In this document: piece after piece, positions 1 to 59,175 of the stretch | How the letters are laid out: every line of letters starts with the position of its first letter | How positions within the stretch are numbered: position 1 is the first letter of the stretch | Origin: Candidatus Methanoperedentaceae archaeon | GTDB lineage: Archaea; Halobacteriota; Methanosarcinia; Methanosarcinales; Methanoperedenaceae | DNA: 59,175 nt | Reading direction: 5' to 3' | Assembly (NCBI GenBank): GCA_003104905.1 | Contig: PQAS01000001.1 | Location: 24,966-84,140, forward strand | Translations under genes and position numbers: made by a program | Notes under the pieces: model-generated | What the model was told of the DNA's origin: nothing | Seen by the model: only the letters and a program-made list of their open reading frames with translations | The model's database searches: none

Positions 1-1305
1 ATCAGCACAAGCACAAAGAGAGCACACAGCGAGACCCTCACAAGCCAGTGCGATACATGCCATAATGAAGGAACAGTTTCCAGCCTGGCGCAGGTAGACT
101 TCCACAACTCAAGCCTCAGGATTTCTGATATAAATAATTGCCTGGGCTGCCATACAACTTCTTCAGCAGATTTGGGATTACATTCCAATTTGAATGGCAC
201 AAGTGCAGTTGAAAACGGTGATTGCAAGACCTGTCATTATGGTCCGTTCCCGATGGTAAAAGGAGCAGTTAATAACAGCAATACATACTTCTGCGCTGAT
301 TGCCACACACTCGGAGGCAGTGGAACGAACATATCCAGCATAAAATTCACAGATAAGAAGCATGGTGTGGCTGCATGCATGGATTGCCATGTTGCAGACG
401 GCATATATCACCAGGGTAATCCTCGCGGCTCGGTGGCAAATACGACATATGTGAGCAGGTATCCCACAACCAATACCAATACCACGGATTGTGCTGACTG
501 CCATAGAGCGGCAAACCTTGATGATGCTCCATTTTATGCTCCCGGAGGCGGATCCCATATAGGTGAATCTTGCTCTGGTGGAGGATGTCATGGTCCAGCA
601 GGTACAGTTGTCCAGGTAGTCCATAATGTAAATCCAATGGACTCGCCCACCAAGAAACCCTATATATCAACACCCACTCTTGACCATTCGACGGTTGCCC
701 AGGGAACAGACGTAAATATCACTGTAACCGTCAACTTTACAGTTAACTATGGTAATGCATTGGTGGACGGAGCCCAATACCGTATCAACAATTCTGATAA
801 CACTCAGACAATACAATCCTGGACACCAATGATTGCCTCAGATGGTAACTTTAATTCGATACTGGAGGCTGCAACAGGAAGGATCAATACAAGTGCTCTT
901 TCCGGAATATACAATATTGAAGTAAAAGGCATGGGTGGAGGTCCTTCCCAGAATCCGCTGGAAAGATACTATCCCATGAATGGCGACGTGTCAATATCAC
1001 AGGTTATACCCCTGACAGTAGAGGCACCGCAAGGATATATCAATGGAACAGTGAAAAGCAATGGAGTTAATCTTTCAGGAGTAACCGTTTCCACATCAGG
1101 TGCAAGTGATGTCACGAAATCTGATGGAACATATTCACTGAAAGTGCCAGAGGGCACCTACAATGTTATAGCAAGCAAACAGCCCACGCACAACGATAAT
1201 ACAATAACGGCAATCGTTGTAACTCCGGGCAATGCTACCATCGTGGACGTAACGCTTGCCCAGAAGCCAACAGGAACGATAAGCGGCACAGTAACGAATA
1301 TTTAA
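1..1305 (+). CDS. Multihaem c-type cytochrome, 5'-truncated by window edge
   Basis: The reading frame is open from the first base, so the N-terminus lies outside the window and 434 residues are visible. Six canonical CxxCH haem motifs are seen (CDTCH, CLGCH, CKTCH, CADCH, CMDCH, CADCH), followed by an atypical CSGGGCH (CX4CH). A haem-free beta-rich region follows, then a carboxypeptidase-regulatory-like (peptidase-associated) domain over roughly the last 90 residues, ending in a short KPTGTISGTV tail. Covalent c-haems imply an exported protein, so it is probably an extracellular electron carrier. It is very similar along its length to the cytochrome at 19829-21268, with long identical blocks. 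A secreted subtilase follows about 100 bases downstream on the same strand. The redox partner and total haem count are unknown. Confidence 0.9.
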   Translation: MSTSTKRAHSETLTSQCDTCHNEGTVSSLAQVDFHNSSLRISDINNCLGCHTTSSADLGLHSNLNGTSAVENGDCKTCHYGPFPMVKGAVNNSNTYFCADCHTLGGSGTNISSIKFTDKKHGVAACMDCHVADGIYHQGNPRGSVANTTYVSRYPTTNTNTTDCADCHRAANLDDAPFYAPGGGSHIGESCSGGGCHGPAGTVVQVVHNVNPMDSPTKKPYISTPTLDHSTVAQGTDVNITVTVNFTVNYGNALVDGAQYRINNSDNTQTIQSWTPMIASDGNFNSILEAATGRINTSALSGIYNIEVKGMGGGPSQNPLERYYPMNGDVSISQVIPLTVEAPQGYINGTVKSNGVNLSGVTVSTSGASDVTKSDGTYSLKVPEGTYNVIASKQPTHNDNTITAIVVTPGNATIVDVTLAQKPTGTISGTVTNI

Positions 1306-1330
1306 AACCAAAACTGAAAAGATGTAATTG

Positions 1331-1379
1331 GAGCGAAATTTCGCTCTTATCAGGAACAGGATAATCCGTGTATCCTGTT
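1331..1379. repeat. Two short inverted repeats between cytochrome and subtilase genes
   Basis: Positions 1331-1346 form a perfect 16-base palindrome (GAGCGAAATTTCGCTC). Positions 1355-1362 and 1372-1379 form a second perfect stem (AACAGGAT/ATCCTGTT) with a 9-base loop. ATCCTGT recurs at about 1384. These could fold in the transcript as a processing site or terminator, or act as an operator for the downstream protease. No strong T-tract follows, so a terminator is not certain. Confidence 0.45.
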
Positions 1380-1408
1380 TCTATCCTGTCAATTAATGTC
1401 AGGTAAAT

Positions 1409-4255
1409 ATGAAAATAAAAAAAATTGTCAAACGATCAAAAGTACTTTATTTTTTATTAGTAATGACAATTCTAACTGCTGTAACATCAATTGTCACTGC
1501 GTCATCTGCCATTGAACATCAATCAAACGTGAATTATAGGATCGATGAACATCTCAGGGAAATCGTGAATAATCAAACATCAAATGAAATCATATCGGTC
1601 ATTATCATTTTAAAAGAACAGCCAGCTCATGATATAAGTTTAAAAGTTAAAAATGAATATAAAAAGCAATTTGAAGATATTACAGAGCCCGCAAAACCAA
1701 TTTACGGCAGGATAAAGCCTATTATCAAGAGTAAAAAAGGAAAAAATATTTCAGAACTTGTGGGTCTTGAGCAATCCCTTTTGACAGAAAAGGAAAAGGC
1801 CGTCCTGGGGAGAGTTGGAATGGATATCGAATCAAGAACAAGACAAATGAGACGGGAAATCCTTAATCAAACTATTCCTGCTGTAGAAGGAATACAGGCG
1901 CCATTAATAGCAGAGATCAAAGCAAAAGGCGGAAACATAAAATATAGCAGTAAGATATTAAATGCAATAGCCGCTGACATACCAATTTCCTATATTAGCG
2001 AGCTTTCCCAGGATCAGGGCGTCTATAAAATATACCATGATTATTTGCTAAACGCAAGTCTGGATACCAGCTCTCCGGCAATGGGTGCAAATACCTGGTG
2101 GAGTAATGGTTATAATGGTTCTGTTATGGATGCTGCTGTGGTTGATACAGGGATTGATGCGAGCCATCCGGCACTAGGTGTGGATTATGCAGGAGTGTTT
2201 CACATTAATGCATTGAAATATTATCGCTCAATATATGCAGATAATTCAACTGATCCTGATGATTTCATGGGTCATGGGACGCATGTGGCAGGAATTGTGG
2301 CGAGCAACGATTCCAGATACAGGGGTCCAGCCTATGGTATTGACAAACTAATTAATGCAAAGGCAGGCTGGAAAGGAACTGATGGAGGAGGATATATGCT
2401 CTGGAGCGATGCAATGCAGGCTTTTGACTGGTCTATTTTTGGAAATCCGGATGATGCAGATGTCATAAGCCTGAGCTTTGGGGGCGGAACGACCAGTGGA
2501 AATAGTGGATTTGAGCATTTCCTTGATGCAATAGTTTATGATCTTGACATCCAAGTTGTAGTAGCCAATGGGAACTCGGGGCCTGGAAGTAGCACAGTTG
2601 GTGAGCCAGCCGGGGCATTTAATATCCTGGCAGTAGGAAATGTAGATGACAGGAAAACAGTATCACGCGGCGATGACATGATTGTATATTCAAGCAGTAG
2701 AGGGCCAACTCTGGATGGGAGAACCAAACCGGATATTTCAGCGCCAGGAACGTCAATAATGTCCGCAAATAATAATTGGGAAACAGGGCCGGATTTTATT
2801 TCCCTGTCCGGTACAAGCATGGCAACACCCCAAATAACCGGAAGTGTTCTTTTGATCCTTGATTACAAGAATTTCAGGTGGCAGCCTGAAGCGATAAAGG
2901 CGCTTCTCTTAAATACCGCAGAGGATAAAGGGACTGCAGGTCCTGACAATGATTATGGATTCGGGTATGTAAATCTGTCAAACACATATATCCACAGGGA
3001 CGATCTTTCTACCGGATCTATCGGCGATTTACCAAACGGCAGCCGCTTCTACAAAGGTATTGCCAATAATGGTGATAGGGCTACCCTCGTCTGGAACAGG
3101 CATGTTACTTACAATGGCCCAAATTATCCGGTATCATATCCAGGTATTAGCGACCTTGATCTCCTCATGTATAATGAAGCGAACGGAGCAATAGTCTCGG
3201 CATCCACATCAAGATTAAACAATGTGGAACAGGTAAAGTCAAACGCAAATTATGGATCTGCAATACTTAAGATAGATCCTTATGGTACTTTTCCTTCAGG
3301 TATTACTTATGAAGAATATGCACTTGCTGCCGATGAGCAATTCACAAATGTAACCCCTCCGGCTCTTGGCCTTAATGTTTCAAATCAGCAAAACATAACC
3401 AGTGGTGGTAATTTTATCCTGAACGTGACAATCAACAATAGCGGAGAGATAAATGCTCAAGATGTCAATGCCAGCTTAAATCTGCCATCGGGATTCTTGA
3501 TCGTCTCCGGAGCAAATCCCCAGTCTATCGGAATAATAAATCCGGGGGGGTACAGGAACGCTTCATGGGTGATCAGAGCGCCTAATGTGGTCCCGGCAAC
3601 CCTATATACACTTAATGCCTACGCTAATTCGAATTCATATGGTGAATTGTATTCCGGAGGCGGCAATAACACAATTCTGGTACTGGCCGACATAACTCCT
3701 CCTGCCAGTGTTACATCCCTAATGAATATTAGTTATTCGAGAAATCATATCAACTGGACATGGACAGATCCGCAGGATACGGATTTTGCGAAAGTGGAGA
3801 TTTATATTAATGATGTCTACCAGCATGATGTTTTAAAAGGAATAAAGAGTTTTAATGCTACTGATCTTGAATCATGGACTTCTTATACAATATCTACCAG
3901 GACTGTGGACAGTAGTGGAAATATAAACACAACTTTTATTTCAAATACAGCTTCCACTGAACTCCCATTGGTAAGGTATATAAACGGCACTTTATTTGAT
4001 AGCATCAGTAATACAGGTATTTCAGGAGGTGTGGTTTCTACTAACACAAACCTTTCGACAATTACCAATGCAACCGGATTCTATTCGTTTAATGTTACCG
4101 AAGGTAACTATGAACTTACGGCGGGTTTGAACCCGACGTATTATACGAATAGTTCGATAATAGTCTCGACAATCGGGAGCTTTGAAGTGATGCAGGATAT
4201 TAAACTTGAGAAGAAGCCGACAGGAATAATAAGCGGCACAATAATGAATGCATGA
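1409..4255 (+). CDS. Secreted subtilisin-like serine protease (S8) with C-terminal adhesion-type domains
   Basis: This 948-residue protein starts with a basic stretch and a hydrophobic signal segment (about 10-32), followed by a long propeptide-like region. The S8 catalytic domain shows Asp246 (VVDTGID), His289 (GHGTHVAG), the oxyanion Asn389 (ANGNSG) and Ser470 (SGTSMATP), so it should be active. After it come a CARDB-like beta domain (about 650-750), a fibronectin-III-like domain (DITPPASVTSL, about 765-850) and a carboxypeptidase-regulatory-like domain to the end. It ends KKPTGIISGTI, nearly the same tail as the upstream cytochrome. Many N-x-S/T sequons fit a surface glycoprotein. The substrate is unknown. 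The position next to a multihaem cytochrome suggests processing or turnover of surface proteins, but that is inference. Confidence 0.93.
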   Translation: MKIKKIVKRSKVLYFLLVMTILTAVTSIVTASSAIEHQSNVNYRIDEHLREIVNNQTSNEIISVIIILKEQPAHDISLKVKNEYKKQFEDITEPAKPIYGRIKPIIKSKKGKNISELVGLEQSLLTEKEKAVLGRVGMDIESRTRQMRREILNQTIPAVEGIQAPLIAEIKAKGGNIKYSSKILNAIAADIPISYISELSQDQGVYKIYHDYLLNASLDTSSPAMGANTWWSNGYNGSVMDAAVVDTGIDASHPALGVDYAGVFHINALKYYRSIYADNSTDPDDFMGHGTHVAGIVASNDSRYRGPAYGIDKLINAKAGWKGTDGGGYMLWSDAMQAFDWSIFGNPDDADVISLSFGGGTTSGNSGFEHFLDAIVYDLDIQVVVANGNSGPGSSTVGEPAGAFNILAVGNVDDRKTVSRGDDMIVYSSSRGPTLDGRTKPDISAPGTSIMSANNNWETGPDFISLSGTSMATPQITGSVLLILDYKNFRWQPEAIKALLLNTAEDKGTAGPDNDYGFGYVNLSNTYIHRDDLSTGSIGDLPNGSRFYKGIANNGDRATLVWNRHVTYNGPNYPVSYPGISDLDLLMYNEANGAIVSASTSRLNNVEQVKSNANYGSAILKIDPYGTFPSGITYEEYALAADEQFTNVTPPALGLNVSNQQNITSGGNFILNVTINNSGEINAQDVNASLNLPSGFLIVSGANPQSIGIINPGGYRNASWVIRAPNVVPATLYTLNAYANSNSYGELYSGGGNNTILVLADITPPASVTSLMNISYSRNHINWTWTDPQDTDFAKVEIYINDVYQHDVLKGIKSFNATDLESWTSYTISTRTVDSSGNINTTFISNTASTELPLVRYINGTLFDSISNTGISGGVVSTNTNLSTITNATGFYSFNVTEGNYELTAGLNPTYYTNSSIIVSTIGSFEVMQDIKLEKKPTGIISGTIMNA

Positions 4256-4429
4256 TCTTTTTGCATACGTTAATTTCCTGACGCTTTTTTGTGTATGGAT
4301 ATTATCCGGGAATTTTACAATGGAATATCATAACCTTGTCCTTATTGTATAATTTAAAGACCAATTGTTACATAAAATTTATACCTTTTAATAACATGAC
4401 AACAGAATATAAAAAGAAAATCGATATCA

Positions 4430-5542
4430 ATGGATAAATTGAACGAAAATTATCGCGATCTTAAGACCCAATATTTCTCTTTGGGCGATATATTAGCGAT
4501 TGGGTTAATGATAGCGACAGGTTTGTATTTCATAATTACGTCAGCCTTAAAGATATCTGATTTGCTCTTTTTCAACATGAATTCCTTTGACCTGTTATTA
4601 AATATAATGGGTGCAGCGGCAGGTTTTGGTCTCATTTATGGAGCCTACAGGTTCGTGACCAAGTCGAATTATCTTAAATCAATTGTAGATGATCTATTCA
4701 TAGAAGCTCTCTATGATAGGTTGGATCCATTACTCAGTGAAATTGCACAGATTAGTGGAAGCTATGATGAACTCAGCGAGAGGGTTGAAGATTTAAATTA
4801 TAACGTGAACGATATCAGGAAAACCATAGAAGGCGGAAAAAGACAACCAGAAAATGATCTTATTCCTCTTCAATATGTTTTCAGGAATATTACTCATCAA
4901 TTCAATTATATTATGATGACCACGGTCACTCTTACAATATATCTGTTCATGTTCAATAACCCAAGCGCATTATTGCCCTATTTGAGCCCGATAGTATTTG
5001 TCTTATGGTGGGGGCTCATAACTACCCACAGTAATTTATGGGAAGAAACCAGGGCATGGTATTGGATTGCTATCCCAATTCTAATTGTTCCCATGTTTAG
5101 CGTAATATTCGCAGCTCTGTCTACTACAAATACCATGCTTTTATTGATGTATTTCGGTCTGGCTGTTTATATATTGTTATATTATGTATGGTGTGAACGC
5201 ACAACCAGAGGAATTATTCCATTTGGAATAGGTGAAAGAATACAAAACATCAAAAATATACTTAGATCTGAAGGTCAGGAGCAAAAAAAGGAGCCTGAAA
5301 AAAAACTCAATATTTTCCAGCCATACCATATAGGAATTATTTTGACAATCCTCTCTATTATTATATTTGCGATTTCAATGATCGGTTATCTAATTCAAAC
5401 CAAAATATTACAGGTTTCATGGCAGACATTCGGGCTTGATATTGTATGGCAATCCCAGTATTCCTATGGATTGATCGGCTTGGGCACGGTACTTTTAATT
5501 GCGGGTTATTTCTTTGTTATAAAATTCAGGAGACGTGAATGA
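4430..5542 (+). CDS. 8-TM membrane protein with cytoplasmic coiled coil, unknown function
   Basis: I do not recognise a family for this 370-residue protein. Two hydrophobic helices lie near residues 15-75. A hydrophilic segment (about 85-145) follows with heptad-like patterning (EIAQISGSYDELSERVEDLN) that predicts a coiled coil. About six more transmembrane helices follow, with a charged Lys/Glu-rich loop between helices 6 and 7. The stop overlaps the next start in an ATGA, so translation is probably coupled to the surface protein and the 6-haem cytochrome that follow. A membrane anchor or assembly platform for them is a plausible but untested role. Confidence 0.75.
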   Translation: MDKLNENYRDLKTQYFSLGDILAIGLMIATGLYFIITSALKISDLLFFNMNSFDLLLNIMGAAAGFGLIYGAYRFVTKSNYLKSIVDDLFIEALYDRLDPLLSEIAQISGSYDELSERVEDLNYNVNDIRKTIEGGKRQPENDLIPLQYVFRNITHQFNYIMMTTVTLTIYLFMFNNPSALLPYLSPIVFVLWWGLITTHSNLWEETRAWYWIAIPILIVPMFSVIFAALSTTNTMLLLMYFGLAVYILLYYVWCERTTRGIIPFGIGERIQNIKNILRSEGQEQKKEPEKKLNIFQPYHIGIILTILSIIIFAISMIGYLIQTKILQVSWQTFGLDIVWQSQYSYGLIGLGTVLLIAGYFFVIKFRRRE

Positions 5543-7356
5543 TAAGATTTAAGGTATTCACGGGGATAGTTTTTCTATTAATAATATTTATGCCGTTTGC
5601 CGGTGGAGTTTTTGAAGAGGATTGGGGAAAATATAAACGCATCGATGAAGGCAGCAGGGATGAAGAAGGAAGGGATATAACCCTTAGCTGGCTAAGGAAT
5701 AGTTATAGCAATCCTGATTTTAATTACACAGTGACTGCAAAAGATTTTGATGCTCAGGGGACTGTTGTTCTGGTTGTTACTTATAAAGGCAGGAATGAGA
5801 CATTTTTATTATCGGGTACATGGAATGAGAACCGGACAAAGATTATATTGCCAGGGCCCATCGAAGCTTTTGATAAGACCATGATAATAACCGCTCTTAA
5901 AATTACCGCTCCTGTGGGTGTTTTCACGTGTTGTCCCGAAGCTCAAATAAGAATCAATCTCATAAGGCCGGAACTTTTCCTTGAGTTTAATGAGGATACG
6001 ACGACAACCAACGATTACCGAGTAGTAAACCCATATGCTAATTGGAATATCTCTATTGATCGGGACAGTCCGTATAAAAGTCCTTTTGATAGCAGTATGG
6101 ATACCGAGACAAATACTATTGAGGAAAAATATAATGCATACAGGATCAATGATGAGATACCAATGGAAATAACTGTCACCAATTATGGAGATAATGAGTC
6201 CTATGATACACTGCTTTACATAGATATGGACGGACTGCTTTTCGAAGATGGAAAATCCATCTACCAGCTTCCTATCCTGGGTGGTGAAGAGCAGGCTGGT
6301 TTTTATGGACAGACAAATATTACTACAAAGCTTAGATTAAAATTCCCCCCACATCCTGACAAAATTAACTACACAGTCCATGCATATGTAAAAGGAGAAA
6401 ACAATAATGATGTTTATTATTACGATGATAAAAAAGTGATTAATCTCTTACCATCGGTCGGCCTTCAAAAATCAGTAACAGAAGAAAGTGTGTTGGTTGA
6501 CAGGAAAGATGTCGGAAGTATTTATCCTTCTATCGATTCTGATGAAATTACCCGATGGCTGCAAAGCGCGGATATTTTTGTGAGTCTTGGTGTTACCAAT
6601 TATCAGAATTATGAAATCAAAAATGTAAGCCTATACGATACCATCAACAGGCAATTTATCATTGAAAACAATTCATTGAACTGGACATTTGATCTAAAAC
6701 CGGGTGAGACAAAAGAATTTTCGTATAAAATTCTCACCAATCGCCCCGGTAGTTTTCCGCTTCCATCCGCTTTATTGACATATTATGATTTGAATATGAC
6801 CTGGAACCTTGTTTCTAATACCCCTTCCACTAAAGTCCATGGTCCATGCATACAAATATTCAAGAAACCGGATCAATCGGCAATAATTAAAGGGAATAAT
6901 ACCAACATAACAATTACGATGAGAAATAGCGGAGACATGCCTTCGAAGGTTGAAGTTAATGATTCTCTCCCTGAAAATTCAACTTTAGTAGAAGGGCAAA
7001 CAATTTATAAAGGATCCATTCTTCCCAAGGAATCCGTGGCATTTTCATATATTATCTCCATAGATTATGAGGGGCAGTTAGAACTTCCGGATCCGATACT
7101 TTATATAAATGGTAAAGAAAGCCCTGTTTGCGGAGAGCTTTCAAAGAGCAGTATCCTTGTACAAAGGTATACTGCTCCCAGGCCTGTAAGAACAATAGTT
7201 ATCAAACCCACAGAAACTCCGGTTGCAGTCAAGAATCCTGCCCAGGTTAAGGCAGAATTATTGGCAAAATACAACTGGCTTGAGGGAGTGATCCCGACAT
7301 TTATGCTTCTCCTTGCTATCACTGTTCTATTTATGCTTTACAGGAAAAATATATGA
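5539..7356 (+). CDS. Surface protein with CARDB/DUF11-like beta domains and C-terminal membrane anchor
   Basis: The 605-residue product has an N-terminal signal segment (FTGIVFLLIIFMPFAGGVF) and a C-terminal transmembrane helix followed by a basic end (LLLAITVLFMLYRKNI). It is therefore probably a type I protein with a large extracytoplasmic part. That part contains repeated beta-sandwich-like segments with phrases such as EITVTNYGDNESYDT and ITITMRNSGDMPSKVEV, typical of CARDB/DUF11 surface modules. There are many N-x-S/T sequons. Its start overlaps the upstream stop and its stop overlaps the next start, both as ATGA, so the three genes form a tight operon. It may scaffold the adjacent 6-haem cytochrome at the membrane; no enzyme motif is visible. 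Confidence 0.75.
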   Translation: MIRFKVFTGIVFLLIIFMPFAGGVFEEDWGKYKRIDEGSRDEEGRDITLSWLRNSYSNPDFNYTVTAKDFDAQGTVVLVVTYKGRNETFLLSGTWNENRTKIILPGPIEAFDKTMIITALKITAPVGVFTCCPEAQIRINLIRPELFLEFNEDTTTTNDYRVVNPYANWNISIDRDSPYKSPFDSSMDTETNTIEEKYNAYRINDEIPMEITVTNYGDNESYDTLLYIDMDGLLFEDGKSIYQLPILGGEEQAGFYGQTNITTKLRLKFPPHPDKINYTVHAYVKGENNNDVYYYDDKKVINLLPSVGLQKSVTEESVLVDRKDVGSIYPSIDSDEITRWLQSADIFVSLGVTNYQNYEIKNVSLYDTINRQFIIENNSLNWTFDLKPGETKEFSYKILTNRPGSFPLPSALLTYYDLNMTWNLVSNTPSTKVHGPCIQIFKKPDQSAIIKGNNTNITITMRNSGDMPSKVEVNDSLPENSTLVEGQTIYKGSILPKESVAFSYIISIDYEGQLELPDPILYINGKESPVCGELSKSSILVQRYTAPRPVRTIVIKPTETPVAVKNPAQVKAELLAKYNWLEGVIPTFMLLLAITVLFMLYRKNI

Positions 7357-7937
7357 GATTTAATAATAATAATATTTTAATATTGGTCATAGTTACTGCT
7401 TTATTTCTTGCTTTATTATTTCTTATTAACCAGGCAGGAAAAAGTATTGATTATGAAACGCAAATCCCTGCTAAGAATAAAACAAGAATAGCAGAACAAT
7501 CTATCAGTAGTTCAAATAGTAATTTTACTCTAATGGTACCTAAGGATGTTTGTGAAGGTTGTCATATGTCCGGCAAACCTTTTATTCCCCAGGCATTGAC
7601 TATAGGACCACATCAAAACGGCGGACAGTATTGCCTTTCATGCCATGTTATTTCCCATGAAAAACATCCTATGAATGATAATGTTACGTGTGAGAAATGT
7701 CATGGGACAGGGGCTACAAAACCTGTTTATACAAATGGATATATATCATGTAACGATTGCCATAATTATCCTGATCCCCTGCAGCCAAGTCAGGGAAACC
7801 TCATTACTATTCACAGGCAAAGGGGAATTTCCTGCAATACCTGCCATACCGACAGTTGCACAAAATGCCATTCTGAGGTAGGCACCAGCGAAAGATGGGT
7901 TAAACGAATGGATCATTTCAAGGTCGTTGCAAAGTGA
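7353..7937 (+). CDS. Membrane-anchored 6-haem c-type cytochrome
   Basis: This 194-residue protein begins with an uncleaved-looking signal anchor (ILILVIVTALFLALLFLI) and carries six CxxCH motifs between about residues 65 and 180: CEGCH, CLSCH, CEKCH, CNDCH, CNTCH and CTKCH. Many non-motif histidines can act as distal ligands. Size and layout resemble small NapC/NrfH- or Doxx-like electron-transfer cytochromes, but I cannot assign a family. It is the last gene of a three-gene operon with ATGA overlaps. The likely job is passing electrons from the membrane to the outside, together with the surface protein encoded just upstream. Confidence 0.88.
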   Translation: MRFNNNNILILVIVTALFLALLFLINQAGKSIDYETQIPAKNKTRIAEQSISSSNSNFTLMVPKDVCEGCHMSGKPFIPQALTIGPHQNGGQYCLSCHVISHEKHPMNDNVTCEKCHGTGATKPVYTNGYISCNDCHNYPDPLQPSQGNLITIHRQRGISCNTCHTDSCTKCHSEVGTSERWVKRMDHFKVVAK

Positions 7938-7964
7938 TTTAAGAACCCATTTTTTCCTTGACTT

Positions 7965-8001
7965 TACCATTTCGGCCAAAATGGTATTAATCATTTTTTT
8001 T
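7965..8001 (+). terminator. Hairpin plus T-run between convergent genes
   Basis: TACCATTT (7965-7972) and AAATGGTA (7979-7986) form a perfect 8-bp stem with a CGGCCA loop. A run of eight T follows at 7994-8001. It lies between the convergent cytochrome operon and the VWA operon and fits transcription ending for the plus-strand operon. The T-run is several bases away from the stem, which lowers confidence. Confidence 0.5.
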
Positions 8002-10306
8002 ACCTGAATATTCCCACAAGTCTCCTCAGGATAATCTCTATACTGTAAAGCAGGAGGGCCGCAAAGAGAAAAAGTGTTGCAAGCTCAACTCGCGCCTGGA
8101 TCATAGCGGTATTTTTTTTCTTAATATCCGGGATCAATCTTTCAATTTCAGAGATATTATAAACCTGTCCGCCTGCGGCCTTAATAACTTCAGGAATTAA
8201 ATCATTGTTCCCGATTTCCCTGTATTCTGCGGGCGCATTTACTGCTATTGTATATCCTGAAATATCATGGAAACCTTCGGAATCAGGGATTATTGTCGCC
8301 CTGTATTGTTCTTCTCCTGTCTTTTCGAAATCAAGGGGTCTGCCGTCAAATGCCATATCTGGTTCATTCACTGAAGAAATGTGTATCTCAAGAGGTATTC
8401 CTGTTTCCCCATCCCTGATATCGTCGCTTTTCCCGGGATTACCTATGGCATAGTTTATAGATCTTGATATTATTTTTGAATTGTCCCTGTCATATAATTC
8501 CCCCGCCCATGTATTTCCATTATCCGTAGTTATGGAAATTACCCTTCCCAGGCCAAATCTCCATGCGCTTATAACAGGATTTCCAGTCGAAGTCATTACA
8601 AGAGCCTGCGCATTTTGTTTTGTGAAAACATTATTATAGCCGTAAATTGTTGCATTAAGTGAAACGCCTCTTGTTATGAAATGGTTGCTGTTGATCAATA
8701 GAAGAGGGAAACCATCCATTTTATCGGGAATTGTTATTTCACCGAATAATAGCCGGATACCGTCAGACTGGTCACGTTTCAGGTAAATACCGTTACCTTT
8801 TGCCGCCAGATTTTTCATAAAAGATTCATCCGTATCCATACCCACACCAATAGTATAGATTTTTATTCCCGCTTCTGCCATGGAGTATGCAACATTTAAT
8901 GCAGCGTCGCTATCGGCAGCTATCCCGTCAGAAATTACTATGGCATTTCTGCCTCCATCAAACGTCCTGGCCATATCAAAAGCGGCCGATAACGCCGGGG
9001 AAAGATGCGTTGTTCCACCGGATGTCAGCCTGGAAATGGTATCTTTGACTTTTGAATTATCAGGGTAGCGGGAAAGAGGAACGATTGTATGAGGGACATT
9101 ATTAAATGCAATTACCCCTATAAAATCATCAGCACCCAGACTCTCAATGATCTGGCGTGCAAGTCCTTTTTCGATCCCGAGTTTTACCGAATCGCCAGTC
9201 AGGTCTCCTGTGCTTCCTGATATATCAATAATCAGGATAACCGCTGCATTTTTACTGCGAACTATATCGCCGCCGGCTTTAACCGGGAGCATTTGTTCAA
9301 GGAGCGGCTCGTAATTTGCATATCCGTTCGGCCCTCCCATAACCACAAGTCCTCCCCCATTTGCGATATAATCGCTAAGAATAGAAGCATCGTTACCTGA
9401 TAGTCCTGAAGTGTCATCCAGAATGACTGCTTTATTTGAGCCCGGGTTTTTAAAACCGGGGGAAATATCAACAGAATATAACTCATGCAGGATTTTTGAC
9501 AGGGGTGACTCTTTATTTGATATAAGCAGGATATCTGGCTTCGGAATAACAAATACTGATTTGTAAAATATATTGTTTTGTGAAATTTCATCACCCTGGC
9601 CAGAAATTTCTGCTCTTATCCTGTGCGGCCCCTGTGTGTTGAAGAAGTATTCTACAGGAATTCGCTTTCTTTGTGTAACATGAATGGTATCCGTAATATT
9701 GTCGTCAATATAGATCTTCAGGTCGCCTTCCATAGTTCCCAGGGTGTTGACATCAATGAAGAAATCAAAAGGTGAATCAATGACTGCCATTACATCCCCG
9801 CTTATTGAAACGCTCATATCATTTTTTGCGGGTTCCTGGCGCAGATAATAAATCGTAGAATTAATATTCCTGGCAAAATTGACAGCTTCGGTTATGCTCC
9901 TGCCATGATTGTTATTCCCATCGCTTATGAGGAGAATATTACCACCAGGCTTGATATTCCTGAGAATCGAATCGCCAATAGGGGAACTTGTTCCGGAAAT
10001 AAGATCGATGCTTGCCTGCGTCCTGTTGCTGAGATAATCATATACCTTGTTTGCGATATCATGATTATATGGACGCATACTGGGTGTATTATCGGCAATT
10101 ATTATAATCTCGTCCGAACCTGTTTTTCCCTCCTGCTCTATCAGAGTGTATGGCGATGCTATCGATAAAAGAATTAGAAAAATTACGATGAGTTTAATTG
10201 CTACACGAAGAATATTCCCTTTATTTTTTGGTTTTAGATAATATAAAATAATAATACTTATGGGAATTATAAGAAAAACGATAAGATGATAAGTGAAATT
10301 GATCAT
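8000..10306 (-). CDS. BatA-like membrane protein with degenerate and intact VWA domains
   Basis: The 768-residue protein has two N-terminal helices (about 5-22 and 32-55) and one C-terminal helix. A first VWA-like fold (about 65-165) has a degraded metal site (ADNTPS, LISDGNNN). A glutamine-amidotransferase-like segment (about 250-345) follows. A second VWA domain (about 350-525) has an intact MIDAS (DISGS, with GGTTH and ISDG). Such proteins are found in BatA/MoxR-type clusters, where they are thought to work in membrane-protein assembly or stress tolerance. It is the last gene of a four-gene minus-strand operon; its start overlaps the previous stop in ATGA. No MoxR ATPase or DUF58 gene lies next to it, which is unusual for this type of locus. 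The function is inferred from family only. Confidence 0.82.
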   Translation of the reverse strand: MINFTYHLIVFLIIPISIIILYYLKPKNKGNILRVAIKLIVIFLILLSIASPYTLIEQEGKTGSDEIIIIADNTPSMRPYNHDIANKVYDYLSNRTQASIDLISGTSSPIGDSILRNIKPGGNILLISDGNNNHGRSITEAVNFARNINSTIYYLRQEPAKNDMSVSISGDVMAVIDSPFDFFIDVNTLGTMEGDLKIYIDDNITDTIHVTQRKRIPVEYFFNTQGPHRIRAEISGQGDEISQNNIFYKSVFVIPKPDILLISNKESPLSKILHELYSVDISPGFKNPGSNKAVILDDTSGLSGNDASILSDYIANGGGLVVMGGPNGYANYEPLLEQMLPVKAGGDIVRSKNAAVILIIDISGSTGDLTGDSVKLGIEKGLARQIIESLGADDFIGVIAFNNVPHTIVPLSRYPDNSKVKDTISRLTSGGTTHLSPALSAAFDMARTFDGGRNAIVISDGIAADSDAALNVAYSMAEAGIKIYTIGVGMDTDESFMKNLAAKGNGIYLKRDQSDGIRLLFGEITIPDKMDGFPLLLINSNHFITRGVSLNATIYGYNNVFTKQNAQALVMTSTGNPVISAWRFGLGRVISITTDNGNTWAGELYDRDNSKIISRSINYAIGNPGKSDDIRDGETGIPLEIHISSVNEPDMAFDGRPLDFEKTGEEQYRATIIPDSEGFHDISGYTIAVNAPAEYREIGNNDLIPEVIKAAGGQVYNISEIERLIPDIKKKNTAMIQARVELATLFLFAALLLYSIEIILRRLVGIFR

Positions 10307-12081
10307 ATTTCTCCCCTGTATTTCAGGTAATACAATTCCAGGAAGATTAACAGGATAGCAAGAAGAGATAGTAATATATAAAGGTGGATTTTTTCCACGC
10401 TGCCCCCGGATAATTTCGGGATTTTCGTAAAATTGATCACTGGAATGGAAATATCAGATTCCTTTTCATCAAGCAGGTTTGATGCTATCGTTTTGCCTTC
10501 AATATCATAGAATCCTGTTTCACCAAGATAGAGTTTGTCTGTTCTTATTGAAAGGTGAGGTCCCTTTATACTTTTTTCCGAGTCCAGGGGAAGCATTGTC
10601 CCGCTCTTGAAATTTAATTCCTCTGACGACGTATACTGGAATTCCAGGAGCCTGTACCAGAAAATCGGATAGGATGTCCTGAGATGGAAATCGCCCCAAT
10701 CCTCATTTGTTCCTATATACACTACTTTTCCTTTTCCAATATTGTGGTATGCAAGTATGGGACCCTCTTTCGCAAAAGCCATTTCCACTGCGCCTTCTTT
10801 TATTGTTCCTTTCAAATATTTCGATAATCCAAAATCGATATCATTTGTCAATGCTGAACTTTTTACATCTATCCGTGATGGTTTTGCGAACCCTGAAACA
10901 TTAACAGGAAGAAGTTGTTTTGCGTCTATGAGTGGAAGGTCGTTTGCCGCTTCGAACACTACAATACCGCCGTTTCGTACATATTCCTCAATATCTTCCA
11001 TGGTACCCGGCAAAAATGAGGAACCCGTATAATCATAAAGCACTACCATGCCATAATCAAGATTTCGGGGCGCCCTGTCAAATGAAACCTTATCTATTTC
11101 GAGAGCCGGGATCGATTCGAATACTTTCGAAATTGATCTGCTCTTTCCGGGTGAATCACTCAGTAACAGGATACGTTTGTTTTTTTGATCCTGCCTGCTT
11201 ATGTAAAGCATATTATCCAGTGAAAAATCATCATCCGGCTCAAGTGAAATTCTTGTAGTTCCGGGAGCTTCAACTTTGAAGAAATCCCGGAACTCTGGTT
11301 TTATTGTTCTCTTAATAGTTTTTACGGAATCCCCACTCATTATTTTTATGATCGCATCCACCGGAATATCATTATAATTCCGGACAACAAATCCCAGGCT
11401 GTTATCTTCAATTGATGCATCGATTATACCAAGATTGCTGCCGCCAATTCCTATTTGCCTATACTCTGCCGGGATATTTTCGGATTCTATTATCTTTTGG
11501 ACGCCGCTTATATCCTGCCCTGAAAAATCCGATATTATGACCAGGCTGCATGTCTTTTTTCCAATCAGATCAATGGCGAACATTATCGCTTCGTTTAAAT
11601 CCGTGCCCGTAGCTTCAGGTTTGAGCCCCCGGCGCCTATCGATAGCCTGTTTGCTATTTTCATCATTATATAAAAGCACGGGCATATTCTGCGCAAGGAT
11701 GAGGCTGTTCTTTTCACTTTTTCCTGTATATTCCATGGCAATTTCCAGGGCATGAGTGAACCTGTCAGGTTTAACATCGGTGGCAGACATACTTGCAGAA
11801 CTGTCAAGGACTATTACAGTGCAGTCATATTCTGCATTTGTAAAGTAGAAAGGGCCAGCGATACCAAGTATAAGGATAGTCATGGCAAGAAGCTGGATTA
11901 ACAAAAGCGGGTCTTTAATAAGTTTATCAAACAGGGTTCTTAATCTTCTCTTATCCGGAGATGATTGTAGAAGCAGGAGTGATGGGATCTTAATTGCCCG
12001 GGGTTTTGGTTTTAGAATATACAGGATAATTACCGGCAGAAGTATAAGCAATAAATAAAGCGCAGGGCCATTTTCGAACAT
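10303..12081 (-). CDS. BatA/VWA-domain membrane protein
   Basis: This 592-residue protein starts with the BatA-type N-terminus: two helices separated by a basic loop (LKPKPRAIKIPSLLLLQSS). A VWA domain (about 85-210) follows with a full MIDAS (DSSAS, TGTDL, SDFSG). Next is a glutamine-amidotransferase-like region (about 290-450) and a C-terminal membrane helix (about 565-585). A basic C-terminal end follows the last helix. The start is one base after the upstream stop (TAAtATG), and the stop overlaps the next gene. It is a sister of the downstream 768-residue protein in layout, so the two may form a paired metal-dependent adhesion or assembly complex in the membrane. The ligand is unknown. 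Confidence 0.85.
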   Translation of the reverse strand: MFENGPALYLLLILLPVIILYILKPKPRAIKIPSLLLLQSSPDKRRLRTLFDKLIKDPLLLIQLLAMTILILGIAGPFYFTNAEYDCTVIVLDSSASMSATDVKPDRFTHALEIAMEYTGKSEKNSLILAQNMPVLLYNDENSKQAIDRRRGLKPEATGTDLNEAIMFAIDLIGKKTCSLVIISDFSGQDISGVQKIIESENIPAEYRQIGIGGSNLGIIDASIEDNSLGFVVRNYNDIPVDAIIKIMSGDSVKTIKRTIKPEFRDFFKVEAPGTTRISLEPDDDFSLDNMLYISRQDQKNKRILLLSDSPGKSRSISKVFESIPALEIDKVSFDRAPRNLDYGMVVLYDYTGSSFLPGTMEDIEEYVRNGGIVVFEAANDLPLIDAKQLLPVNVSGFAKPSRIDVKSSALTNDIDFGLSKYLKGTIKEGAVEMAFAKEGPILAYHNIGKGKVVYIGTNEDWGDFHLRTSYPIFWYRLLEFQYTSSEELNFKSGTMLPLDSEKSIKGPHLSIRTDKLYLGETGFYDIEGKTIASNLLDEKESDISIPVINFTKIPKLSGGSVEKIHLYILLSLLAILLIFLELYYLKYRGEI

Positions 12082-12082
12082 A

Positions 12083-12832
12083 TTATTCTCTCGTGATATT
12101 CATGAAATAATTTTTCACGATCTGCTGGTAGATAACAGGAAATGTTTCGCCGTATGATTGCGATGATGTAATGCCAGTATCCTCATTTTCCGGAAATGCA
12201 GGATAAACCACAGGAGTTTTCCTGTCCGATCCGGGAACATTCAATTCACTTCCCGAACCACGACTAACAAGCAATCCCTGTGAGTCATTCGCAATGCTTA
12301 CAAATGAAGGTTCATCGAAAATGTCTGCACTGCTGCCTGCAGGGAATAATCTTCTTTCCTGATCTATTTTCTGTTGATTTATTTTTTGATCAAAGTACAA
12401 TGGATTTATGATCGAACTTGAAACCAAAAAGGTTACAAGAAGGAGAATAATTGCTATTCTTATTCCCAGCCTCTTTGTTTCAAAGAAGGAAGAGTATTTT
12501 ATTTTATCAATATCTTCCAGTACTGATTCAGCCAGATTTTCAAGCACAACATTTCTATTTTCCTTATTATCATAAATTGTCCTTAGCCGTTCATTAAGTT
12601 CGGGATATTTTTCTTCGATCAAGGCTACTGTATTCTTCTTAGATTTATTTCTTAATGATACAATGAGTTTAATTAAAATGGGTATGATCATCCAGTAGGG
12701 GCTTATTCCAATATATGGTCTTAAAAGGAAACCTGCAAGAATGATTATAGCAATATCAAGTACTGTTTCGATGAGCCATAAATGATCCAGAATATTTTTT
12801 ATCTCGATTACCCTGTAAATAAATTTGTACAT
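12083..12832 (-). CDS. Three-TM protein of the VWA operon, unknown function
   Basis: I take the ATG at 12832 (249 residues) rather than the TTG eight codons upstream, because it sits one base after the preceding stop (TAGaATG), the same spacing as the next junction. Two adjacent hydrophobic helices lie at about 25-65, a charged cytoplasmic-looking segment with helix-rich sequence at 70-125, and a third helix at about 130-150. The C-terminal 100 residues are polar and low in complexity. No family is recognised with confidence. Its place between a coiled-coil anchor protein and two VWA proteins suggests a structural partner of that complex. Confidence 0.7.
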   Translation of the reverse strand: MYKFIYRVIEIKNILDHLWLIETVLDIAIIILAGFLLRPYIGISPYWMIIPILIKLIVSLRNKSKKNTVALIEEKYPELNERLRTIYDNKENRNVVLENLAESVLEDIDKIKYSSFFETKRLGIRIAIILLLVTFLVSSSIINPLYFDQKINQQKIDQERRLFPAGSSADIFDEPSFVSIANDSQGLLVSRGSGSELNVPGSDRKTPVVYPAFPENEDTGITSSQSYGETFPVIYQQIVKNYFMNITRE

Positions 12833-12833
12833 T

Positions 12834-13343
12834 CTAACGGCTCTTAAGTCTAACAAGTTCCTTTTCTATTTCCGAAATATCATTCAAGAGAATATCTTCT
12901 GATGCATTTTCTTTAACATGGAACTTGAGGTCATCGATCTTTACCTCAATATTCCCGATATATTTGTCATGCCTTATCAATATTTCATTCGCATAGCTGC
13001 TGTTAAGGGTCATTGCATCATATTTACCCTCATTTTCGAAAAGCTGCTGCTGGACTCTTGCAAGTTCCCTGTTGGCAGTCTCCAATTCTTTTGTTTTTGT
13101 TTCCAGCTTTGAGCTCAAAACATATTCCCTTTCAAGAGAAACATTAAGGTCGCTGATATTTGAATAGAGTAATTTTTGGTCTGAGCTCATATTCTCAAAT
13201 GTTTTATTGTATTCCCTGAAAGTCTGCTCATAAGTGTCTCTCATATTATCATATCTTAGCTGGTATAGAATTGTGGTGACGCCAAGTGCAAGCAATAAAA
13301 TCAAAATAATATATATTAATTTAATGTTGACATCTCGTTCCAT
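12834..13343 (-). CDS. Membrane-anchored coiled-coil protein, first gene of VWA operon
   Basis: This 169-residue protein has one N-terminal helix (IKLIYIILILLLALGVTTIL) and then an almost continuous heptad-rich coiled coil (about 40-165) with many Glu, Lys and Leu residues, for example LETKTKELETANRELA. Orientation cannot be read from the sequence with certainty; the N-terminal helix with short basic-acid head is compatible with an extracytoplasmic coiled coil. It is the leading gene of the four-gene minus operon ending at 8000. It may form an oligomeric stalk for the VWA proteins. No enzyme motif is present. Confidence 0.72.
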   Translation of the reverse strand: MERDVNIKLIYIILILLLALGVTTILYQLRYDNMRDTYEQTFREYNKTFENMSSDQKLLYSNISDLNVSLEREYVLSSKLETKTKELETANRELARVQQQLFENEGKYDAMTLNSSYANEILIRHDKYIGNIEVKIDDLKFHVKENASEDILLNDISEIEKELVRLKSR

Positions 13344-13479
13344 TATTATTATTAGTGAGCTTTCGCCCTACAAGTAGGTTTGCTTCCTGCTTAATCGTTT
13401 CTCTAATAAGATTACTCTGATAAACTTCAATTTCATAGCTTGGAAACCATTATTGTTATTGAAATTGTGAATAGCTTCT

Positions 13480-15717
13480 ATGAAGGCTTGCGGTTCATGT
13501 GAAGCATCTGATAAGTGCGGGTTAAAAGATGAAGGGCTTTTTGACCTGTGCCCTAAATTCAAAACCTCTGAAGATTCAGGAATTATCGTCAGGCATCCGG
13601 ATGATGTTATCGATTATGAAATATTAAGGCGGTATTTCGGGTACTCTGAATTCCGCCAGCTTCAAAAGGATATTATCCAGGATGTTCTTAAAGGAAATGA
13701 TGTACTTGTGCTGATGCCCACAGGAGGCGGGAAGTCCCTGTGCTACCAGTATCCTTCACTTGTTTTTAAGGGATTGACGATAGTCATTTCGCCTCTTATT
13801 TCTCTTATGAAAAACCAGGTGGACAGCATGAGGTTAAATGGCATTACAGCTGAATTCATCAATAGTTCATTGAATTACCAGGATATCCAGAGAATAAAAT
13901 CCGACCTTTTACAGAACAGGATAAAGTTACTTTATATAGCTCCGGAAAGATTTACCATTCCAACTTTTCTTTCTTTCCTGAAGGGGCTCAAAATTAGCCT
14001 TTTCGCTATTGATGAAGCCCACTGTATATCTGAATGGGGACACGATTTCAGGCCAGAATACAGGCAGTTAAGGCAAATGAGGCAATATTTCCCGGATGTT
14101 CCGATAATAGCCCTTACAGCTACCGCTACCACAAAAGTCAGGGAGGATATCATCAACGAGCTGGGACTCATTGATTGCCATAGGTTTCTTGCCAGCTTCA
14201 ACAGGGAGAACCTTGTCTATTATGTCAGGCCAAAGCAGGATGTATTCAAACAGATAGTGGATATCCTCAGGTCAAAGCCGGGGTGTTCCGGTATAATTTA
14301 TTGTTTCAGCAGGAAAATCGTTGAAACCATTACGGAAGGTCTGAAATCCGCCGGGCTCCGGGCGCTTCCTTATCATGCAGGCTTATCTGCCAGTATAAGG
14401 TCAAAGAACCAGGAAAAGTTCATAAAAGACGATGTAGAGGTGCTTGTGGCCACGATCGCCTTCGGGATGGGGATTGATAAACCCAACATTCGTTTTGTGA
14501 TACATCATGACCTCCCCAAAAACCTTGAAGCCTACTACCAGGAGACTGGACGTGCAGGCCGGGATGGATTGAAGAGCGAATGTGTGCTTTTCTACAGTTT
14601 CGGCGACAGGCAGAAGATCGAATATTTCATTAACCAGATGTCCAATGAAAAAGAAAGACAAATCGCGAAAAATAAACTGAATACTATCATAGATTTCTCG
14701 GAAACCAATTTGTGTCGCAGAAAGCTTTTATTGGGTTATTTCGGGGAGGATTTTAAAGAGGATAACTGCAGTGCTTGCGATAATTGCCTGCTGCCAAAGG
14801 AAGAGATCGAAGCAACAGGCCAGATCATGATTATCCTTTCATGCGTTGAGGAAATGGGTGAGAGGTTCGGGATAAATTATGTTATAGATGTTCTCATGGG
14901 AGGAAAGACAAATCGACTCCTGCAAAACGGACACACATCATTAAGATCATACGGAGCCGGGAAAAACATACATAAGAAAATGTGGCACTCATTTATAAGA
15001 GAACTTATACGCAGAGGCTATCTCAATGTTGAAGGTGAATATCCGGTCCTGAAATTGAACCCGAAAAGCAGGGATATTTTATCCCGGTCCGGAAGCAGCG
15101 TGGAAAATGACAAAATATACCTTGCCCATACTATTGAGAAGCCGGTTAAGATCGAGCCTGAGAGGATTGACGATGGTTTGTTCGAGAAGCTTCGCACCTT
15201 AAGGAAAACACTGGCAGATGCCCAGAACCAGCCTCCATACTTGATCTTTAATGACGCCAGCCTTAAAATGATGGCGTCGCGCCGGCCATGCAATCCCCGG
15301 GATTTTCGAAAGATAACTGGCGTTGGGGATAAGAAACTTGAGAGTTACGGAGGCATTTTCATAGCCGAGATACGCAGGTTTTGTGAGAAACAGAACTCGG
15401 ATATACAGCCAGCAAAAAAGCAGTCAAGTGAATATGCGACCCTTGAAATGCTTGCTCAGGGTATGAACCTTGATGAGATCACATTAACAAGGAATTTATC
15501 TCTGAATACTATATATACCCATATCGAGAAATTGATAATGTCGGGTGAGAATGTGGACATAGGAAATTTAATAAAAAAAGAAAAGATCGATTTTATCTCG
15601 AGTGCCATAATGGAATTAGGGGGACAGAGCCTGAAGCCATTAAAAGAGAAGCTGGGGGATAATTTTTCTTATGGGGAAATAAGGCTGGTGAGGGCAAGGA
15701 TGATGAAAAGCTCTTAA
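13480..15717 (+). CDS. recQ: RecQ-type ATP-dependent DNA helicase
   Basis: The 745-residue enzyme should unwind DNA in the 3'-5' direction and act in repair and recombination. It has Walker A TGGGKS (81-86), DEAH (178-181), the motif III-like LTATAT, and the motif VI QETGRAGRDG. A RecQ zinc-binding site is seen as C-(RRKLLLGYFGE)...CSACDNC. An RQC winged helix, an HRDC domain (about 560-640, FEKLRTLRKTLAD...) and a C-terminal HTH_40-like helix-turn-helix (about 650-700) follow. The first 30 residues hold an extra cysteine cluster (C4, C7, C13, C24) ahead of the helicase core, not part of the standard RecQ layout. No strong ribosome-binding site precedes the ATG. It stands alone between the divergent VWA operon and a regulator. 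Confidence 0.95.
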   Translation: MKACGSCEASDKCGLKDEGLFDLCPKFKTSEDSGIIVRHPDDVIDYEILRRYFGYSEFRQLQKDIIQDVLKGNDVLVLMPTGGGKSLCYQYPSLVFKGLTIVISPLISLMKNQVDSMRLNGITAEFINSSLNYQDIQRIKSDLLQNRIKLLYIAPERFTIPTFLSFLKGLKISLFAIDEAHCISEWGHDFRPEYRQLRQMRQYFPDVPIIALTATATTKVREDIINELGLIDCHRFLASFNRENLVYYVRPKQDVFKQIVDILRSKPGCSGIIYCFSRKIVETITEGLKSAGLRALPYHAGLSASIRSKNQEKFIKDDVEVLVATIAFGMGIDKPNIRFVIHHDLPKNLEAYYQETGRAGRDGLKSECVLFYSFGDRQKIEYFINQMSNEKERQIAKNKLNTIIDFSETNLCRRKLLLGYFGEDFKEDNCSACDNCLLPKEEIEATGQIMIILSCVEEMGERFGINYVIDVLMGGKTNRLLQNGHTSLRSYGAGKNIHKKMWHSFIRELIRRGYLNVEGEYPVLKLNPKSRDILSRSGSSVENDKIYLAHTIEKPVKIEPERIDDGLFEKLRTLRKTLADAQNQPPYLIFNDASLKMMASRRPCNPRDFRKITGVGDKKLESYGGIFIAEIRRFCEKQNSDIQPAKKQSSEYATLEMLAQGMNLDEITLTRNLSLNTIYTHIEKLIMSGENVDIGNLIKKEKIDFISSAIMELGGQSLKPLKEKLGDNFSYGEIRLVRARMMKSS

Positions 15718-15911
15718 CACTGGAATAATTATCATTATTGAACCGTGTAAATATCATTATCATAGTTGAGAATACCAAATAATTATATATCCTCGTAGTG
15801 ACCAACATATTAATTGGATAGAAAAATGGAGTCTTTCTTCATTTGAATTAGAGAATATTGCATCGAAAGTGACTTACTGCAGTATTTCTTAATGGATACG
15901 GGAAGGATAAA

Positions 15912-15947
15912 ATGAATGCGGATAAAAAACGGAAGTGGCAATTATGA
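15912..15947 (+). CDS. Possible 11-residue leader peptide overlapping the regulator start
   Basis: An ATG at 15912 preceded by a strong GGAAGGA encodes MNADKKRKWQL and stops with a TGA that overlaps the ATG of the next gene (ATGA at 15944-15947). This is the arrangement expected for translational coupling. The peptide is very basic. It could be chance, since the frame is short, but the ribosome-binding site and exact overlap favour a translated leader. Confidence 0.4.
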   Translation: MNADKKRKWQL

Positions 15948-16405
15948 CCACCGGAGTTAAGGAAGACACTATTTTCTTTGTGGAAAGAAATTTCATGAAG
16001 GATTTGATGTCATCGGGAACCCCAGGGATAGGATTGAAAAAAGTAGAAAATAGTGAAACAGATTTCCTGGAAATCCTTGGAAGCAAATATATAAATGCAA
16101 TATTAAGCCGGACATCGGTTAAGGAATGTTCTGCAAGTGAGTTGAGTAATGAACTTGGTATACCGCTTGCCACTGTTTACAGGAAATTAAAACTTCTTGA
16201 GGAGTCCGGGCTGGTAGAAAATGTTAAGACTATTATTAATATTTCAGGCAACGAGGAAAAATTCTATCGATGCCTTATCAGTGAAGCCACTGTCAACTTC
16301 CATGACGGGAAGCTATCCGTAAATGTGGAAATAATGGGTCATGTTAACAAGATCACCAGATTATGGAAAAGGTTCAAAAAACCCAGGGATATCGAGGAGA
16401 TTTGA
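15944..16405 (+). CDS. Winged helix-turn-helix transcriptional regulator (ArsR/MarR-like)
   Basis: The ATG at 15944 (153 residues) is chosen over the in-frame GTG three codons upstream, because GGAAGTGG sits at ribosome-binding distance. A winged-helix domain lies at about 45-105, with SASELSNELGIPLATVYRKL as the helix-turn-helix. The C-terminal part (about 110-150) is basic, including LWKRFKKPRD, and has no clear ligand-binding motif. It stands alone, 248 bases ahead of the 8-haem cytochrome on the same strand, so it may control that gene or itself. A short basic leader peptide may precede it. No metal-binding cysteine pair typical of ArsR sensors is visible. Confidence 0.82.
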   Translation: MTTGVKEDTIFFVERNFMKDLMSSGTPGIGLKKVENSETDFLEILGSKYINAILSRTSVKECSASELSNELGIPLATVYRKLKLLEESGLVENVKTIINISGNEEKFYRCLISEATVNFHDGKLSVNVEIMGHVNKITRLWKRFKKPRDIEEI

Positions 16406-16498
16406 AATTACTATGAAGAAAAATAGCGTTCTCTTTGGTGATAATCGGTTATACCCTTTATACATGAAGATATCACTATATTCATCTGGATAAGGATC

Positions 16499-16627
16499 GG
16501 ATAGAGATAAACAACTCTATTTATCCATGGAATAGAAATTTGGCATTGTTACTGCCTAGCGAGAGCTATGTAAGTATATTTGCCACGGACAGGTGAAAAA
16601 ACTGCGTTCTTAGCGTAAGCTTTCACC
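16499..16627 (+). promoter_or_regulatory. Structured leader/operator region upstream of 8-haem cytochrome
   Basis: The 248-base gap before 16654 holds two inverted repeats. ATAGAG (16501-16506) and CTCTAT (16515-16520) pair around an 8-base loop, with outer GGAT/ATCC extension. GGTGAAA (16592-16598) and TTTCACC (16621-16627) pair around 22 bases. An imperfect direct repeat (CTAGCGAGAGCT and CTTAGCGTAAGCT) overlaps the second. The gene has a strong AAAGGAG site. This could be an operator or a structured 5' leader; no known riboswitch was recognised. Confidence 0.4.
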
Positions 16628-16653
16628 GGAATAAAAAAAAAGGAGAAAACTAA

Positions 16654-18219
16654 ATGAAAAATAAAAATATATTATTGTCAGTTCTCGTCATTGCGGCGAT
16701 AGCTGCAGTGGCAATGGCGCTTGTGCCGCCACCGCCAGTGGAACAGAACTTAGGCACATATGATACCAGGGTTGATAAATACACTGAGTCATTGTGTAGA
16801 AATTGTCATGATACAACCACTTTAGGCGGAGTCCCTACGAGACATCACAGTCTTGTAGCAAATAGTAAGATAAATCCAACAAATGGTCTGCCATTCGGTT
16901 GCCAGGATTGCCACCCCGCAACTCCAGGAGAGGGACAGGGCATATTGATTGAAAGGAACTGTGTTGATTGCCACAATGGTTCAGCATTCTGGGGAAATAG
17001 TCTTGGCGCGCAGATAAATATAACAAGACCTCATCATATCAATACATCATATGATTCTGCAGGGATTGGTCAGCCTGCACAGACAAGGCAGTGTAATGTG
17101 TGCCATGGCACCTTCGTAGCCAACTATAACGACAGCCATTATATACCATCATATAACACATCATTCATGATAACTCCATATGCCGACTTCAAGGCATATA
17201 ATGAGACAAGTGGTAAATATTGGGGAGGCTGCTATGCCTGCCATCAGAACTCTTCAGCAGAATCGCCATCCGTCTTGACCCAACACGATACGCATCACGG
17301 TGCTATTTCCGGTTGGGGTAGAGAAGGCGGTATTGGACATCAGAAAGATGCAACACCCGGACGTGCATGTACCTGGTGCCACCTTTTGCTCAATCCGCAT
17401 AATGCAACTGTTAATATAACAATTAATGGTGTTGAAGAAACAGTACTCGAGCTTAGAAATTCTACACTCATGGCGACTGATACTAATTTCGAGCCAGGTA
17501 CTACTATGCCCATTAACGGTACAGGATGCGAGAAATGCCACAGTGTACAGTCAATCCACAATATCCAATATAGCTATGAAACAACTAAAGGACAAGCAGG
17601 TTTCGGCCATATAGGAAATAACTCCGATTGCAACGGTTGCCATGCATCATGGATCGCAGGAAGTGTACCTCTTCAGGGAGCTATTATTCCAACAGTGGAT
17701 AGTGTAACCCCATCTGTAGTATTAGCAGGCAGTGCGAATGCCATTACCATTGCAGGTGTGAACTTTGTCAACGATGCATATACATCAGTTGTATCTGTAG
17801 ATGGAGTAACATATACGCCTGCTTCAATAACCGATACACAGATTGTGGTGAATATCCCGGCGCTGAACGCTGGAGTTCATACATTGCAGCTTGTGAAAGG
17901 AACGGAAAAGAGCAAACTGGCTACATTGACAGTTGTATCACAGGTTGATGTGGTAAAGGCAAAATTGGCCAGCGGAACGATAACCATTACCGGTACGGAA
18001 TTTGGTCCACAGCCTACTGCGGATTTCGCAGATCTTGGTGTATTCGTAACCCATACATCAAAAGTAAAGGGCCAGACAACCACAACTACCTTTAAGGCAA
18101 CTGTAATTTCCTGGACAAATACACAGATCGTTGTCGATGCAGGAACAGCGGCAGTAAACGATAAGTTAACTGTAAAGACACTGAATGGACAGGACTATAC
18201 AAACATAGTAAAGAAGTAA
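16654..18219 (+). CDS. Secreted 8-haem c-type cytochrome with C-terminal IPT/TIG domains
   Basis: The 521-residue protein has a signal peptide (about 1-23), eight CxxCH motifs between residues 49 and 335 (CRNCH, CQDCH, CVDCH, CNVCH, CYACH, CTWCH, CEKCH, CNGCH) and many extra histidines as distal ligands. Two immunoglobulin-like IPT/TIG domains follow (about 345-430 and 435-521), the first starting PTVDSVTPSVV. A strong AAAGGAG lies before the ATG, suggesting high expression. A near-perfect hairpin terminator follows the gene, so it is probably monocistronic. The combination fits an extracellular conductive or surface cytochrome whose Ig domains contact the cell envelope or a partner. It is not closely similar to the paired cytochromes at 1 and 19829. 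Confidence 0.92.
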   Translation: MKNKNILLSVLVIAAIAAVAMALVPPPPVEQNLGTYDTRVDKYTESLCRNCHDTTTLGGVPTRHHSLVANSKINPTNGLPFGCQDCHPATPGEGQGILIERNCVDCHNGSAFWGNSLGAQINITRPHHINTSYDSAGIGQPAQTRQCNVCHGTFVANYNDSHYIPSYNTSFMITPYADFKAYNETSGKYWGGCYACHQNSSAESPSVLTQHDTHHGAISGWGREGGIGHQKDATPGRACTWCHLLLNPHNATVNITINGVEETVLELRNSTLMATDTNFEPGTTMPINGTGCEKCHSVQSIHNIQYSYETTKGQAGFGHIGNNSDCNGCHASWIAGSVPLQGAIIPTVDSVTPSVVLAGSANAITIAGVNFVNDAYTSVVSVDGVTYTPASITDTQIVVNIPALNAGVHTLQLVKGTEKSKLATLTVVSQVDVVKAKLASGTITITGTEFGPQPTADFADLGVFVTHTSKVKGQTTTTTFKATVISWTNTQIVVDAGTAAVNDKLTVKTLNGQDYTNIVKK

Positions 18220-18235
18220 ACAAAATATGAGAAAT

Positions 18236-18273
18236 GAAAGAAGGGATGAAAATCTCTTCTTTCGATTTTTTTT
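18236..18273 (+). terminator. Hairpin terminator after 8-haem cytochrome
   Basis: Bases 18236-18247 and 18252-18263 form a 12-bp stem with one G-T wobble and a GAAA tetraloop, followed by GATTTTTTTT. It starts 17 bases after the stop codon. It looks like an intrinsic terminator and separates the cytochrome from the protease gene. Confidence 0.8.
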
Positions 18274-18298
18274 CTACTTATCAAAGTAAGAGGGCACA

Positions 18299-19795
18299 AT
18301 GGATAGAAAAATGTTTAAAAAAATGTTACCTTGTTTGAGAATGGTACAGAGAATATTTTTAATTTCGTGTGTCATTCTCTTATTAAATGGTATGATAAAT
18401 GGAGCAGCTCTGGCTGCGGATCGCAATGTCATAATTGGTTTCCATCTGTCTAATGTAACGGCTCAAGAGAAGCTGGTAAAAGATAACGGCGGTAAACTGA
18501 AAAAAACATTTCACCTGGTTTCAGCAATATCCGCAATCATATCCGATGAAAATATTTCGAAATTGAAACTGGATTCAAATGTGGCATATATAGAAAATGA
18601 CAGTGTTTACCAGGCAGCAGATGAGTATACCAGTTCCTGGGGTGTAGCGCATATCGGCAGTCAGGCAGTCCACGACCAGGGAATCTATGGAGCCGGGGTA
18701 AAAATAGCTGTACTTGATACGGGAATCGATTATAACCATGAGGATCTGAGAAGTAATTATAAAGGCGGATATAATTTCGTATCTAATAATTCAGATCCCT
18801 TTGATGATAACACAATCAGCCACGGTACTCATGTATCCGGAATCATCGCTGCGCAGAAGAATGGTTTTGGGGTAATAGGGGTTTCGCCGAATGCAAGCTT
18901 ATATGCTGTAAAAGTGCTTGACGCCTCAGGTTCCGGGGCAGCCAGCTGGATAATTGCAGGTCTCCAATGGGCCGTTGACAATAATATGAATATTGCTACG
19001 ATGAGTCTGGAGGGTCCTGATAGCATTACTTTACATAATGCTGTTGACAATGCATACAATTCAGGTGTACTCCTGGTAGCAGCAGGAGGCAACAATAACG
19101 GGGGAAGTGTCTTATATCCAGGGGCATACGGCTCTGTTATTGCTGTATCTGCCACTGATGCAAATGACCAGATAGCAGGTTTTTCATCTATTGGCCCTGA
19201 AATAGAACTTGCGGCGCCCGGAGTGAATATATATTCTACTGTAAGAGGTGGTTATGCATACATGAGCGGAACATCTATGGCCGCTCCGCATGTGACAGGT
19301 GATGCAGCCCTGATCTATTCAACAAATTTCCCGGATGTCAATGGTGACGGGTTAAGGAATAATAAGGATGTGAGGGAACTGCTTCATAATGCAAAAGACC
19401 TGGGAACTGCCGGAAAGGATAATATTTTCGGATATGGCCTGGTAGATGCATTAATGTCAGTTTCCGGAATTCCAGCAACGCCACCGAATTCTCCTCCGGC
19501 ATTAACAATTAATTTGACTCTTAAACGAACAAGTGCTTCTCCAGATGGCGATATTCAAAAGGTAAATTTATCAAAAGGAAACTATTCCATAAATATACGT
19601 AATGTGAATCTTACAGAAGTTGATATGAAAGTCTATGAAAATGGAGTATTTATTAAGAGTCTTTCCAGGGATCTTAAATTCAGCTCAAAAAAGAATAATA
19701 TAAACTTTAACCTGACGGTCAATAATGTTCTCGTTACATTTACACCATTTGGAAAAAGAGGCTCTACAGGAGATATAACAATCAAATATTTATAG
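18299..19795 (+). CDS. Secreted subtilisin-like serine protease (S8)
   Basis: This 498-residue protease has a signal segment (about 18-40, ending near ALAADRN) and an I9-type propeptide (about 42-105, NVIIGFHLSNV to YIENDSVYQ). The catalytic domain (about 115-395) carries Asp (AVLDTGIDYNHED), His (SHGTHVSG) and Ser (SGTSMAAPHVTG). An Asp-rich loop DVNGDGLRNNKD looks like an EF-hand-type calcium site. A short beta-rich C-terminal domain of about 90 residues follows. It is half the length of the other subtilase at 1409 and lacks its adhesion domains. It lies 33 bases upstream of a multihaem cytochrome on the same strand, so the two are likely co-transcribed. Confidence 0.94.
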   Translation: MDRKMFKKMLPCLRMVQRIFLISCVILLLNGMINGAALAADRNVIIGFHLSNVTAQEKLVKDNGGKLKKTFHLVSAISAIISDENISKLKLDSNVAYIENDSVYQAADEYTSSWGVAHIGSQAVHDQGIYGAGVKIAVLDTGIDYNHEDLRSNYKGGYNFVSNNSDPFDDNTISHGTHVSGIIAAQKNGFGVIGVSPNASLYAVKVLDASGSGAASWIIAGLQWAVDNNMNIATMSLEGPDSITLHNAVDNAYNSGVLLVAAGGNNNGGSVLYPGAYGSVIAVSATDANDQIAGFSSIGPEIELAAPGVNIYSTVRGGYAYMSGTSMAAPHVTGDAALIYSTNFPDVNGDGLRNNKDVRELLHNAKDLGTAGKDNIFGYGLVDALMSVSGIPATPPNSPPALTINLTLKRTSASPDGDIQKVNLSKGNYSINIRNVNLTEVDMKVYENGVFIKSLSRDLKFSSKKNNINFNLTVNNVLVTFTPFGKRGSTGDITIKYL

Positions 19796-19828
19796 CAAGT
19801 ATATATATATGTGTAATGGGAGAACATC

Positions 19829-21268
19829 ATGAAAAATAGAGTGTGGAAAATAATTATAGCAATATTTTTATTTACTGCAATTAGCCATACGACTTTTGCA
19901 GATACTAATGAAACATATTGTAGAAGTTGTCATGGAAATACAGTGGATAGGCATCATCTTTTGCTGCCAAGTGGAACATATCAATGTACAGATTGTCATG
20001 TAATGAAATATGACACTCAAAACCAGACATATTATCCCGAAGTTATCAGGAATTGCCAGACATGTCATGCTCTAACAGCTCATACATGCATGTCATGTCA
20101 TCCCCAGGTAAGCTCCTCCGACCTTGGATTGCATTCATCCATGAATGGAAGCTCTACTGTTGATAATGGCGACTGTATGACCTGCCATTATATGCCGTTT
20201 CCCATGGTGAAAGGAGCGGTGAACAACAGCAACACTTACTTCTGCGCCGACTGTCATACAAATGCAGGCACAGGGCCGAATAAATCTATCAGAATATTCA
20301 ATGACAAGAAACATGGAAGGGCAGAATGCATGGATTGCCATGTTGCAGACGGCACATATCACCAGGACAATCCTCGCGGGTCGGTGGCTAATTTGACATA
20401 TGTAAGCAGATATCCTACAACCATCACTAATACCACGGATTGTGCAGACTGCCACAGGGCAGCCAACCTTGACGATGCGCCGTTCAATGCTCCGGGAGGC
20501 GGAACTCATATTGATAACACCTGCACAAGCGGGGGAGGATGTCACGGCGGAAATACATTTGTCGCCGCAGTACACAGCACAAATCCACTTGACAATCTCC
20601 AGAAGAAACCATTTATTTCAGTTCCGACACTTGATTATTCAACTGTCACCCGGGGAACGGATGTAAATATCGCAGCAATCGCCAATTTTACTAATTCACC
20701 TCCCAATGGCAATGCATTAGTGGACGGTGCACAATATCGCATCAACAATTCAGATAACACCCAGACTATACTACCATGGACACCGATGGCAGCATCGGAT
20801 GGGAACTTTGATTCATTGATCGAAGGCGTGACAGCCAGAATAAATACAAATAATCTTACAGGAACATACAATATTTTTGTAAGAGGTATGGGTGGAGGTC
20901 CGGCCCAAAATCCACTGGAAAGATACTATCCCATGAATGGTGACATTTCACCTGTGAAATCAGTAACATTGATAGTCCAACCGCAGGGTGGATACATTAA
21001 TGGAACTATAAGAAGAAGCAGTGATAATTCACCACTTGAAGGAGTGTTGGTATCAATAACAGGCGCAAGTTATACCACTGTATTTGATGGGAAATATTCA
21101 TTTAGTGTTTCTCCGGGCACATACGCTGTAACAGCAAGCAAGCAGCCTGCGTACAATGACATTACAGTGCCCGGTATTATAGTAACAGCATCGAACACTA
21201 CATATGTGAATATAACGCTGGAGAACAAATTAACAGGAACAATAACAGGAAGTGTTACAACCGGATAA
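19829..21268 (+). CDS. Secreted multihaem c-type cytochrome, paralogue of the one at the left edge
   Basis: The 479-residue protein has a signal peptide (about 1-24), eight CxxCH motifs (CRSCH, CTDCH, CQTCH, CMSCH, CMTCH, CADCH, CMDCH, CADCH) and one atypical CTSGGGCH, which is CX5CH. A haem-free beta region follows, then a carboxypeptidase-regulatory-like domain (about 395-465), ending in KLTGTITGSV. It matches the truncated cytochrome at 1-1305 along all visible length, including identical blocks such as FPMVKGAVNNSNTYFCADCH. In that copy the atypical motif has one residue less. The full copy suggests the left-edge protein also has about nine haem sites. It sits downstream of a subtilase and upstream of a repeat surface protein. 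It is probably extracellular. Confidence 0.93.
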   Translation: MKNRVWKIIIAIFLFTAISHTTFADTNETYCRSCHGNTVDRHHLLLPSGTYQCTDCHVMKYDTQNQTYYPEVIRNCQTCHALTAHTCMSCHPQVSSSDLGLHSSMNGSSTVDNGDCMTCHYMPFPMVKGAVNNSNTYFCADCHTNAGTGPNKSIRIFNDKKHGRAECMDCHVADGTYHQDNPRGSVANLTYVSRYPTTITNTTDCADCHRAANLDDAPFNAPGGGTHIDNTCTSGGGCHGGNTFVAAVHSTNPLDNLQKKPFISVPTLDYSTVTRGTDVNIAAIANFTNSPPNGNALVDGAQYRINNSDNTQTILPWTPMAASDGNFDSLIEGVTARINTNNLTGTYNIFVRGMGGGPAQNPLERYYPMNGDISPVKSVTLIVQPQGGYINGTIRRSSDNSPLEGVLVSITGASYTTVFDGKYSFSVSPGTYAVTASKQPAYNDITVPGIIVTASNTTYVNITLENKLTGTITGSVTTG

Positions 21269-21281
21269 CGGCGTAAGAGTG

Positions 21282-21319
21282 TGATGGTCGGGCCGGCTCA
21301 AAAGCGCCAGCGCCCATCA
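21282..21319 (+). other. GC-rich foldable patch downstream of cytochrome
   Basis: The gap between the cytochrome and the repeat surface protein is AT-rich except for one GC-rich block. TGATGG (21282-21287) and CCATCA (21314-21319) pair around a GC-rich loop with further partial pairing. It may be a terminator-like stem or a structured leader element; there is no clean T-tract. Confidence 0.3.
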
Positions 21320-21426
21320 TCTACATAATTATGAATACAAATAAATAAAATGATGAAAAAAGACGAAAGTTTTATAATCTATTGTCTCGTAAGATTATTA
21401 ATATCTTAAAGGATAGGAGAGTTGTT

Positions 21427-23073
21427 ATGAATATATTTAAAAACATTACAAGTGGATATAAGAAAATCGCAACAGGAATAGCTATTGTGACATTTCTAGC
21501 TATAGTTTATATTGCATTGATCCCGGGAGGGACATTGGCTCAAGTTTATGGTGCATTAGGAACAATAAGCGGCGCTCAGATCAAGATTGTGGAGTATCCG
21601 CAGTATAATACTACGAGCAATCCAGATGGGACATATTCAATACCAAATGTACCATATGGGACATATAATTTAAGAACGAGGGCTACGGGATATGCACTGA
21701 ACACAACACAAGTTACTGTTGATGCAAGTACCATAACACAGGATATTTTTTTGATACCTGGTGAACGATACATTGCAGGTGGTCAAATATATTCAGGTCA
21801 ATGGGGAACAGAATTTATAGCAGGCAATCTGGGCAATAAACCTACCACTTATGATGTCAACTTCATAAATTTGGCTGGTGTAACTAAGAATTCATCAGAA
21901 GATGTAATATCAGCTAATACAGCAAAAGGCTACAAATGGTCAAAATATGTTACAAATATTACAGGCGACCTCGAAGGTTCTGGAACAATAAGCTCAGAGC
22001 AGAAAATTGATGTTATCACACTTCAGCGAAGTAATAGCGCGGGGAAGCTTGGTTTCTTTGAAGGAACACCTTTGAATTTGGCGGGAACTGAATGGTTTAT
22101 GCCAGGTTTGTTATACGGTGGTCAGTGGAGGTCTGGATTCAAAGTTCTAAACCTTGGAAATAGCGATGCAGATGTAACGATGAATTTCTATGACGTAAAT
22201 GGTAATCCAATAAATACAAGAAATATAATTATACCGCCAAAAGCTTCACAATATTATGACTGGTATACTAATGGATATGTTGCAGGTGGCAGTGTCCCGA
22301 GTTCAGCTGATGGCACAGCAACAATCATATCAAACAACGCTCAGCCCTTGAATGTGGTAGCAAGCCAGGCAAGTGAATCACAGGGTAGTCTTGGGTTATG
22401 GAATGGTATTTATCTGAATGACCTGAAGACAGATGTATTCGTAACAGGACAGTTATACAACGGTCCATGGAGATCAGGATTTAAAGTTGCGAATTTGGAT
22501 TCTACGGATGCAAATGTATCGATGTATTTCTATGACGTAAACGGTGCCCTAATAAACACCAAAAATGTAACTATACCTCCAAAAGCTTCACCATATTATG
22601 ACTGGAATACTTATGGATATATTGCAGGTGGTAGTATTCCGAGTTCAGCTGATGGAACAGTAAGAGTTGTATCTAATCTTGGTCATAAAATATATATTAC
22701 CGAAAGTCAGGCAAGTGAAAACCCAGGAATACTTGATTTCTACCCTGCTGTAGAAATTAATGGAAATAAGACTGCAGGTCTCATTTACTTGAAATTTGCA
22801 GATGGCGAACGAAGCGGATTTAAGATTGCAAATCCCAGCGCTTCACCAATAACTGCTACAATCAAGTTCTATAATGCAACAGGAACGCTTGTAAATACTT
22901 TACCAAACAGCAATATCCCTGCTAAATCATCGCCAGTTTATGCATGGGCTTCTTATACTACGGAACCATCCGGCTCAGTAACAGTGGAAGCGTCAGAAAG
23001 GATTAGCATGACAGCATATTTTGCGAGTAACAATGAAGCCAAATTAGGTATATATAAAGGAGTAAAGGTATAA
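21427..23073 (+). CDS. Surface protein with four tandem ~105-residue repeats
   Basis: The ATG at 21427 (548 residues) is preferred over an upstream TTG, because TAGGAGAG precedes it. An N-terminal hydrophobic signal segment (about 16-36) is followed by a carboxypeptidase-regulatory-like domain (about 40-110). Four repeats of about 105 residues fill the rest (starting near 21760, 22095, 22438 and 22771). Their common core is GxxYxGxWRSGFKVxNL, FYDVNGxxxNT, IPPKAS and QASExxGxLG. Repeats 2 and 3 are nearly the same at the DNA level; 1 and 4 have diverged. There is no catalytic motif. It is probably a beta-rich, glycosylated surface or adhesion protein. A hairpin terminator follows at once. Confidence 0.8.
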   Translation: MNIFKNITSGYKKIATGIAIVTFLAIVYIALIPGGTLAQVYGALGTISGAQIKIVEYPQYNTTSNPDGTYSIPNVPYGTYNLRTRATGYALNTTQVTVDASTITQDIFLIPGERYIAGGQIYSGQWGTEFIAGNLGNKPTTYDVNFINLAGVTKNSSEDVISANTAKGYKWSKYVTNITGDLEGSGTISSEQKIDVITLQRSNSAGKLGFFEGTPLNLAGTEWFMPGLLYGGQWRSGFKVLNLGNSDADVTMNFYDVNGNPINTRNIIIPPKASQYYDWYTNGYVAGGSVPSSADGTATIISNNAQPLNVVASQASESQGSLGLWNGIYLNDLKTDVFVTGQLYNGPWRSGFKVANLDSTDANVSMYFYDVNGALINTKNVTIPPKASPYYDWNTYGYIAGGSIPSSADGTVRVVSNLGHKIYITESQASENPGILDFYPAVEINGNKTAGLIYLKFADGERSGFKIANPSASPITATIKFYNATGTLVNTLPNSNIPAKSSPVYAWASYTTEPSGSVTVEASERISMTAYFASNNEAKLGIYKGVKV

Positions 23074-23074
23074 T

Positions 23075-23101
23075 AAAGTGATTTAAAAATCACTTTCTTT
23101 T
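23075..23101 (+). terminator. Hairpin terminator after repeat surface protein
   Basis: AAAGTGAT (23075-23082) and ATCACTTT (23089-23096) form a perfect 8-bp stem with a TTAAAA loop, followed by CTTTT. It begins two bases after the stop codon. Confidence 0.7.
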
Positions 23102-23192
23102 CAATCTAGAGTATATATTTAATAGCAGGAATTGCAGGGGAAAATACCCTTGCAATTATTATTTTTTAATAGCAATAATAATTATTTGAAAA

Positions 23193-24521
23193 TCATTTTT
23201 TTGCAGTTAGAACGACAATTGATCCTGCCTTGGTACTACATATTTTTTGGAGTCCAATTATTTTATGAATCAGTTTTCCGATGAATGATTTTCTATGTTC
23301 TCTATGATAAAAAGAACCACCATCTGACGCATAATAATGAAGTAATAATTGATAAAAATCATCAAATAATGGAGGTATTATAAAAAATTTTTCTTCGCTA
23401 ATAGAAGAAAAACCTGCTTTTCTTAGACTTGATATTACTTTTGCTGGTATGAGAGGACTATATGGCCCGAAAAAAGAATATATCCCGGATTTTCGGATAT
23501 CATCTTTAAATTTTATTCTAAGTATGGTATGAATAAATCCATAAAGAGAATTCTTCGATCTAAAAAAGAGAATAAATTTACCATCATTTCTAAGAATGCG
23601 TTTGACTTCTGAAAATAAATTGTGAAAATCTTCATACGGGATTCGTTCAAGTTTGAAAATGCAAAACGCATTGGATATACTATTATCCTGCAACGGAATA
23701 AAACCTTCAAATATAAGTTGTTCGATTTTTTTATTCGCAGCATAAGTTGTAAAAAGTGAGGTTTCATTACCTAAATTTAAACTAAAAATTTTTGTATCAG
23801 GATAATAATCAAGTAATGTACCATCATACGAAAATATATCAAGAATATTATCACATTTTTCTTTTGAAAGTAAAATCTTAAATAATTTTAATTCCATTTG
23901 ATTGATGATGTCCATCCTTGTTCCAAGATCGGTTTTTCTACAATAGCGTTCTTGAAAATCTCTTATTGAATTTAAGGTCCATTTATCTGCGTCATGTGAA
24001 AATGTTTCTTTGCGGTGTTCAACATAATAATTTTCATGTATTATTTCTCCAAGCGGTCTTCTCTTGGGTGGGGGAGGGTTGTTTTCAGTATATCCTAATA
24101 ATATAAAGGCTACTACGAAAATTTCGTCAGGAATCTTCAATATTTGCTTGACTTTTACCTCTTTGCCAAAGCTATTAAGGTAAAGCGAACCGATCCCTAA
24201 TGACGTTGCCATCAGAAGCATGTTTTCAATAGCTGAAGATGCACTCTGTATCCCTTCTTTGATATTTCCCGAATGATAACATACAGAAATAACAACAGGT
24301 GCTTTCATAATAAGCTTTGATGCTCCTGCTTCATAGGTTAATCTTGTCTTGAGATTATTATCTTTAATAATGATAAAATGCCATAATTGTTGATTACATG
24401 CCGAAGGTGCCCACTGGGCAGCTTCCAAAATTAAAGATAAACATTCATCTGGTATCTTTTTGGGTAAAAAAGACCTTATACTTCTTCTGGCTTTGATTAT
24501 ATCCAAGATAGTTTTTTCCAC
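23193..24521 (-). CDS. Nitroreductase-methyltransferase fusion protein
   Basis: Residues 1-175 are a nitroreductase-family FMN domain: the RRSIRSF start, WAPSACNQQLWHF, and the ALxxxIGSLYLNSFG region with LGYTENNPPPPKRRP near the end. Such domains reduce nitro groups, quinones or flavins. Residues about 195-440 look like a class I SAM methyltransferase with a weakened first motif (NILDIFSYDGTLLDYYP instead of DxGxGxG) and a later EVKRILRNDGKFILFF typical of such enzymes. The joined layout is not one I know as standard. SAM binding by the second half is therefore doubtful. It is divergent from the toroid-like protein at 24574 across a 52-base gap with a perfect palindrome, so the two may share control. 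It may act on a surface glycan or lipid precursor. Confidence 0.78.
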   Translation of the reverse strand: MEKTILDIIKARRSIRSFLPKKIPDECLSLILEAAQWAPSACNQQLWHFIIIKDNNLKTRLTYEAGASKLIMKAPVVISVCYHSGNIKEGIQSASSAIENMLLMATSLGIGSLYLNSFGKEVKVKQILKIPDEIFVVAFILLGYTENNPPPPKRRPLGEIIHENYYVEHRKETFSHDADKWTLNSIRDFQERYCRKTDLGTRMDIINQMELKLFKILLSKEKCDNILDIFSYDGTLLDYYPDTKIFSLNLGNETSLFTTYAANKKIEQLIFEGFIPLQDNSISNAFCIFKLERIPYEDFHNLFSEVKRILRNDGKFILFFRSKNSLYGFIHTILRIKFKDDIRKSGIYSFFGPYSPLIPAKVISSLRKAGFSSISEEKFFIIPPLFDDFYQLLLHYYASDGGSFYHREHRKSFIGKLIHKIIGLQKICSTKAGSIVVLTAKK

Positions 24522-24537
24522 GTTAGTAAATTTAATG

Positions 24538-24556
24538 ATAAGTATTAAATACTTAT
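24538..24556. promoter_or_regulatory. 19-base palindrome centred between divergent genes
   Basis: ATAAGTATT-A-AATACTTAT is a perfect odd-centred palindrome. It lies 16 bases from one start codon and 17 from the other, almost exactly in the middle of the 52-base gap. It could be a shared operator or two overlapping TATA-like elements giving very short leaders. Confidence 0.5.
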
Positions 24557-24573
24557 TGCTTATGTTCTGAATT

Positions 24574-26178
24574 ATGGTTTATGAAATTTATAGAATATTT
24601 ATTCTTGAAAATATTCCTCGAATGCTAACTCAACTTGATAGAGATAAAGATTCGCCAACTTATGGGTCTTTTGACAGGGATTTCTGGCATTACAAAATAA
24701 GAGATTTTTCTTCAATTGTACTACAACAGGGGTGTCTTTCATTAGCGCAGCTATATTTAAATGATTTTAAAAATAATATTTATTTTAAAAATGAAAAAAT
24801 TTTCGATTTAGCATCTGCTGCTGTAGATTTTTGGAAGGATGTTCAGCTGAACGACGGTTCTTTTAATGAATATTATCCTTTTGAGCATGGTTATCCTCCA
24901 ACTGTATTTTCTTTATATAGTGTTTCTGAGACTTGTAGATTACTCAAAATTGTAAATGATGATCTTACAGAGTCTATAATAAAATCATGTAGATTTATCT
25001 CGAAACAGCGAAGTCATGGCGCTATTAATCAAGATATTGCGGCCATTGTCGCAATGTATAGTTCATATCTTGTTACGAAGGAAAACTGGATTCTCGATCA
25101 ATTAAATAGAAATATTGAAGATATATTATCTTTGCAGACAGAAGACGGTTATTTTCCGGAATATGGTGGTGCAGATATTGGTTACTTAAGCGTTTCTCTT
25201 GCAGTATTGGCTGAATACTATGTATTGAGCCATAACGAAAAAGTAATCCCACCTTTGGAGAATATTCTTAATTTCATTCAATATTTTGTTCATCCAGATG
25301 GAAGTATTGGAGGCGAGTACGGCAGCCGAAATACTGAATATTTCATGCCCAGCGGCCTTGAAATTCTTGCTCCAAGATTTCCTCTTGCAGGTACAATTGC
25401 CGATAAACTATTTAGAAAACCACCAATATTTCATCATTCTATTGATGACCGTTATTTAAATCATTTTATATTACCATCATATATAAATGCACTAATATTT
25501 TATAAAAATAGAAACAGGAAAATGATTTTACCATATGAATCAAATTTTCATAAGTATTTTAAAAATGCTGGTTTATTCATTATTAGTAAAGAAAAATACT
25601 ATTCTATCCTTTGTATCTCCAAAGGAGGATTATTGAAGGTTTTCAAAAAGAATGAAAAGGATAAAGAAGTAGTTTGTGATTGTGGTTATAGAATAAAAGA
25701 TAAGGATAATATTTATGTGACAAACTGGATTGATAGTTGTCGAGCTCTAAATGCCGAAGATAATTGCATTAAGATTAATGGATGTTTTAACCAGGCCAGG
25801 TTTTTAAAGTCTACGCCATTAAAACATATCGGATTAAGAATTGCTTCCTTCCTATTGGGGCATCGATTAATACCGATGTTGAAGGGCCAATTAATAAAAG
25901 GTAATAAGAAAACTGAAATCCAATTCAATCGCGAAGTTATATTTAAAGAAAATGAAATAGAAATCCATGATTCCATATTTTCTAAGAAAAAAATAAAGGA
26001 ATTATCCTTCGCAGATAGATATTCTCTTAGATATGTTCCTTCGTCAAAATTTTTTAATCAAAATGAATTGAGACCTTTTTTGAAAGAAACTGTCGAAAAT
26101 TTTAGAGAGATTAATATAAATAAAATAGTAGATATTAATTCGGAGGTTTCATCATTTTCAATCAAAATAGAAAAATAA
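24574..26178 (+). CDS. Predicted alpha/alpha-toroid protein in glycan island, function unknown
   Basis: The 534-residue protein is soluble-looking, without a signal peptide. Its N-terminal two thirds have repeated helix-hairpin sequences with Q-x-x-D-G-x-F-type turns (QLNDGSFNEYY, QTEDGYFPEYGG, HPDGSIGGEYG), typical of alpha/alpha-toroid folds such as terpene cyclases, polysaccharide lyases or glucuronyl epimerases. The start contains SPTYGSFDRDFWHYKIRDF, a block I associate with heparinase-like proteins in polysaccharide loci, but the specific family is not certain. The C-terminal third looks beta-rich. It is divergent from the nitroreductase fusion. A role in modifying or cleaving the surface glycan is the best guess. 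Confidence 0.65.
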   Translation: MVYEIYRIFILENIPRMLTQLDRDKDSPTYGSFDRDFWHYKIRDFSSIVLQQGCLSLAQLYLNDFKNNIYFKNEKIFDLASAAVDFWKDVQLNDGSFNEYYPFEHGYPPTVFSLYSVSETCRLLKIVNDDLTESIIKSCRFISKQRSHGAINQDIAAIVAMYSSYLVTKENWILDQLNRNIEDILSLQTEDGYFPEYGGADIGYLSVSLAVLAEYYVLSHNEKVIPPLENILNFIQYFVHPDGSIGGEYGSRNTEYFMPSGLEILAPRFPLAGTIADKLFRKPPIFHHSIDDRYLNHFILPSYINALIFYKNRNRKMILPYESNFHKYFKNAGLFIISKEKYYSILCISKGGLLKVFKKNEKDKEVVCDCGYRIKDKDNIYVTNWIDSCRALNAEDNCIKINGCFNQARFLKSTPLKHIGLRIASFLLGHRLIPMLKGQLIKGNKKTEIQFNREVIFKENEIEIHDSIFSKKKIKELSFADRYSLRYVPSSKFFNQNELRPFLKETVENFREININKIVDINSEVSSFSIKIEK

Positions 26179-26223
26179 TATATATTTATAATTAATTATT
26201 ATCTATTGCTTTAATTCATAATG

Positions 26224-26817
26224 TCAAGCATTCTGTTTAACTACAATAATTTGATTGAGATTGAATTCAAATTTGTTATAATGTACGATCTCTAATTCTG
26301 CTTTTTCCATTAAACAAATTAGAGATGTTTCAGAAAAAAGATCCCTATGTTCATGGAAAGCTTCATCACTAAATAATTTTAATTTAGAACCTATTTCTAG
26401 AATTAATTTTGATTTTGGCGATGGTGTAGTAATAATAATTCTACCATTGCTTTTGAGAATATTTTTCAATTCTTCTAGAATCTCTAAAGGGTTATCAAGA
26501 TGCTCTATGAAAGCAGACATTATTATTGTAGAATACTTTTCTTTTAAATCTAACTTTTCTTTTCCAATTTGAAGCACAAAATAATCTTTATTAAACGAAG
26601 TTTTTCGCATTTTAGATTTTTCGATAACCTTTTCATCAGCGTCTATTCCCGTATATTTTGAAATGAGTGGCAGATATTCCAATATTTCACCAGTGCCACA
26701 TCCTACATCCAATATGCTATCCCCTGAGATCCATTTTGCTATTTCTTTGAATCGCCATTTCTTTAATAGCGGAGAGAGTAGGCCACAGAGCCCAACATTT
26801 TTAGTTACATGACTCAT
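26224..26817 (-). CDS. Class I SAM-dependent methyltransferase
   Basis: The 197-residue enzyme has motif I ILDVGCGTGE (35-44), an acidic motif II (YTGIDADE) and the motif pair MSAFIEHLDNP and LKSNGRIIITTPSP, typical of the Methyltransf_11/UbiG-like group. The gene starts within the stop of the flippase-like gene (ATGA, 26814-26817), so it is the third gene of an operon with GT2 and flippase genes. In this setting it most likely methylates a glycan or a polyprenyl-linked sugar, though substrate cannot be read from sequence. Confidence 0.85.
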   Translation of the reverse strand: MSHVTKNVGLCGLLSPLLKKWRFKEIAKWISGDSILDVGCGTGEILEYLPLISKYTGIDADEKVIEKSKMRKTSFNKDYFVLQIGKEKLDLKEKYSTIIMSAFIEHLDNPLEILEELKNILKSNGRIIITTPSPKSKLILEIGSKLKLFSDEAFHEHRDLFSETSLICLMEKAELEIVHYNKFEFNLNQIIVVKQNA

Positions 26818-27719
26818 ATTTTAAATTTATTCCCTCCTTTCATAATAAATATATATCCAATTAATCCAGGAATCAATGTAATCGTCAAAAATATCAAAAT
26901 AGAAAAAGAAAATCCAATTGCTGCACTTTCGCCCAATATTCCGAAAGATATAACAGAAATATATTCTCTCAATCCCAGACCTGAAATTGTAATCGGAATA
27001 TTTCCAACAAGTACAATGATGGGTAGGATGAACACAGCATAAGGATTAATCTCACTTCTTAAAGCTTTGAGTAAGACCTCAGACATTATTATAGCGAATG
27101 AATAATAAAATATAGATAGAGTGAAGAGTTTTAATAATAGCATTTTATCATTTTTTATAACATGAATTGTTTCTATAAATTGCTTTGTTGAATTCTCATT
27201 AATATTTATTAGACTTAAAAAATAGCATGTTATTTTTTTGTTTAGAAAAATGCCCAATACAAAGAAAAATATTACTATTAAAAAAATTGCGACAAAATAT
27301 AATTTTGTTTCATAGAAAAGGAATAGAATTGATATCACACTCAGTATTATTAATACAAATATGTCAATGATTTTATCCCAAATAATTGTTGGAATTGTTA
27401 TTGACTTTTCAGAGTCCAAATAATAAGCCCTAATTATTTCTCCGGACTTTCCTGGGGTGATAAGACCATAAAACATTCCAATCAATAATACACGGAACAA
27501 TGTGATTCGGCTATAATCAAGACCAACCGACCGCAACAATACATCCCATTTTAGAACCCTGATCGAATACAATATCGGTATGAAAAATAGACTAATGGTT
27601 ATAAGCACAATATTGCTATTTGCCAACATGTTGAGCATTTCTAAGATGTTCAATTTAAATATTGCAAGTGAAAATAATAGTATAGTCGCAAATATCTTTA
27701 CCAAGTATTTTTTATTCAT
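26814..27719 (-). CDS. Flippase-like membrane protein (LPG synthase TM / UPF0104 family)
   Basis: The 301-residue integral membrane protein has about eight hydrophobic helices and the family signature TPGKSGEIIRAYYLD near residue 95. Members of the lysylphosphatidylglycerol synthase TM family (UPF0104) often sit beside DPM-like GT2 genes in archaea and are thought to move lipid-linked sugars or lipids across the membrane. A conserved GLGLREYI block lies near residue 255. It is coupled by ATGA to the downstream methyltransferase and follows the GT2 gene by 20 bases, so the three are co-transcribed. Lipid-linked sugar transfer is inferred from context. Confidence 0.85.
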   Translation of the reverse strand: MNKKYLVKIFATILLFSLAIFKLNILEMLNMLANSNIVLITISLFFIPILYSIRVLKWDVLLRSVGLDYSRITLFRVLLIGMFYGLITPGKSGEIIRAYYLDSEKSITIPTIIWDKIIDIFVLIILSVISILFLFYETKLYFVAIFLIVIFFFVLGIFLNKKITCYFLSLININENSTKQFIETIHVIKNDKMLLLKLFTLSIFYYSFAIIMSEVLLKALRSEINPYAVFILPIIVLVGNIPITISGLGLREYISVISFGILGESAAIGFSFSILIFLTITLIPGLIGYIFIMKGGNKFKI

Positions 27720-27739
27720 TACAATTCAAAATATTTCTT

Positions 27740-28609
27740 TCATTTTCTCATCATATCGGCCATCAATGCCATAAAGATCATCTGTACACCTACTATGATT
27801 AGCAAGGCTGTCAATATAACCGCAGGAGTATGACCAATAAATCCAACTATAGCGAATTTATATAGAAATGCAGTTCCAAACATGAGGCCTGCTATAACAA
27901 AGATTATACCAGGGATTCCAAAAAACCTTAAAGGGTCATAATCCCTTAAGGTTCTGATGATTATTATCCATGCACGCCAGGCATAAGAAAGTGGGCCAGG
28001 CATCAGGCGTGATTCTCCGGCGTTTCTTTGATAAAAATTTATTGGAACATTTGATATTCGCCAACCCTTCTCGGAAGCTTTGACGATCATCTCCTGTGTA
28101 TAAGTGAAATCCCCGAGAATTTCAAATGTCTCTAAAACCTCTTTTCGGGTTGCCCTAAAACCGGTCTGTCCATCTTTAATATCCGCGCCTGTCAACCTGC
28201 GAAGCAGCCATGTGAAAGCCTTATTTCCCTGTTTTTTAAGCCATGGCATCTTGTATTTAAGATTTTCAAGTCTTGAACCAAGAACTAAATCTGCTTTGTT
28301 CTCAAGAATGGGTTGAATAAGTTTAGGTATTTCCTTCGGGTCATACTGCCCGTCAGCATCGATCTGGACAACGATATCCGCGCCGCGCTTGATAGCTTCG
28401 TCATAACCGCGCTGGATTGTCTTGCCAAGACCACGATTGACGATGTTGTCTATAAGAATGGCTCCTGTGTTCTTAGTTGCTTCGACAGTTCTGTCTGTAC
28501 TTCCATCATTGACTACAAGGACTTCATCTACAAAAAGTGATGTCATCTTAATGATGTTTTCAATTGTCGATTCTTCATTGTATGCTGGGATTATGGCTAT
28601 AGTTTTCAT
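27740..28609 (-). CDS. GT2 dolichol-phosphate sugar transferase-like (DPM1-type) with C-terminal TM pair
   Basis: The 289-residue protein starts IAIIPAYNEESTIENII, with VVNDGSTDRT, the metal/sugar-nucleotide DADGQ motif, and DGQTGFRATR, all typical of polyprenyl-phosphate mannosyl/glucosyl transferases. Two C-terminal transmembrane helices (about 225-285) anchor it. It would move a sugar from a nucleotide donor to a polyprenyl phosphate at the cytoplasmic face, giving the lipid-linked donor used by GT-C enzymes. The next genes are a flippase-like protein and a methyltransferase, so a charge, flip and modify unit is plausible. GT-C candidates lie nearby at 28803 and 33107. Confidence 0.9.
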   Translation of the reverse strand: MKTIAIIPAYNEESTIENIIKMTSLFVDEVLVVNDGSTDRTVEATKNTGAILIDNIVNRGLGKTIQRGYDEAIKRGADIVVQIDADGQYDPKEIPKLIQPILENKADLVLGSRLENLKYKMPWLKKQGNKAFTWLLRRLTGADIKDGQTGFRATRKEVLETFEILGDFTYTQEMIVKASEKGWRISNVPINFYQRNAGESRLMPGPLSYAWRAWIIIIRTLRDYDPLRFFGIPGIIFVIAGLMFGTAFLYKFAIVGFIGHTPAVILTALLIIVGVQMIFMALMADMMRK

Positions 28610-28802
28610 TTTAATTTTTTTTTTTCGTTATTTTCTTTACTTAATGATATATATTTTTATATACTTTTGTCAAGTTTGTATTCAATCCAATAATAATCTT
28701 AATTCATCAATTACATTATGCCGATATTTTTAATAATACATAGATTGTTTTGTGATAGACATACCTAAGAACAATCATACGTAAAAAATTTTCGTATAAT
28801 AC

Positions 28803-30692
28803 ATGGATATCATATTGGCATTAAAACTTGTTATTAGCACTGTTATAGTACTCTTTTTACCGGGTTATTTTCTAAGTTATATGTTTTTAAAAAAATTGAA
28901 TATGGATCTTTTCCAGAGATTGATAATATCACTTGGTCTAAGCTTGTCGTTCATTCCTCTTCTTACTTATTTTTTCACCCTGTTAGGAATAAGACTAAAT
29001 TCTATTTCAATATTATTATTACTTTTAATTTTTACAGGCATAATTTTATTGAAATACATTCTGGAACATAAAAATAATATAGGAAGATCTTTAAATTTTA
29101 AAAATTTTAAAGAATCTTTTAAGGAATATGAAATGTTATCCTATCTCATTTTGGCTGCAATACTGTTTATCTCTTTAGTTGTCCGGATTATTCCGATTAA
29201 TAATATATTTGTAGGGCCGGGAAGCGATAGCTATCACCATACATTGATAGTGCAATTGATTATTGAAAATGGTGGTATCCCTACCTCTTATGAACCTTAT
29301 GCTCCACTTAGCTCTTTTACTTACCACTTTGGATTCCATAGTTTGGTTGCTTTCATTTATTGGTTATCAGGGATTGATCCCACAAAGCTAGTTCTATATA
29401 CCGGACAGGTTTTAAATGGATTTTTTGTACTTTCGATCTTCATCTTCGTAGATAGACTGTTTAAAGATAGGAATATGGCTTTATTGAGTTCATTTATTGT
29501 TGGATTAGTATCAGTATTTCCTGCCTATTTAATAAATTGGGGACGATTTACTTCACTGGCAGGAATGGTAATTCTTCCGATAGCTTTTCTTCTTTTCATA
29601 GAAACCATAAAAATCGAAAAGAGAGATATTAAGATCTTGATATTATCAGGTATAGTCTTATCGGGACTTTTCTTAACTCACTACCGCATCATTATCGCAG
29701 CGTTAAGTTTCTCGATGGTTTATATTTTATATGAGTTATATTTAAATAAAGATAATTTAAAACGGGAAAAGGAGATCATATTAAGATGTGTAATTATTGG
29801 GATTATTGCAATTATCTTACTTCTTCCTTGGTTTATTCATTTGATGAATAATAGCCACATTTTATCTGAATTACCTAATACAGCCAATTATTATTCAATG
29901 GAAAGGATTGGAAGTTCTGAGGGGTATTACTCCAATACATTTTTACTGATTCTTTCTCTCGGTGGGATATTGGCAGGAATTTCAAAAAGAAATAAATATA
30001 TTATCATAATTTCTGTATGGGTTTCAATATTGATTGCATTTTCAAATCCTTATTGGATAAAATTACCATGTTCAGGCTGCCTCGATTTCGTGACCGTAGT
30101 GACGTTGTTGTTTTTTCCAGTATCGGTAACTTGCAGTTATTTTATAATATTCTTATCGGAAAAAATTAAAACAACGCCATCAAAGCGTATACTAATTTTT
30201 CTAATAATTATCATGGTTCTAATTCCAATTTCTGCTATCAAAATATCTGAAGTATTTGATCCTTCAAGTGTGTATATACAAAAAAGTGATATTGAAGCAA
30301 TGGATTGGATTAGAGCCAATACTTCGAATGATTCAGTTTTTTTAACAGATTCAATTGACTTTGATTGGAACAAGGATTTTGTTATAGGAATAGATGGTGG
30401 AAGCTGGATTCCTTTATTGGCAAATAGAAAAGTAATTATCCCTCCGATGACTTACCTCATAGAAAACGCATATGAAAATAATTATACGGAAAAGGTAAAA
30501 TCGATGTCTAAAGCATCAGAATCAATTAATTCTTATTCTTCGATACAGTTCTTAATTGAAAATAATGTGACTTATGTTTATTTTGGTGGTAGAAATTATG
30601 GTATGTTACAATTGAAGAATTTACAGAATAATCCATATCTAGAGCTTGCTTATAACAAAGATGGGATCTGGATTTTCAGGATAAACCGCTAA
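28803..30692 (+). CDS. Polytopic membrane protein, probable GT-C-type glycosyltransferase
   Basis: The 629-residue protein has about 12-13 hydrophobic helices, then a soluble C-terminal domain of about 130 residues starting near DIEAMDWIRANTSNDSVFL. After the fourth helix a loop contains GPGSDSYHHT and later FTYHFGFH, acidic and histidine residues in the position of the catalytic first loop of GT-C enzymes. The C-terminal part with a NxTxVYFG-like end is common in such archaeal and actinobacterial membrane proteins. It likely uses a polyprenyl-phosphate sugar such as the product of the DPM-like enzyme. The exact family was not recognised. Confidence 0.7.
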   Translation: MDIILALKLVISTVIVLFLPGYFLSYMFLKKLNMDLFQRLIISLGLSLSFIPLLTYFFTLLGIRLNSISILLLLLIFTGIILLKYILEHKNNIGRSLNFKNFKESFKEYEMLSYLILAAILFISLVVRIIPINNIFVGPGSDSYHHTLIVQLIIENGGIPTSYEPYAPLSSFTYHFGFHSLVAFIYWLSGIDPTKLVLYTGQVLNGFFVLSIFIFVDRLFKDRNMALLSSFIVGLVSVFPAYLINWGRFTSLAGMVILPIAFLLFIETIKIEKRDIKILILSGIVLSGLFLTHYRIIIAALSFSMVYILYELYLNKDNLKREKEIILRCVIIGIIAIILLLPWFIHLMNNSHILSELPNTANYYSMERIGSSEGYYSNTFLLILSLGGILAGISKRNKYIIIISVWVSILIAFSNPYWIKLPCSGCLDFVTVVTLLFFPVSVTCSYFIIFLSEKIKTTPSKRILIFLIIIMVLIPISAIKISEVFDPSSVYIQKSDIEAMDWIRANTSNDSVFLTDSIDFDWNKDFVIGIDGGSWIPLLANRKVIIPPMTYLIENAYENNYTEKVKSMSKASESINSYSSIQFLIENNVTYVYFGGRNYGMLQLKNLQNNPYLELAYNKDGIWIFRINR

Positions 30693-30726
30693 TGAAACCC
30701 CAAGTTGGGTTCTCACGGGCTCTTGT

Positions 30727-32127
30727 CTAGCGCTGAATAAATTTGTAATTATATCGCGAAGAAAAGGCCGCATTAAGGTCTGATAGATCGAATGCCTGAT
30801 AGCCTTTTTCTCTTAGCTTTTCCTTACCTGCGATTTCTTTTGCGATAATTCCGTAATGCTCTTTGCGCTCGGAATCATGCCATTGCACCAATGCTGCTTT
30901 TTGTTTCAATTCGGTAAGAATCTTAAAAGCATCTCGCTCATTAAGTTTGCTCCATTTGCATTCAAAAAAGAAAATATCTTCCCCTTCATCGTTTATAGCA
31001 ACAATATCTATTTCCTCACCTTTATGCCACCATCGTCCCATTTTTGAGAAGTTACCATTGCTTGTTTCCCACAGGAACTCCTTTGCTATTTCCTCAAATG
31101 TTTTTCCGAAATACGCATTTAGGTCCATTGAAATTCTACTGAGGACCTCTTCGCTTCTTCCCAGGCTGATCAAGTCTTCATAAGGAAAAATAAATCTGAA
31201 CCAGAAAGAGAAAATATTATCTTTGAGTGAATATATCCCATTTTTAGATTTCTTGATCGCAGTAATGGAGATCTCCCTTCTTACAAGATCAAGATCAATA
31301 AGTACGCTCAAGTATTTCCCGACAAGACTTCTCTGTAGTCCTGTGTAGTTGATAATCTCACCCAATGAGACGTTACCTGTTGCTATAGCTTCCAGGATCG
31401 AGAAATAATACCTTGGCTCATTGAGTTCTTCCATCAAGACAAAACGCACATCTTGGTAAATATAGGAGTCCATGCGCAGGAAATTCTCTTTTATGTTATC
31501 TATAATATTTTTTGATTGATCAACATCAGTAATATATGCAGGAGTTCCGCCAAATACACTGTAAAGCTCGACTGCCCTGTGTGTATTTTTAATGAATTTT
31601 GCAACATCTTTAAATAGAAAAGGCGTCAGCTTGAGCTGTCCAGTGCGCCTGCCATAAAGGGGTGATTTATACCCCATAAGGCGTTCCATCATGGAAATGC
31701 TTGATCCCATAATGAAAAGGAATATGTTGGAATTTTTGAGTTTATTGTCCCAGTAATCCTGAAGTATAGAAGGAAGAGCCTTTTCTTCTTTTACAAGATA
31801 TGGGAACTCATCAAGGGCAATAATTGTCCTGCTGCTTTTAGATTTTTCATAAATATACTCAAAGAAAGCATCCCAATTTGTGAAACTTTGTGTTTTAAGG
31901 AAATCATCATTGAAATGTTGGGCAAGCAACCTGGAAAAATGCTCAAGCTGCAGTTTCTTTGATTCCTCCCGCCCCATCAAAATGATTCCACCATGCTTCG
32001 CAATTATCTTTTTGACAAGCTCAGTCTTGCCGATCCTGCGTCGTCCGAATATCAAAACAAATTCAGCTCTATTGCTTTTGATTCTTTCTTTCAGAATATT
32101 AAGCTCAGTTTCTCTACCTATAAACAT
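30727..32127 (-). CDS. Archaeal AAA-type ATPase with C-terminal DUF234 / nuclease-like domain
   Basis: The 466-residue protein starts FIGRETELN, has Walker A GRRRIGKT (28-35), a Walker-B-like IIALDEFPYL and an RRTGQL sensor region. A winged-helix segment (about 255-310) follows, then a C-terminal DUF234 domain with EEIDIVAINDE...FFECKW, which has the acidic pattern of PD-(D/E)XK-like nucleases. Many archaea carry several copies, often with unknown job; some group with mobile or defence loci. It stands alone within the glycan island and is controlled from a promoter with a strong palindrome just before its start codon. Confidence 0.9.
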   Translation of the reverse strand: MFIGRETELNILKERIKSNRAEFVLIFGRRRIGKTELVKKIIAKHGGIILMGREESKKLQLEHFSRLLAQHFNDDFLKTQSFTNWDAFFEYIYEKSKSSRTIIALDEFPYLVKEEKALPSILQDYWDNKLKNSNIFLFIMGSSISMMERLMGYKSPLYGRRTGQLKLTPFLFKDVAKFIKNTHRAVELYSVFGGTPAYITDVDQSKNIIDNIKENFLRMDSYIYQDVRFVLMEELNEPRYYFSILEAIATGNVSLGEIINYTGLQRSLVGKYLSVLIDLDLVRREISITAIKKSKNGIYSLKDNIFSFWFRFIFPYEDLISLGRSEEVLSRISMDLNAYFGKTFEEIAKEFLWETSNGNFSKMGRWWHKGEEIDIVAINDEGEDIFFFECKWSKLNERDAFKILTELKQKAALVQWHDSERKEHYGIIAKEIAGKEKLREKGYQAFDLSDLNAAFSSRYNYKFIQR

Positions 32128-32128
32128 G

Positions 32129-32165
32129 ATATACTCTAGAGTATATTACTTTAGAGTATATAAAA
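32129..32165 (-). promoter_or_regulatory. Promoter with perfect 18-bp palindrome and TATA box of the DUF234 ATPase
   Basis: ATATACTCTAGAGTATAT (32129-32146) is a perfect palindrome that begins one base upstream of the ATPase ATG. A second AGAGTATAT half-site lies at 32153-32161. On the minus strand TTTTATATAC (about 32156-32165) is a good archaeal TATA box about 34 bases before the ATG. Transcription would start within the palindrome, giving a near-leaderless mRNA and making the palindrome a likely operator. Confidence 0.6.
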
Positions 32166-32185
32166 TTACTCATCAAAATCCCCAT

Positions 32186-33076
32186 TCACAATAGCCTCTT
32201 TATCCCTTCTTCCAGGGAAAATTCCGGGTTCCAGTTCAGAATCTCATGACTCTTATTGATCTTTGAAACAAACTTTTCAACCTCTCCCGTCCTTTTATCT
32301 TGAATAGTTATTTTTCCCTTATTTTTCGTCAGATATTTGATCATATTTGCTAATTCTAATAATGTAGTCCCTTTGCCGCTTCCTATATTTACTTTTAGAT
32401 TCTCTTGATTAACGAACGCTTTCAGGAATGCTTCAATTACATCAGTAATATACACAAAATCCAAAATTTGTTGCCCCCCATATATAATCAGGTCTTTATT
32501 ATTCAGACTATTTTTTATAAAAATCGGTATTACTCTATCAAAATCCCTGTCACCATATACATTAGCCAGTCTCAGGATAGCATATCTCAAATGATAGCAT
32601 TTTGAGTAGGATTCTATTATTTTCTCCCCGGCGAGTTTCGACGTACCATATGGATTCTCAGGATTCAAAGGATGTTCTTCATCTACCGGAATGTAATTTG
32701 CAGTTCCATAAACCTCTCTTGAAGAACTGAAGATCAGCCTCTTTCCATATCGGGCGCAGGATCTTGCTATTATCTCAGTACCCTCAATATTTGATTTAAA
32801 GCAAAGTTCAGGATCATCTATTGATGGTATGACCCTTGAGAGAGCTGCTAAATGAAATACTGTATCAGATGACCTGATCAAGTCCCGGATCAACTCATGA
32901 TCAGTAATATCTCCATTTACAAAATTGATTTTATCAATGATGCTATTAAGATTTTCACAATGTCCCCTGCTTAAATTATCCACAACAATAACATCATTTC
33001 CTTTATTGACAAGAGCTTCTGCCAGATGGCTTCCTATGAAGCCTGCTCCTCCTGTGATTAAGATTTTGTCTGCCAT
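32186..33076 (-). CDS. NAD-dependent sugar epimerase/dehydratase (GalE-like SDR)
   Basis: The 296-residue protein is an extended short-chain dehydrogenase with the Rossmann start ITGGAGFIGSHLAEAL, a conserved FHLAAL, SSSREVYG and the catalytic YGTSK (Tyr-x-x-x-Lys). Size and motifs match UDP-glucose 4-epimerases and related UDP-sugar enzymes. It converts one nucleotide sugar to another for the glycan pathway; the exact sugar cannot be read from sequence. The GT-C-type protein at 33107 lies 30 bases upstream on the same strand, so the two may form an operon. Confidence 0.9.
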   Translation of the reverse strand: MADKILITGGAGFIGSHLAEALVNKGNDVIVVDNLSRGHCENLNSIIDKINFVNGDITDHELIRDLIRSSDTVFHLAALSRVIPSIDDPELCFKSNIEGTEIIARSCARYGKRLIFSSSREVYGTANYIPVDEEHPLNPENPYGTSKLAGEKIIESYSKCYHLRYAILRLANVYGDRDFDRVIPIFIKNSLNNKDLIIYGGQQILDFVYITDVIEAFLKAFVNQENLKVNIGSGKGTTLLELANMIKYLTKNKGKITIQDKRTGEVEKFVSKINKSHEILNWNPEFSLEEGIKRLL

Positions 33077-33106
33077 GATTTCTTCCTTTATTATAAATTA
33101 TTAACT

Positions 33107-34963
33107 CTATGGTTTATAAAACACTTTGAAAGCCAGATCCTTTTCATTAATTGATCGTTCATTTGTCCAGGCAGTACCATCTTTATATGGATCTTTTAAA
33201 GCTGTCCATACACTGATAGCATTGCCCTGCGTGGATTCGGGCGAATCTAAATAAAAGTAGAAAGATTTTCCACTTGAGTTTTCGATTGTTGGAAAGTGGA
33301 ACAAGTACCCCGAATTGTTAACCACCTCAGATGATAGGAATTCATGTCTAAAAATGTCCGAAGACGAATCAGGCGTTTCCTTTAAATGAAATATTACAGT
33401 CTTATTATTCTGTTTATTAAAGTTAAATAATGAAACTTCAATACCTGACATATTTGACTCTCTGGCTTTGAAAGTCTGACCCTTGTTATCATTTCCATAT
33501 ATCTCATCACCTGGTTGTTCACGCTTGATCTGCGCTGCATCAACTTCCAGCGGCGGAGTTAACCGTGCTCCGGGATGTTTTTTATAAATAATCAGAGGTT
33601 CAGGGTACCCGGGACTAGTGAGATGTTCCACTTCTGTATAAGATTCTTTAAACCAGGGTTCATTAAGAATAACGCCGATCCAGCTTGAAAACATTGGATT
33701 GTATATTATATAATCAGGTTGATAATTCAAATAAGCCCAGACAAAATTTCCCTTTCTTACCCAGTCAGAAGCTCCGGGTGTAACAAGACCCAAAAGATCA
33801 ATGATCTGGCGCTCCGAATAATAGCCAATTTGACCAATTTCAAGGTATGCGATACTGGATCCGGGTTCAGAATTGGCGATGAACCATTTTCCGGTGGCTG
33901 TATTAAGTTGATTTACTGGATTCGGATAGTGATGATTGATATCGACCTGTACTTCGGCGGCAGCAGCAAATATGATCAAAACGATAACTATGATCGGTCC
34001 TGCCTTATAAATTGGTCCGATGCGGGATCGAAATATTTCCAGCAATTCGATCGAACCCATCGCTGCCAATATTGAAATAGCCAGTCCTATATGGGCAATA
34101 TACCAGTGGTAGAACGGTACATCCAGTATCAAATATGCAACTGTCTGGAACACGATCCAGAAAAATAGAATAGACCATCCTCTGCCTTTCTTGATGAAAT
34201 ATTGAACACCAAAAACCAGAAGAGGTATGAATGCCAGGTAAAACAGGTCAATATTTTGGACCATTCTATGCATCCACCAGGCCGCCGTATAGATGAAAGA
34301 TCCCAGGCCTGCCTGTCTTTGCGCAATTTTGGCACCCATGGAATTAGTAAGAGGGGATCCGAAATAAAAGAATGAAAAAATAAGCCATGGGAGCATTGTT
34401 AAAATGGCAATAACTGAAGCGCGAAGCGGGAATTTGCGCCTTGTTAGAATAAAATGTCCACAGAATAAAGCAGCCGGAATAATGCCCTCAACTCGATTCA
34501 AAATAGATAATGCAAGCAAGAATGCAGGGAGATAAATTTGTCCACGACAATAGTAAAAATAGAAGGCTGCGGTAACAAAAAATAAATAAATTGGTGTTTC
34601 GCTGCCAAGGGTCATTACGATCAGAGGATTTATCAAAGTAAATATAGCAGCCAGTGCACCTAACATTCTTTGACCAAAAGAGCGGCCTATCGCATAAACA
34701 AATAAACTGAGTAACAGAAGCGATACGCAACTTATTAATCCACCAACTTGAGGAATTGTAAGAAAAGCGGCTAAATATTTTCCTATTACTAACAACAACA
34801 CAAAAAAAGGAGCAGGAGTACCCAAGAATTTTTCGCCAATATTATAGACAAATCCATTTCCTGAAAGGATATTCTTTGCATAACGAAAAGCAAGGAAAAC
34901 ATCATCATAAGTAATATCATAAAAGCTTATAGTTAAAATAAACCCGGTTAATATTAATCCCAT
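33107..34963 (-). CDS. Polytopic GT-C-type glycosyltransferase (ArnT/AftB-like layout)
   Basis: The 618-residue protein has about ten hydrophobic helices in residues 1-340, then a soluble extracytoplasmic domain. The first loop holds ITYDDVFLAFRYAKN and YNIGEKFLGTPAPFF, the pattern of membrane arabinofuranosyl/mannosyl-type GT-C enzymes in which the Asp pair is catalytic. The C-terminal 150 residues look like a beta-sandwich module. The only ATG near the beginning is at 34963; the frame is open for 16 codons upstream without a good start. It probably adds sugars from a polyprenyl-phosphate donor to the surface glycan on the outer face. It forms an operon with the GalE-like gene. Confidence 0.75.
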   Translation of the reverse strand: MGLILTGFILTISFYDITYDDVFLAFRYAKNILSGNGFVYNIGEKFLGTPAPFFVLLLVIGKYLAAFLTIPQVGGLISCVSLLLLSLFVYAIGRSFGQRMLGALAAIFTLINPLIVMTLGSETPIYLFFVTAAFYFYYCRGQIYLPAFLLALSILNRVEGIIPAALFCGHFILTRRKFPLRASVIAILTMLPWLIFSFFYFGSPLTNSMGAKIAQRQAGLGSFIYTAAWWMHRMVQNIDLFYLAFIPLLVFGVQYFIKKGRGWSILFFWIVFQTVAYLILDVPFYHWYIAHIGLAISILAAMGSIELLEIFRSRIGPIYKAGPIIVIVLIIFAAAAEVQVDINHHYPNPVNQLNTATGKWFIANSEPGSSIAYLEIGQIGYYSERQIIDLLGLVTPGASDWVRKGNFVWAYLNYQPDYIIYNPMFSSWIGVILNEPWFKESYTEVEHLTSPGYPEPLIIYKKHPGARLTPPLEVDAAQIKREQPGDEIYGNDNKGQTFKARESNMSGIEVSLFNFNKQNNKTVIFHLKETPDSSSDIFRHEFLSSEVVNNSGYLFHFPTIENSSGKSFYFYLDSPESTQGNAISVWTALKDPYKDGTAWTNERSINEKDLAFKVFYKP

Positions 34964-35026
34964 TAGATGCTTCCAGCCATTTTCTTGATTTTGTAGATAA
35001 TGCGTTATCTTTCATCTTTTTATCCA

Positions 35027-36838
35027 CTATATTCTTATTCTGAAATCTTCATGTTCTAAACTTAAATTTGGGTTGTAATAAGGGTCTCCTTTATCTATAA
35101 TCTTCCCCCATTTTTCCCTCATATAGTTAAATTCTTTTGAAAATCGTTCAATTTTTTCTGGCGTATCTTCATATCCCCTGCTGAAAGATTCATGATGATA
35201 TAGTTTCGAATACGGAGTATAAACGATAAGATATCCTTTTTCCCTGATCCTGAGGCATAGATCCACATCATTAAAAGCGATTGTCAGATTTTCATCAAAT
35301 CCCATGACCTCTTCAAAGACTTCTTTCCTGATCATAATACACGCGGCTGTCACCGCGCTCACATTATGGATCACATGCGGTATTCGGAAATATCCGGGAT
35401 CATTGTCAGGAAGATGTTTATGCTCATGACCTGCAACTCCTGGCATCCCTGGTTTCCCACTGATACCAAGAATGAGTCCCGCATGTTGTATCATGTTATC
35501 GGGATATAGGAGCTTGCATCCCACAGCTCCGACTTCTTTGCGCTGAACATGCTCTAACATGGAGGATAGCCACTCTTCCGAGATCACTTCAGTATCATCA
35601 TTTAAAAATAACAGATACTCATTCTTTGAATGCCTTGCTGCAAAATTATTGATGGCAGAAAAATTAAATGGTTTTTCATATCTCAGGACTCTTATATTTG
35701 ATCTCTGGCCGATCGTTTTCATGTAATCTAAAGTGCGAGGGTCTTTGCTGTTATTATCGATTATAATAATTTCATAATTAGTATATTTTGTTATTTTTTC
35801 AATACTTTCAATACATTTCCTGAGAACATTAATACCATCTTTTGTAGGTATAATTATACTGACTCCTGGATTGCCAATTATTTCCCTTTTGACCCTGAAA
35901 TAACCCGGATATCCACATGGAACTACCACTCCCCTGATATTTCTTCTTTCTAAACCCTCTTCCAGGGCTTTCTTTGCGCTAGCGTCTGCATAGCTTTTGG
36001 CCTGATATCTTAGGGCCGTAGAGCCTGGAATATTCCTCCAATGATAAAGGATTTTTGGGATATGGCATATTTTATCAGTTCTCTCCGTCAATCGCAGAAC
36101 CATGTCATAATCCTGGCTTCCTTCAAATCCTTTTCTGAATCCTCCTATCTCTTTTATGAGCTTTCTTCGATAGACACCGAAATGGCAGGTATACATATTC
36201 GATAACAAAAGATCCGGAGACCAATCGGGTTTGAAATAAGGATCGATCCTCTTTCCATTAGTTGTGATGTGGTCTTCATCACTGTAAATCATATCAGCGT
36301 CCGGATGCTCCTGCAGGAATTTTGCGACCTCGAACAATGCATTTAGCGGAAGTTCATCATCATGGTCCAAAAATGCTGTAAATTCACCCGTTGCCAAGGA
36401 TAGGGCTTCGTTTGAGGCACCCGAAATCCCCTCATTTGCAATAAGATATTTTGTTTTGATCCTGCTGTCTTTTTTGTGATATTTCTCCAGTGTTTCCCTG
36501 ATATGAGGCTTCATGGAGGCATCATCGACTAGGCCCAGTTCCCAGTTCTCATAGACCTGGTTGATGACCGAGATGATTGCTTTCTCAAGCCAGATGTTAT
36601 CTACATTATATACTGGGGTGATGATGCTTATTTTTGGATTATATTTAAAGGATTTTAATTCATCTTTCATTTTGATAAGGTCAAATTCGGTGAGTTGATG
36701 CTGTTTCAAATAAATGTTATAATCAACCCTATATTTTCTTACGAACTTGAAATGCAGCACTGCCTGCCGAAACAGAGAATGGGCTCCTTCATTTTTTAAT
36801 ATCCTATGACTGCTTGATATCAATTGAATCAAAGACAT
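35027..36838 (-). CDS. Double GT2 glycosyltransferase
   Basis: The 603-residue protein has an N-terminal helical segment (about 1-55) and two GT-A domains. The first (about 58-300) shows ISIITPVYNVD and a DHDDELP metal motif; the second (about 325-580) shows VSIIIPTKDGINVL, IIDNNSKD, FLNDDTEV and FNDVDLCLR. Tandem GT2 enzymes of this type often assemble rhamnan or O-antigen-like chains by alternating two linkages. This fits the dTDP-rhamnose genes at 47087-50059. It is cytoplasmic or membrane-associated. Confidence 0.9.
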   Translation of the reverse strand: MSLIQLISSSHRILKNEGAHSLFRQAVLHFKFVRKYRVDYNIYLKQHQLTEFDLIKMKDELKSFKYNPKISIITPVYNVDNIWLEKAIISVINQVYENWELGLVDDASMKPHIRETLEKYHKKDSRIKTKYLIANEGISGASNEALSLATGEFTAFLDHDDELPLNALFEVAKFLQEHPDADMIYSDEDHITTNGKRIDPYFKPDWSPDLLLSNMYTCHFGVYRRKLIKEIGGFRKGFEGSQDYDMVLRLTERTDKICHIPKILYHWRNIPGSTALRYQAKSYADASAKKALEEGLERRNIRGVVVPCGYPGYFRVKREIIGNPGVSIIIPTKDGINVLRKCIESIEKITKYTNYEIIIIDNNSKDPRTLDYMKTIGQRSNIRVLRYEKPFNFSAINNFAARHSKNEYLLFLNDDTEVISEEWLSSMLEHVQRKEVGAVGCKLLYPDNMIQHAGLILGISGKPGMPGVAGHEHKHLPDNDPGYFRIPHVIHNVSAVTAACIMIRKEVFEEVMGFDENLTIAFNDVDLCLRIREKGYLIVYTPYSKLYHHESFSRGYEDTPEKIERFSKEFNYMREKWGKIIDKGDPYYNPNLSLEHEDFRIRI

Positions 36839-37015
36839 GGTAATCTCAATACATTCGCCATTTTATCAATATTAATGTTATCAATTATCGTTATTTCTTT
36901 AAATATTTGCTGAAAGGAAAAATATTTTTTCAAGTCGAAAAAAAAAGAGTATATTTTTTATACTTTGGCGGCGACTTTGGTCTTTAATCGAGTTAAATAA
37001 TATATCTAAAAAAAA

Positions 37016-37798
37016 ATGGATAAAAAATCTATTACTCAAATTTATACAAGATCAATAGATTCAATATTAAATCTATTGAAACTAAAAAAAATCAAATTCG
37101 GTGACTGCCCGATTTGCGAGAGAAAAACAATTTTTTATGCAAAAAATGACTGGCTTCGAGATCACTATCTTTGTGCATTTTGCGGCTCTATACCAAGATT
37201 CAGAGCCATCATAAAATATATTAAATTATATTATCCCAATTATAAGAATATGTCAATCCATGAATCATCTCCTGTGGGAGCTGCATCAGGATTCTTGAAG
37301 AAAAATTGTGAAGATTATGCTTCAAGTCAATATTTTCCAGAAGTCCCGAACGGACAGATGAAAGATGGATTTCGATGCGAAAATCTGGAGTCATTGACTT
37401 TTGATGATGAAATCTTTGATTTATTTGTGACTCAGGATGTCTTTGAGCATATAATGAACCCTGGACGTGCGTTCAAAGAAATAAGTCGTGTATTAAAACC
37501 TGGGGGAGCTCATATTTTTACAGTACCGTATTATCCTGACCAGAAAAGTTCACCAAGAGCAATTGAAAAAGACAATCAAATAATTCACTTAAAGGAGCCA
37601 GTTTACCATGGTAATCCGGTAAGCAGTAAAGGTTCGCTCGTGACTTATGATTGGGGAAATGATTTTTTAGATCATATTTATAAAACTACGGGAATGGTGA
37701 CTACTATTTTGGATGCTTATGATCCAAAAAGTGGCATCGAAGCTGAATTTAGAGAAGTATTCATTAGCAGAAAAAATCCTGTAATTTATATGATATAA
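37016..37798 (+). CDS. SAM-dependent methyltransferase with N-terminal zinc-ribbon-like motif
   Basis: The 260-residue protein starts with a CPIC...CAFC four-cysteine pattern (about residues 34-60) that may bind zinc. The Methyltransf_11-type region follows with VTQDVFEHIMNPG and ISRVLKPGGAHIFTVP. The expected glycine-rich motif I is not clear (MSIHESSPVGAASG instead), as in several glycan-locus methyltransferases. It is divergent from the double GT2 gene and stands alone. A sugar or terminal-group methyltransferase role is inferred from its place. Confidence 0.78.
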   Translation: MDKKSITQIYTRSIDSILNLLKLKKIKFGDCPICERKTIFYAKNDWLRDHYLCAFCGSIPRFRAIIKYIKLYYPNYKNMSIHESSPVGAASGFLKKNCEDYASSQYFPEVPNGQMKDGFRCENLESLTFDDEIFDLFVTQDVFEHIMNPGRAFKEISRVLKPGGAHIFTVPYYPDQKSSPRAIEKDNQIIHLKEPVYHGNPVSSKGSLVTYDWGNDFLDHIYKTTGMVTTILDAYDPKSGIEAEFREVFISRKNPVIYMI

Positions 37799-37907
37799 TC
37801 GGTTACACTCCCGACTTTCTATAAATCCTGTTCCACTATGATTAAGAATTTATTTACTATTGAAGATCATTACTCTAACTAAATATATGTTTTAAACAAT
37901 TTTTTGA

Positions 37908-40900
37908 CTATTCTTTTTTTTGGCTTAGATTGCTGATGGCTTCCGAAAAGAAACTCAGATATTGCTGAGCCACGTTCTCAAGATCAAATTGAGCATTAAA
38001 AATGATACGGGCATTACGCTTATGTTCCTCTAACAATGCTTGATCCCTTAAATAGCGCAGCATTGCTTCTTTCAGGGCTTCCTCGAACAATTTTTGGGTC
38101 AGATCGTGTTGAATAAGTAATCCAGCTTTCCTGCCATCACAAACGATCATTTCCGGGATCGAGCCCATAGTAGTAGCAATCACAGGTTTTCCGCATGCTA
38201 GATACTCTATCACCGTGGAAGGCATAGACTCTGACACGAATCGGGATGGAAGAAGACCGATATCACATAAAAAGATAGCAGGCAACGGATCTTGCATCAA
38301 TCCTTTAAATTCAATTTCCTCATACTTAGCATATTTCTTTCCCAATGTTTGGGCATACTCCCCATCTCCTATCAACCAAAGGTTTGCTTTTTTCCCTCTA
38401 CGCATTTCAGACCGAAGCTCGTTAATTTGTAAAGTTGCATTGATTGCTTCTTCCCACCCCTTTTCGGGTATCGCGCGAGAGCAGAGGCAAAAAATAAAAT
38501 CATTCACATTTCGTTCAAAAGGGCCATTTATTGAATTCGGTATAGAGGATGGATCAAGCCCGTTATTGAATTGTCTTAACAATGCGGGTTTTGGGGCTAA
38601 TCCTTTTTCAAAGATCGCTAAATTTTTTGAGCTCGAATAGCATAATCCTGTGGCCAATTGCATGATCATAGGCGCTAATTTTTTGAATTCTGGGTCCCAT
38701 TCAGGGTGTGCTGCAAGCGCCTCATAGCACCCGTGCATCTGAATGAACCACGGTATTCGAAGCTCTCCATTAACAGCAAATACAAACCTGTCCGCCCACC
38801 AGATATGGGACATAATAATATCAATTCTATAAAACTCAATGAGATCACGAACAATGTCAATCCTTCGGGGTGTTTCAGATATTCGACTATTCAGATGGAC
38901 TGTCGATCGTGCACCTTTGCTCCATTCGCTCCTCCCCAGGATCCCTTCAAGGAAAACGATATCTGGGCTGACCCGATTGACAAATTGTGTATCAATAGCT
39001 TCTGGACGTGCATTACAAAGAAAGATGCGATGGTCCTTTGACCACTGATTGGCTAGTCGCACTGCAGCGATCTGCCCTCCACCGACTTCAGCATCTCCAA
39101 TAACAATCAACAGACACTTCTGGCTCTTTTTTTGCAGGAGTACATTTGATACCGATTCTCGCAATCGTTCTACCCATGGGATAAGCACTGGATTCTTCAT
39201 GAATCGTGGACGAGAGAGGTTATGTAACTCACCCAAACGATGATACTCAGACACCACATGAGCAACACAGGGAGCGATTCTGTTTGTAGGAAGTTTTATT
39301 TGTTCAATTATCCATGTTTTCACCTTCAATTGCTCAATAATCGCCCTTTCATCTAACTCATTTTTGTTAGTTACAGTCTCTCCATGGCGTCGATGAAAAT
39401 TTAATACATCTGGAACGAATGCAATTTTACCATTTAGTAGCAAATTAATATAAAAGAACCAATCACCCACAAATCGGAATTCATGTATTCCTTCAGGTAT
39501 GGTAACTCCTTTCCTGCGAAATACAACAGCACTTGCATTTGGAATGGTATTCTTTATCGAAAGATAATCACGGATTTCATCAATACCTTTGTTCGTATAT
39601 GCTGAGTTCCAGCGAGTTTCTGATAGGTCGGCCGTATAAGATCGATAGTCTGGCATATACAAGTGACCTTTCTCATCCACTGGTGCTGATTGTGAATAAG
39701 CAAGTACGACTTCTGGATCAGAGAAAGCAGGAATAAGGCGGTCCAGGAATCGCTTATCACAAAAATCATCTGCTTCAGCTATCCAGACATAATCACCTCG
39801 TGCTGCTTTAATTCCTTTTTCCCACTGCTTGAATGCTGAGCCGGAATTTACCTTGTTAGAGATTATTTTCACAGGAATAGTACAATTTTTTGTGAGATTT
39901 TTTGCACATTCCATACTATTATCCGAGGAACAATCGTCAAGAAATAAAATTTCATAGACGGGATAGGTTTGATCAAATATAGAAAATATTCTTTCTTCCA
40001 AATATTTTTCATAATTATAATTAGGGATTACAACACTGACTTTTTTATATTCATGCCCAAATAATGAGAGTAAGAAATACACATAATCAATAAAATTATA
40101 TTTTTTACTTATCAATTCTGACGCATTTTTACCCAAATTATCCCGACGTTTAGGGTCATTTAGAAGGGAAATCACTGCTTTTGTCATCTCATTGATATCA
40201 AGATATGGAACAAGAATACCGGTGTTTTCATTTACAATATCCTTGAATCCACCCGCATCCATAAAACCAATAATTGGTACTTCAACATCCATAGCTTCGA
40301 GTACAGTCGAAGGAAAAGGATCTTCTCTTGAGGTCATAAGATATATGTCTGAACCTGCGTAAAAAAGACTTGGCTCTTTTTGAAGTCCAACAAAACGAAT
40401 GTTATTTTCAAGTCCTGATTTTTTAATATCAGAGAAAACATTCTTCATAAAATTGTTATCATATTGACCTACCCAGACAAAATATGACGTGGAATCTGAT
40501 TGAATAACATTTTTCGCAATTTGTACAAATAGATCAATCCCTTTCCTGAAATCTGCATATCCTACACCTAATATAATTTTAGAATTAGGAAGGATTGAAA
40601 GTAACTTTCTGAGCGCAATTTTAGCTTCTTCTCTTTTCTCCTTAAAATTATTTCGTAAATATAGGCCCTGTGGTGCGATGATGCATTTTTTTTCATCTAA
40701 TTTAGCTAAAGTGGCAAATTTTGATTTTACATATTCAGACGGAAAAATAATTGTGTCAGCATACTGTGCTATAATTTCTGCATTTTTTTCCATTCTATAA
40801 TCTTTTATTATACCTGGAAGCTCATGGATCAATGATATTGTTTTAATATTATATTTATTAAATAATTCAATATAGTCTCCGGATACAACTGTATTACAGA

Positions 40901-43900
40901 TAGCAATATCTGCGCCATTAGAACGAAGTTCTTGAATCAAATCTTCCAATTTTTTGAGAGAAATAAAATCTTTTTCTATATTATATACAGTTGAATGTTT
41001 TTGGAATTCAGTTTCGAGAGGTCCACCAGACTTTAAAATTAAATAAATATTATATTTAAATAAGTCTTTCAGATTTTTTATAATGTTTAAAGAAATCAAT
41101 TGAGCACCGTTGTAGTTTGCATCATGAGAAACAAAAATCACTTTACGGCTCTCTATTGTATTAGATCTATATTCAAGAATCACCTCAGATGTTGCTTGAA
41201 GGTAACCATAACCATATTTTATGTCCGGCTCTAAATATGCCCCTTCTGCCCATTCATTCCATGCATTTATGAATACAAATCTCTCTTCTTTTTTATGCAC
41301 ATTTCTGGAAAATTTTGCTACATTTGATAACCACTGTTTATATGTTTCCGGATTAGAACCATAAAATATTGCTGCATTTTTTGGCTTCCTAGCGGTATTG
41401 TCCCATCCAGGGGATACTGTTTTGAATAACTTATATGGGGTGATTTTGAGATAATTGTTTGATTTAACAAAATCTTTAAAGTCAAGAATGTTTCCCGAAA
41501 AATCTGGATTGAGAACTTTAATTTTATTAGTTATAATCCTGCAATCATGAAGTGTATGAGGTGGAAATTCTACTGCAGCATCGAATCCGTATGGCTGTGG
41601 ATCAACGAAGCCAAAACTCTGTGCTGCCACAAGATATATATCTCCTATCCCTTGCTTTTTACAATATTCTCTCCATCGTTCTGCTGTTTTCTTTGCATCA
41701 GGTAATAACATTACTCTATATACAATTAACACAGGTTTTCCATCAATTTTAATATATCGTGGATCTCTGAAGAAAGGTTCGAGATCTTTGATAAATGCGA
41801 GGTCATTCTCGATAGAGTGTGTTTGTGCGATTAGTATCTCATTATCAAGCCCATCCCATCTTCGTGTCCAATTTTCATTCGCCCAGCAGATACAAAATTT
41901 TATATCCAGTTCAGGATTTTTTAGAAATTGATTCAATGGTGTTTCTAACAATTTTTTTCCATTAAACCAATAATAATGAAAACAAAAACCATAGATTCCA
42001 TATTGATGAGCTAGTTCAATTTGCCGTTTCATTACTTCGATTAGCCTTAAATCATAAAAACCCAATTCGTCGGGTAAACGTGGCTGATAATGACCATTAA
42101 ATTGTGGTACTGCTTTTGCGACATTTCTCCAATCAGTAAATCCCTTACCCCACCACTGATCGTTTTCAGGAATTGGATGATATTGAGGTAAATAAAATGC
42201 TATCAATTTTATATCATTTTCTGTTAAATTTATATTGGTCTGTGATAATGCCACATATTCCGGGGATTTCTTGCTAGCTCTGTTGAATAAATCCAAAGTA
42301 TATTGTTTATCTAAACGACTTCCTTTATTATATTTAGTAATATTGGATATTCCTGATGATTCATCATTATCAGCTATTTTAATTTTTTTGCCTGAATGCC
42401 AGTATTCATTAAAGTTAGATATTGTTTGCTTAAATCCGACATTTACTATTGACCTCATTCCTTTGATTCCTAAATCATATAATTTCCTTCTTCCCGTTTC
42501 TTGTGGAAATAACCTTTCTATAACAGTATGAAATTTTTTCACAGTCCGCCATGTGACACTTTGATGAATATCTTTCAGCGCGTCGTTGAGTCCACTGATC
42601 TGAACATCTCTGGTTTGTAAGGCAGTATTGAGTCCACTGATCTGAACATCTCTGGTTTGTAAGGCAGTATTGAGTCCACTTATGTGGGTATCTTTGGATT
42701 GTATCGTGCTTTTAAGTTCATTGATCTGGATATCCCTGACCTGTATGGCGTTAGCCTTCTCTTTCAACTCTATATCCTTTCCTTTAAGTTCTTTATCTTT
42801 CAATTCTTTATATCTTTGATTACTATAAAAGTCCTTTATATTCTTGATAAAGGACTGAAGCATTTCGTATTTTATGCTGAATTCTTTATCTGATTTAGGA
42901 TCATTTGCATGAATATCTGAAAAATCCATTTTTGTATCATTCTTAATGATAATGATTGCCTGCCTGTAAGCAGGATTTAAATTATCTAATAAGTAAAAAT
43001 TCTTATTGTAGAACTCATTCAATTCTTCAATACTTTTTGAAAATTCCGGCATACCTTCGGTTAGTAGAAATGTAGAGATCATTTCAAACCAGCGTGGAAG
43101 ATATCCATTTGGTATCACTGCATATTTAAACCTGGATTTTTTCACAAGTTCGATCGTAAATGGCAGCGAGGGCAAACCATTCTGGATGTGTTCATGGAGC
43201 CACACATACTCCGTACCATGGCTGAGTTTATACAACTCGTTCGCCAGTATCTCATTTTCCCTGACTCCGGGTGTATCAAATGGTGCAGCTATTATGGTGG
43301 CAATTCTTGAGAGATGAAGAAGATTATTTATGAACTTCTCGCGGAAATTGGCAGGTACATGCTCATAGGTATCTACAGAAATAACAAAATCATAAGTCTC
43401 ATCCAGTTCTAATTTTGTGATGTCTCCAATGATGAAGTTGGTTCTTTGTTTATACTCTGGCGGATAATCTTTATCAAGATAATAGATATCGTCACAGGGC
43501 AGGAACTTCTTAAGATTTTCTTCAAAACTTGCGCCTACATCAAGTATCTTAAATGTCTTCTTATCATTTCTGAATTTATTTATTATATCTGAGATTAACC
43601 TGTATCGTTGATATTGGTCAAAAGAGATTGACATATAATACTCCTGTCCTGAATCCCAGTAATATTTTTTTCCATTAAGCGCATCGATTAAGGAAATGTT
43701 AATTGGATAATTCTTACCTGTAAGGGAATCTTTCTTCTTTATTTCCATTAATTTGTTTGAATAGATCAAAGCGAACTGGTATTCGTTTTCACATGTCAAA
43801 GTTCTCTCTTCCAAAATGACGTCCTTCTTATCTTCAAGAATGGTTTTGAGAGAATGACCTTCAAGCCCCACTTCCTTGTATTCATAATCATATAAAGAGA

Positions 43901-44753
43901 GTATGGTAGGCATTATATCAATATTGCTTATATGTATGTTCCTTTCGCCTGGTTTTATCCCTATCCCTTTATGCGGCTTAATAATTAATGGCACAGCTAT
44001 CTGGTCTAAAGTAACTGACAATCCATTTTCTAAGAAAACGTTATTTTCACCAAAAGATACTCCATGATCAGAAGTAATAAAAATCAGGGAATCCTCGTAT
44101 ATACTAAGCTTCCTTAGTTTTTCTATAAATTTTCCGATGTTATCATCAATAAATCGGATGCAACCATCGTATTGGGCCTTATAATACCGGATGTCATTTT
44201 TATCGGAAAGATTCGGGTTATATTCAGGAGAACCATAAAATTCATCCTTCAGGAACATATTCTTATAAGATTCCGGACTTATGTATGACACATGAGCATC
44301 GAAATAATGAACGAACATGAAAAAGTCATGCATGTGGTTCACATCAAGCCAACTGAATATCTTCTCATTTGTTGCATGGCAATTTCTTCTTTCCTTTGCA
44401 TCATCGAATATATCAAAACCAGGATTAAGACCTGAAAGCCCTTGGCAACCTGAGAAAGCGGACGTCCTGTAATTGTTTTCTTTCAAAATAGAAGCTAAAG
44501 TCCTTTCAGCCTGCGCATTCAACTTTCCTTCCGGATCAAAGCCTATCGAATGATTATCGGGATGTTTGGACGTTAATATCGATGCGATAGAAGGAACGGT
44601 ATTTGAGCATACTGAAAAAGCATGTTTGAACAATATCCCGCTTTCTGCCAGTGCATCTATATTCGGGCTTGTATTTCTTTCATAACCATAACATCCTAAA
44701 TGATCCTTTCTCAGTGAATCGATGATTATCAGGATGATCTTTTTCGGTTTCAT
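37908..44753 (-). CDS. Giant 2281-residue sulfatase-like / methyltransferase / WbsX / GT4 / GT2 / GT4 fusion
   Basis: Domain order: sulfatase/alkaline-phosphatase-superfamily (about 1-370; metal Asp12 in IIDSLR, HGVSFGEN; Thr52 in NTVPSIASILT at the nucleophile place instead of Cys/Ser); class I methyltransferase (about 385-610; ILDVGAS, DTYEHVP); coiled coil with 14-residue repeats (about 645-735); QSVTWR and a short helical segment; WbsX/GT99-like domain (about 840-1195; FYLPQYHPIPENDQWW, FCFHYYWFNG); GT4 (about 1200-1560; SREDPFPSTVLEAMD); GT2 (about 1570-1830; VVIPNYNYEKY, EADDF); GT4 (about 1875-2270; SESMPSTVIEYLACGKP). The frame is unbroken over 6.8 kb. There is no signal peptide, so it acts in the cytoplasm. 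It follows wzt by 220 bases on the same strand. It could build, cap and measure a surface glycan. Confidence 0.9.
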   Translation of the reverse strand: MKPKKIILIIIDSLRKDHLGCYGYERNTSPNIDALAESGILFKHAFSVCSNTVPSIASILTSKHPDNHSIGFDPEGKLNAQAERTLASILKENNYRTSAFSGCQGLSGLNPGFDIFDDAKERRNCHATNEKIFSWLDVNHMHDFFMFVHYFDAHVSYISPESYKNMFLKDEFYGSPEYNPNLSDKNDIRYYKAQYDGCIRFIDDNIGKFIEKLRKLSIYEDSLIFITSDHGVSFGENNVFLENGLSVTLDQIAVPLIIKPHKGIGIKPGERNIHISNIDIMPTILSLYDYEYKEVGLEGHSLKTILEDKKDVILEERTLTCENEYQFALIYSNKLMEIKKKDSLTGKNYPINISLIDALNGKKYYWDSGQEYYMSISFDQYQRYRLISDIINKFRNDKKTFKILDVGASFEENLKKFLPCDDIYYLDKDYPPEYKQRTNFIIGDITKLELDETYDFVISVDTYEHVPANFREKFINNLLHLSRIATIIAAPFDTPGVRENEILANELYKLSHGTEYVWLHEHIQNGLPSLPFTIELVKKSRFKYAVIPNGYLPRWFEMISTFLLTEGMPEFSKSIEELNEFYNKNFYLLDNLNPAYRQAIIIIKNDTKMDFSDIHANDPKSDKEFSIKYEMLQSFIKNIKDFYSNQRYKELKDKELKGKDIELKEKANAIQVRDIQINELKSTIQSKDTHISGLNTALQTRDVQISGLNTALQTRDVQISGLNDALKDIHQSVTWRTVKKFHTVIERLFPQETGRRKLYDLGIKGMRSIVNVGFKQTISNFNEYWHSGKKIKIADNDESSGISNITKYNKGSRLDKQYTLDLFNRASKKSPEYVALSQTNINLTENDIKLIAFYLPQYHPIPENDQWWGKGFTDWRNVAKAVPQFNGHYQPRLPDELGFYDLRLIEVMKRQIELAHQYGIYGFCFHYYWFNGKKLLETPLNQFLKNPELDIKFCICWANENWTRRWDGLDNEILIAQTHSIENDLAFIKDLEPFFRDPRYIKIDGKPVLIVYRVMLLPDAKKTAERWREYCKKQGIGDIYLVAAQSFGFVDPQPYGFDAAVEFPPHTLHDCRIITNKIKVLNPDFSGNILDFKDFVKSNNYLKITPYKLFKTVSPGWDNTARKPKNAAIFYGSNPETYKQWLSNVAKFSRNVHKKEERFVFINAWNEWAEGAYLEPDIKYGYGYLQATSEVILEYRSNTIESRKVIFVSHDANYNGAQLISLNIIKNLKDLFKYNIYLILKSGGPLETEFQKHSTVYNIEKDFISLKKLEDLIQELRSNGADIAICNTVVSGDYIELFNKYNIKTISLIHELPGIIKDYRMEKNAEIIAQYADTIIFPSEYVKSKFATLAKLDEKKCIIAPQGLYLRNNFKEKREEAKIALRKLLSILPNSKIILGVGYADFRKGIDLFVQIAKNVIQSDSTSYFVWVGQYDNNFMKNVFSDIKKSGLENNIRFVGLQKEPSLFYAGSDIYLMTSREDPFPSTVLEAMDVEVPIIGFMDAGGFKDIVNENTGILVPYLDINEMTKAVISLLNDPKRRDNLGKNASELISKKYNFIDYVYFLLSLFGHEYKKVSVVIPNYNYEKYLEERIFSIFDQTYPVYEILFLDDCSSDNSMECAKNLTKNCTIPVKIISNKVNSGSAFKQWEKGIKAARGDYVWIAEADDFCDKRFLDRLIPAFSDPEVVLAYSQSAPVDEKGHLYMPDYRSYTADLSETRWNSAYTNKGIDEIRDYLSIKNTIPNASAVVFRRKGVTIPEGIHEFRFVGDWFFYINLLLNGKIAFVPDVLNFHRRHGETVTNKNELDERAIIEQLKVKTWIIEQIKLPTNRIAPCVAHVVSEYHRLGELHNLSRPRFMKNPVLIPWVERLRESVSNVLLQKKSQKCLLIVIGDAEVGGGQIAAVRLANQWSKDHRIFLCNARPEAIDTQFVNRVSPDIVFLEGILGRSEWSKGARSTVHLNSRISETPRRIDIVRDLIEFYRIDIIMSHIWWADRFVFAVNGELRIPWFIQMHGCYEALAAHPEWDPEFKKLAPMIMQLATGLCYSSSKNLAIFEKGLAPKPALLRQFNNGLDPSSIPNSINGPFERNVNDFIFCLCSRAIPEKGWEEAINATLQINELRSEMRRGKKANLWLIGDGEYAQTLGKKYAKYEEIEFKGLMQDPLPAIFLCDIGLLPSRFVSESMPSTVIEYLACGKPVIATTMGSIPEMIVCDGRKAGLLIQHDLTQKLFEEALKEAMLRYLRDQALLEEHKRNARIIFNAQFDLENVAQQYLSFFSEAISNLSQKKE
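42591..42674 (-). repeat. Two identical tandem 42-bp repeats in the coiled-coil part of the giant fusion
   Basis: Bases 42591-42632 and 42633-42674 are identical 42-base copies, each coding 14 residues (two heptads, RDVQISGLNTALQT). Diverged copies flank them on both sides (KDTHISGLNTALQT and RDVQISGLNDALKD), giving four 14-mers in all. Because the unit is a multiple of three and of seven residues, gain or loss would lengthen the coiled coil without breaking frame or heptad register. Confidence 0.9.
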
Positions 44754-44973
44754 TAAATATATTATCCGTTTATTTATTATTTTTTAAAGTACAATAAACC
44801 TTTGCATTCTTCCTATCATTATGTAGTCCTATATTTAGGAACAACTTTCATTTAAGCTTTACATATTATAAAAACATTCTCACAGTTGATTCAATGGTAT
44901 GATTAAAATAATTGACTTCAAAACAGCTTTAAAACTATCCTGTTGATAATAGAAATCTTTTGCATGAGGTGGT

Positions 44974-46302
44974 TCACTCCGTTCCATACTTCCATCTGCA
45001 TGGTATGTAAAATATGCCATAATCTTTTCGTTTTTCATCCTCCACTTTGAACTTGAATCTTCTTTCATGGTGGTCAAAAGCATTGACACAGGCAAAATCA
45101 TATACAGCAGCTGTAAACAGATACGTTCCGTTCAATAAAGGCAAAGAATCGATGATATATTCAACTATTCCATCTCCCTCGACACTTTCAATAACATTAT
45201 CATGGAATTTTGTATTTGGTCCCGTTATATGTGTTCCATCGTTCCTATGTATGGCGATCCCAAATATCGGTTTTTCAATTCTTTTTTTCGCAGAATACGT
45301 TATTCTTGCAACGAGGGTTTCCCCTGTCCTGAAAATGTATTTTTCTTCTCCATTCTGATCATAGAATCGGACTTGTGTTATCTCAATTTCACCCGATCCC
45401 CACCTATCCTTTGGTGGTTCAATCTTGGGAGGTTCCACCTTTTCATGTACAACTTCAACAGGTTTCAACGGAGATTCTGGCAGTACTATAATCTCCGGCT
45501 GTTTTTTCAGGACTTCCTCTTCAATTATGCGCATGTTACTGCGATAGTCATCGATCACCCTTTCACTATTCCCCATTGAAACTATCTTTCCATGTTCAAG
45601 CAGTATAGCCCTGTCGCAAAATCTCTTAATTGTTTCCAGATCATGCGAAACAAGGACTATGGTTTTTCCGCTCATTTTGAACTCATTCATCTTATCGAAA
45701 CATTTTTTCTGGAATGCCTCATCCCCTACTGCAAGAACTTCATCTATCAGTAATATGTCCGGATCAGTCGCCGTAGCGGTCGCAAATGCAAGCCTCATAT
45801 ACATCCCGCTTGAAAAATTCTTTAGCTTCATCTGTTTAAAACGCGATAGCTCAGCAAATTCGAATATCCCATCAAACCTGTCCTCTATCTCTTTCTTACT
45901 CATCCCCATGACGGCCCCATATAATCTTACATTTTCTTCAGCTGTAAGTTCAGGCTGGAATCCCACGCCCAGTTCAAGAAATGGCGCTATCTTTCCAAAT
46001 ACTTTTACGCTTCCTCCATTATCTGATTGTAGCACACCTGAGAGTATCTTAAGCAGGGTGCTCTTTCCGCTTCCGTTCTCACCCACTAAACCCAGCTTCT
46101 CACCTTTTTTTACCTTGAAGCTTATATTCTTAAGAGCGCTAAATTCCTCATATCCGGAAGACTTACCTTTGATAATGCCAGCGACATGTTCGAAAAATTT
46201 CGTCTTTTTTTCATGGGGGATATGAAAGCGTTTGGAGACATTCCGCACAATTATTGCATCCTGCTGCGGTTCTTTTGGTCCAGGAGGTTGAAACAAAATC
46301 AT
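44974..46302 (-). CDS. wzt: Polysaccharide ABC exporter ATPase (Wzt-type) with C-terminal sugar-binding domain
   Basis: The 442-residue protein has an ATPase domain (about 15-240) with Walker A GENGSGKST (74-82), signature KNFSSGMYMRLAFA, Walker B DILLIDEVLAVGD and a VSHD switch. After a proline-rich linker (about 270-305) a Wzt_C-type beta domain (about 305-440) follows. In bacteria such domains recognise the capped end of an O-antigen and license export. The start overlaps the Wzm stop (ATGA, 46299-46302). It is the last gene of the rfb-export operon and has the giant fusion downstream. Confidence 0.93.
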   Translation of the reverse strand: MILFQPPGPKEPQQDAIIVRNVSKRFHIPHEKKTKFFEHVAGIIKGKSSGYEEFSALKNISFKVKKGEKLGLVGENGSGKSTLLKILSGVLQSDNGGSVKVFGKIAPFLELGVGFQPELTAEENVRLYGAVMGMSKKEIEDRFDGIFEFAELSRFKQMKLKNFSSGMYMRLAFATATATDPDILLIDEVLAVGDEAFQKKCFDKMNEFKMSGKTIVLVSHDLETIKRFCDRAILLEHGKIVSMGNSERVIDDYRSNMRIIEEEVLKKQPEIIVLPESPLKPVEVVHEKVEPPKIEPPKDRWGSGEIEITQVRFYDQNGEEKYIFRTGETLVARITYSAKKRIEKPIFGIAIHRNDGTHITGPNTKFHDNVIESVEGDGIVEYIIDSLPLLNGTYLFTAAVYDFACVNAFDHHERRFKFKVEDEKRKDYGIFYIPCRWKYGTE

Positions 46303-47066
46303 ATTTCCTCGGCAAATCTAGAGGATAATTTTCTGAATAATAATGACCCAAGTATTAGAAGAACTATTCCATATAATATCACAATCCCAAGATCCATAAG
46401 CTCAGGTAGCTTATTATATAAAAGAACATCTCTGTACATCTCGATCAATCTCGTAATAGGATTCAACATATAATAAAATCTATAGTTTTCCGGTATCAGT
46501 GAAAGTGGATAAACGATCGGTGAAAGGAAAAATCCTATCTGGATAAGTACGTCCCATATCTGGTTCATATCCCTGTAATATACATATAACGATGCCAGAG
46601 CAAGTGCAATACCATACACAATCGGAAAATATAGGATATGCAGCAAAGGAAATAAAAGGATCATAAGAGAAGGTGTAACTCCAAAAATAAAAAGAAGCGG
46701 GATTAAAACAAGAAATTCCAATAGTGAGCTGACCAATGCGGATAACACCACGCTTAGCGTTAATATTTCACGGGGGATAAATATTTTTGTGACAAGGCTT
46801 GCTTTTCCCACAATTGAGGACATAGCCATTGATGTTCCCATAGCAAAAAAACGCCATGCTGTGATGCCGATCAACAAATACAGCGCGAAATGCTCTTGTG
46901 TGGATTTAAAGACATTGCTGAAAACAAAATACAGTACAAGCATCATCAGCAAAGGATTAAGCATTGACCAGGCAAATCCCAGGATAGAACTTGAATATTT
47001 CGTCTTGAGGTCGCTTATCACCAGGTTCTTTATCAATTCTTTATAATCTAAAAAATACATATTCAA
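46299..47066 (-). CDS. wzm: Polysaccharide ABC-2-type permease (Wzm-type)
   Basis: The 255-residue protein begins MNMYFLDYKELIKNLVISDLKTKYSSSILGFAWSMLNPL in split form: an amphipathic head, then the LGFAW.LNPL block typical of Wzm/TagG/KpsM permeases. Six transmembrane helices follow, ending with a short charged tail (RKLSSRFAEEI). It forms the channel through which the lipid-linked polysaccharide passes, powered by Wzt. It lies 20 bases after rfbA and overlaps wzt by four bases. Export through an archaeal single membrane is expected. Confidence 0.92.
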   Translation of the reverse strand: MNMYFLDYKELIKNLVISDLKTKYSSSILGFAWSMLNPLLMMLVLYFVFSNVFKSTQEHFALYLLIGITAWRFFAMGTSMAMSSIVGKASLVTKIFIPREILTLSVVLSALVSSLLEFLVLIPLLFIFGVTPSLMILLFPLLHILYFPIVYGIALALASLYVYYRDMNQIWDVLIQIGFFLSPIVYPLSLIPENYRFYYMLNPITRLIEMYRDVLLYNKLPELMDLGIVILYGIVLLILGSLLFRKLSSRFAEEI

Positions 47067-47086
47067 AAAAATTAAACACCTGCTTC

Positions 47087-47800
47087 TTATTTTTCCGATT
47101 TCATATTCCTTACCAGTTCACTCGCTCTGAACAGGGACTCAAACGTCCCTGCATCGCTCCAGTATCCGGAAAGTGTGGAATATCTCATCATTCCCATCCT
47201 TATATATTCATTATTGACATCAGTGATCTCAAGCTCGCCCCTTCCGGAAGGCGCAAGTGTTTTAATGATATTGAAAACCCTGGCGTCATAGATATACAAT
47301 CCTGTGACCGCCAAATTGGACTTTGGAACAGCAGGTTTTTCTTCAATTGAAATAATGCCCTCTCCTTTTATCTGTGCAACCCCAAAACGCTTTGCATCCG
47401 GGACTTCTTTTAAAAATATCATCGCGCCGTTCTTAAATGAACTGACAGCCTTTTTCACGTTATCCTGGAAGATATTATCGCCAAGTATAACGGTTACTGG
47501 TCCATCATCAGAAAAATCTTCGGCAAGACCAAGGGCCTGGGCAATACCTCCTGCTTCGTCCTGTATCTCATAAGTAAGATGCACTCCAAATTCTGTCCCT
47601 GAACCCAGGAGTTCGAGGAAATGACCTGCATGACCCCGCCCTGAGACTATCATTATCTCCTTTATCCCTGCGTCAATGAGCGTGAGGAGAGGGTAATATA
47701 TCATGGGCTTATCGTAGACCGGAAGAAGATGTTTATTTGTGATCTTTGTCAATGGGTAGAGGCGTGAGCCTGTTCCGCCTGCAAGGATTATGCCTTTCAT
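47087..47800 (-). CDS. rfbA: Glucose-1-phosphate thymidylyltransferase (short form)
   Basis: The enzyme makes dTDP-glucose from glucose-1-phosphate and dTTP, the first step of dTDP-L-rhamnose synthesis. The 237-residue sequence starts GIILAGGTGSRLYPLT, then KHLLPVYDKPMIYYPL, and has GDNIF and EEKP. It lacks about 50 C-terminal residues found in the bacterial RmlA of about 290 residues, as in short archaeal forms, so allosteric control may differ. It lies between rfbD and wzm in the operon. Confidence 0.93.
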   Translation of the reverse strand: MKGIILAGGTGSRLYPLTKITNKHLLPVYDKPMIYYPLLTLIDAGIKEIMIVSGRGHAGHFLELLGSGTEFGVHLTYEIQDEAGGIAQALGLAEDFSDDGPVTVILGDNIFQDNVKKAVSSFKNGAMIFLKEVPDAKRFGVAQIKGEGIISIEEKPAVPKSNLAVTGLYIYDARVFNIIKTLAPSGRGELEITDVNNEYIRMGMMRYSTLSGYWSDAGTFESLFRASELVRNMKSEK

Positions 47801-47834
47801 ATTATGACTTCCATGTTTTTGTTCATTTAAATAC

Positions 47835-48641
47835 TTAGTTTCTCAATTTTAGATATTCGGATAACGCTTCTCTCCAGTGCCTCATCGGGGTGGTCTTAGT
47901 GTTCACAAGAACAGAATATTTAGGACGAATGGCTTTTCTTGGGAAATCCTTGCTGGTGCACGGCACTGCGTTATTAATGATAGCAGATGCGAATTCGTAC
48001 CATGAGCATATACCCTCGTTGGTGATGTGGTATATTCCAGGAAGAAGTCTGATAATTTCTTCTGTTTTATTTGCAAGATCAAAGGCGTATGTTGGTTTTC
48101 CGAACTGGTCATTTACCACTTTTACAGCGCTCATATCTTTAGATAATTTAAGCATAGTATCCACAAAATTCTTGCCATGCGTTCCAAATAACCACGAAGT
48201 GCGTATGATCCTGAAGTTTTTCAAATTTTTAATTATATTTATTTCACCCATAAGCTTGGAACTGCCATAAATATTAATGGGATCGGGGTTATCGTCTTCA
48301 AAATACTCCTTATTGGAACCATTGAAAACATAGTCCGTGCTATAATGAATGAGTCTTGCACCAGTTAATGCGCAGCCCTCTGCCATATACCCCGGAGCTT
48401 TGCCGTTGACCTCAAATGCCAGCTCTTGATGATCCTCGCAATCATCCACTGCAGTGTAAGCTGCTGAATTTATCACCACGTCCGGCCGATTCTCCTTGAT
48501 AAGATCAATGACATTTTTTCTATCCCTGATGTCAACATCAGTACTCTTTAGCTTTACCGCATCCGGAAATGCCAAGCACAGTTCAGTTCCCAGCATCCCA
48601 CCGGCCCCGAAGATCAGTGTTTTAATTTTTCCCACCACCAT
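47835..48641 (-). CDS. rfbD: dTDP-4-dehydrorhamnose reductase
   Basis: The 268-residue reductase catalyses the final NAD(P)H-dependent step to dTDP-L-rhamnose. It shows the GAGGMLG nucleotide-binding loop, NSAAYTAVDDCE, YSTDYVFNG and the catalytic YGSSKLMGE (Tyr-x-x-x-Lys). The ATG at 48641 overlaps the rfbB coding end by 28 bases; a GTG codon three bases in is an alternative. It is 34 bases upstream of rfbA. Confidence 0.93.
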   Translation of the reverse strand: MVVGKIKTLIFGAGGMLGTELCLAFPDAVKLKSTDVDIRDRKNVIDLIKENRPDVVINSAAYTAVDDCEDHQELAFEVNGKAPGYMAEGCALTGARLIHYSTDYVFNGSNKEYFEDDNPDPINIYGSSKLMGEINIIKNLKNFRIIRTSWLFGTHGKNFVDTMLKLSKDMSAVKVVNDQFGKPTYAFDLANKTEEIIRLLPGIYHITNEGICSWYEFASAIINNAVPCTSKDFPRKAIRPKYSVLVNTKTTPMRHWREALSEYLKLRN

Positions 48642-49570
48642 CTATTCTCAACATACCATCTGATAGTATCATGAAGAGCATCTTCAAATCCATGCTGCGG
48701 CGCCCAGCCGAGCTTTCGAAGCCTTGTACAGTCAAGAGAATAGCGAAGATCATGTCCTGGCCTGTCTTTAACATATTCAACCATTGTATGATCTTTACCA
48801 AGTGTCTCAAGGATGGATTTTGTGATTTCAAGATTTGTTTTCTCAGCCCCGCCGCCAATATTGTAAATTTCGCCAACATTCCCTTTGTGCAGCACAAAAT
48901 CCACCGCTTTGCAGTGATCTTCCACGTATATCCAGTCTCGAACATTCTTTCCGGTTCCATAGACTGGGACTCTTTTGTTCTCGATAAGGTTTGTTATGAA
49001 AAGGGGAATGAGTTTCTCAGGGTACTGGTAGGGTCCGAAGTTATTTGTACATCTGGTAATTATCACGGGCAATCCGTGAGTTATAAAATATGATTGCGCA
49101 AGGAGATCAGACCCGGCTTTGCTTGATGAATATGGGCTTGAAGGCGTAAGTATGTCTGTCTCTTTGAACGACCCTTTGATTATGCTTCCATAAACCTCAT
49201 CCGTTGAAATATGGATAAATCTCTTGATATTATGTTTTAGAGCGCAGTCAAGAAGTACGAATGTACCAAGAACATTTGTCCTGACAAAGGCAGATGCATC
49301 ATCAATTGAGCGGTCAACATGGCTTTCAGCTGCGAAATGCACGACCATATCAATATTTTGGATTAACTTATCAACTACAGCTTTATTGCAGATATCACCC
49401 CGGACAAATTTGTAATTTGAGGATTTTTCAATATCCTTGAGATTATCCGGATTCCCCGCATACGTTTGTAGATCAAGATTAATGATATGGTAGTCGGGAT
49501 ATTTTCCAAGAATATACCGGATAAAATTGCTACCGATAAAACCCAGGCCGCCTGTTATAAGTATATTCAA
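48614..49570 (-). CDS. rfbB: dTDP-glucose 4,6-dehydratase
   Basis: This 318-residue SDR enzyme turns dTDP-glucose into dTDP-4-keto-6-deoxyglucose. It shows the ITGGLGFIGSNF loop, VHFAAESHVDRSI, the STDEVYG triad typical of RmlB (Thr-Asp-Glu), and the catalytic YSSSKAGSD. CTNNFGPYQYPEKLIP is also highly conserved. It lies between rfbC and rfbD in a compact operon. Confidence 0.95.
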   Translation of the reverse strand: MNILITGGLGFIGSNFIRYILGKYPDYHIINLDLQTYAGNPDNLKDIEKSSNYKFVRGDICNKAVVDKLIQNIDMVVHFAAESHVDRSIDDASAFVRTNVLGTFVLLDCALKHNIKRFIHISTDEVYGSIIKGSFKETDILTPSSPYSSSKAGSDLLAQSYFITHGLPVIITRCTNNFGPYQYPEKLIPLFITNLIENKRVPVYGTGKNVRDWIYVEDHCKAVDFVLHKGNVGEIYNIGGGAEKTNLEITKSILETLGKDHTMVEYVKDRPGHDLRYSLDCTRLRKLGWAPQHGFEDALHDTIRWYVENRWWWEKLKH

Positions 49571-49585
49571 TCTTTTTGCCTCTAT

Positions 49586-50059
49586 TCATCCATGTTTCAA
49601 TCCCGGAGTAAGTCCCCAGTCATATGGGATTTCCTTTGTATCGGGAGGTAATCTGTATTCATCGGGTTCTTTATAATTATAAGGAAGTGTAGGAATGCTC
49701 AGAAAATATGCTGTTTCCGTCCCGATACCTTTGAATCCATGATAAACTCCTGGAGGAACACTTATCAATATTGGATTTTTTTCACCCGCGAATAATTCCA
49801 TCAGGTTCCTGTAAGTTGCAGATCCCTCCCTTCCATCATACAGAACAACTTTCATCATACCATGCACACAGGTAAAATTATCGGTTTGTTTTTTATGATA
49901 ATGCCAGCCTTTCACAACACCTGGATAAGCCGTAGTAATATATACCTGTCCGAAATTGGTAAATATGGTATCATCACATCGAAGTATTTCCATCAACCAT
50001 CCACGCTCATCAGGGACGACTTTCAGATTCTTTATTATTACACCGTCAATGTTTTTCAT
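49586..50059 (-). CDS. rfbC: dTDP-4-dehydrorhamnose 3,5-epimerase-like
   Basis: The ATG at 50059 (157 residues) is preferred, since the family usually starts shortly before the DERGWLMEILR block; an ATG nine codons upstream is an alternative. The cupin fold is marked by VVKGWHYHKKQTDNFTCVHG and SVPPGVYHGFKGIG, with the conserved His residues. It epimerises C3 and C5 before reduction by RfbD. It is shorter than bacterial RmlC (about 180 residues), so a related sugar epimerase is possible, but its place next to rfbBDA supports the rhamnose role. It is the first gene of the operon. Confidence 0.88.
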   Translation of the reverse strand: MKNIDGVIIKNLKVVPDERGWLMEILRCDDTIFTNFGQVYITTAYPGVVKGWHYHKKQTDNFTCVHGMMKVVLYDGREGSATYRNLMELFAGEKNPILISVPPGVYHGFKGIGTETAYFLSIPTLPYNYKEPDEYRLPPDTKEIPYDWGLTPGLKHG

Positions 50060-50113
50060 ATTTACTCTATTTTCCAATCCAATCATAGCATTTGTTTACT
50101 TATATAATATATC

Positions 50114-50140
50114 TATGCCTTAACATGATTATAAGGCATA
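50114..50140. promoter_or_regulatory. 9-bp inverted repeat in the divergent rfbC/GT2 promoter gap
   Basis: TATGCCTTA (50114-50122) and TAAGGCATA (50132-50140) form a perfect inverted repeat with a 9-base spacer. It lies in the 114-base gap between rfbC on the minus strand and the GT2 gene on the plus strand, beside AT-rich TATA-like stretches. It could be an operator for both directions. Confidence 0.45.
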
Positions 50141-50173
50141 TAGTATTATATTACTTTTTCCATTTATAGCAGG

Positions 50174-51187
50174 ATGATCGATCAGCCAATTGTCTCCATA
50201 ATAGTACTCAATTGGAATGGAAAAAAGTATCTGAAAACATGCCTTTCCTCACTGCAAAATCAAATATATAAGAACATCGAGATTATATTCGTAGATAATG
50301 GGTCTTCTGATGGATCCATTGAGTTTGTAAGAAACAGTTATCCGGGCGTGGTCACTCTGAAACATGATACCAATATTGGTTTTGCTGAAGGAGTCAACAG
50401 CGGGGTCAGGATTTCCAGAGGAACGTTTATAGCTACCATAAATAATGACGCAGAAGCTGATGCAGATTGGATAAACAATCTTGTGATAGTTATGGAATCT
50501 GATCCTGATATAGGATGTTGTGGATCCAAGATGATGCGCTATTACGATAGGAAAATAATTGATTCAGCAGGCATTGAGATATATCAGAATGGGAATGCCT
50601 ATGACAGGGGAAGGGAAGAGAAAGACGCAGGGCAATATGATCAGCAGGAAGAAATTTTCGGCGCGTGTGCAGGAGCGGCCCTCTACAGAAAAGAAATGCT
50701 GGATGAAATTGGCCTTTTTGATAAAGAATATTTTGCATATTTTGAAGATGTGGATTTGTCTTTCAGGATGCATCTTTTCGGCTGGAAATGCATTTTCGTG
50801 CCCAAAGCTGTAATATATCACATACATTCGGCGACCTCCGGCAGTTCATCTCCTTTTAAAATATTCTACATAGAACGGAATAAGCTCTGGAATATATGGA
50901 AATATTTTCCAGTTTCAATGATCATTATCCAATTACCGTTTATTGATTTTCATTACTTCAGATATTTAATACTATTTTTTAGAAAAATGATTGGACTGAT
51001 TCCTGTGAAGGAAGAGCCTGTGTTAAATTACAGTTTCGTATCAATTCTATTTGCAGTTATAAAGGCGAAATTCGCTGCTTTTATAGGACTTCCCCATATT
51101 TTGAACCAGCGTTCTAAATTCAGCTCCAGAAGAAGAGAATTTTCTTCACTTTCGCGCTGGATAATAAAAAGATATGAGCGATTATAA
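50174..51187 (+). CDS. GT2 glycosyltransferase, rhamnosyltransferase-like
   Basis: The 337-residue protein has a GT-A fold with VSIIVLNWNGKKYLKTCL, VDNGSSDGS, a NNDAEAD metal motif and FAYFEDVDLSFR. This is typical of WbbL-type rhamnosyltransferases. The C-terminal part (about 230-300) holds hydrophobic segments that probably dock to the membrane. It is divergent from rfbC and would use the dTDP-rhamnose made by that operon. Its stop overlaps the convergent GT2 gene by six bases. Confidence 0.88.
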   Translation: MIDQPIVSIIVLNWNGKKYLKTCLSSLQNQIYKNIEIIFVDNGSSDGSIEFVRNSYPGVVTLKHDTNIGFAEGVNSGVRISRGTFIATINNDAEADADWINNLVIVMESDPDIGCCGSKMMRYYDRKIIDSAGIEIYQNGNAYDRGREEKDAGQYDQQEEIFGACAGAALYRKEMLDEIGLFDKEYFAYFEDVDLSFRMHLFGWKCIFVPKAVIYHIHSATSGSSSPFKIFYIERNKLWNIWKYFPVSMIIIQLPFIDFHYFRYLILFFRKMIGLIPVKEEPVLNYSFVSILFAVIKAKFAAFIGLPHILNQRSKFSSRRREFSSLSRWIIKRYERL

Positions 51188-52084
51188 TCCATTTTTCCAG
51201 TAATATGAATGCATACTCAAATGTATTTTCATATACCCTGGTATCCATCTGTTATGTAAACCAAAAAAAAATCCAAGAAATTTAAAAAAATCATAGCATA
51301 TCGCATATGGTATCATGGTGAGGCTTTCATGGGCTACAAACCTCATTTCATCTAAGAAATATCCCATGCCTTTTTGAATTACACCCGGTTTAAGATCCAT
51401 CTGGGAAAAAGAAACCCCCGAATCGAAATATCGTTTGAAAACCTGTTTCAATCCATAATTATGCGAATGATATACTGGAGCATCAGGAACATACTCTATT
51501 CCGTATCCGGAATCAAAAACTCTTTTTGCCCACTCGTAATCTTCACTTATTATCAGACCTTCATTGAAGTTCATCTTATTCCAGACAGAACGTTTGATGG
51601 CAGAATTTACATTTGAAAAAAATGAGTTCATATTGAAATCTTTCATCAAATACGGTTCATTTTTTATTTGTGGATAATTCCTTTGAATAAAAAATCGTTC
51701 CATTGGCGGCGTATTTTCAAATGGGATCTGCCGTCCAAAGGTTGCTGCAACACTTTCATCATCAAGTTTTTCTACAAGATTATTAAGCCAGTTTTCATTC
51801 GCCGGAATTGCATCTGCGGAAAGGTAAACAATATAGTCCCCCGAACCATAACCAGATGCTAAATTACGTGTTCTACCATGCCCGAAATTCCCCGGTTGTA
51901 TCCGGTACAATTTATCATTAAATGCGGATATTATATCTATCGTATCATCGCTTGAGCCGGAATCCACAATAATGACTTCAAAGTCTTTATTAATTTGTTG
52001 TTTATGGATTTGACTTAACACTTTTCCTATTGTTTTACTGTTATTTTTTGTGAGGATAACAATAGATATTTTTTTATTTTCCAT
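51182..52084 (-). CDS. GT2 glycosyltransferase
   Basis: The 300-residue enzyme has ISIVILTKNNSKTI, VDSGSSDDT, GHGRTRNLASGYG, a SADAIP motif in place of DxD and an ISEDYEWAKR acid motif. These match rhamnosyl/glycosyl transferases of the RfbF/WsaF-like GT2 group. The C-terminal helical region (about 235-300) has a hydrophobic stretch. It converges with the other GT2 at 51187. Substrate is not known; dTDP-rhamnose is likely from context. Confidence 0.88.
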   Translation of the reverse strand: MENKKISIVILTKNNSKTIGKVLSQIHKQQINKDFEVIIVDSGSSDDTIDIISAFNDKLYRIQPGNFGHGRTRNLASGYGSGDYIVYLSADAIPANENWLNNLVEKLDDESVAATFGRQIPFENTPPMERFFIQRNYPQIKNEPYLMKDFNMNSFFSNVNSAIKRSVWNKMNFNEGLIISEDYEWAKRVFDSGYGIEYVPDAPVYHSHNYGLKQVFKRYFDSGVSFSQMDLKPGVIQKGMGYFLDEMRFVAHESLTMIPYAICYDFFKFLGFFFGLHNRWIPGYMKIHLSMHSYYWKNGL

Positions 52085-52121
52085 ATATTATTTCATAAAG
52101 CTTTTTTCTTAAGAATCTGAT

Positions 52122-52706
52122 TCACCAATTTTCCGCAAGAACCTCAAAGTAGGATTGCGCATGTTTGCATGCAGGGCAGTCCTTTGGAGCTTCAATGCCT
52201 TCATGTATATATCCGCAATTCCTGCAATGCCATTTTATCGTACTCTTTTTCTTAAAGATAGAACCTTTCATTACATTATTTATCAACTGCCTGTACCGCA
52301 TTTCGTGAAATCGCTCAACAACGGAAATTTCAGTAAAGGACTCTGCTACTTTCAAAAATCCCTCTTCTTGCGCGATTTGTGCAAATCCCGGATAGAGAGT
52401 TCCCCATTCAAGTTTTTCTCCTTCTGCTGCCGCAATCAGGTTATCAGCCGTTTTCCCGATGATACCTGCCGGATACATTGCCGTAATCTCAACATTTCCT
52501 CCCTGAAGGTGTTTGAAGAAGACCTTTGCATGTTCTTTTTCATTATCTGCGGTTTCAAGAAAGATCGCTGATATTTGTTCAAATCCTTCATTTCTCGCAG
52601 TGCCTGCAAAGTAAGTATAACGGTTCCTTGCCTGTGATTCCCCGGCAAAAGCTGCAAGAAGATTCTTTTCAGTTCTGCTTCCCTTAATATTTTTATCTGA
52701 TGTCAT
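52122..52706 (-). CDS. rbr: Rubrerythrin
   Basis: The ATG at 52706 (194 residues) is chosen, because AAAGGAA precedes it and the protein then starts MTSDKNIKGSRTEKNL as the family does; 16 extra codons upstream look spurious. A ferritin-like di-iron domain (about 10-145) has FAGESQARNRY, TADNEKEHAK and a second FTEISVVERFHEMRY. A C-terminal rubredoxin domain has CRNCG and CPACKH. It reduces hydrogen peroxide to water with electrons from rubredoxin-type carriers and protects a strict anaerobe from oxygen. It is cytoplasmic and stands alone. Confidence 0.96.
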   Translation of the reverse strand: MTSDKNIKGSRTEKNLLAAFAGESQARNRYTYFAGTARNEGFEQISAIFLETADNEKEHAKVFFKHLQGGNVEITAMYPAGIIGKTADNLIAAAEGEKLEWGTLYPGFAQIAQEEGFLKVAESFTEISVVERFHEMRYRQLINNVMKGSIFKKKSTIKWHCRNCGYIHEGIEAPKDCPACKHAQSYFEVLAENW

Positions 52707-52824
52707 GATTCTGCAATTCCTTTTCTTTCTTTTTAGTTCTGTGATGAGCGTCAATATTATAATCCTATCCAGGCTTTTCTTCTTAAAGAAATAATTAAGT
52801 CATATGTATACACATTCCAGATAT

Positions 52825-53391
52825 ATGGCACATAAATTCGATGCAAAAAAAGCCGGAATCCTGGACAGCCCGGATAGGGCGCAATTCCTGAATCCGGATA
52901 GCATTCTTGAAAAGTTAGGCCTGGACAGGGAACAGATGCTTGTGGATCTTGGCTGCGGCACTGGATTTTTTTCAATTCCAGCATCAAAACGGGTCAAGAA
53001 GGTGTTTGCGCTTGATATCCAGCAGGAAATGCTTGATATTCTTAATGAAAAAATCAAAAAAGAAAAAATCACAAACATTGAAGCTATCCTATCAGAAGAA
53101 TTTTTCATCCCCCTGCCGGATAATTCTGCCGATGTCCTTATTATGGCCAATGTTTTTCATGAACTTGAAGAGCGGTCATCTTTATTGAAACAGGCTAAAC
53201 GCGTTCTTAGAAAGAACGGGAAACTTGTGATCATAGACTGGAAAAAAATTGAAATGGATTTTGGTCCGCCCTTTGGGGAGCGGTTAACTGAAAAAGATGT
53301 GATTGACATAGCCTCTGCAAATGGATTCAGGATCCTTGAACAATCGAATGCAGGTACTTATAATTATTTGCTGGTAATGGGAAAATCTTGA
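52825..53391 (+). CDS. UbiE-like class I SAM methyltransferase
   Basis: The ATG at 52825 (188 residues) is chosen, because the MAHKFDAKKAGILDSPDR start matches relatives in methanogens; an ATG seven codons upstream is in frame. Motif I is VDLGCGTGF (40-48), then FALDIQQEML and MANVFHEL, RVLRKNGKLVIIDWKK. The role may be small-molecule or metal(loid) methylation, as for relatives, but this is not shown. It converges with the polyferredoxin gene; the stops are five bases apart. Confidence 0.88.
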   Translation: MAHKFDAKKAGILDSPDRAQFLNPDSILEKLGLDREQMLVDLGCGTGFFSIPASKRVKKVFALDIQQEMLDILNEKIKKEKITNIEAILSEEFFIPLPDNSADVLIMANVFHELEERSSLLKQAKRVLRKNGKLVIIDWKKIEMDFGPPFGERLTEKDVIDIASANGFRILEQSNAGTYNYLLVMGKS

Positions 53392-53396
53392 CATTG

Positions 53397-54707
53397 TCAA
53401 TTTTTCATTTTCTTCTTTATTTCCCTCAGGGCTGTCTCAAGGTCTTTTCTCTCCCATACATGCCTTACCTGTTTATTCCCAAGAATTGATGACATCTTTT
53501 CAATTCTCTCATCAACAAGTTTCCTCAACCTGGGATCTGTTACTGGTTTAACTATCGCGGGTTCAGCTTTCTTTTCCTCTTTTTCCACATGCAGCGAACG
53601 CGATACATCAGGACGGGCTCTTTCTTCCCCGATAAGGCTTGATATTGCCTTTTTCCAGTCATCAGCCCATGGCTTATCAAGTACAGGGGTGTGTTTTGCC
53701 TGAGTTCTTTTTACCCCTATTGCTTTGACATGGCATGCTTTTTCACAGGCGCCGCAAAAGGTGCAAAAATCCTTCACTACATCTATTTTTTTATCTTTAG
53801 GGATGATCCAGGCTTTTGAGGGACAGACGTTGAAACAACCATGGCAGCCAACAGGGTCACAACCTTTGAGTTTTTCATCTATCAACTCTATCTCACCTTC
53901 AAAAGGTTTTGTCACTTCTGCCGCATCATACGGACATACTGCCTCGCACCATCCGCAGCGCGTGCATTTGTCATTATCCATTTTAATAGTTCCTGCAATT
54001 TTGGGAGCTATCTCCTTGATTTCATTTTCATTGAAATCTCCCTTTACCTTTATTGCCTCTTCAGGGCAGAAAGGAACGCAGATGCCACAGTAATCGCATT
54101 TTGCCTTATCAACCACAAGGTCATCAAAAGGTAAAAGGTCATCTGCTTTTGCTTTTTTCTCAACAAGTACAAAAGCAGGGCACAGCACAGCACAGGCGCC
54201 GCACAGAGTGCATTTTTCCATGTCAACTATGATATCCCCGGTCTTTCCCTCCTTAAAAGGCGAAACTGTCTCCTTTTTCGGGAATGTCAGATCAACCTTG
54301 ATAGCTTCTTCGGGACATGCTTTCTCACATAGAAGACAGGGGAGGCACTTGTCATTGAATACGACTTTTGAATCAAGATGAGGGAACTGGTCAAGCTCAA
54401 GAATATCTTTTTGGTCCACAGTCATCCTGATGGATCTTACAGGACAGAACGCTGCGCACATGCCGCAAAAAGAACATCTGGTATGGTCGATGATAACAGG
54501 GGGGGCGTCCAATCCTGTAGCTATCTCTATGAGGGGGCCGGGCTCAATCGCTTTCTTCGGACATACCCGGATACACAGGCCGCATCCGTTGCAGCGTTTA
54601 TAATCATAATCAAGGAGCCTATCGGATTTTGCGGTTTTCTGTTTGAAGAGAAAATGCGAATCCAAAACATCGCTTTCCACTGCAACATTGAGTTCTTCTT
54701 CGCTCAT
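53397..54707 (-). CDS. Polyferredoxin with eight predicted [4Fe-4S] sites
   Basis: The 436-residue protein is nearly filled with ferredoxin motifs. Six are CxxCxxCxxxCP (CNGCGLCIRVCP, CSFCGMCAAFCP, CLPCLLCEKACP, CTLCGACAVLCP, CDYCGICVPFCP, CTRCGWCEAVCP). One has a longer first spacer (CDPVGCHGCFNVCP) and the last ends CH instead of CP (CTFCGACEKACH). The C-terminal 120 residues are charged and cluster-free. The start follows hdrA's stop by one base, with an AGGAG site, so the two are translationally coupled. It should carry electrons to or from HdrA, in the cytoplasm, like MvhB-type polyferredoxins but with a different number of clusters. Confidence 0.92.
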   Translation of the reverse strand: MSEEELNVAVESDVLDSHFLFKQKTAKSDRLLDYDYKRCNGCGLCIRVCPKKAIEPGPLIEIATGLDAPPVIIDHTRCSFCGMCAAFCPVRSIRMTVDQKDILELDQFPHLDSKVVFNDKCLPCLLCEKACPEEAIKVDLTFPKKETVSPFKEGKTGDIIVDMEKCTLCGACAVLCPAFVLVEKKAKADDLLPFDDLVVDKAKCDYCGICVPFCPEEAIKVKGDFNENEIKEIAPKIAGTIKMDNDKCTRCGWCEAVCPYDAAEVTKPFEGEIELIDEKLKGCDPVGCHGCFNVCPSKAWIIPKDKKIDVVKDFCTFCGACEKACHVKAIGVKRTQAKHTPVLDKPWADDWKKAISSLIGEERARPDVSRSLHVEKEEKKAEPAIVKPVTDPRLRKLVDERIEKMSSILGNKQVRHVWERKDLETALREIKKKMKN

Positions 54708-54708
54708 G

Positions 54709-57057
54709 CTACTCCTGTTTAAGCTCGCTGCCTATTGGTCCGATTTCTTTTAACTGCTTTACGAAGTCTTTCACTATACCTGCGAACTTATCACCTTCAC
54801 TTGCAGCTATCCAGGCCACACGGAAACGCCGCTCGTCAAATCCAAGATCCACCAATAATTTACCAAGCAGGTTCATCCTCTGTACTGCACAAATGTTCCC
54901 TATCGTGTAATGGCATTCACCTAGCCGGCATCCGGAAACAAGCACACCGTCGGCTCCCCGGCGCAGGGCTTCAAGGACAAAAGACGGATTTATCCTCCCT
55001 GCGCACAAAACCCTGATATTTCGCATATTGGTCGGATACTGGATGCGCAGACTGCCCGCAAGGTCAGCGGCAGCATAACTGCACCAGTGGCAAAGGAACC
55101 CGATAATCAGTGGGAATTCACTGCTCTCTTTTGTTGCTTCCCTTATTTGTGCCATTATCTGTTCATCCGTATAATTCCTTACCTGTATAGCGACATTGGG
55201 ACAGGCTGCAGTACATGCCCCGCATCCCCGGCATGCCACTTCATCAACGCTTGCCAACTTGTCTTTTACCCTGATGCGTCCGAAATCACAGACGGTTTCA
55301 CAAATCTTGCATCCGTCACAAAGATCGGTGAGAACGTATGCACTTGTGGGTTCTATCTCAAGCTCTCCTTTTTGAAGAAGACTGAAGACTTTCGAAGCAG
55401 CAGCACTGCCCTGTTCGATTGAGACCTGGATCTCCTTGGGACCACCTGCGCATCCAGCAATAAATATACCTTTAGTGTGCGTTTCCACGGGTCGCATCTT
55501 TGGATGGGCGCTCTGGAAAAACCTGTCAGGGCGGGTAGATAAGTTCAACATCCTGCCGATCTGAGCTGAACCCTTATCCGCTTCCATTCCTATCGCAAGC
55601 ACAACAAGGTCAACCGCATCACTGCATTTCTCACCAGAAAGCGTATCCTCATAATGGATTATTGTCTTACCATCCGATTCTTCAACTTGGGCAACCCTCC
55701 CCCTCACAAATGAAACGCCTAATTCCTGCGCCCGTCTGTAGTATTCCTCATACATTTCACCACCCGCCCTTATATCGATGTAATGGATGGTTATCAGGGC
55801 TTCAGGATACTTCTCGGCGAGTTTCATGGCATTTTTTATGGAAGCCATGCAGCACACCTTTGAACAGTAGGGATTTCCAACCTTTTCATCACGAGAACCT
55901 ACACAAAGGATAAAGGCAGCGCTTTTAATATCAGCACCGGTTGAGGGTGATACAACCCTTCCGTGCGTGGGGCCGGCGGCGCTTAGCATCCTTTCAAGTT
56001 CAAGATTAGTTATTACATTTTTGATTCGTCCATATCCGTATTCTTTTTTTCGTGTCGCATCGAATGGCTGGTACCCAGTGGCGACGATAATTGCTCCTGC
56101 ATTGAACTCGAAATTCTCGGTTTTCTGGTTGAAATCCACTGCCTCCGCAGGACAGGCCAGCCTGCAAAGGTCGCAGCCCACGCAGTGTTCATCAATGCAG
56201 GCCACAAGTGGTACAGCCTGAGCAAAGGGAATATATATGGATTTTCGTGCCCCTATCCCGTAATCGAACTGGTTGGGGACATCAATAGGACAGACCTTTG
56301 CACAGATATCTATGCAGCCTTTGCATTTTTTAGGGTCTATATATCGCGGTTTTTTCTCGCCTGTTATCCTGTAATTTCCAGCTCTTCCTTTTATCCCTGT
56401 AATTTCAGAATTTATATAAAGTGTGATATTTGGATTGTTCTGGACATCCGACATCTTGGGAGCAAGAACGCAAAGGGAACAATCATTATTGGGAAAAACC
56501 TCGTTCATCAGGGCCATTTTTCCTCCTATTGTGGGTTCTCTTTCAACGAGATGGACTTTTATTCCCATGTTAGCAAGAGAAAGAGCAGCTTCGATCCCCG
56601 CTACTCCTGCCCCTATTACCAGGACATCCTTATTTGCAGGGACTGTTCTTTTTTCGAGGGGGGAAAGAAGCGCGACTTTTGCGACTCCCATGGCCACCAG
56701 GTCTTTTGCCTTCTGCGTTGCCAGAGCATTCTGGTTCGTATGAACCCAGGAGCCCTGTTCCCTTATATTTACCATTTCAAGCAGATGCTTATTGAGGCCG
56801 GCCTGCTCAAGCACGCGCCTGAATGTAACTTCATGAAGGCGCGGCGAGCATGCCGCCATTACTATGCGGTCAAGCTTTTCTTCAAGTATGTCCTTTTTTA
56901 CCTGCTCCTGTCCCGCATCCCCGCATGCGAACTGCAGATCCCTGGCTACAACTACGTCTTTTAGCATTGATGCATGTTTGCGGACATCCTCAACATCAAT
57001 AGTGCCGCCAATATTTGATCCGCAATGGCAGATGTAAACGCCGATTCGCACTGACAT
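54709..57057 (-). CDS. hdrA: HdrA-like electron-bifurcating subunit fused to MvhD-like domain
   Basis: The ATG at 57057 (782 residues) is chosen: MSVRIGVYICHCGSNIGG is the standard HdrA start, and the 17 codons upstream lie inside an insertion element. Order: N-terminal Cys domain (YICHCG, AACSPR); FAD domain with GAGVAG (about 149-154) and NDCSLCVLAPKM; ferredoxins CKGCIDICAKVCP (about 245) and CVGCDLCRLACP; FAD-binding rest; ferredoxins CDGCKICETVCD and CRGCGACTAACP; C-terminal MvhD-like [2Fe-2S] domain (about 640-782; CHWCSY, CAGRINP, SGCRLGECHY). HdrA couples flavin-based bifurcation to heterodisulfide reduction or ferredoxin oxidation. HdrB and HdrC are not next to it. The polyferredoxin gene follows after one base. 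Confidence 0.93.
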   Translation of the reverse strand: MSVRIGVYICHCGSNIGGTIDVEDVRKHASMLKDVVVARDLQFACGDAGQEQVKKDILEEKLDRIVMAACSPRLHEVTFRRVLEQAGLNKHLLEMVNIREQGSWVHTNQNALATQKAKDLVAMGVAKVALLSPLEKRTVPANKDVLVIGAGVAGIEAALSLANMGIKVHLVEREPTIGGKMALMNEVFPNNDCSLCVLAPKMSDVQNNPNITLYINSEITGIKGRAGNYRITGEKKPRYIDPKKCKGCIDICAKVCPIDVPNQFDYGIGARKSIYIPFAQAVPLVACIDEHCVGCDLCRLACPAEAVDFNQKTENFEFNAGAIIVATGYQPFDATRKKEYGYGRIKNVITNLELERMLSAAGPTHGRVVSPSTGADIKSAAFILCVGSRDEKVGNPYCSKVCCMASIKNAMKLAEKYPEALITIHYIDIRAGGEMYEEYYRRAQELGVSFVRGRVAQVEESDGKTIIHYEDTLSGEKCSDAVDLVVLAIGMEADKGSAQIGRMLNLSTRPDRFFQSAHPKMRPVETHTKGIFIAGCAGGPKEIQVSIEQGSAAASKVFSLLQKGELEIEPTSAYVLTDLCDGCKICETVCDFGRIRVKDKLASVDEVACRGCGACTAACPNVAIQVRNYTDEQIMAQIREATKESSEFPLIIGFLCHWCSYAAADLAGSLRIQYPTNMRNIRVLCAGRINPSFVLEALRRGADGVLVSGCRLGECHYTIGNICAVQRMNLLGKLLVDLGFDERRFRVAWIAASEGDKFAGIVKDFVKQLKEIGPIGSELKQE

Positions 57058-57058
57058 A

Positions 57059-57082
57059 CTCCCCGCCATATAAAGAGCGGAG
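57059..57082 (-). repeat. Right-end hairpin of the IS200/IS605 element
   Basis: CTCCCCGC (57059-57066) and GCGGAG (57077-57082) pair with a bulge around a ten-base AT-rich loop. The hairpin lies 23 bases past the tnpB stop, where IS200/IS605 right-end hairpins and the 3' end of the TnpB guide RNA are expected. It abuts the hdrA start codon and may place its G-rich arm as a ribosome-binding site. Confidence 0.6.
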
Positions 57083-57104
57083 GTTCTCTGGCTCATATCG
57101 TCAC

Positions 57105-58376
57105 TCATTCTTCATGCACCCCTTTCCAGAGATGTCCGTCCCAACGATACACCGATGGCTGTGCCAGACAGCCGCTACTACTTATGAACGGTAAACCGTC
57201 CAACCGTAGATACCTGACAAGCTGGTTGCCAACACCATTAACGTCTGCATTCCGTATGGTATTGCAGTTCAGACACAGGAACATCCCTCTATGGGCTCGA
57301 TGTAATTTGCTTCTGTCTGTGCAACCGCACTGACTGCATCTTCCTTTGGATGTTCCCCGTTCGTCCTGCTTTTTTAATAGTATGCTATGCCGGGCTAATT
57401 TATAGTCCAGTTGAGCGACGACCTGTTGAATCGGGAATTGTTGCCAGTTTTGATTTGATTTTTTATTCCAGTTCTTTCCTGTTCCATCTTTGTTTTTCTT
57501 GATCCCTGTCAGGTCTCCTACTACTACTTCCCTGACGTTTCGCTGTACACATAACTCAACAACTTTGTTGGTCATGCTATGAATTGAATGTTTTATCTGT
57601 TGAGAACCGTGTTTTGACATTTTTCGCAATGCTTTGGAGGATTTCTTCTTTCCTTTTGTTCTTCCCATTACTTCTGATTGGACTCTTGCTTTCTCTTTAT
57701 TCCAATATCTCAGGTTACTTAGGATTTTCCCACCTTTATATATATCCACGTTCCCATATTCATCCATGCTGACTATAGGGTTTCTCATACCAAGATCGAT
57801 TGCCATTACCTGACCATCTTGTTTCCATTCGGGTTCTAGCAGCAGGATTTTAGCATGAAGTTCGAAATATCCTTTTTTTGGTACGATCTCTATTTGCTTG
57901 ATCCTTCCGTTCTCTGGAAACGCAGTGTTCCAATGTAACCTTAGACTGAGTTTCTTATAAGGATATGATATTTCTTGTTTCAACTCAGATGTTGGGGTTA
58001 GAAGGATTGTATTTGTATCTATGATTTTGAAAGCATCTACCATGAAAGAAGATAATTCTTCCTTATTTCTGAATCCGGGGGGTCTTGCTGTTCTGTCTGT
58101 TTTTCTTAGCTTAAACCATGACTTGAAGGCATTGCCGACCTGATGAGCACAATGCTGGTATGTATGTGCAGGTACGAACGAATGAAAATGACTTGCCAAA
58201 ACGACTTTCTGCAAATCGAATCCTGATGGGATTTTACCAGTATAATCCCATGTCTCTTTTGCACCCCATAGAGCAGTATTATAGAGCTTAGTGGCTATCC
58301 AGGACATCCTGCTTAACAACCGGAATGTTGTTATATCCGAGTCTATTCGTGCTACTCTGCTTTCGTATCTTGGCAT
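57105..58376 (-). CDS. tnpB: TnpB-type RNA-guided nuclease-like protein of IS605 family
   Basis: The 423-residue protein has an N-terminal helix-turn-helix and WED-like part, a RuvC domain with Asp194 (AIDLGMRNP), a zinc finger (CSQCG...CLNCN) and a third acid in NADVNG (about 382). TnpB proteins cut DNA with a guide RNA from the element's right end and help keep the element. The RuvC-II strand reads VVVGDLTG, so the usual Glu is replaced by Gly (about 287). A Glu in KKQDERGTSK about 52 residues later may take its place, as in rearranged-site TnpB/Fanzor lineages. The frame is intact. It overlaps tnpA. Confidence 0.93.
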   Translation of the reverse strand: MPRYESRVARIDSDITTFRLLSRMSWIATKLYNTALWGAKETWDYTGKIPSGFDLQKVVLASHFHSFVPAHTYQHCAHQVGNAFKSWFKLRKTDRTARPPGFRNKEELSSFMVDAFKIIDTNTILLTPTSELKQEISYPYKKLSLRLHWNTAFPENGRIKQIEIVPKKGYFELHAKILLLEPEWKQDGQVMAIDLGMRNPIVSMDEYGNVDIYKGGKILSNLRYWNKEKARVQSEVMGRTKGKKKSSKALRKMSKHGSQQIKHSIHSMTNKVVELCVQRNVREVVVGDLTGIKKNKDGTGKNWNKKSNQNWQQFPIQQVVAQLDYKLARHSILLKKQDERGTSKGRCSQCGCTDRSKLHRAHRGMFLCLNCNTIRNADVNGVGNQLVRYLRLDGLPFISSSGCLAQPSVYRWDGHLWKGVHEE

Positions 58377-58750
58377 TTTGTTTGACCCTCAATATATTTC
58401 TGGATGTTTTCTTTGCTGACTGTTCCTGCTGTTCCTACATAATAAGCATTAGTCCATTGGATATGTTTATCCTTGAATCTATGATTGTATAATCGAGAAC
58501 TGATGCCTTTGAACCAATTGACAAGTAATGATGGAGAATGCTGTGGTGGGGATGATACAAATAAATGAATATGATCCGGCATGATCTCTAATGCAGAAAT
58601 CTCTAATCCTTTCTCTTTTGCTATTTCTCTCAAGATGGTATCCAGTCGTGTTTTTGTTGGTTCTTCTAATGTTTTTCTTCGATATTTTGGAATCCAAACC
58701 AGATGGTAAAAGATATTATACCTGCTATGCCGTGTAGATTTGGCTTCCAT
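58352..58750 (-). CDS. tnpA: IS200-type Y1 HUH transposase TnpA
   Basis: The 132-residue protein is full length for the family. It has the HUH metal site DHIHLFVSS, an N-terminal YNIFYHLVWIPKYR and a C-terminal helix with YVGTAGTVSKENIQKYIEGQ that contains the catalytic Tyr. It moves single-stranded element DNA by cutting and joining at the end hairpins. It overlaps tnpB by 25 bases, and both lie on the minus strand. With both genes intact the element may be active. Confidence 0.95.
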   Translation of the reverse strand: MEAKSTRHSRYNIFYHLVWIPKYRRKTLEEPTKTRLDTILREIAKEKGLEISALEIMPDHIHLFVSSPPQHSPSLLVNWFKGISSRLYNHRFKDKHIQWTNAYYVGTAGTVSKENIQKYIEGQTKCQDTKAE

Positions 58751-58805
58751 AGCTGATATTATGGTTGTTGGGTATATATAGATACCTATACTAAGGGGTT
58801 CGCTA

Positions 58806-58829
58806 ATTCCGTCCTAAAAAACGGAGAAT
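58806..58829 (-). repeat. Left-end hairpin of the IS200/IS605 element
   Basis: ATTCCGT and ACGGAGAAT pair, with one bulged base, around CCTAAAAA. It lies about 56 bases before the tnpA start, as expected for a TnpA-recognised left-end hairpin. Confidence 0.5.
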
Positions 58830-58941
58830 GCCGACACCCTTAACTCCATGTACTTTCATGATATTTGCCAGATGTGTTTATGCCCATCAATACGTCAACC
58901 ATGTGCCTTCTTGCCAAAATATTTGAATCAATCAAATCATT

Positions 58942-59175
58942 TCATTTTTTTTGTTTTTCTACGGCTTCAAGTATCTTTTTTACACCCTCTAATATAATAG
59001 AACTTGTATCTTCCAATATGCCTGGATCTTTTGTTTTCAAATACTTTGCAGATATCATGTACGGTTCACAAATCTCAAAGATATCTTTATGTTCTTTTTG
59101 GAGTTCTTTCAGGATAATTATTGCAAAATTATATTCTGAATCTTTCAACAATTCAAATATTGCAGAGACAATAAT
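58942..59175 (-). CDS. Small helical protein of unknown function, truncated by window edge
   Basis: The frame is open to the end of the window, so the N-terminus is missing and 77 residues are visible. The sequence is mostly helical and charged (FAIIILKELQKEHKDIFEICEPYM, SSIILEGVKKILEAVEKQKK in parts). No family was recognised. A short hairpin (ATTTGA at 58921-58926 and TCAAAT at 58932-58937) follows its stop. The IS200/IS605 element lies just downstream. Confidence 0.5.
   Translation of the reverse strand: MIVSAIFELLKDSEYNFAIIILKELQKEHKDIFEICEPYMISAKYLKTKDPGILEDTSSIILEGVKKILEAVEKQKK

Follow-up and report, generated by a model that had tools for sequence, protein, structure and literature searches.

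A 2281-aa Methanoperedens protein that probably assembles a surface sugar chain and also caps it contains a predicted coiled-coil rod with two-heptad repeats and lies beside a Wzt exporter

A protein of 2281 aa from the methane-oxidizing archaeon Candidatus Methanoperedens, encoded in a single uninterrupted open reading frame (ORF), probably carries out both the synthesis and the capping of a cell-surface sugar chain. The ORF lies at positions 37908 to 44753 on the minus strand of the window, which is the whole stretch of 59,175 nucleotides that was analyzed. Its translation carries, in order, a sulfatase-fold domain, a class I SAM methyltransferase, a coiled-coil rod, a module termed TW, and the glycosyltransferase (GT) domains WbsX, GT4, GT2, and GT4, so ordered that the methyltransferase and the rod stand in mid-protein. 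The protein thus joins this domain content to a predicted helical rod with repeats that are multiples of the heptad, its gene is linked to wzt, and the sensor domain of Wzt is coinherited with the methyltransferase. The reading that we favor, with somewhat better than even confidence, is a single-chain polymerase-terminator for a Methanoperedens surface polysaccharide, in which a coiled-coil ruler that steps by heptads, a methyl cap, and export licensed by Wzt would act together. The features of the locus are as follows.

37908 to 44753, minus strand: multidomain polymerase-terminator candidate of 2281 aa (ORF and translation, Pfam)
43887 to 44741, minus strand: Sulfatase domain PF00884 (alkaline-phosphatase superfamily), aa 5 to 289 (Pfam, 6.2e-43)
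42945 to 43628, minus strand: class I SAM-dependent methyltransferase domain, about aa 376 to 603 (AlphaFold/Foldseek, Pfam matches of homologues)
42510 to 42881, minus strand: coiled-coil rod, aa 625 to 748 (single AlphaFold helix, 3.5-residue period)
42586 to 42680, minus strand: perfect 42-bp tandem array with the 14-aa unit TALQTRDVQISGLN (2.3 copies, 100% match, score 190)
42411 to 42566, minus strand: TW module, aa 730 to 781 (home-made HMM, hydrophobic moment)
41190 to 42206, minus strand: WbsX glycosyltransferase-like domain, aa 850 to 1188 (PF14307, 3e-137)
40089 to 41036, minus strand: GT4 domain, about aa 1240 to 1555 (PF00534/PF13692)
39402 to 40037, minus strand: GT2 domain, about aa 1573 to 1784 (PF00535, 5e-28)
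37941 to 39056, minus strand: C-terminal GT4 domain, about aa 1900 to 2271 (second PF00534/PF13692 stretch, and TIGR03088 at aa 2073 to 2271)
44974 to 46302, minus strand: Wzt, ATPase of a polysaccharide-export ABC transporter (PF00005 and Wzt_C)
45007 to 45411, minus strand: C-terminal carbohydrate-binding domain of Wzt (PF14524, 2.5e-28)
46299 to 47066, minus strand: Wzm, ABC-2 membrane subunit (PF01061, 2.5e-19)
47087 to 50086, minus strand: rmlA, rmlD, rmlB, and rmlC (assigned by reading translations)

The wzm-wzt pair and the dTDP-rhamnose genes lie upstream of the 2281-aa ORF, and, as read from their translations, the four sugar-nucleotide genes follow the dTDP-rhamnose pathway in order. 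A preliminary description of this DNA had put wzt, with its C-terminal domain, 220 bp upstream of the methyltransferase; this distance is correct for the start of the ORF, and the methyltransferase itself begins approximately 1.1 kb inside it. Elsewhere in the window, a protein of 618 aa (33107 to 34963) adjoins the glycosyltransferase genes; it has about nine hydrophobic segments, lacks a confident Pfam match, and is perhaps a GT-C type transferase, and an IS605 OrfB/TnpB-type transposase gene (PF01385, with a Cas12f1-like TNB domain) is located at 57105 to 58376.

The same description had reported a methyltransferase followed by a coiled coil with identical 42-bp tandem repeats, and both parts were borne out, as the methyltransferase precedes the repeat in one reading frame and the 2.3 copies match perfectly. 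Two older and decayed units, spaced at 42 bp, continue the array in register to about position 42749 (88% and 71% over 80 nt). A unit of 42 bp encodes 14 aa, exactly two heptads. The strongest period of hydrophobic residues across aa 655 to 735 was 3.50, equaled by 0.08% of shuffles (p about 0.001), and the period of 3.5 residues held when the duplicated unit was removed (0.16% of shuffles equally strong). An AlphaFold2 model based on 81 relatives had a mean pLDDT of 90 and formed one unbroken helix of 124 residues from aa 625 to 748, with a pLDDT of about 85 to 95 in the repeat region; a model from a three-sequence alignment of the N-terminal 827 aa reached a pLDDT of 35 and was discarded. 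At 0.15 nm per residue, the 124 residues give a predicted rod of ~18 nm. COILS-type scores, which carry supportive weight only, were moderate for the rod (1.2 to 1.3) and low for the repeat unit itself (about 1.0). The coiled-coil propensity expected earlier finds its support in the predicted helix and the hydrophobic period. No second copy of the rod was found in the same genome. The rod is linked to the glycosyltransferases by the TW module, which has the conserved pattern (S/T)xxW...K...P..T.RR..YDL and an amphipathic first helix (hydrophobic moment, 0.72), and which was matched by a home-made HMM in Methanoperedens and in other archaea.

The methyltransferase was modeled with a pLDDT of >90, and the best Foldseek matches of the model were solved SAM methyltransferases (E ~5e-9). 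Homologues from the genus that are 34 to 35% identical to it give significant Pfam methyltransferase matches, and it retains 13 of the 13 residues that are invariant in an 81-sequence alignment of its family. In the sulfatase-fold domain, alignments to solved sulfatases placed Thr52 on the formylglycine Cys/Ser position and Ile56 on the position of the motif Arg, giving T-V-P-S-I in place of the C/S-x-P-x-R sulfatase motif. Thr52 is kept, and the motif Arg is absent, in the two to three relatives that have this domain. Phosphoethanolamine transferases of the MCR-1/MCR type matched the domain over its full length in a single stretch, and no membrane helix was identified within it. An identity as a formylglycine sulfatase is thus unlikely, because of the residues at the active site and the MCR-type match. 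Within the genus, the domain occurs as a fusion in G021 and G013 only, plus one weak stand-alone match, and it was not found beside bacterial members of the methyltransferase family in loci selected by the methyltransferase. The Wzt sensors of G013, which has the domain, and G018, which lacks it, are 89% identical, so the domain probably does not define what Wzt reads; in G000 and G022, a second pair that differs in this domain, the sensors are 74% identical.

Whether the sensor follows the likely cap enzyme was examined with 62 bacterial Wzt sensors encoded beside the same methyltransferase family and 16 other sensors from the genus. The C-terminal domain of the window Wzt passed the curated cutoff of Wzt_C (99.3 bits versus 30.4) and matched the solved Wzt C-terminal domains 8DKY and 6O14 (E about 6e-5) and, weakly, 5HNO (E 0.13), in agreement with the carbohydrate-binding fold anticipated for it. 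All six Methanoperedens Wzt proteins that stand beside this methyltransferase had sensors with median scores of 53 to 93 bits against the bacterial set, versus medians of only 20 to 31 bits against the other sensors of their own genus (p 1e-7 to 1e-9). Four control Wzt proteins of Methanoperedens, beside other methyltransferases, showed no preference for those bacterial sensors. For the Wzt ATPase domains, identity is higher within the genus (about 55 to 68%) than to bacteria (about 43%). As judged from these comparisons, the sensor tracks the methyltransferase family across the divide between bacteria and archaea and the ATPase domain tracks the organism, which is what recognition of a cap predicts; inheritance of sensor and terminator as a block would look alike. 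Counter-cases were also identified: G008 and G030 have sensors of one type (60%) though their methyltransferase families differ; G002 has a related sensor (56%) with no such methyltransferase gene in the stretch seen; and in genomes like those of Archaeoglobus, Methanoculleus, and Methanocella, comparable methyltransferase-coiled coil-TW-GT proteins follow a Wzt that has no C-terminal domain. Rod and cap sensing are therefore separable.

To place the arrangement more broadly, 80 named loci were chosen by the methyltransferase pattern alone and 81 genes were scored. A Wzt with the C-terminal domain ends no more than 150 nt upstream of the methyltransferase in 59 of the 78 loci, bacterial and archaeal, that had at least 1.5 kb of upstream sequence. 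A coiled-coil score of at least 1.4 follows the methyltransferase in 74 of the 80 genes with enough downstream sequence, and in 68 of 80 the score exceeded at least 38 of 40 shuffles. By these neighborhood and coiled-coil counts, the combination of this methyltransferase with a coiled coil and a Wzt sensor is widespread and mostly bacterial. This kind of protein is not unique to the archaeon studied here, as other archaea have it too and it is common among bacteria.

The spacer between the end of the methyltransferase and the TW tryptophan varies in length between species of Methanoperedens (61, 90, 111, 123, and 145 residues) and reaches 230 residues in Methanophagales. Tandem arrays in the spacers of archaeal relatives have periods of 42, 84, 105, and 168 bp, all multiples of 21. 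The period was divisible by 21 bp in seven of seven spacer loci with arrays, a count that is slightly generous because two of the seven come from one Methanophagales genus, versus 4 of 35 unrelated arrays (Fisher, 1.2e-5); the 35 controls were drawn from the same stretches, leaving out other genes that adjoin wzt. Bacterial members also show periods of 138, 96, and 222 bp, which correspond to heptads with a single 11-residue unit added; there are also a few bacterial arrays that fit neither this scheme nor whole heptads. One related contig (G016) ends within its own repeat array. In another genome (L068 in G017, 5333 to 5856), a methyltransferase gene directly after wzt contains five 105-bp repeats with a 99% match, and this array looks very recent.

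In Methanoperedens, the plan of cap enzyme, rod, TW module, and glycosyltransferases was found with three N-terminal options besides the sulfatase-fold domain plus methyltransferase: the same methyltransferase alone (G022, G018, and, as far as the contig reaches, G016), a Methyltransf_24 domain (G008 and G019), and a Methyltransf_23/11 domain (G030). The glycosyltransferase part is also swapped among proteins of this plan. Similar proteins are present in other archaea, including a Methanophagales record, and L172 has the same WbsX-GT4-GT2 order; we take the other archaeal carriers to include Archaeoglobus fulgidus, A. profundus, Methanoculleus marisnigri, and Methanocella paludicola. Seven further Wzt loci in Methanoperedens are of another type, and six of these (L058, L059, L062, L063, L064, and L069) have a different protein after wzt, either directly or past one or two genes. 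This protein has an EINVEEIM N terminus, a repeat-rich middle, and a C-terminal methyltransferase, an order reversed relative to that of the window protein; its tandem units are 45 bp (15 residues) in several loci and 21 bp in others, with differing copy numbers. In L061 (G015, 4838 to 9228), a separate methyltransferase comes after a Wzt that has the C-terminal domain. The next protein, of 1108 aa, contains the kinase-like motif NFDFIPQNIICNRDRVRVIDWEFS but gives no Pfam kinase match; it also has two GT2 domains and a coiled coil encoded by 63-bp repeats. This locus looks like an archaeal terminator of the methyl-phosphate type. Expandable rods beside wzt appear more than once, since both the second layout and the 63-bp-repeat protein of G015 also adjoin wzt.

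Several further arrangements were observed around wzt. In L066 (G020, 4422 to 5768) and L067 (G002, 11946 to 13406), wzt encodes the C-terminal domain, and the gene after it, in the place of the methyltransferase-coiled coil gene, reads like a B12-binding radical SAM enzyme, possibly another cap enzyme. Two short ORFs in L025 (G018, BLZ2; 14613 to 15185 and 16265 to 16819) begin like the N terminus of wzt beside an intact wzt and are apparently partial copies of it. A Bacteroidales metagenome-assembled genome (L077) encodes a Wzt 69% identical to that of the window in both domains, together with a methyltransferase-coiled coil-TW-GT2 gene that carries 42-bp repeats. This may be either a recent transfer or a misbinned archaeal contig, and L077 was set aside as evidence of transfer because an identity of 69% may mean the latter.

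By analogy to WbdD, WbbB, Klebsiella O7 ORF6, and WsaE, we infer capping, recognition of the cap, ruler action, an effect on length, and an S-layer destination for the window system in the following manner. The product would be a surface polysaccharide, probably containing rhamnose and perhaps an S-layer glycan. The C-terminal WbsX-GT4-GT2-GT4 domains would build a lipid-linked chain near the membrane, and the amphipathic first helix of the TW module may sit there, as a similar helix in WbdD does. Capping of the growing end would fall to the N-terminal methyltransferase, with the sulfatase-fold domain assisting or modifying it. The rod of ~18 nm would keep the cap enzyme at a distance from the polymerase, and therefore only chains long enough to reach it would be capped. 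Recognition of the methylated end by the C-terminal domain of Wzt would then license export through Wzm-Wzt. The rod would evolve by tandem gain or loss of 14-residue, two-heptad units, each ~2 nm long, and as such steps keep the coiled-coil register, chain length would shift in steps. If so, repeat number becomes a readable prediction of relative chain length.

A stronger form of this proposal holds that glycan length is not only set but quickly changeable by slippage of the two-heptad units, a contingency-like dial that preserves both frame and register; to the favored reading it adds several origins beside Wzt with different cap enzymes, including the second layout of the genus with its 45-bp (15-residue) units. 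We regard it as possible, though doubtful. Slightly less probable in our judgment is that the coiled coil is a scaffold for oligomerization or tethering whose length is unimportant, with repeats that are neutral slippage, a methyltransferase that decorates the glycan, and export that is blind to length. The occurrence of comparable methyltransferase-coiled coil-TW-GT proteins next to sensorless Wzt in other archaea agrees with a scaffold, neutral tolerance also predicts duplications that keep register, and in Klebsiella O1/O2a, sensorless export couples length to transporter stoichiometry (PMC11231755). What a scaffold leaves unexplained is the tracking of the methyltransferase family by the Wzt sensor across bacteria and archaea, as well as the presence of the coiled coil in nearly all of the surveyed loci, mostly right after a Wzt with a sensor.

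It is improbable that the methyltransferase performs internal O-methylation, leaving modification of the chain end to the sulfatase-fold domain, which might, for instance, transfer a phospho group via its Thr nucleophile. The Thr at the nucleophile position and the match to MCR-1-type phosphoethanolamine transferases fit such a role, and methyl-phosphate caps are known in bacteria (PMC11231755), but the Wzt sensors are nearly the same with and without the domain in the two genome pairs compared above, and no such domain was found with bacterial methyltransferases. Least credible of all, and already largely refuted, is a decayed or chimeric cluster with repeats that are an assembly artifact: the draft genome comes in 59 contigs and the G016 contig stops inside a repeat array, yet the 2281-aa frame is unbroken, the perfect units have decayed ones next to them in register, independent species have the same period with different sequences, and every invariant methyltransferase residue is kept.

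Surface-glycan length control is little known in archaea, and these genes provide a testable set in Methanoperedens and other methane-cycling archaea in which the Wzt sensor domain and the likely cap enzyme stay matched between archaea and bacteria. A quick open-access literature search, which does not prove absence, returned no description of an archaeal Wzt ruler, of Methanoperedens glycan export, or of tandem-repeat coiled coils there.

Experimental precedents in bacteria are WbdD, WbbB, and Klebsiella O7 ORF6 (PMC11231755, PMC5082667). In WbdD, a coiled coil keeps the methyltransferase ~20 nm away from the polymerase (PMC5082667); changes in the length of this coiled coil shift chain length, and the Wzt sensor reads the cap (PMC5082667, PMC3482155). 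The preliminary description had called the window locus a WbdD-like ruler. Its idea of a cap methyltransferase, a heptad-wise spacer, and a Wzt sensor finds good support in the comparisons between genomes, and the likeness lies in a methyltransferase set apart from the polymerase by a coiled coil. The label WbdD-like calls for correction, as the window protein has no kinase and its terminator is fused to glycosyltransferases. WbdD of Escherichia coli O9a is separate from the polymerase WbdA, which it recruits via its C-terminal region, whereas the window protein has glycosyltransferases in the same chain. No kinase domain was found in a Pfam scan or among the NCBIfam matches listed, no WbdD chain was matched at E≤1 when a profile of six methyltransferase relatives was compared with PDB sequences, and WbdD was absent from the best 50 Foldseek matches of the methyltransferase model.

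Among described proteins, WsaE, Klebsiella O7 ORF6, and WbbB come closest. As in the latter two, the domain layout and the predicted rod show a terminating enzyme and polymerase modules parted by an extended coiled coil, and the cognate Wzt has a C-terminal carbohydrate-binding module. WbbB of Klebsiella O12 is likewise a single polypeptide that combines a polymerase and a terminator with a coiled-coil ruler, and its cap is read by the Wzt sensor, but its terminator is a Kdo transferase rather than a methyltransferase (PMC11231755). O7 ORF6 of Klebsiella pneumoniae has an N-terminal methyltransferase, a coiled coil in the middle, and C-terminal glycosyltransferases in a cluster with wzm, wzt, and rml genes; it differs in making a methyl-phosphate cap and in carrying, ahead of the coiled coil, a kinase and an additional carbohydrate-binding domain (PMC11231755), while the window protein has the sulfatase-fold domain ahead of the methyltransferase and another set of glycosyltransferases. 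WsaE, the trifunctional protein of the Geobacillus stearothermophilus S-layer glycan, is similar in that an N-terminal methyltransferase is fused to glycosyltransferases; its gene adjoins wzm-wzt in a cluster that also has rml genes (PMC2943079). It adds a 2-O-methyl cap proposed to end the chain and to be read by Wzt; no ruler is reported for it, and according to a review, length control possibly needs an additional factor (PMC2943079). Two glycosyltransferase domains, and no sulfatase-fold or WbsX domain, are described for WsaE (PMC2943079). The window protein has the same arrangement after wzm-wzt, though the sulfatase-fold domain comes first. WsaE was likened by description, and the sequence comparison used a Paenibacillus protein of like layout that has the same methyltransferase family in the order methyltransferase-coiled coil-GT2-GT2, directly after a Wzt with a sensor. 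The findings would extend the bacterial polymerase-terminator model to archaea.
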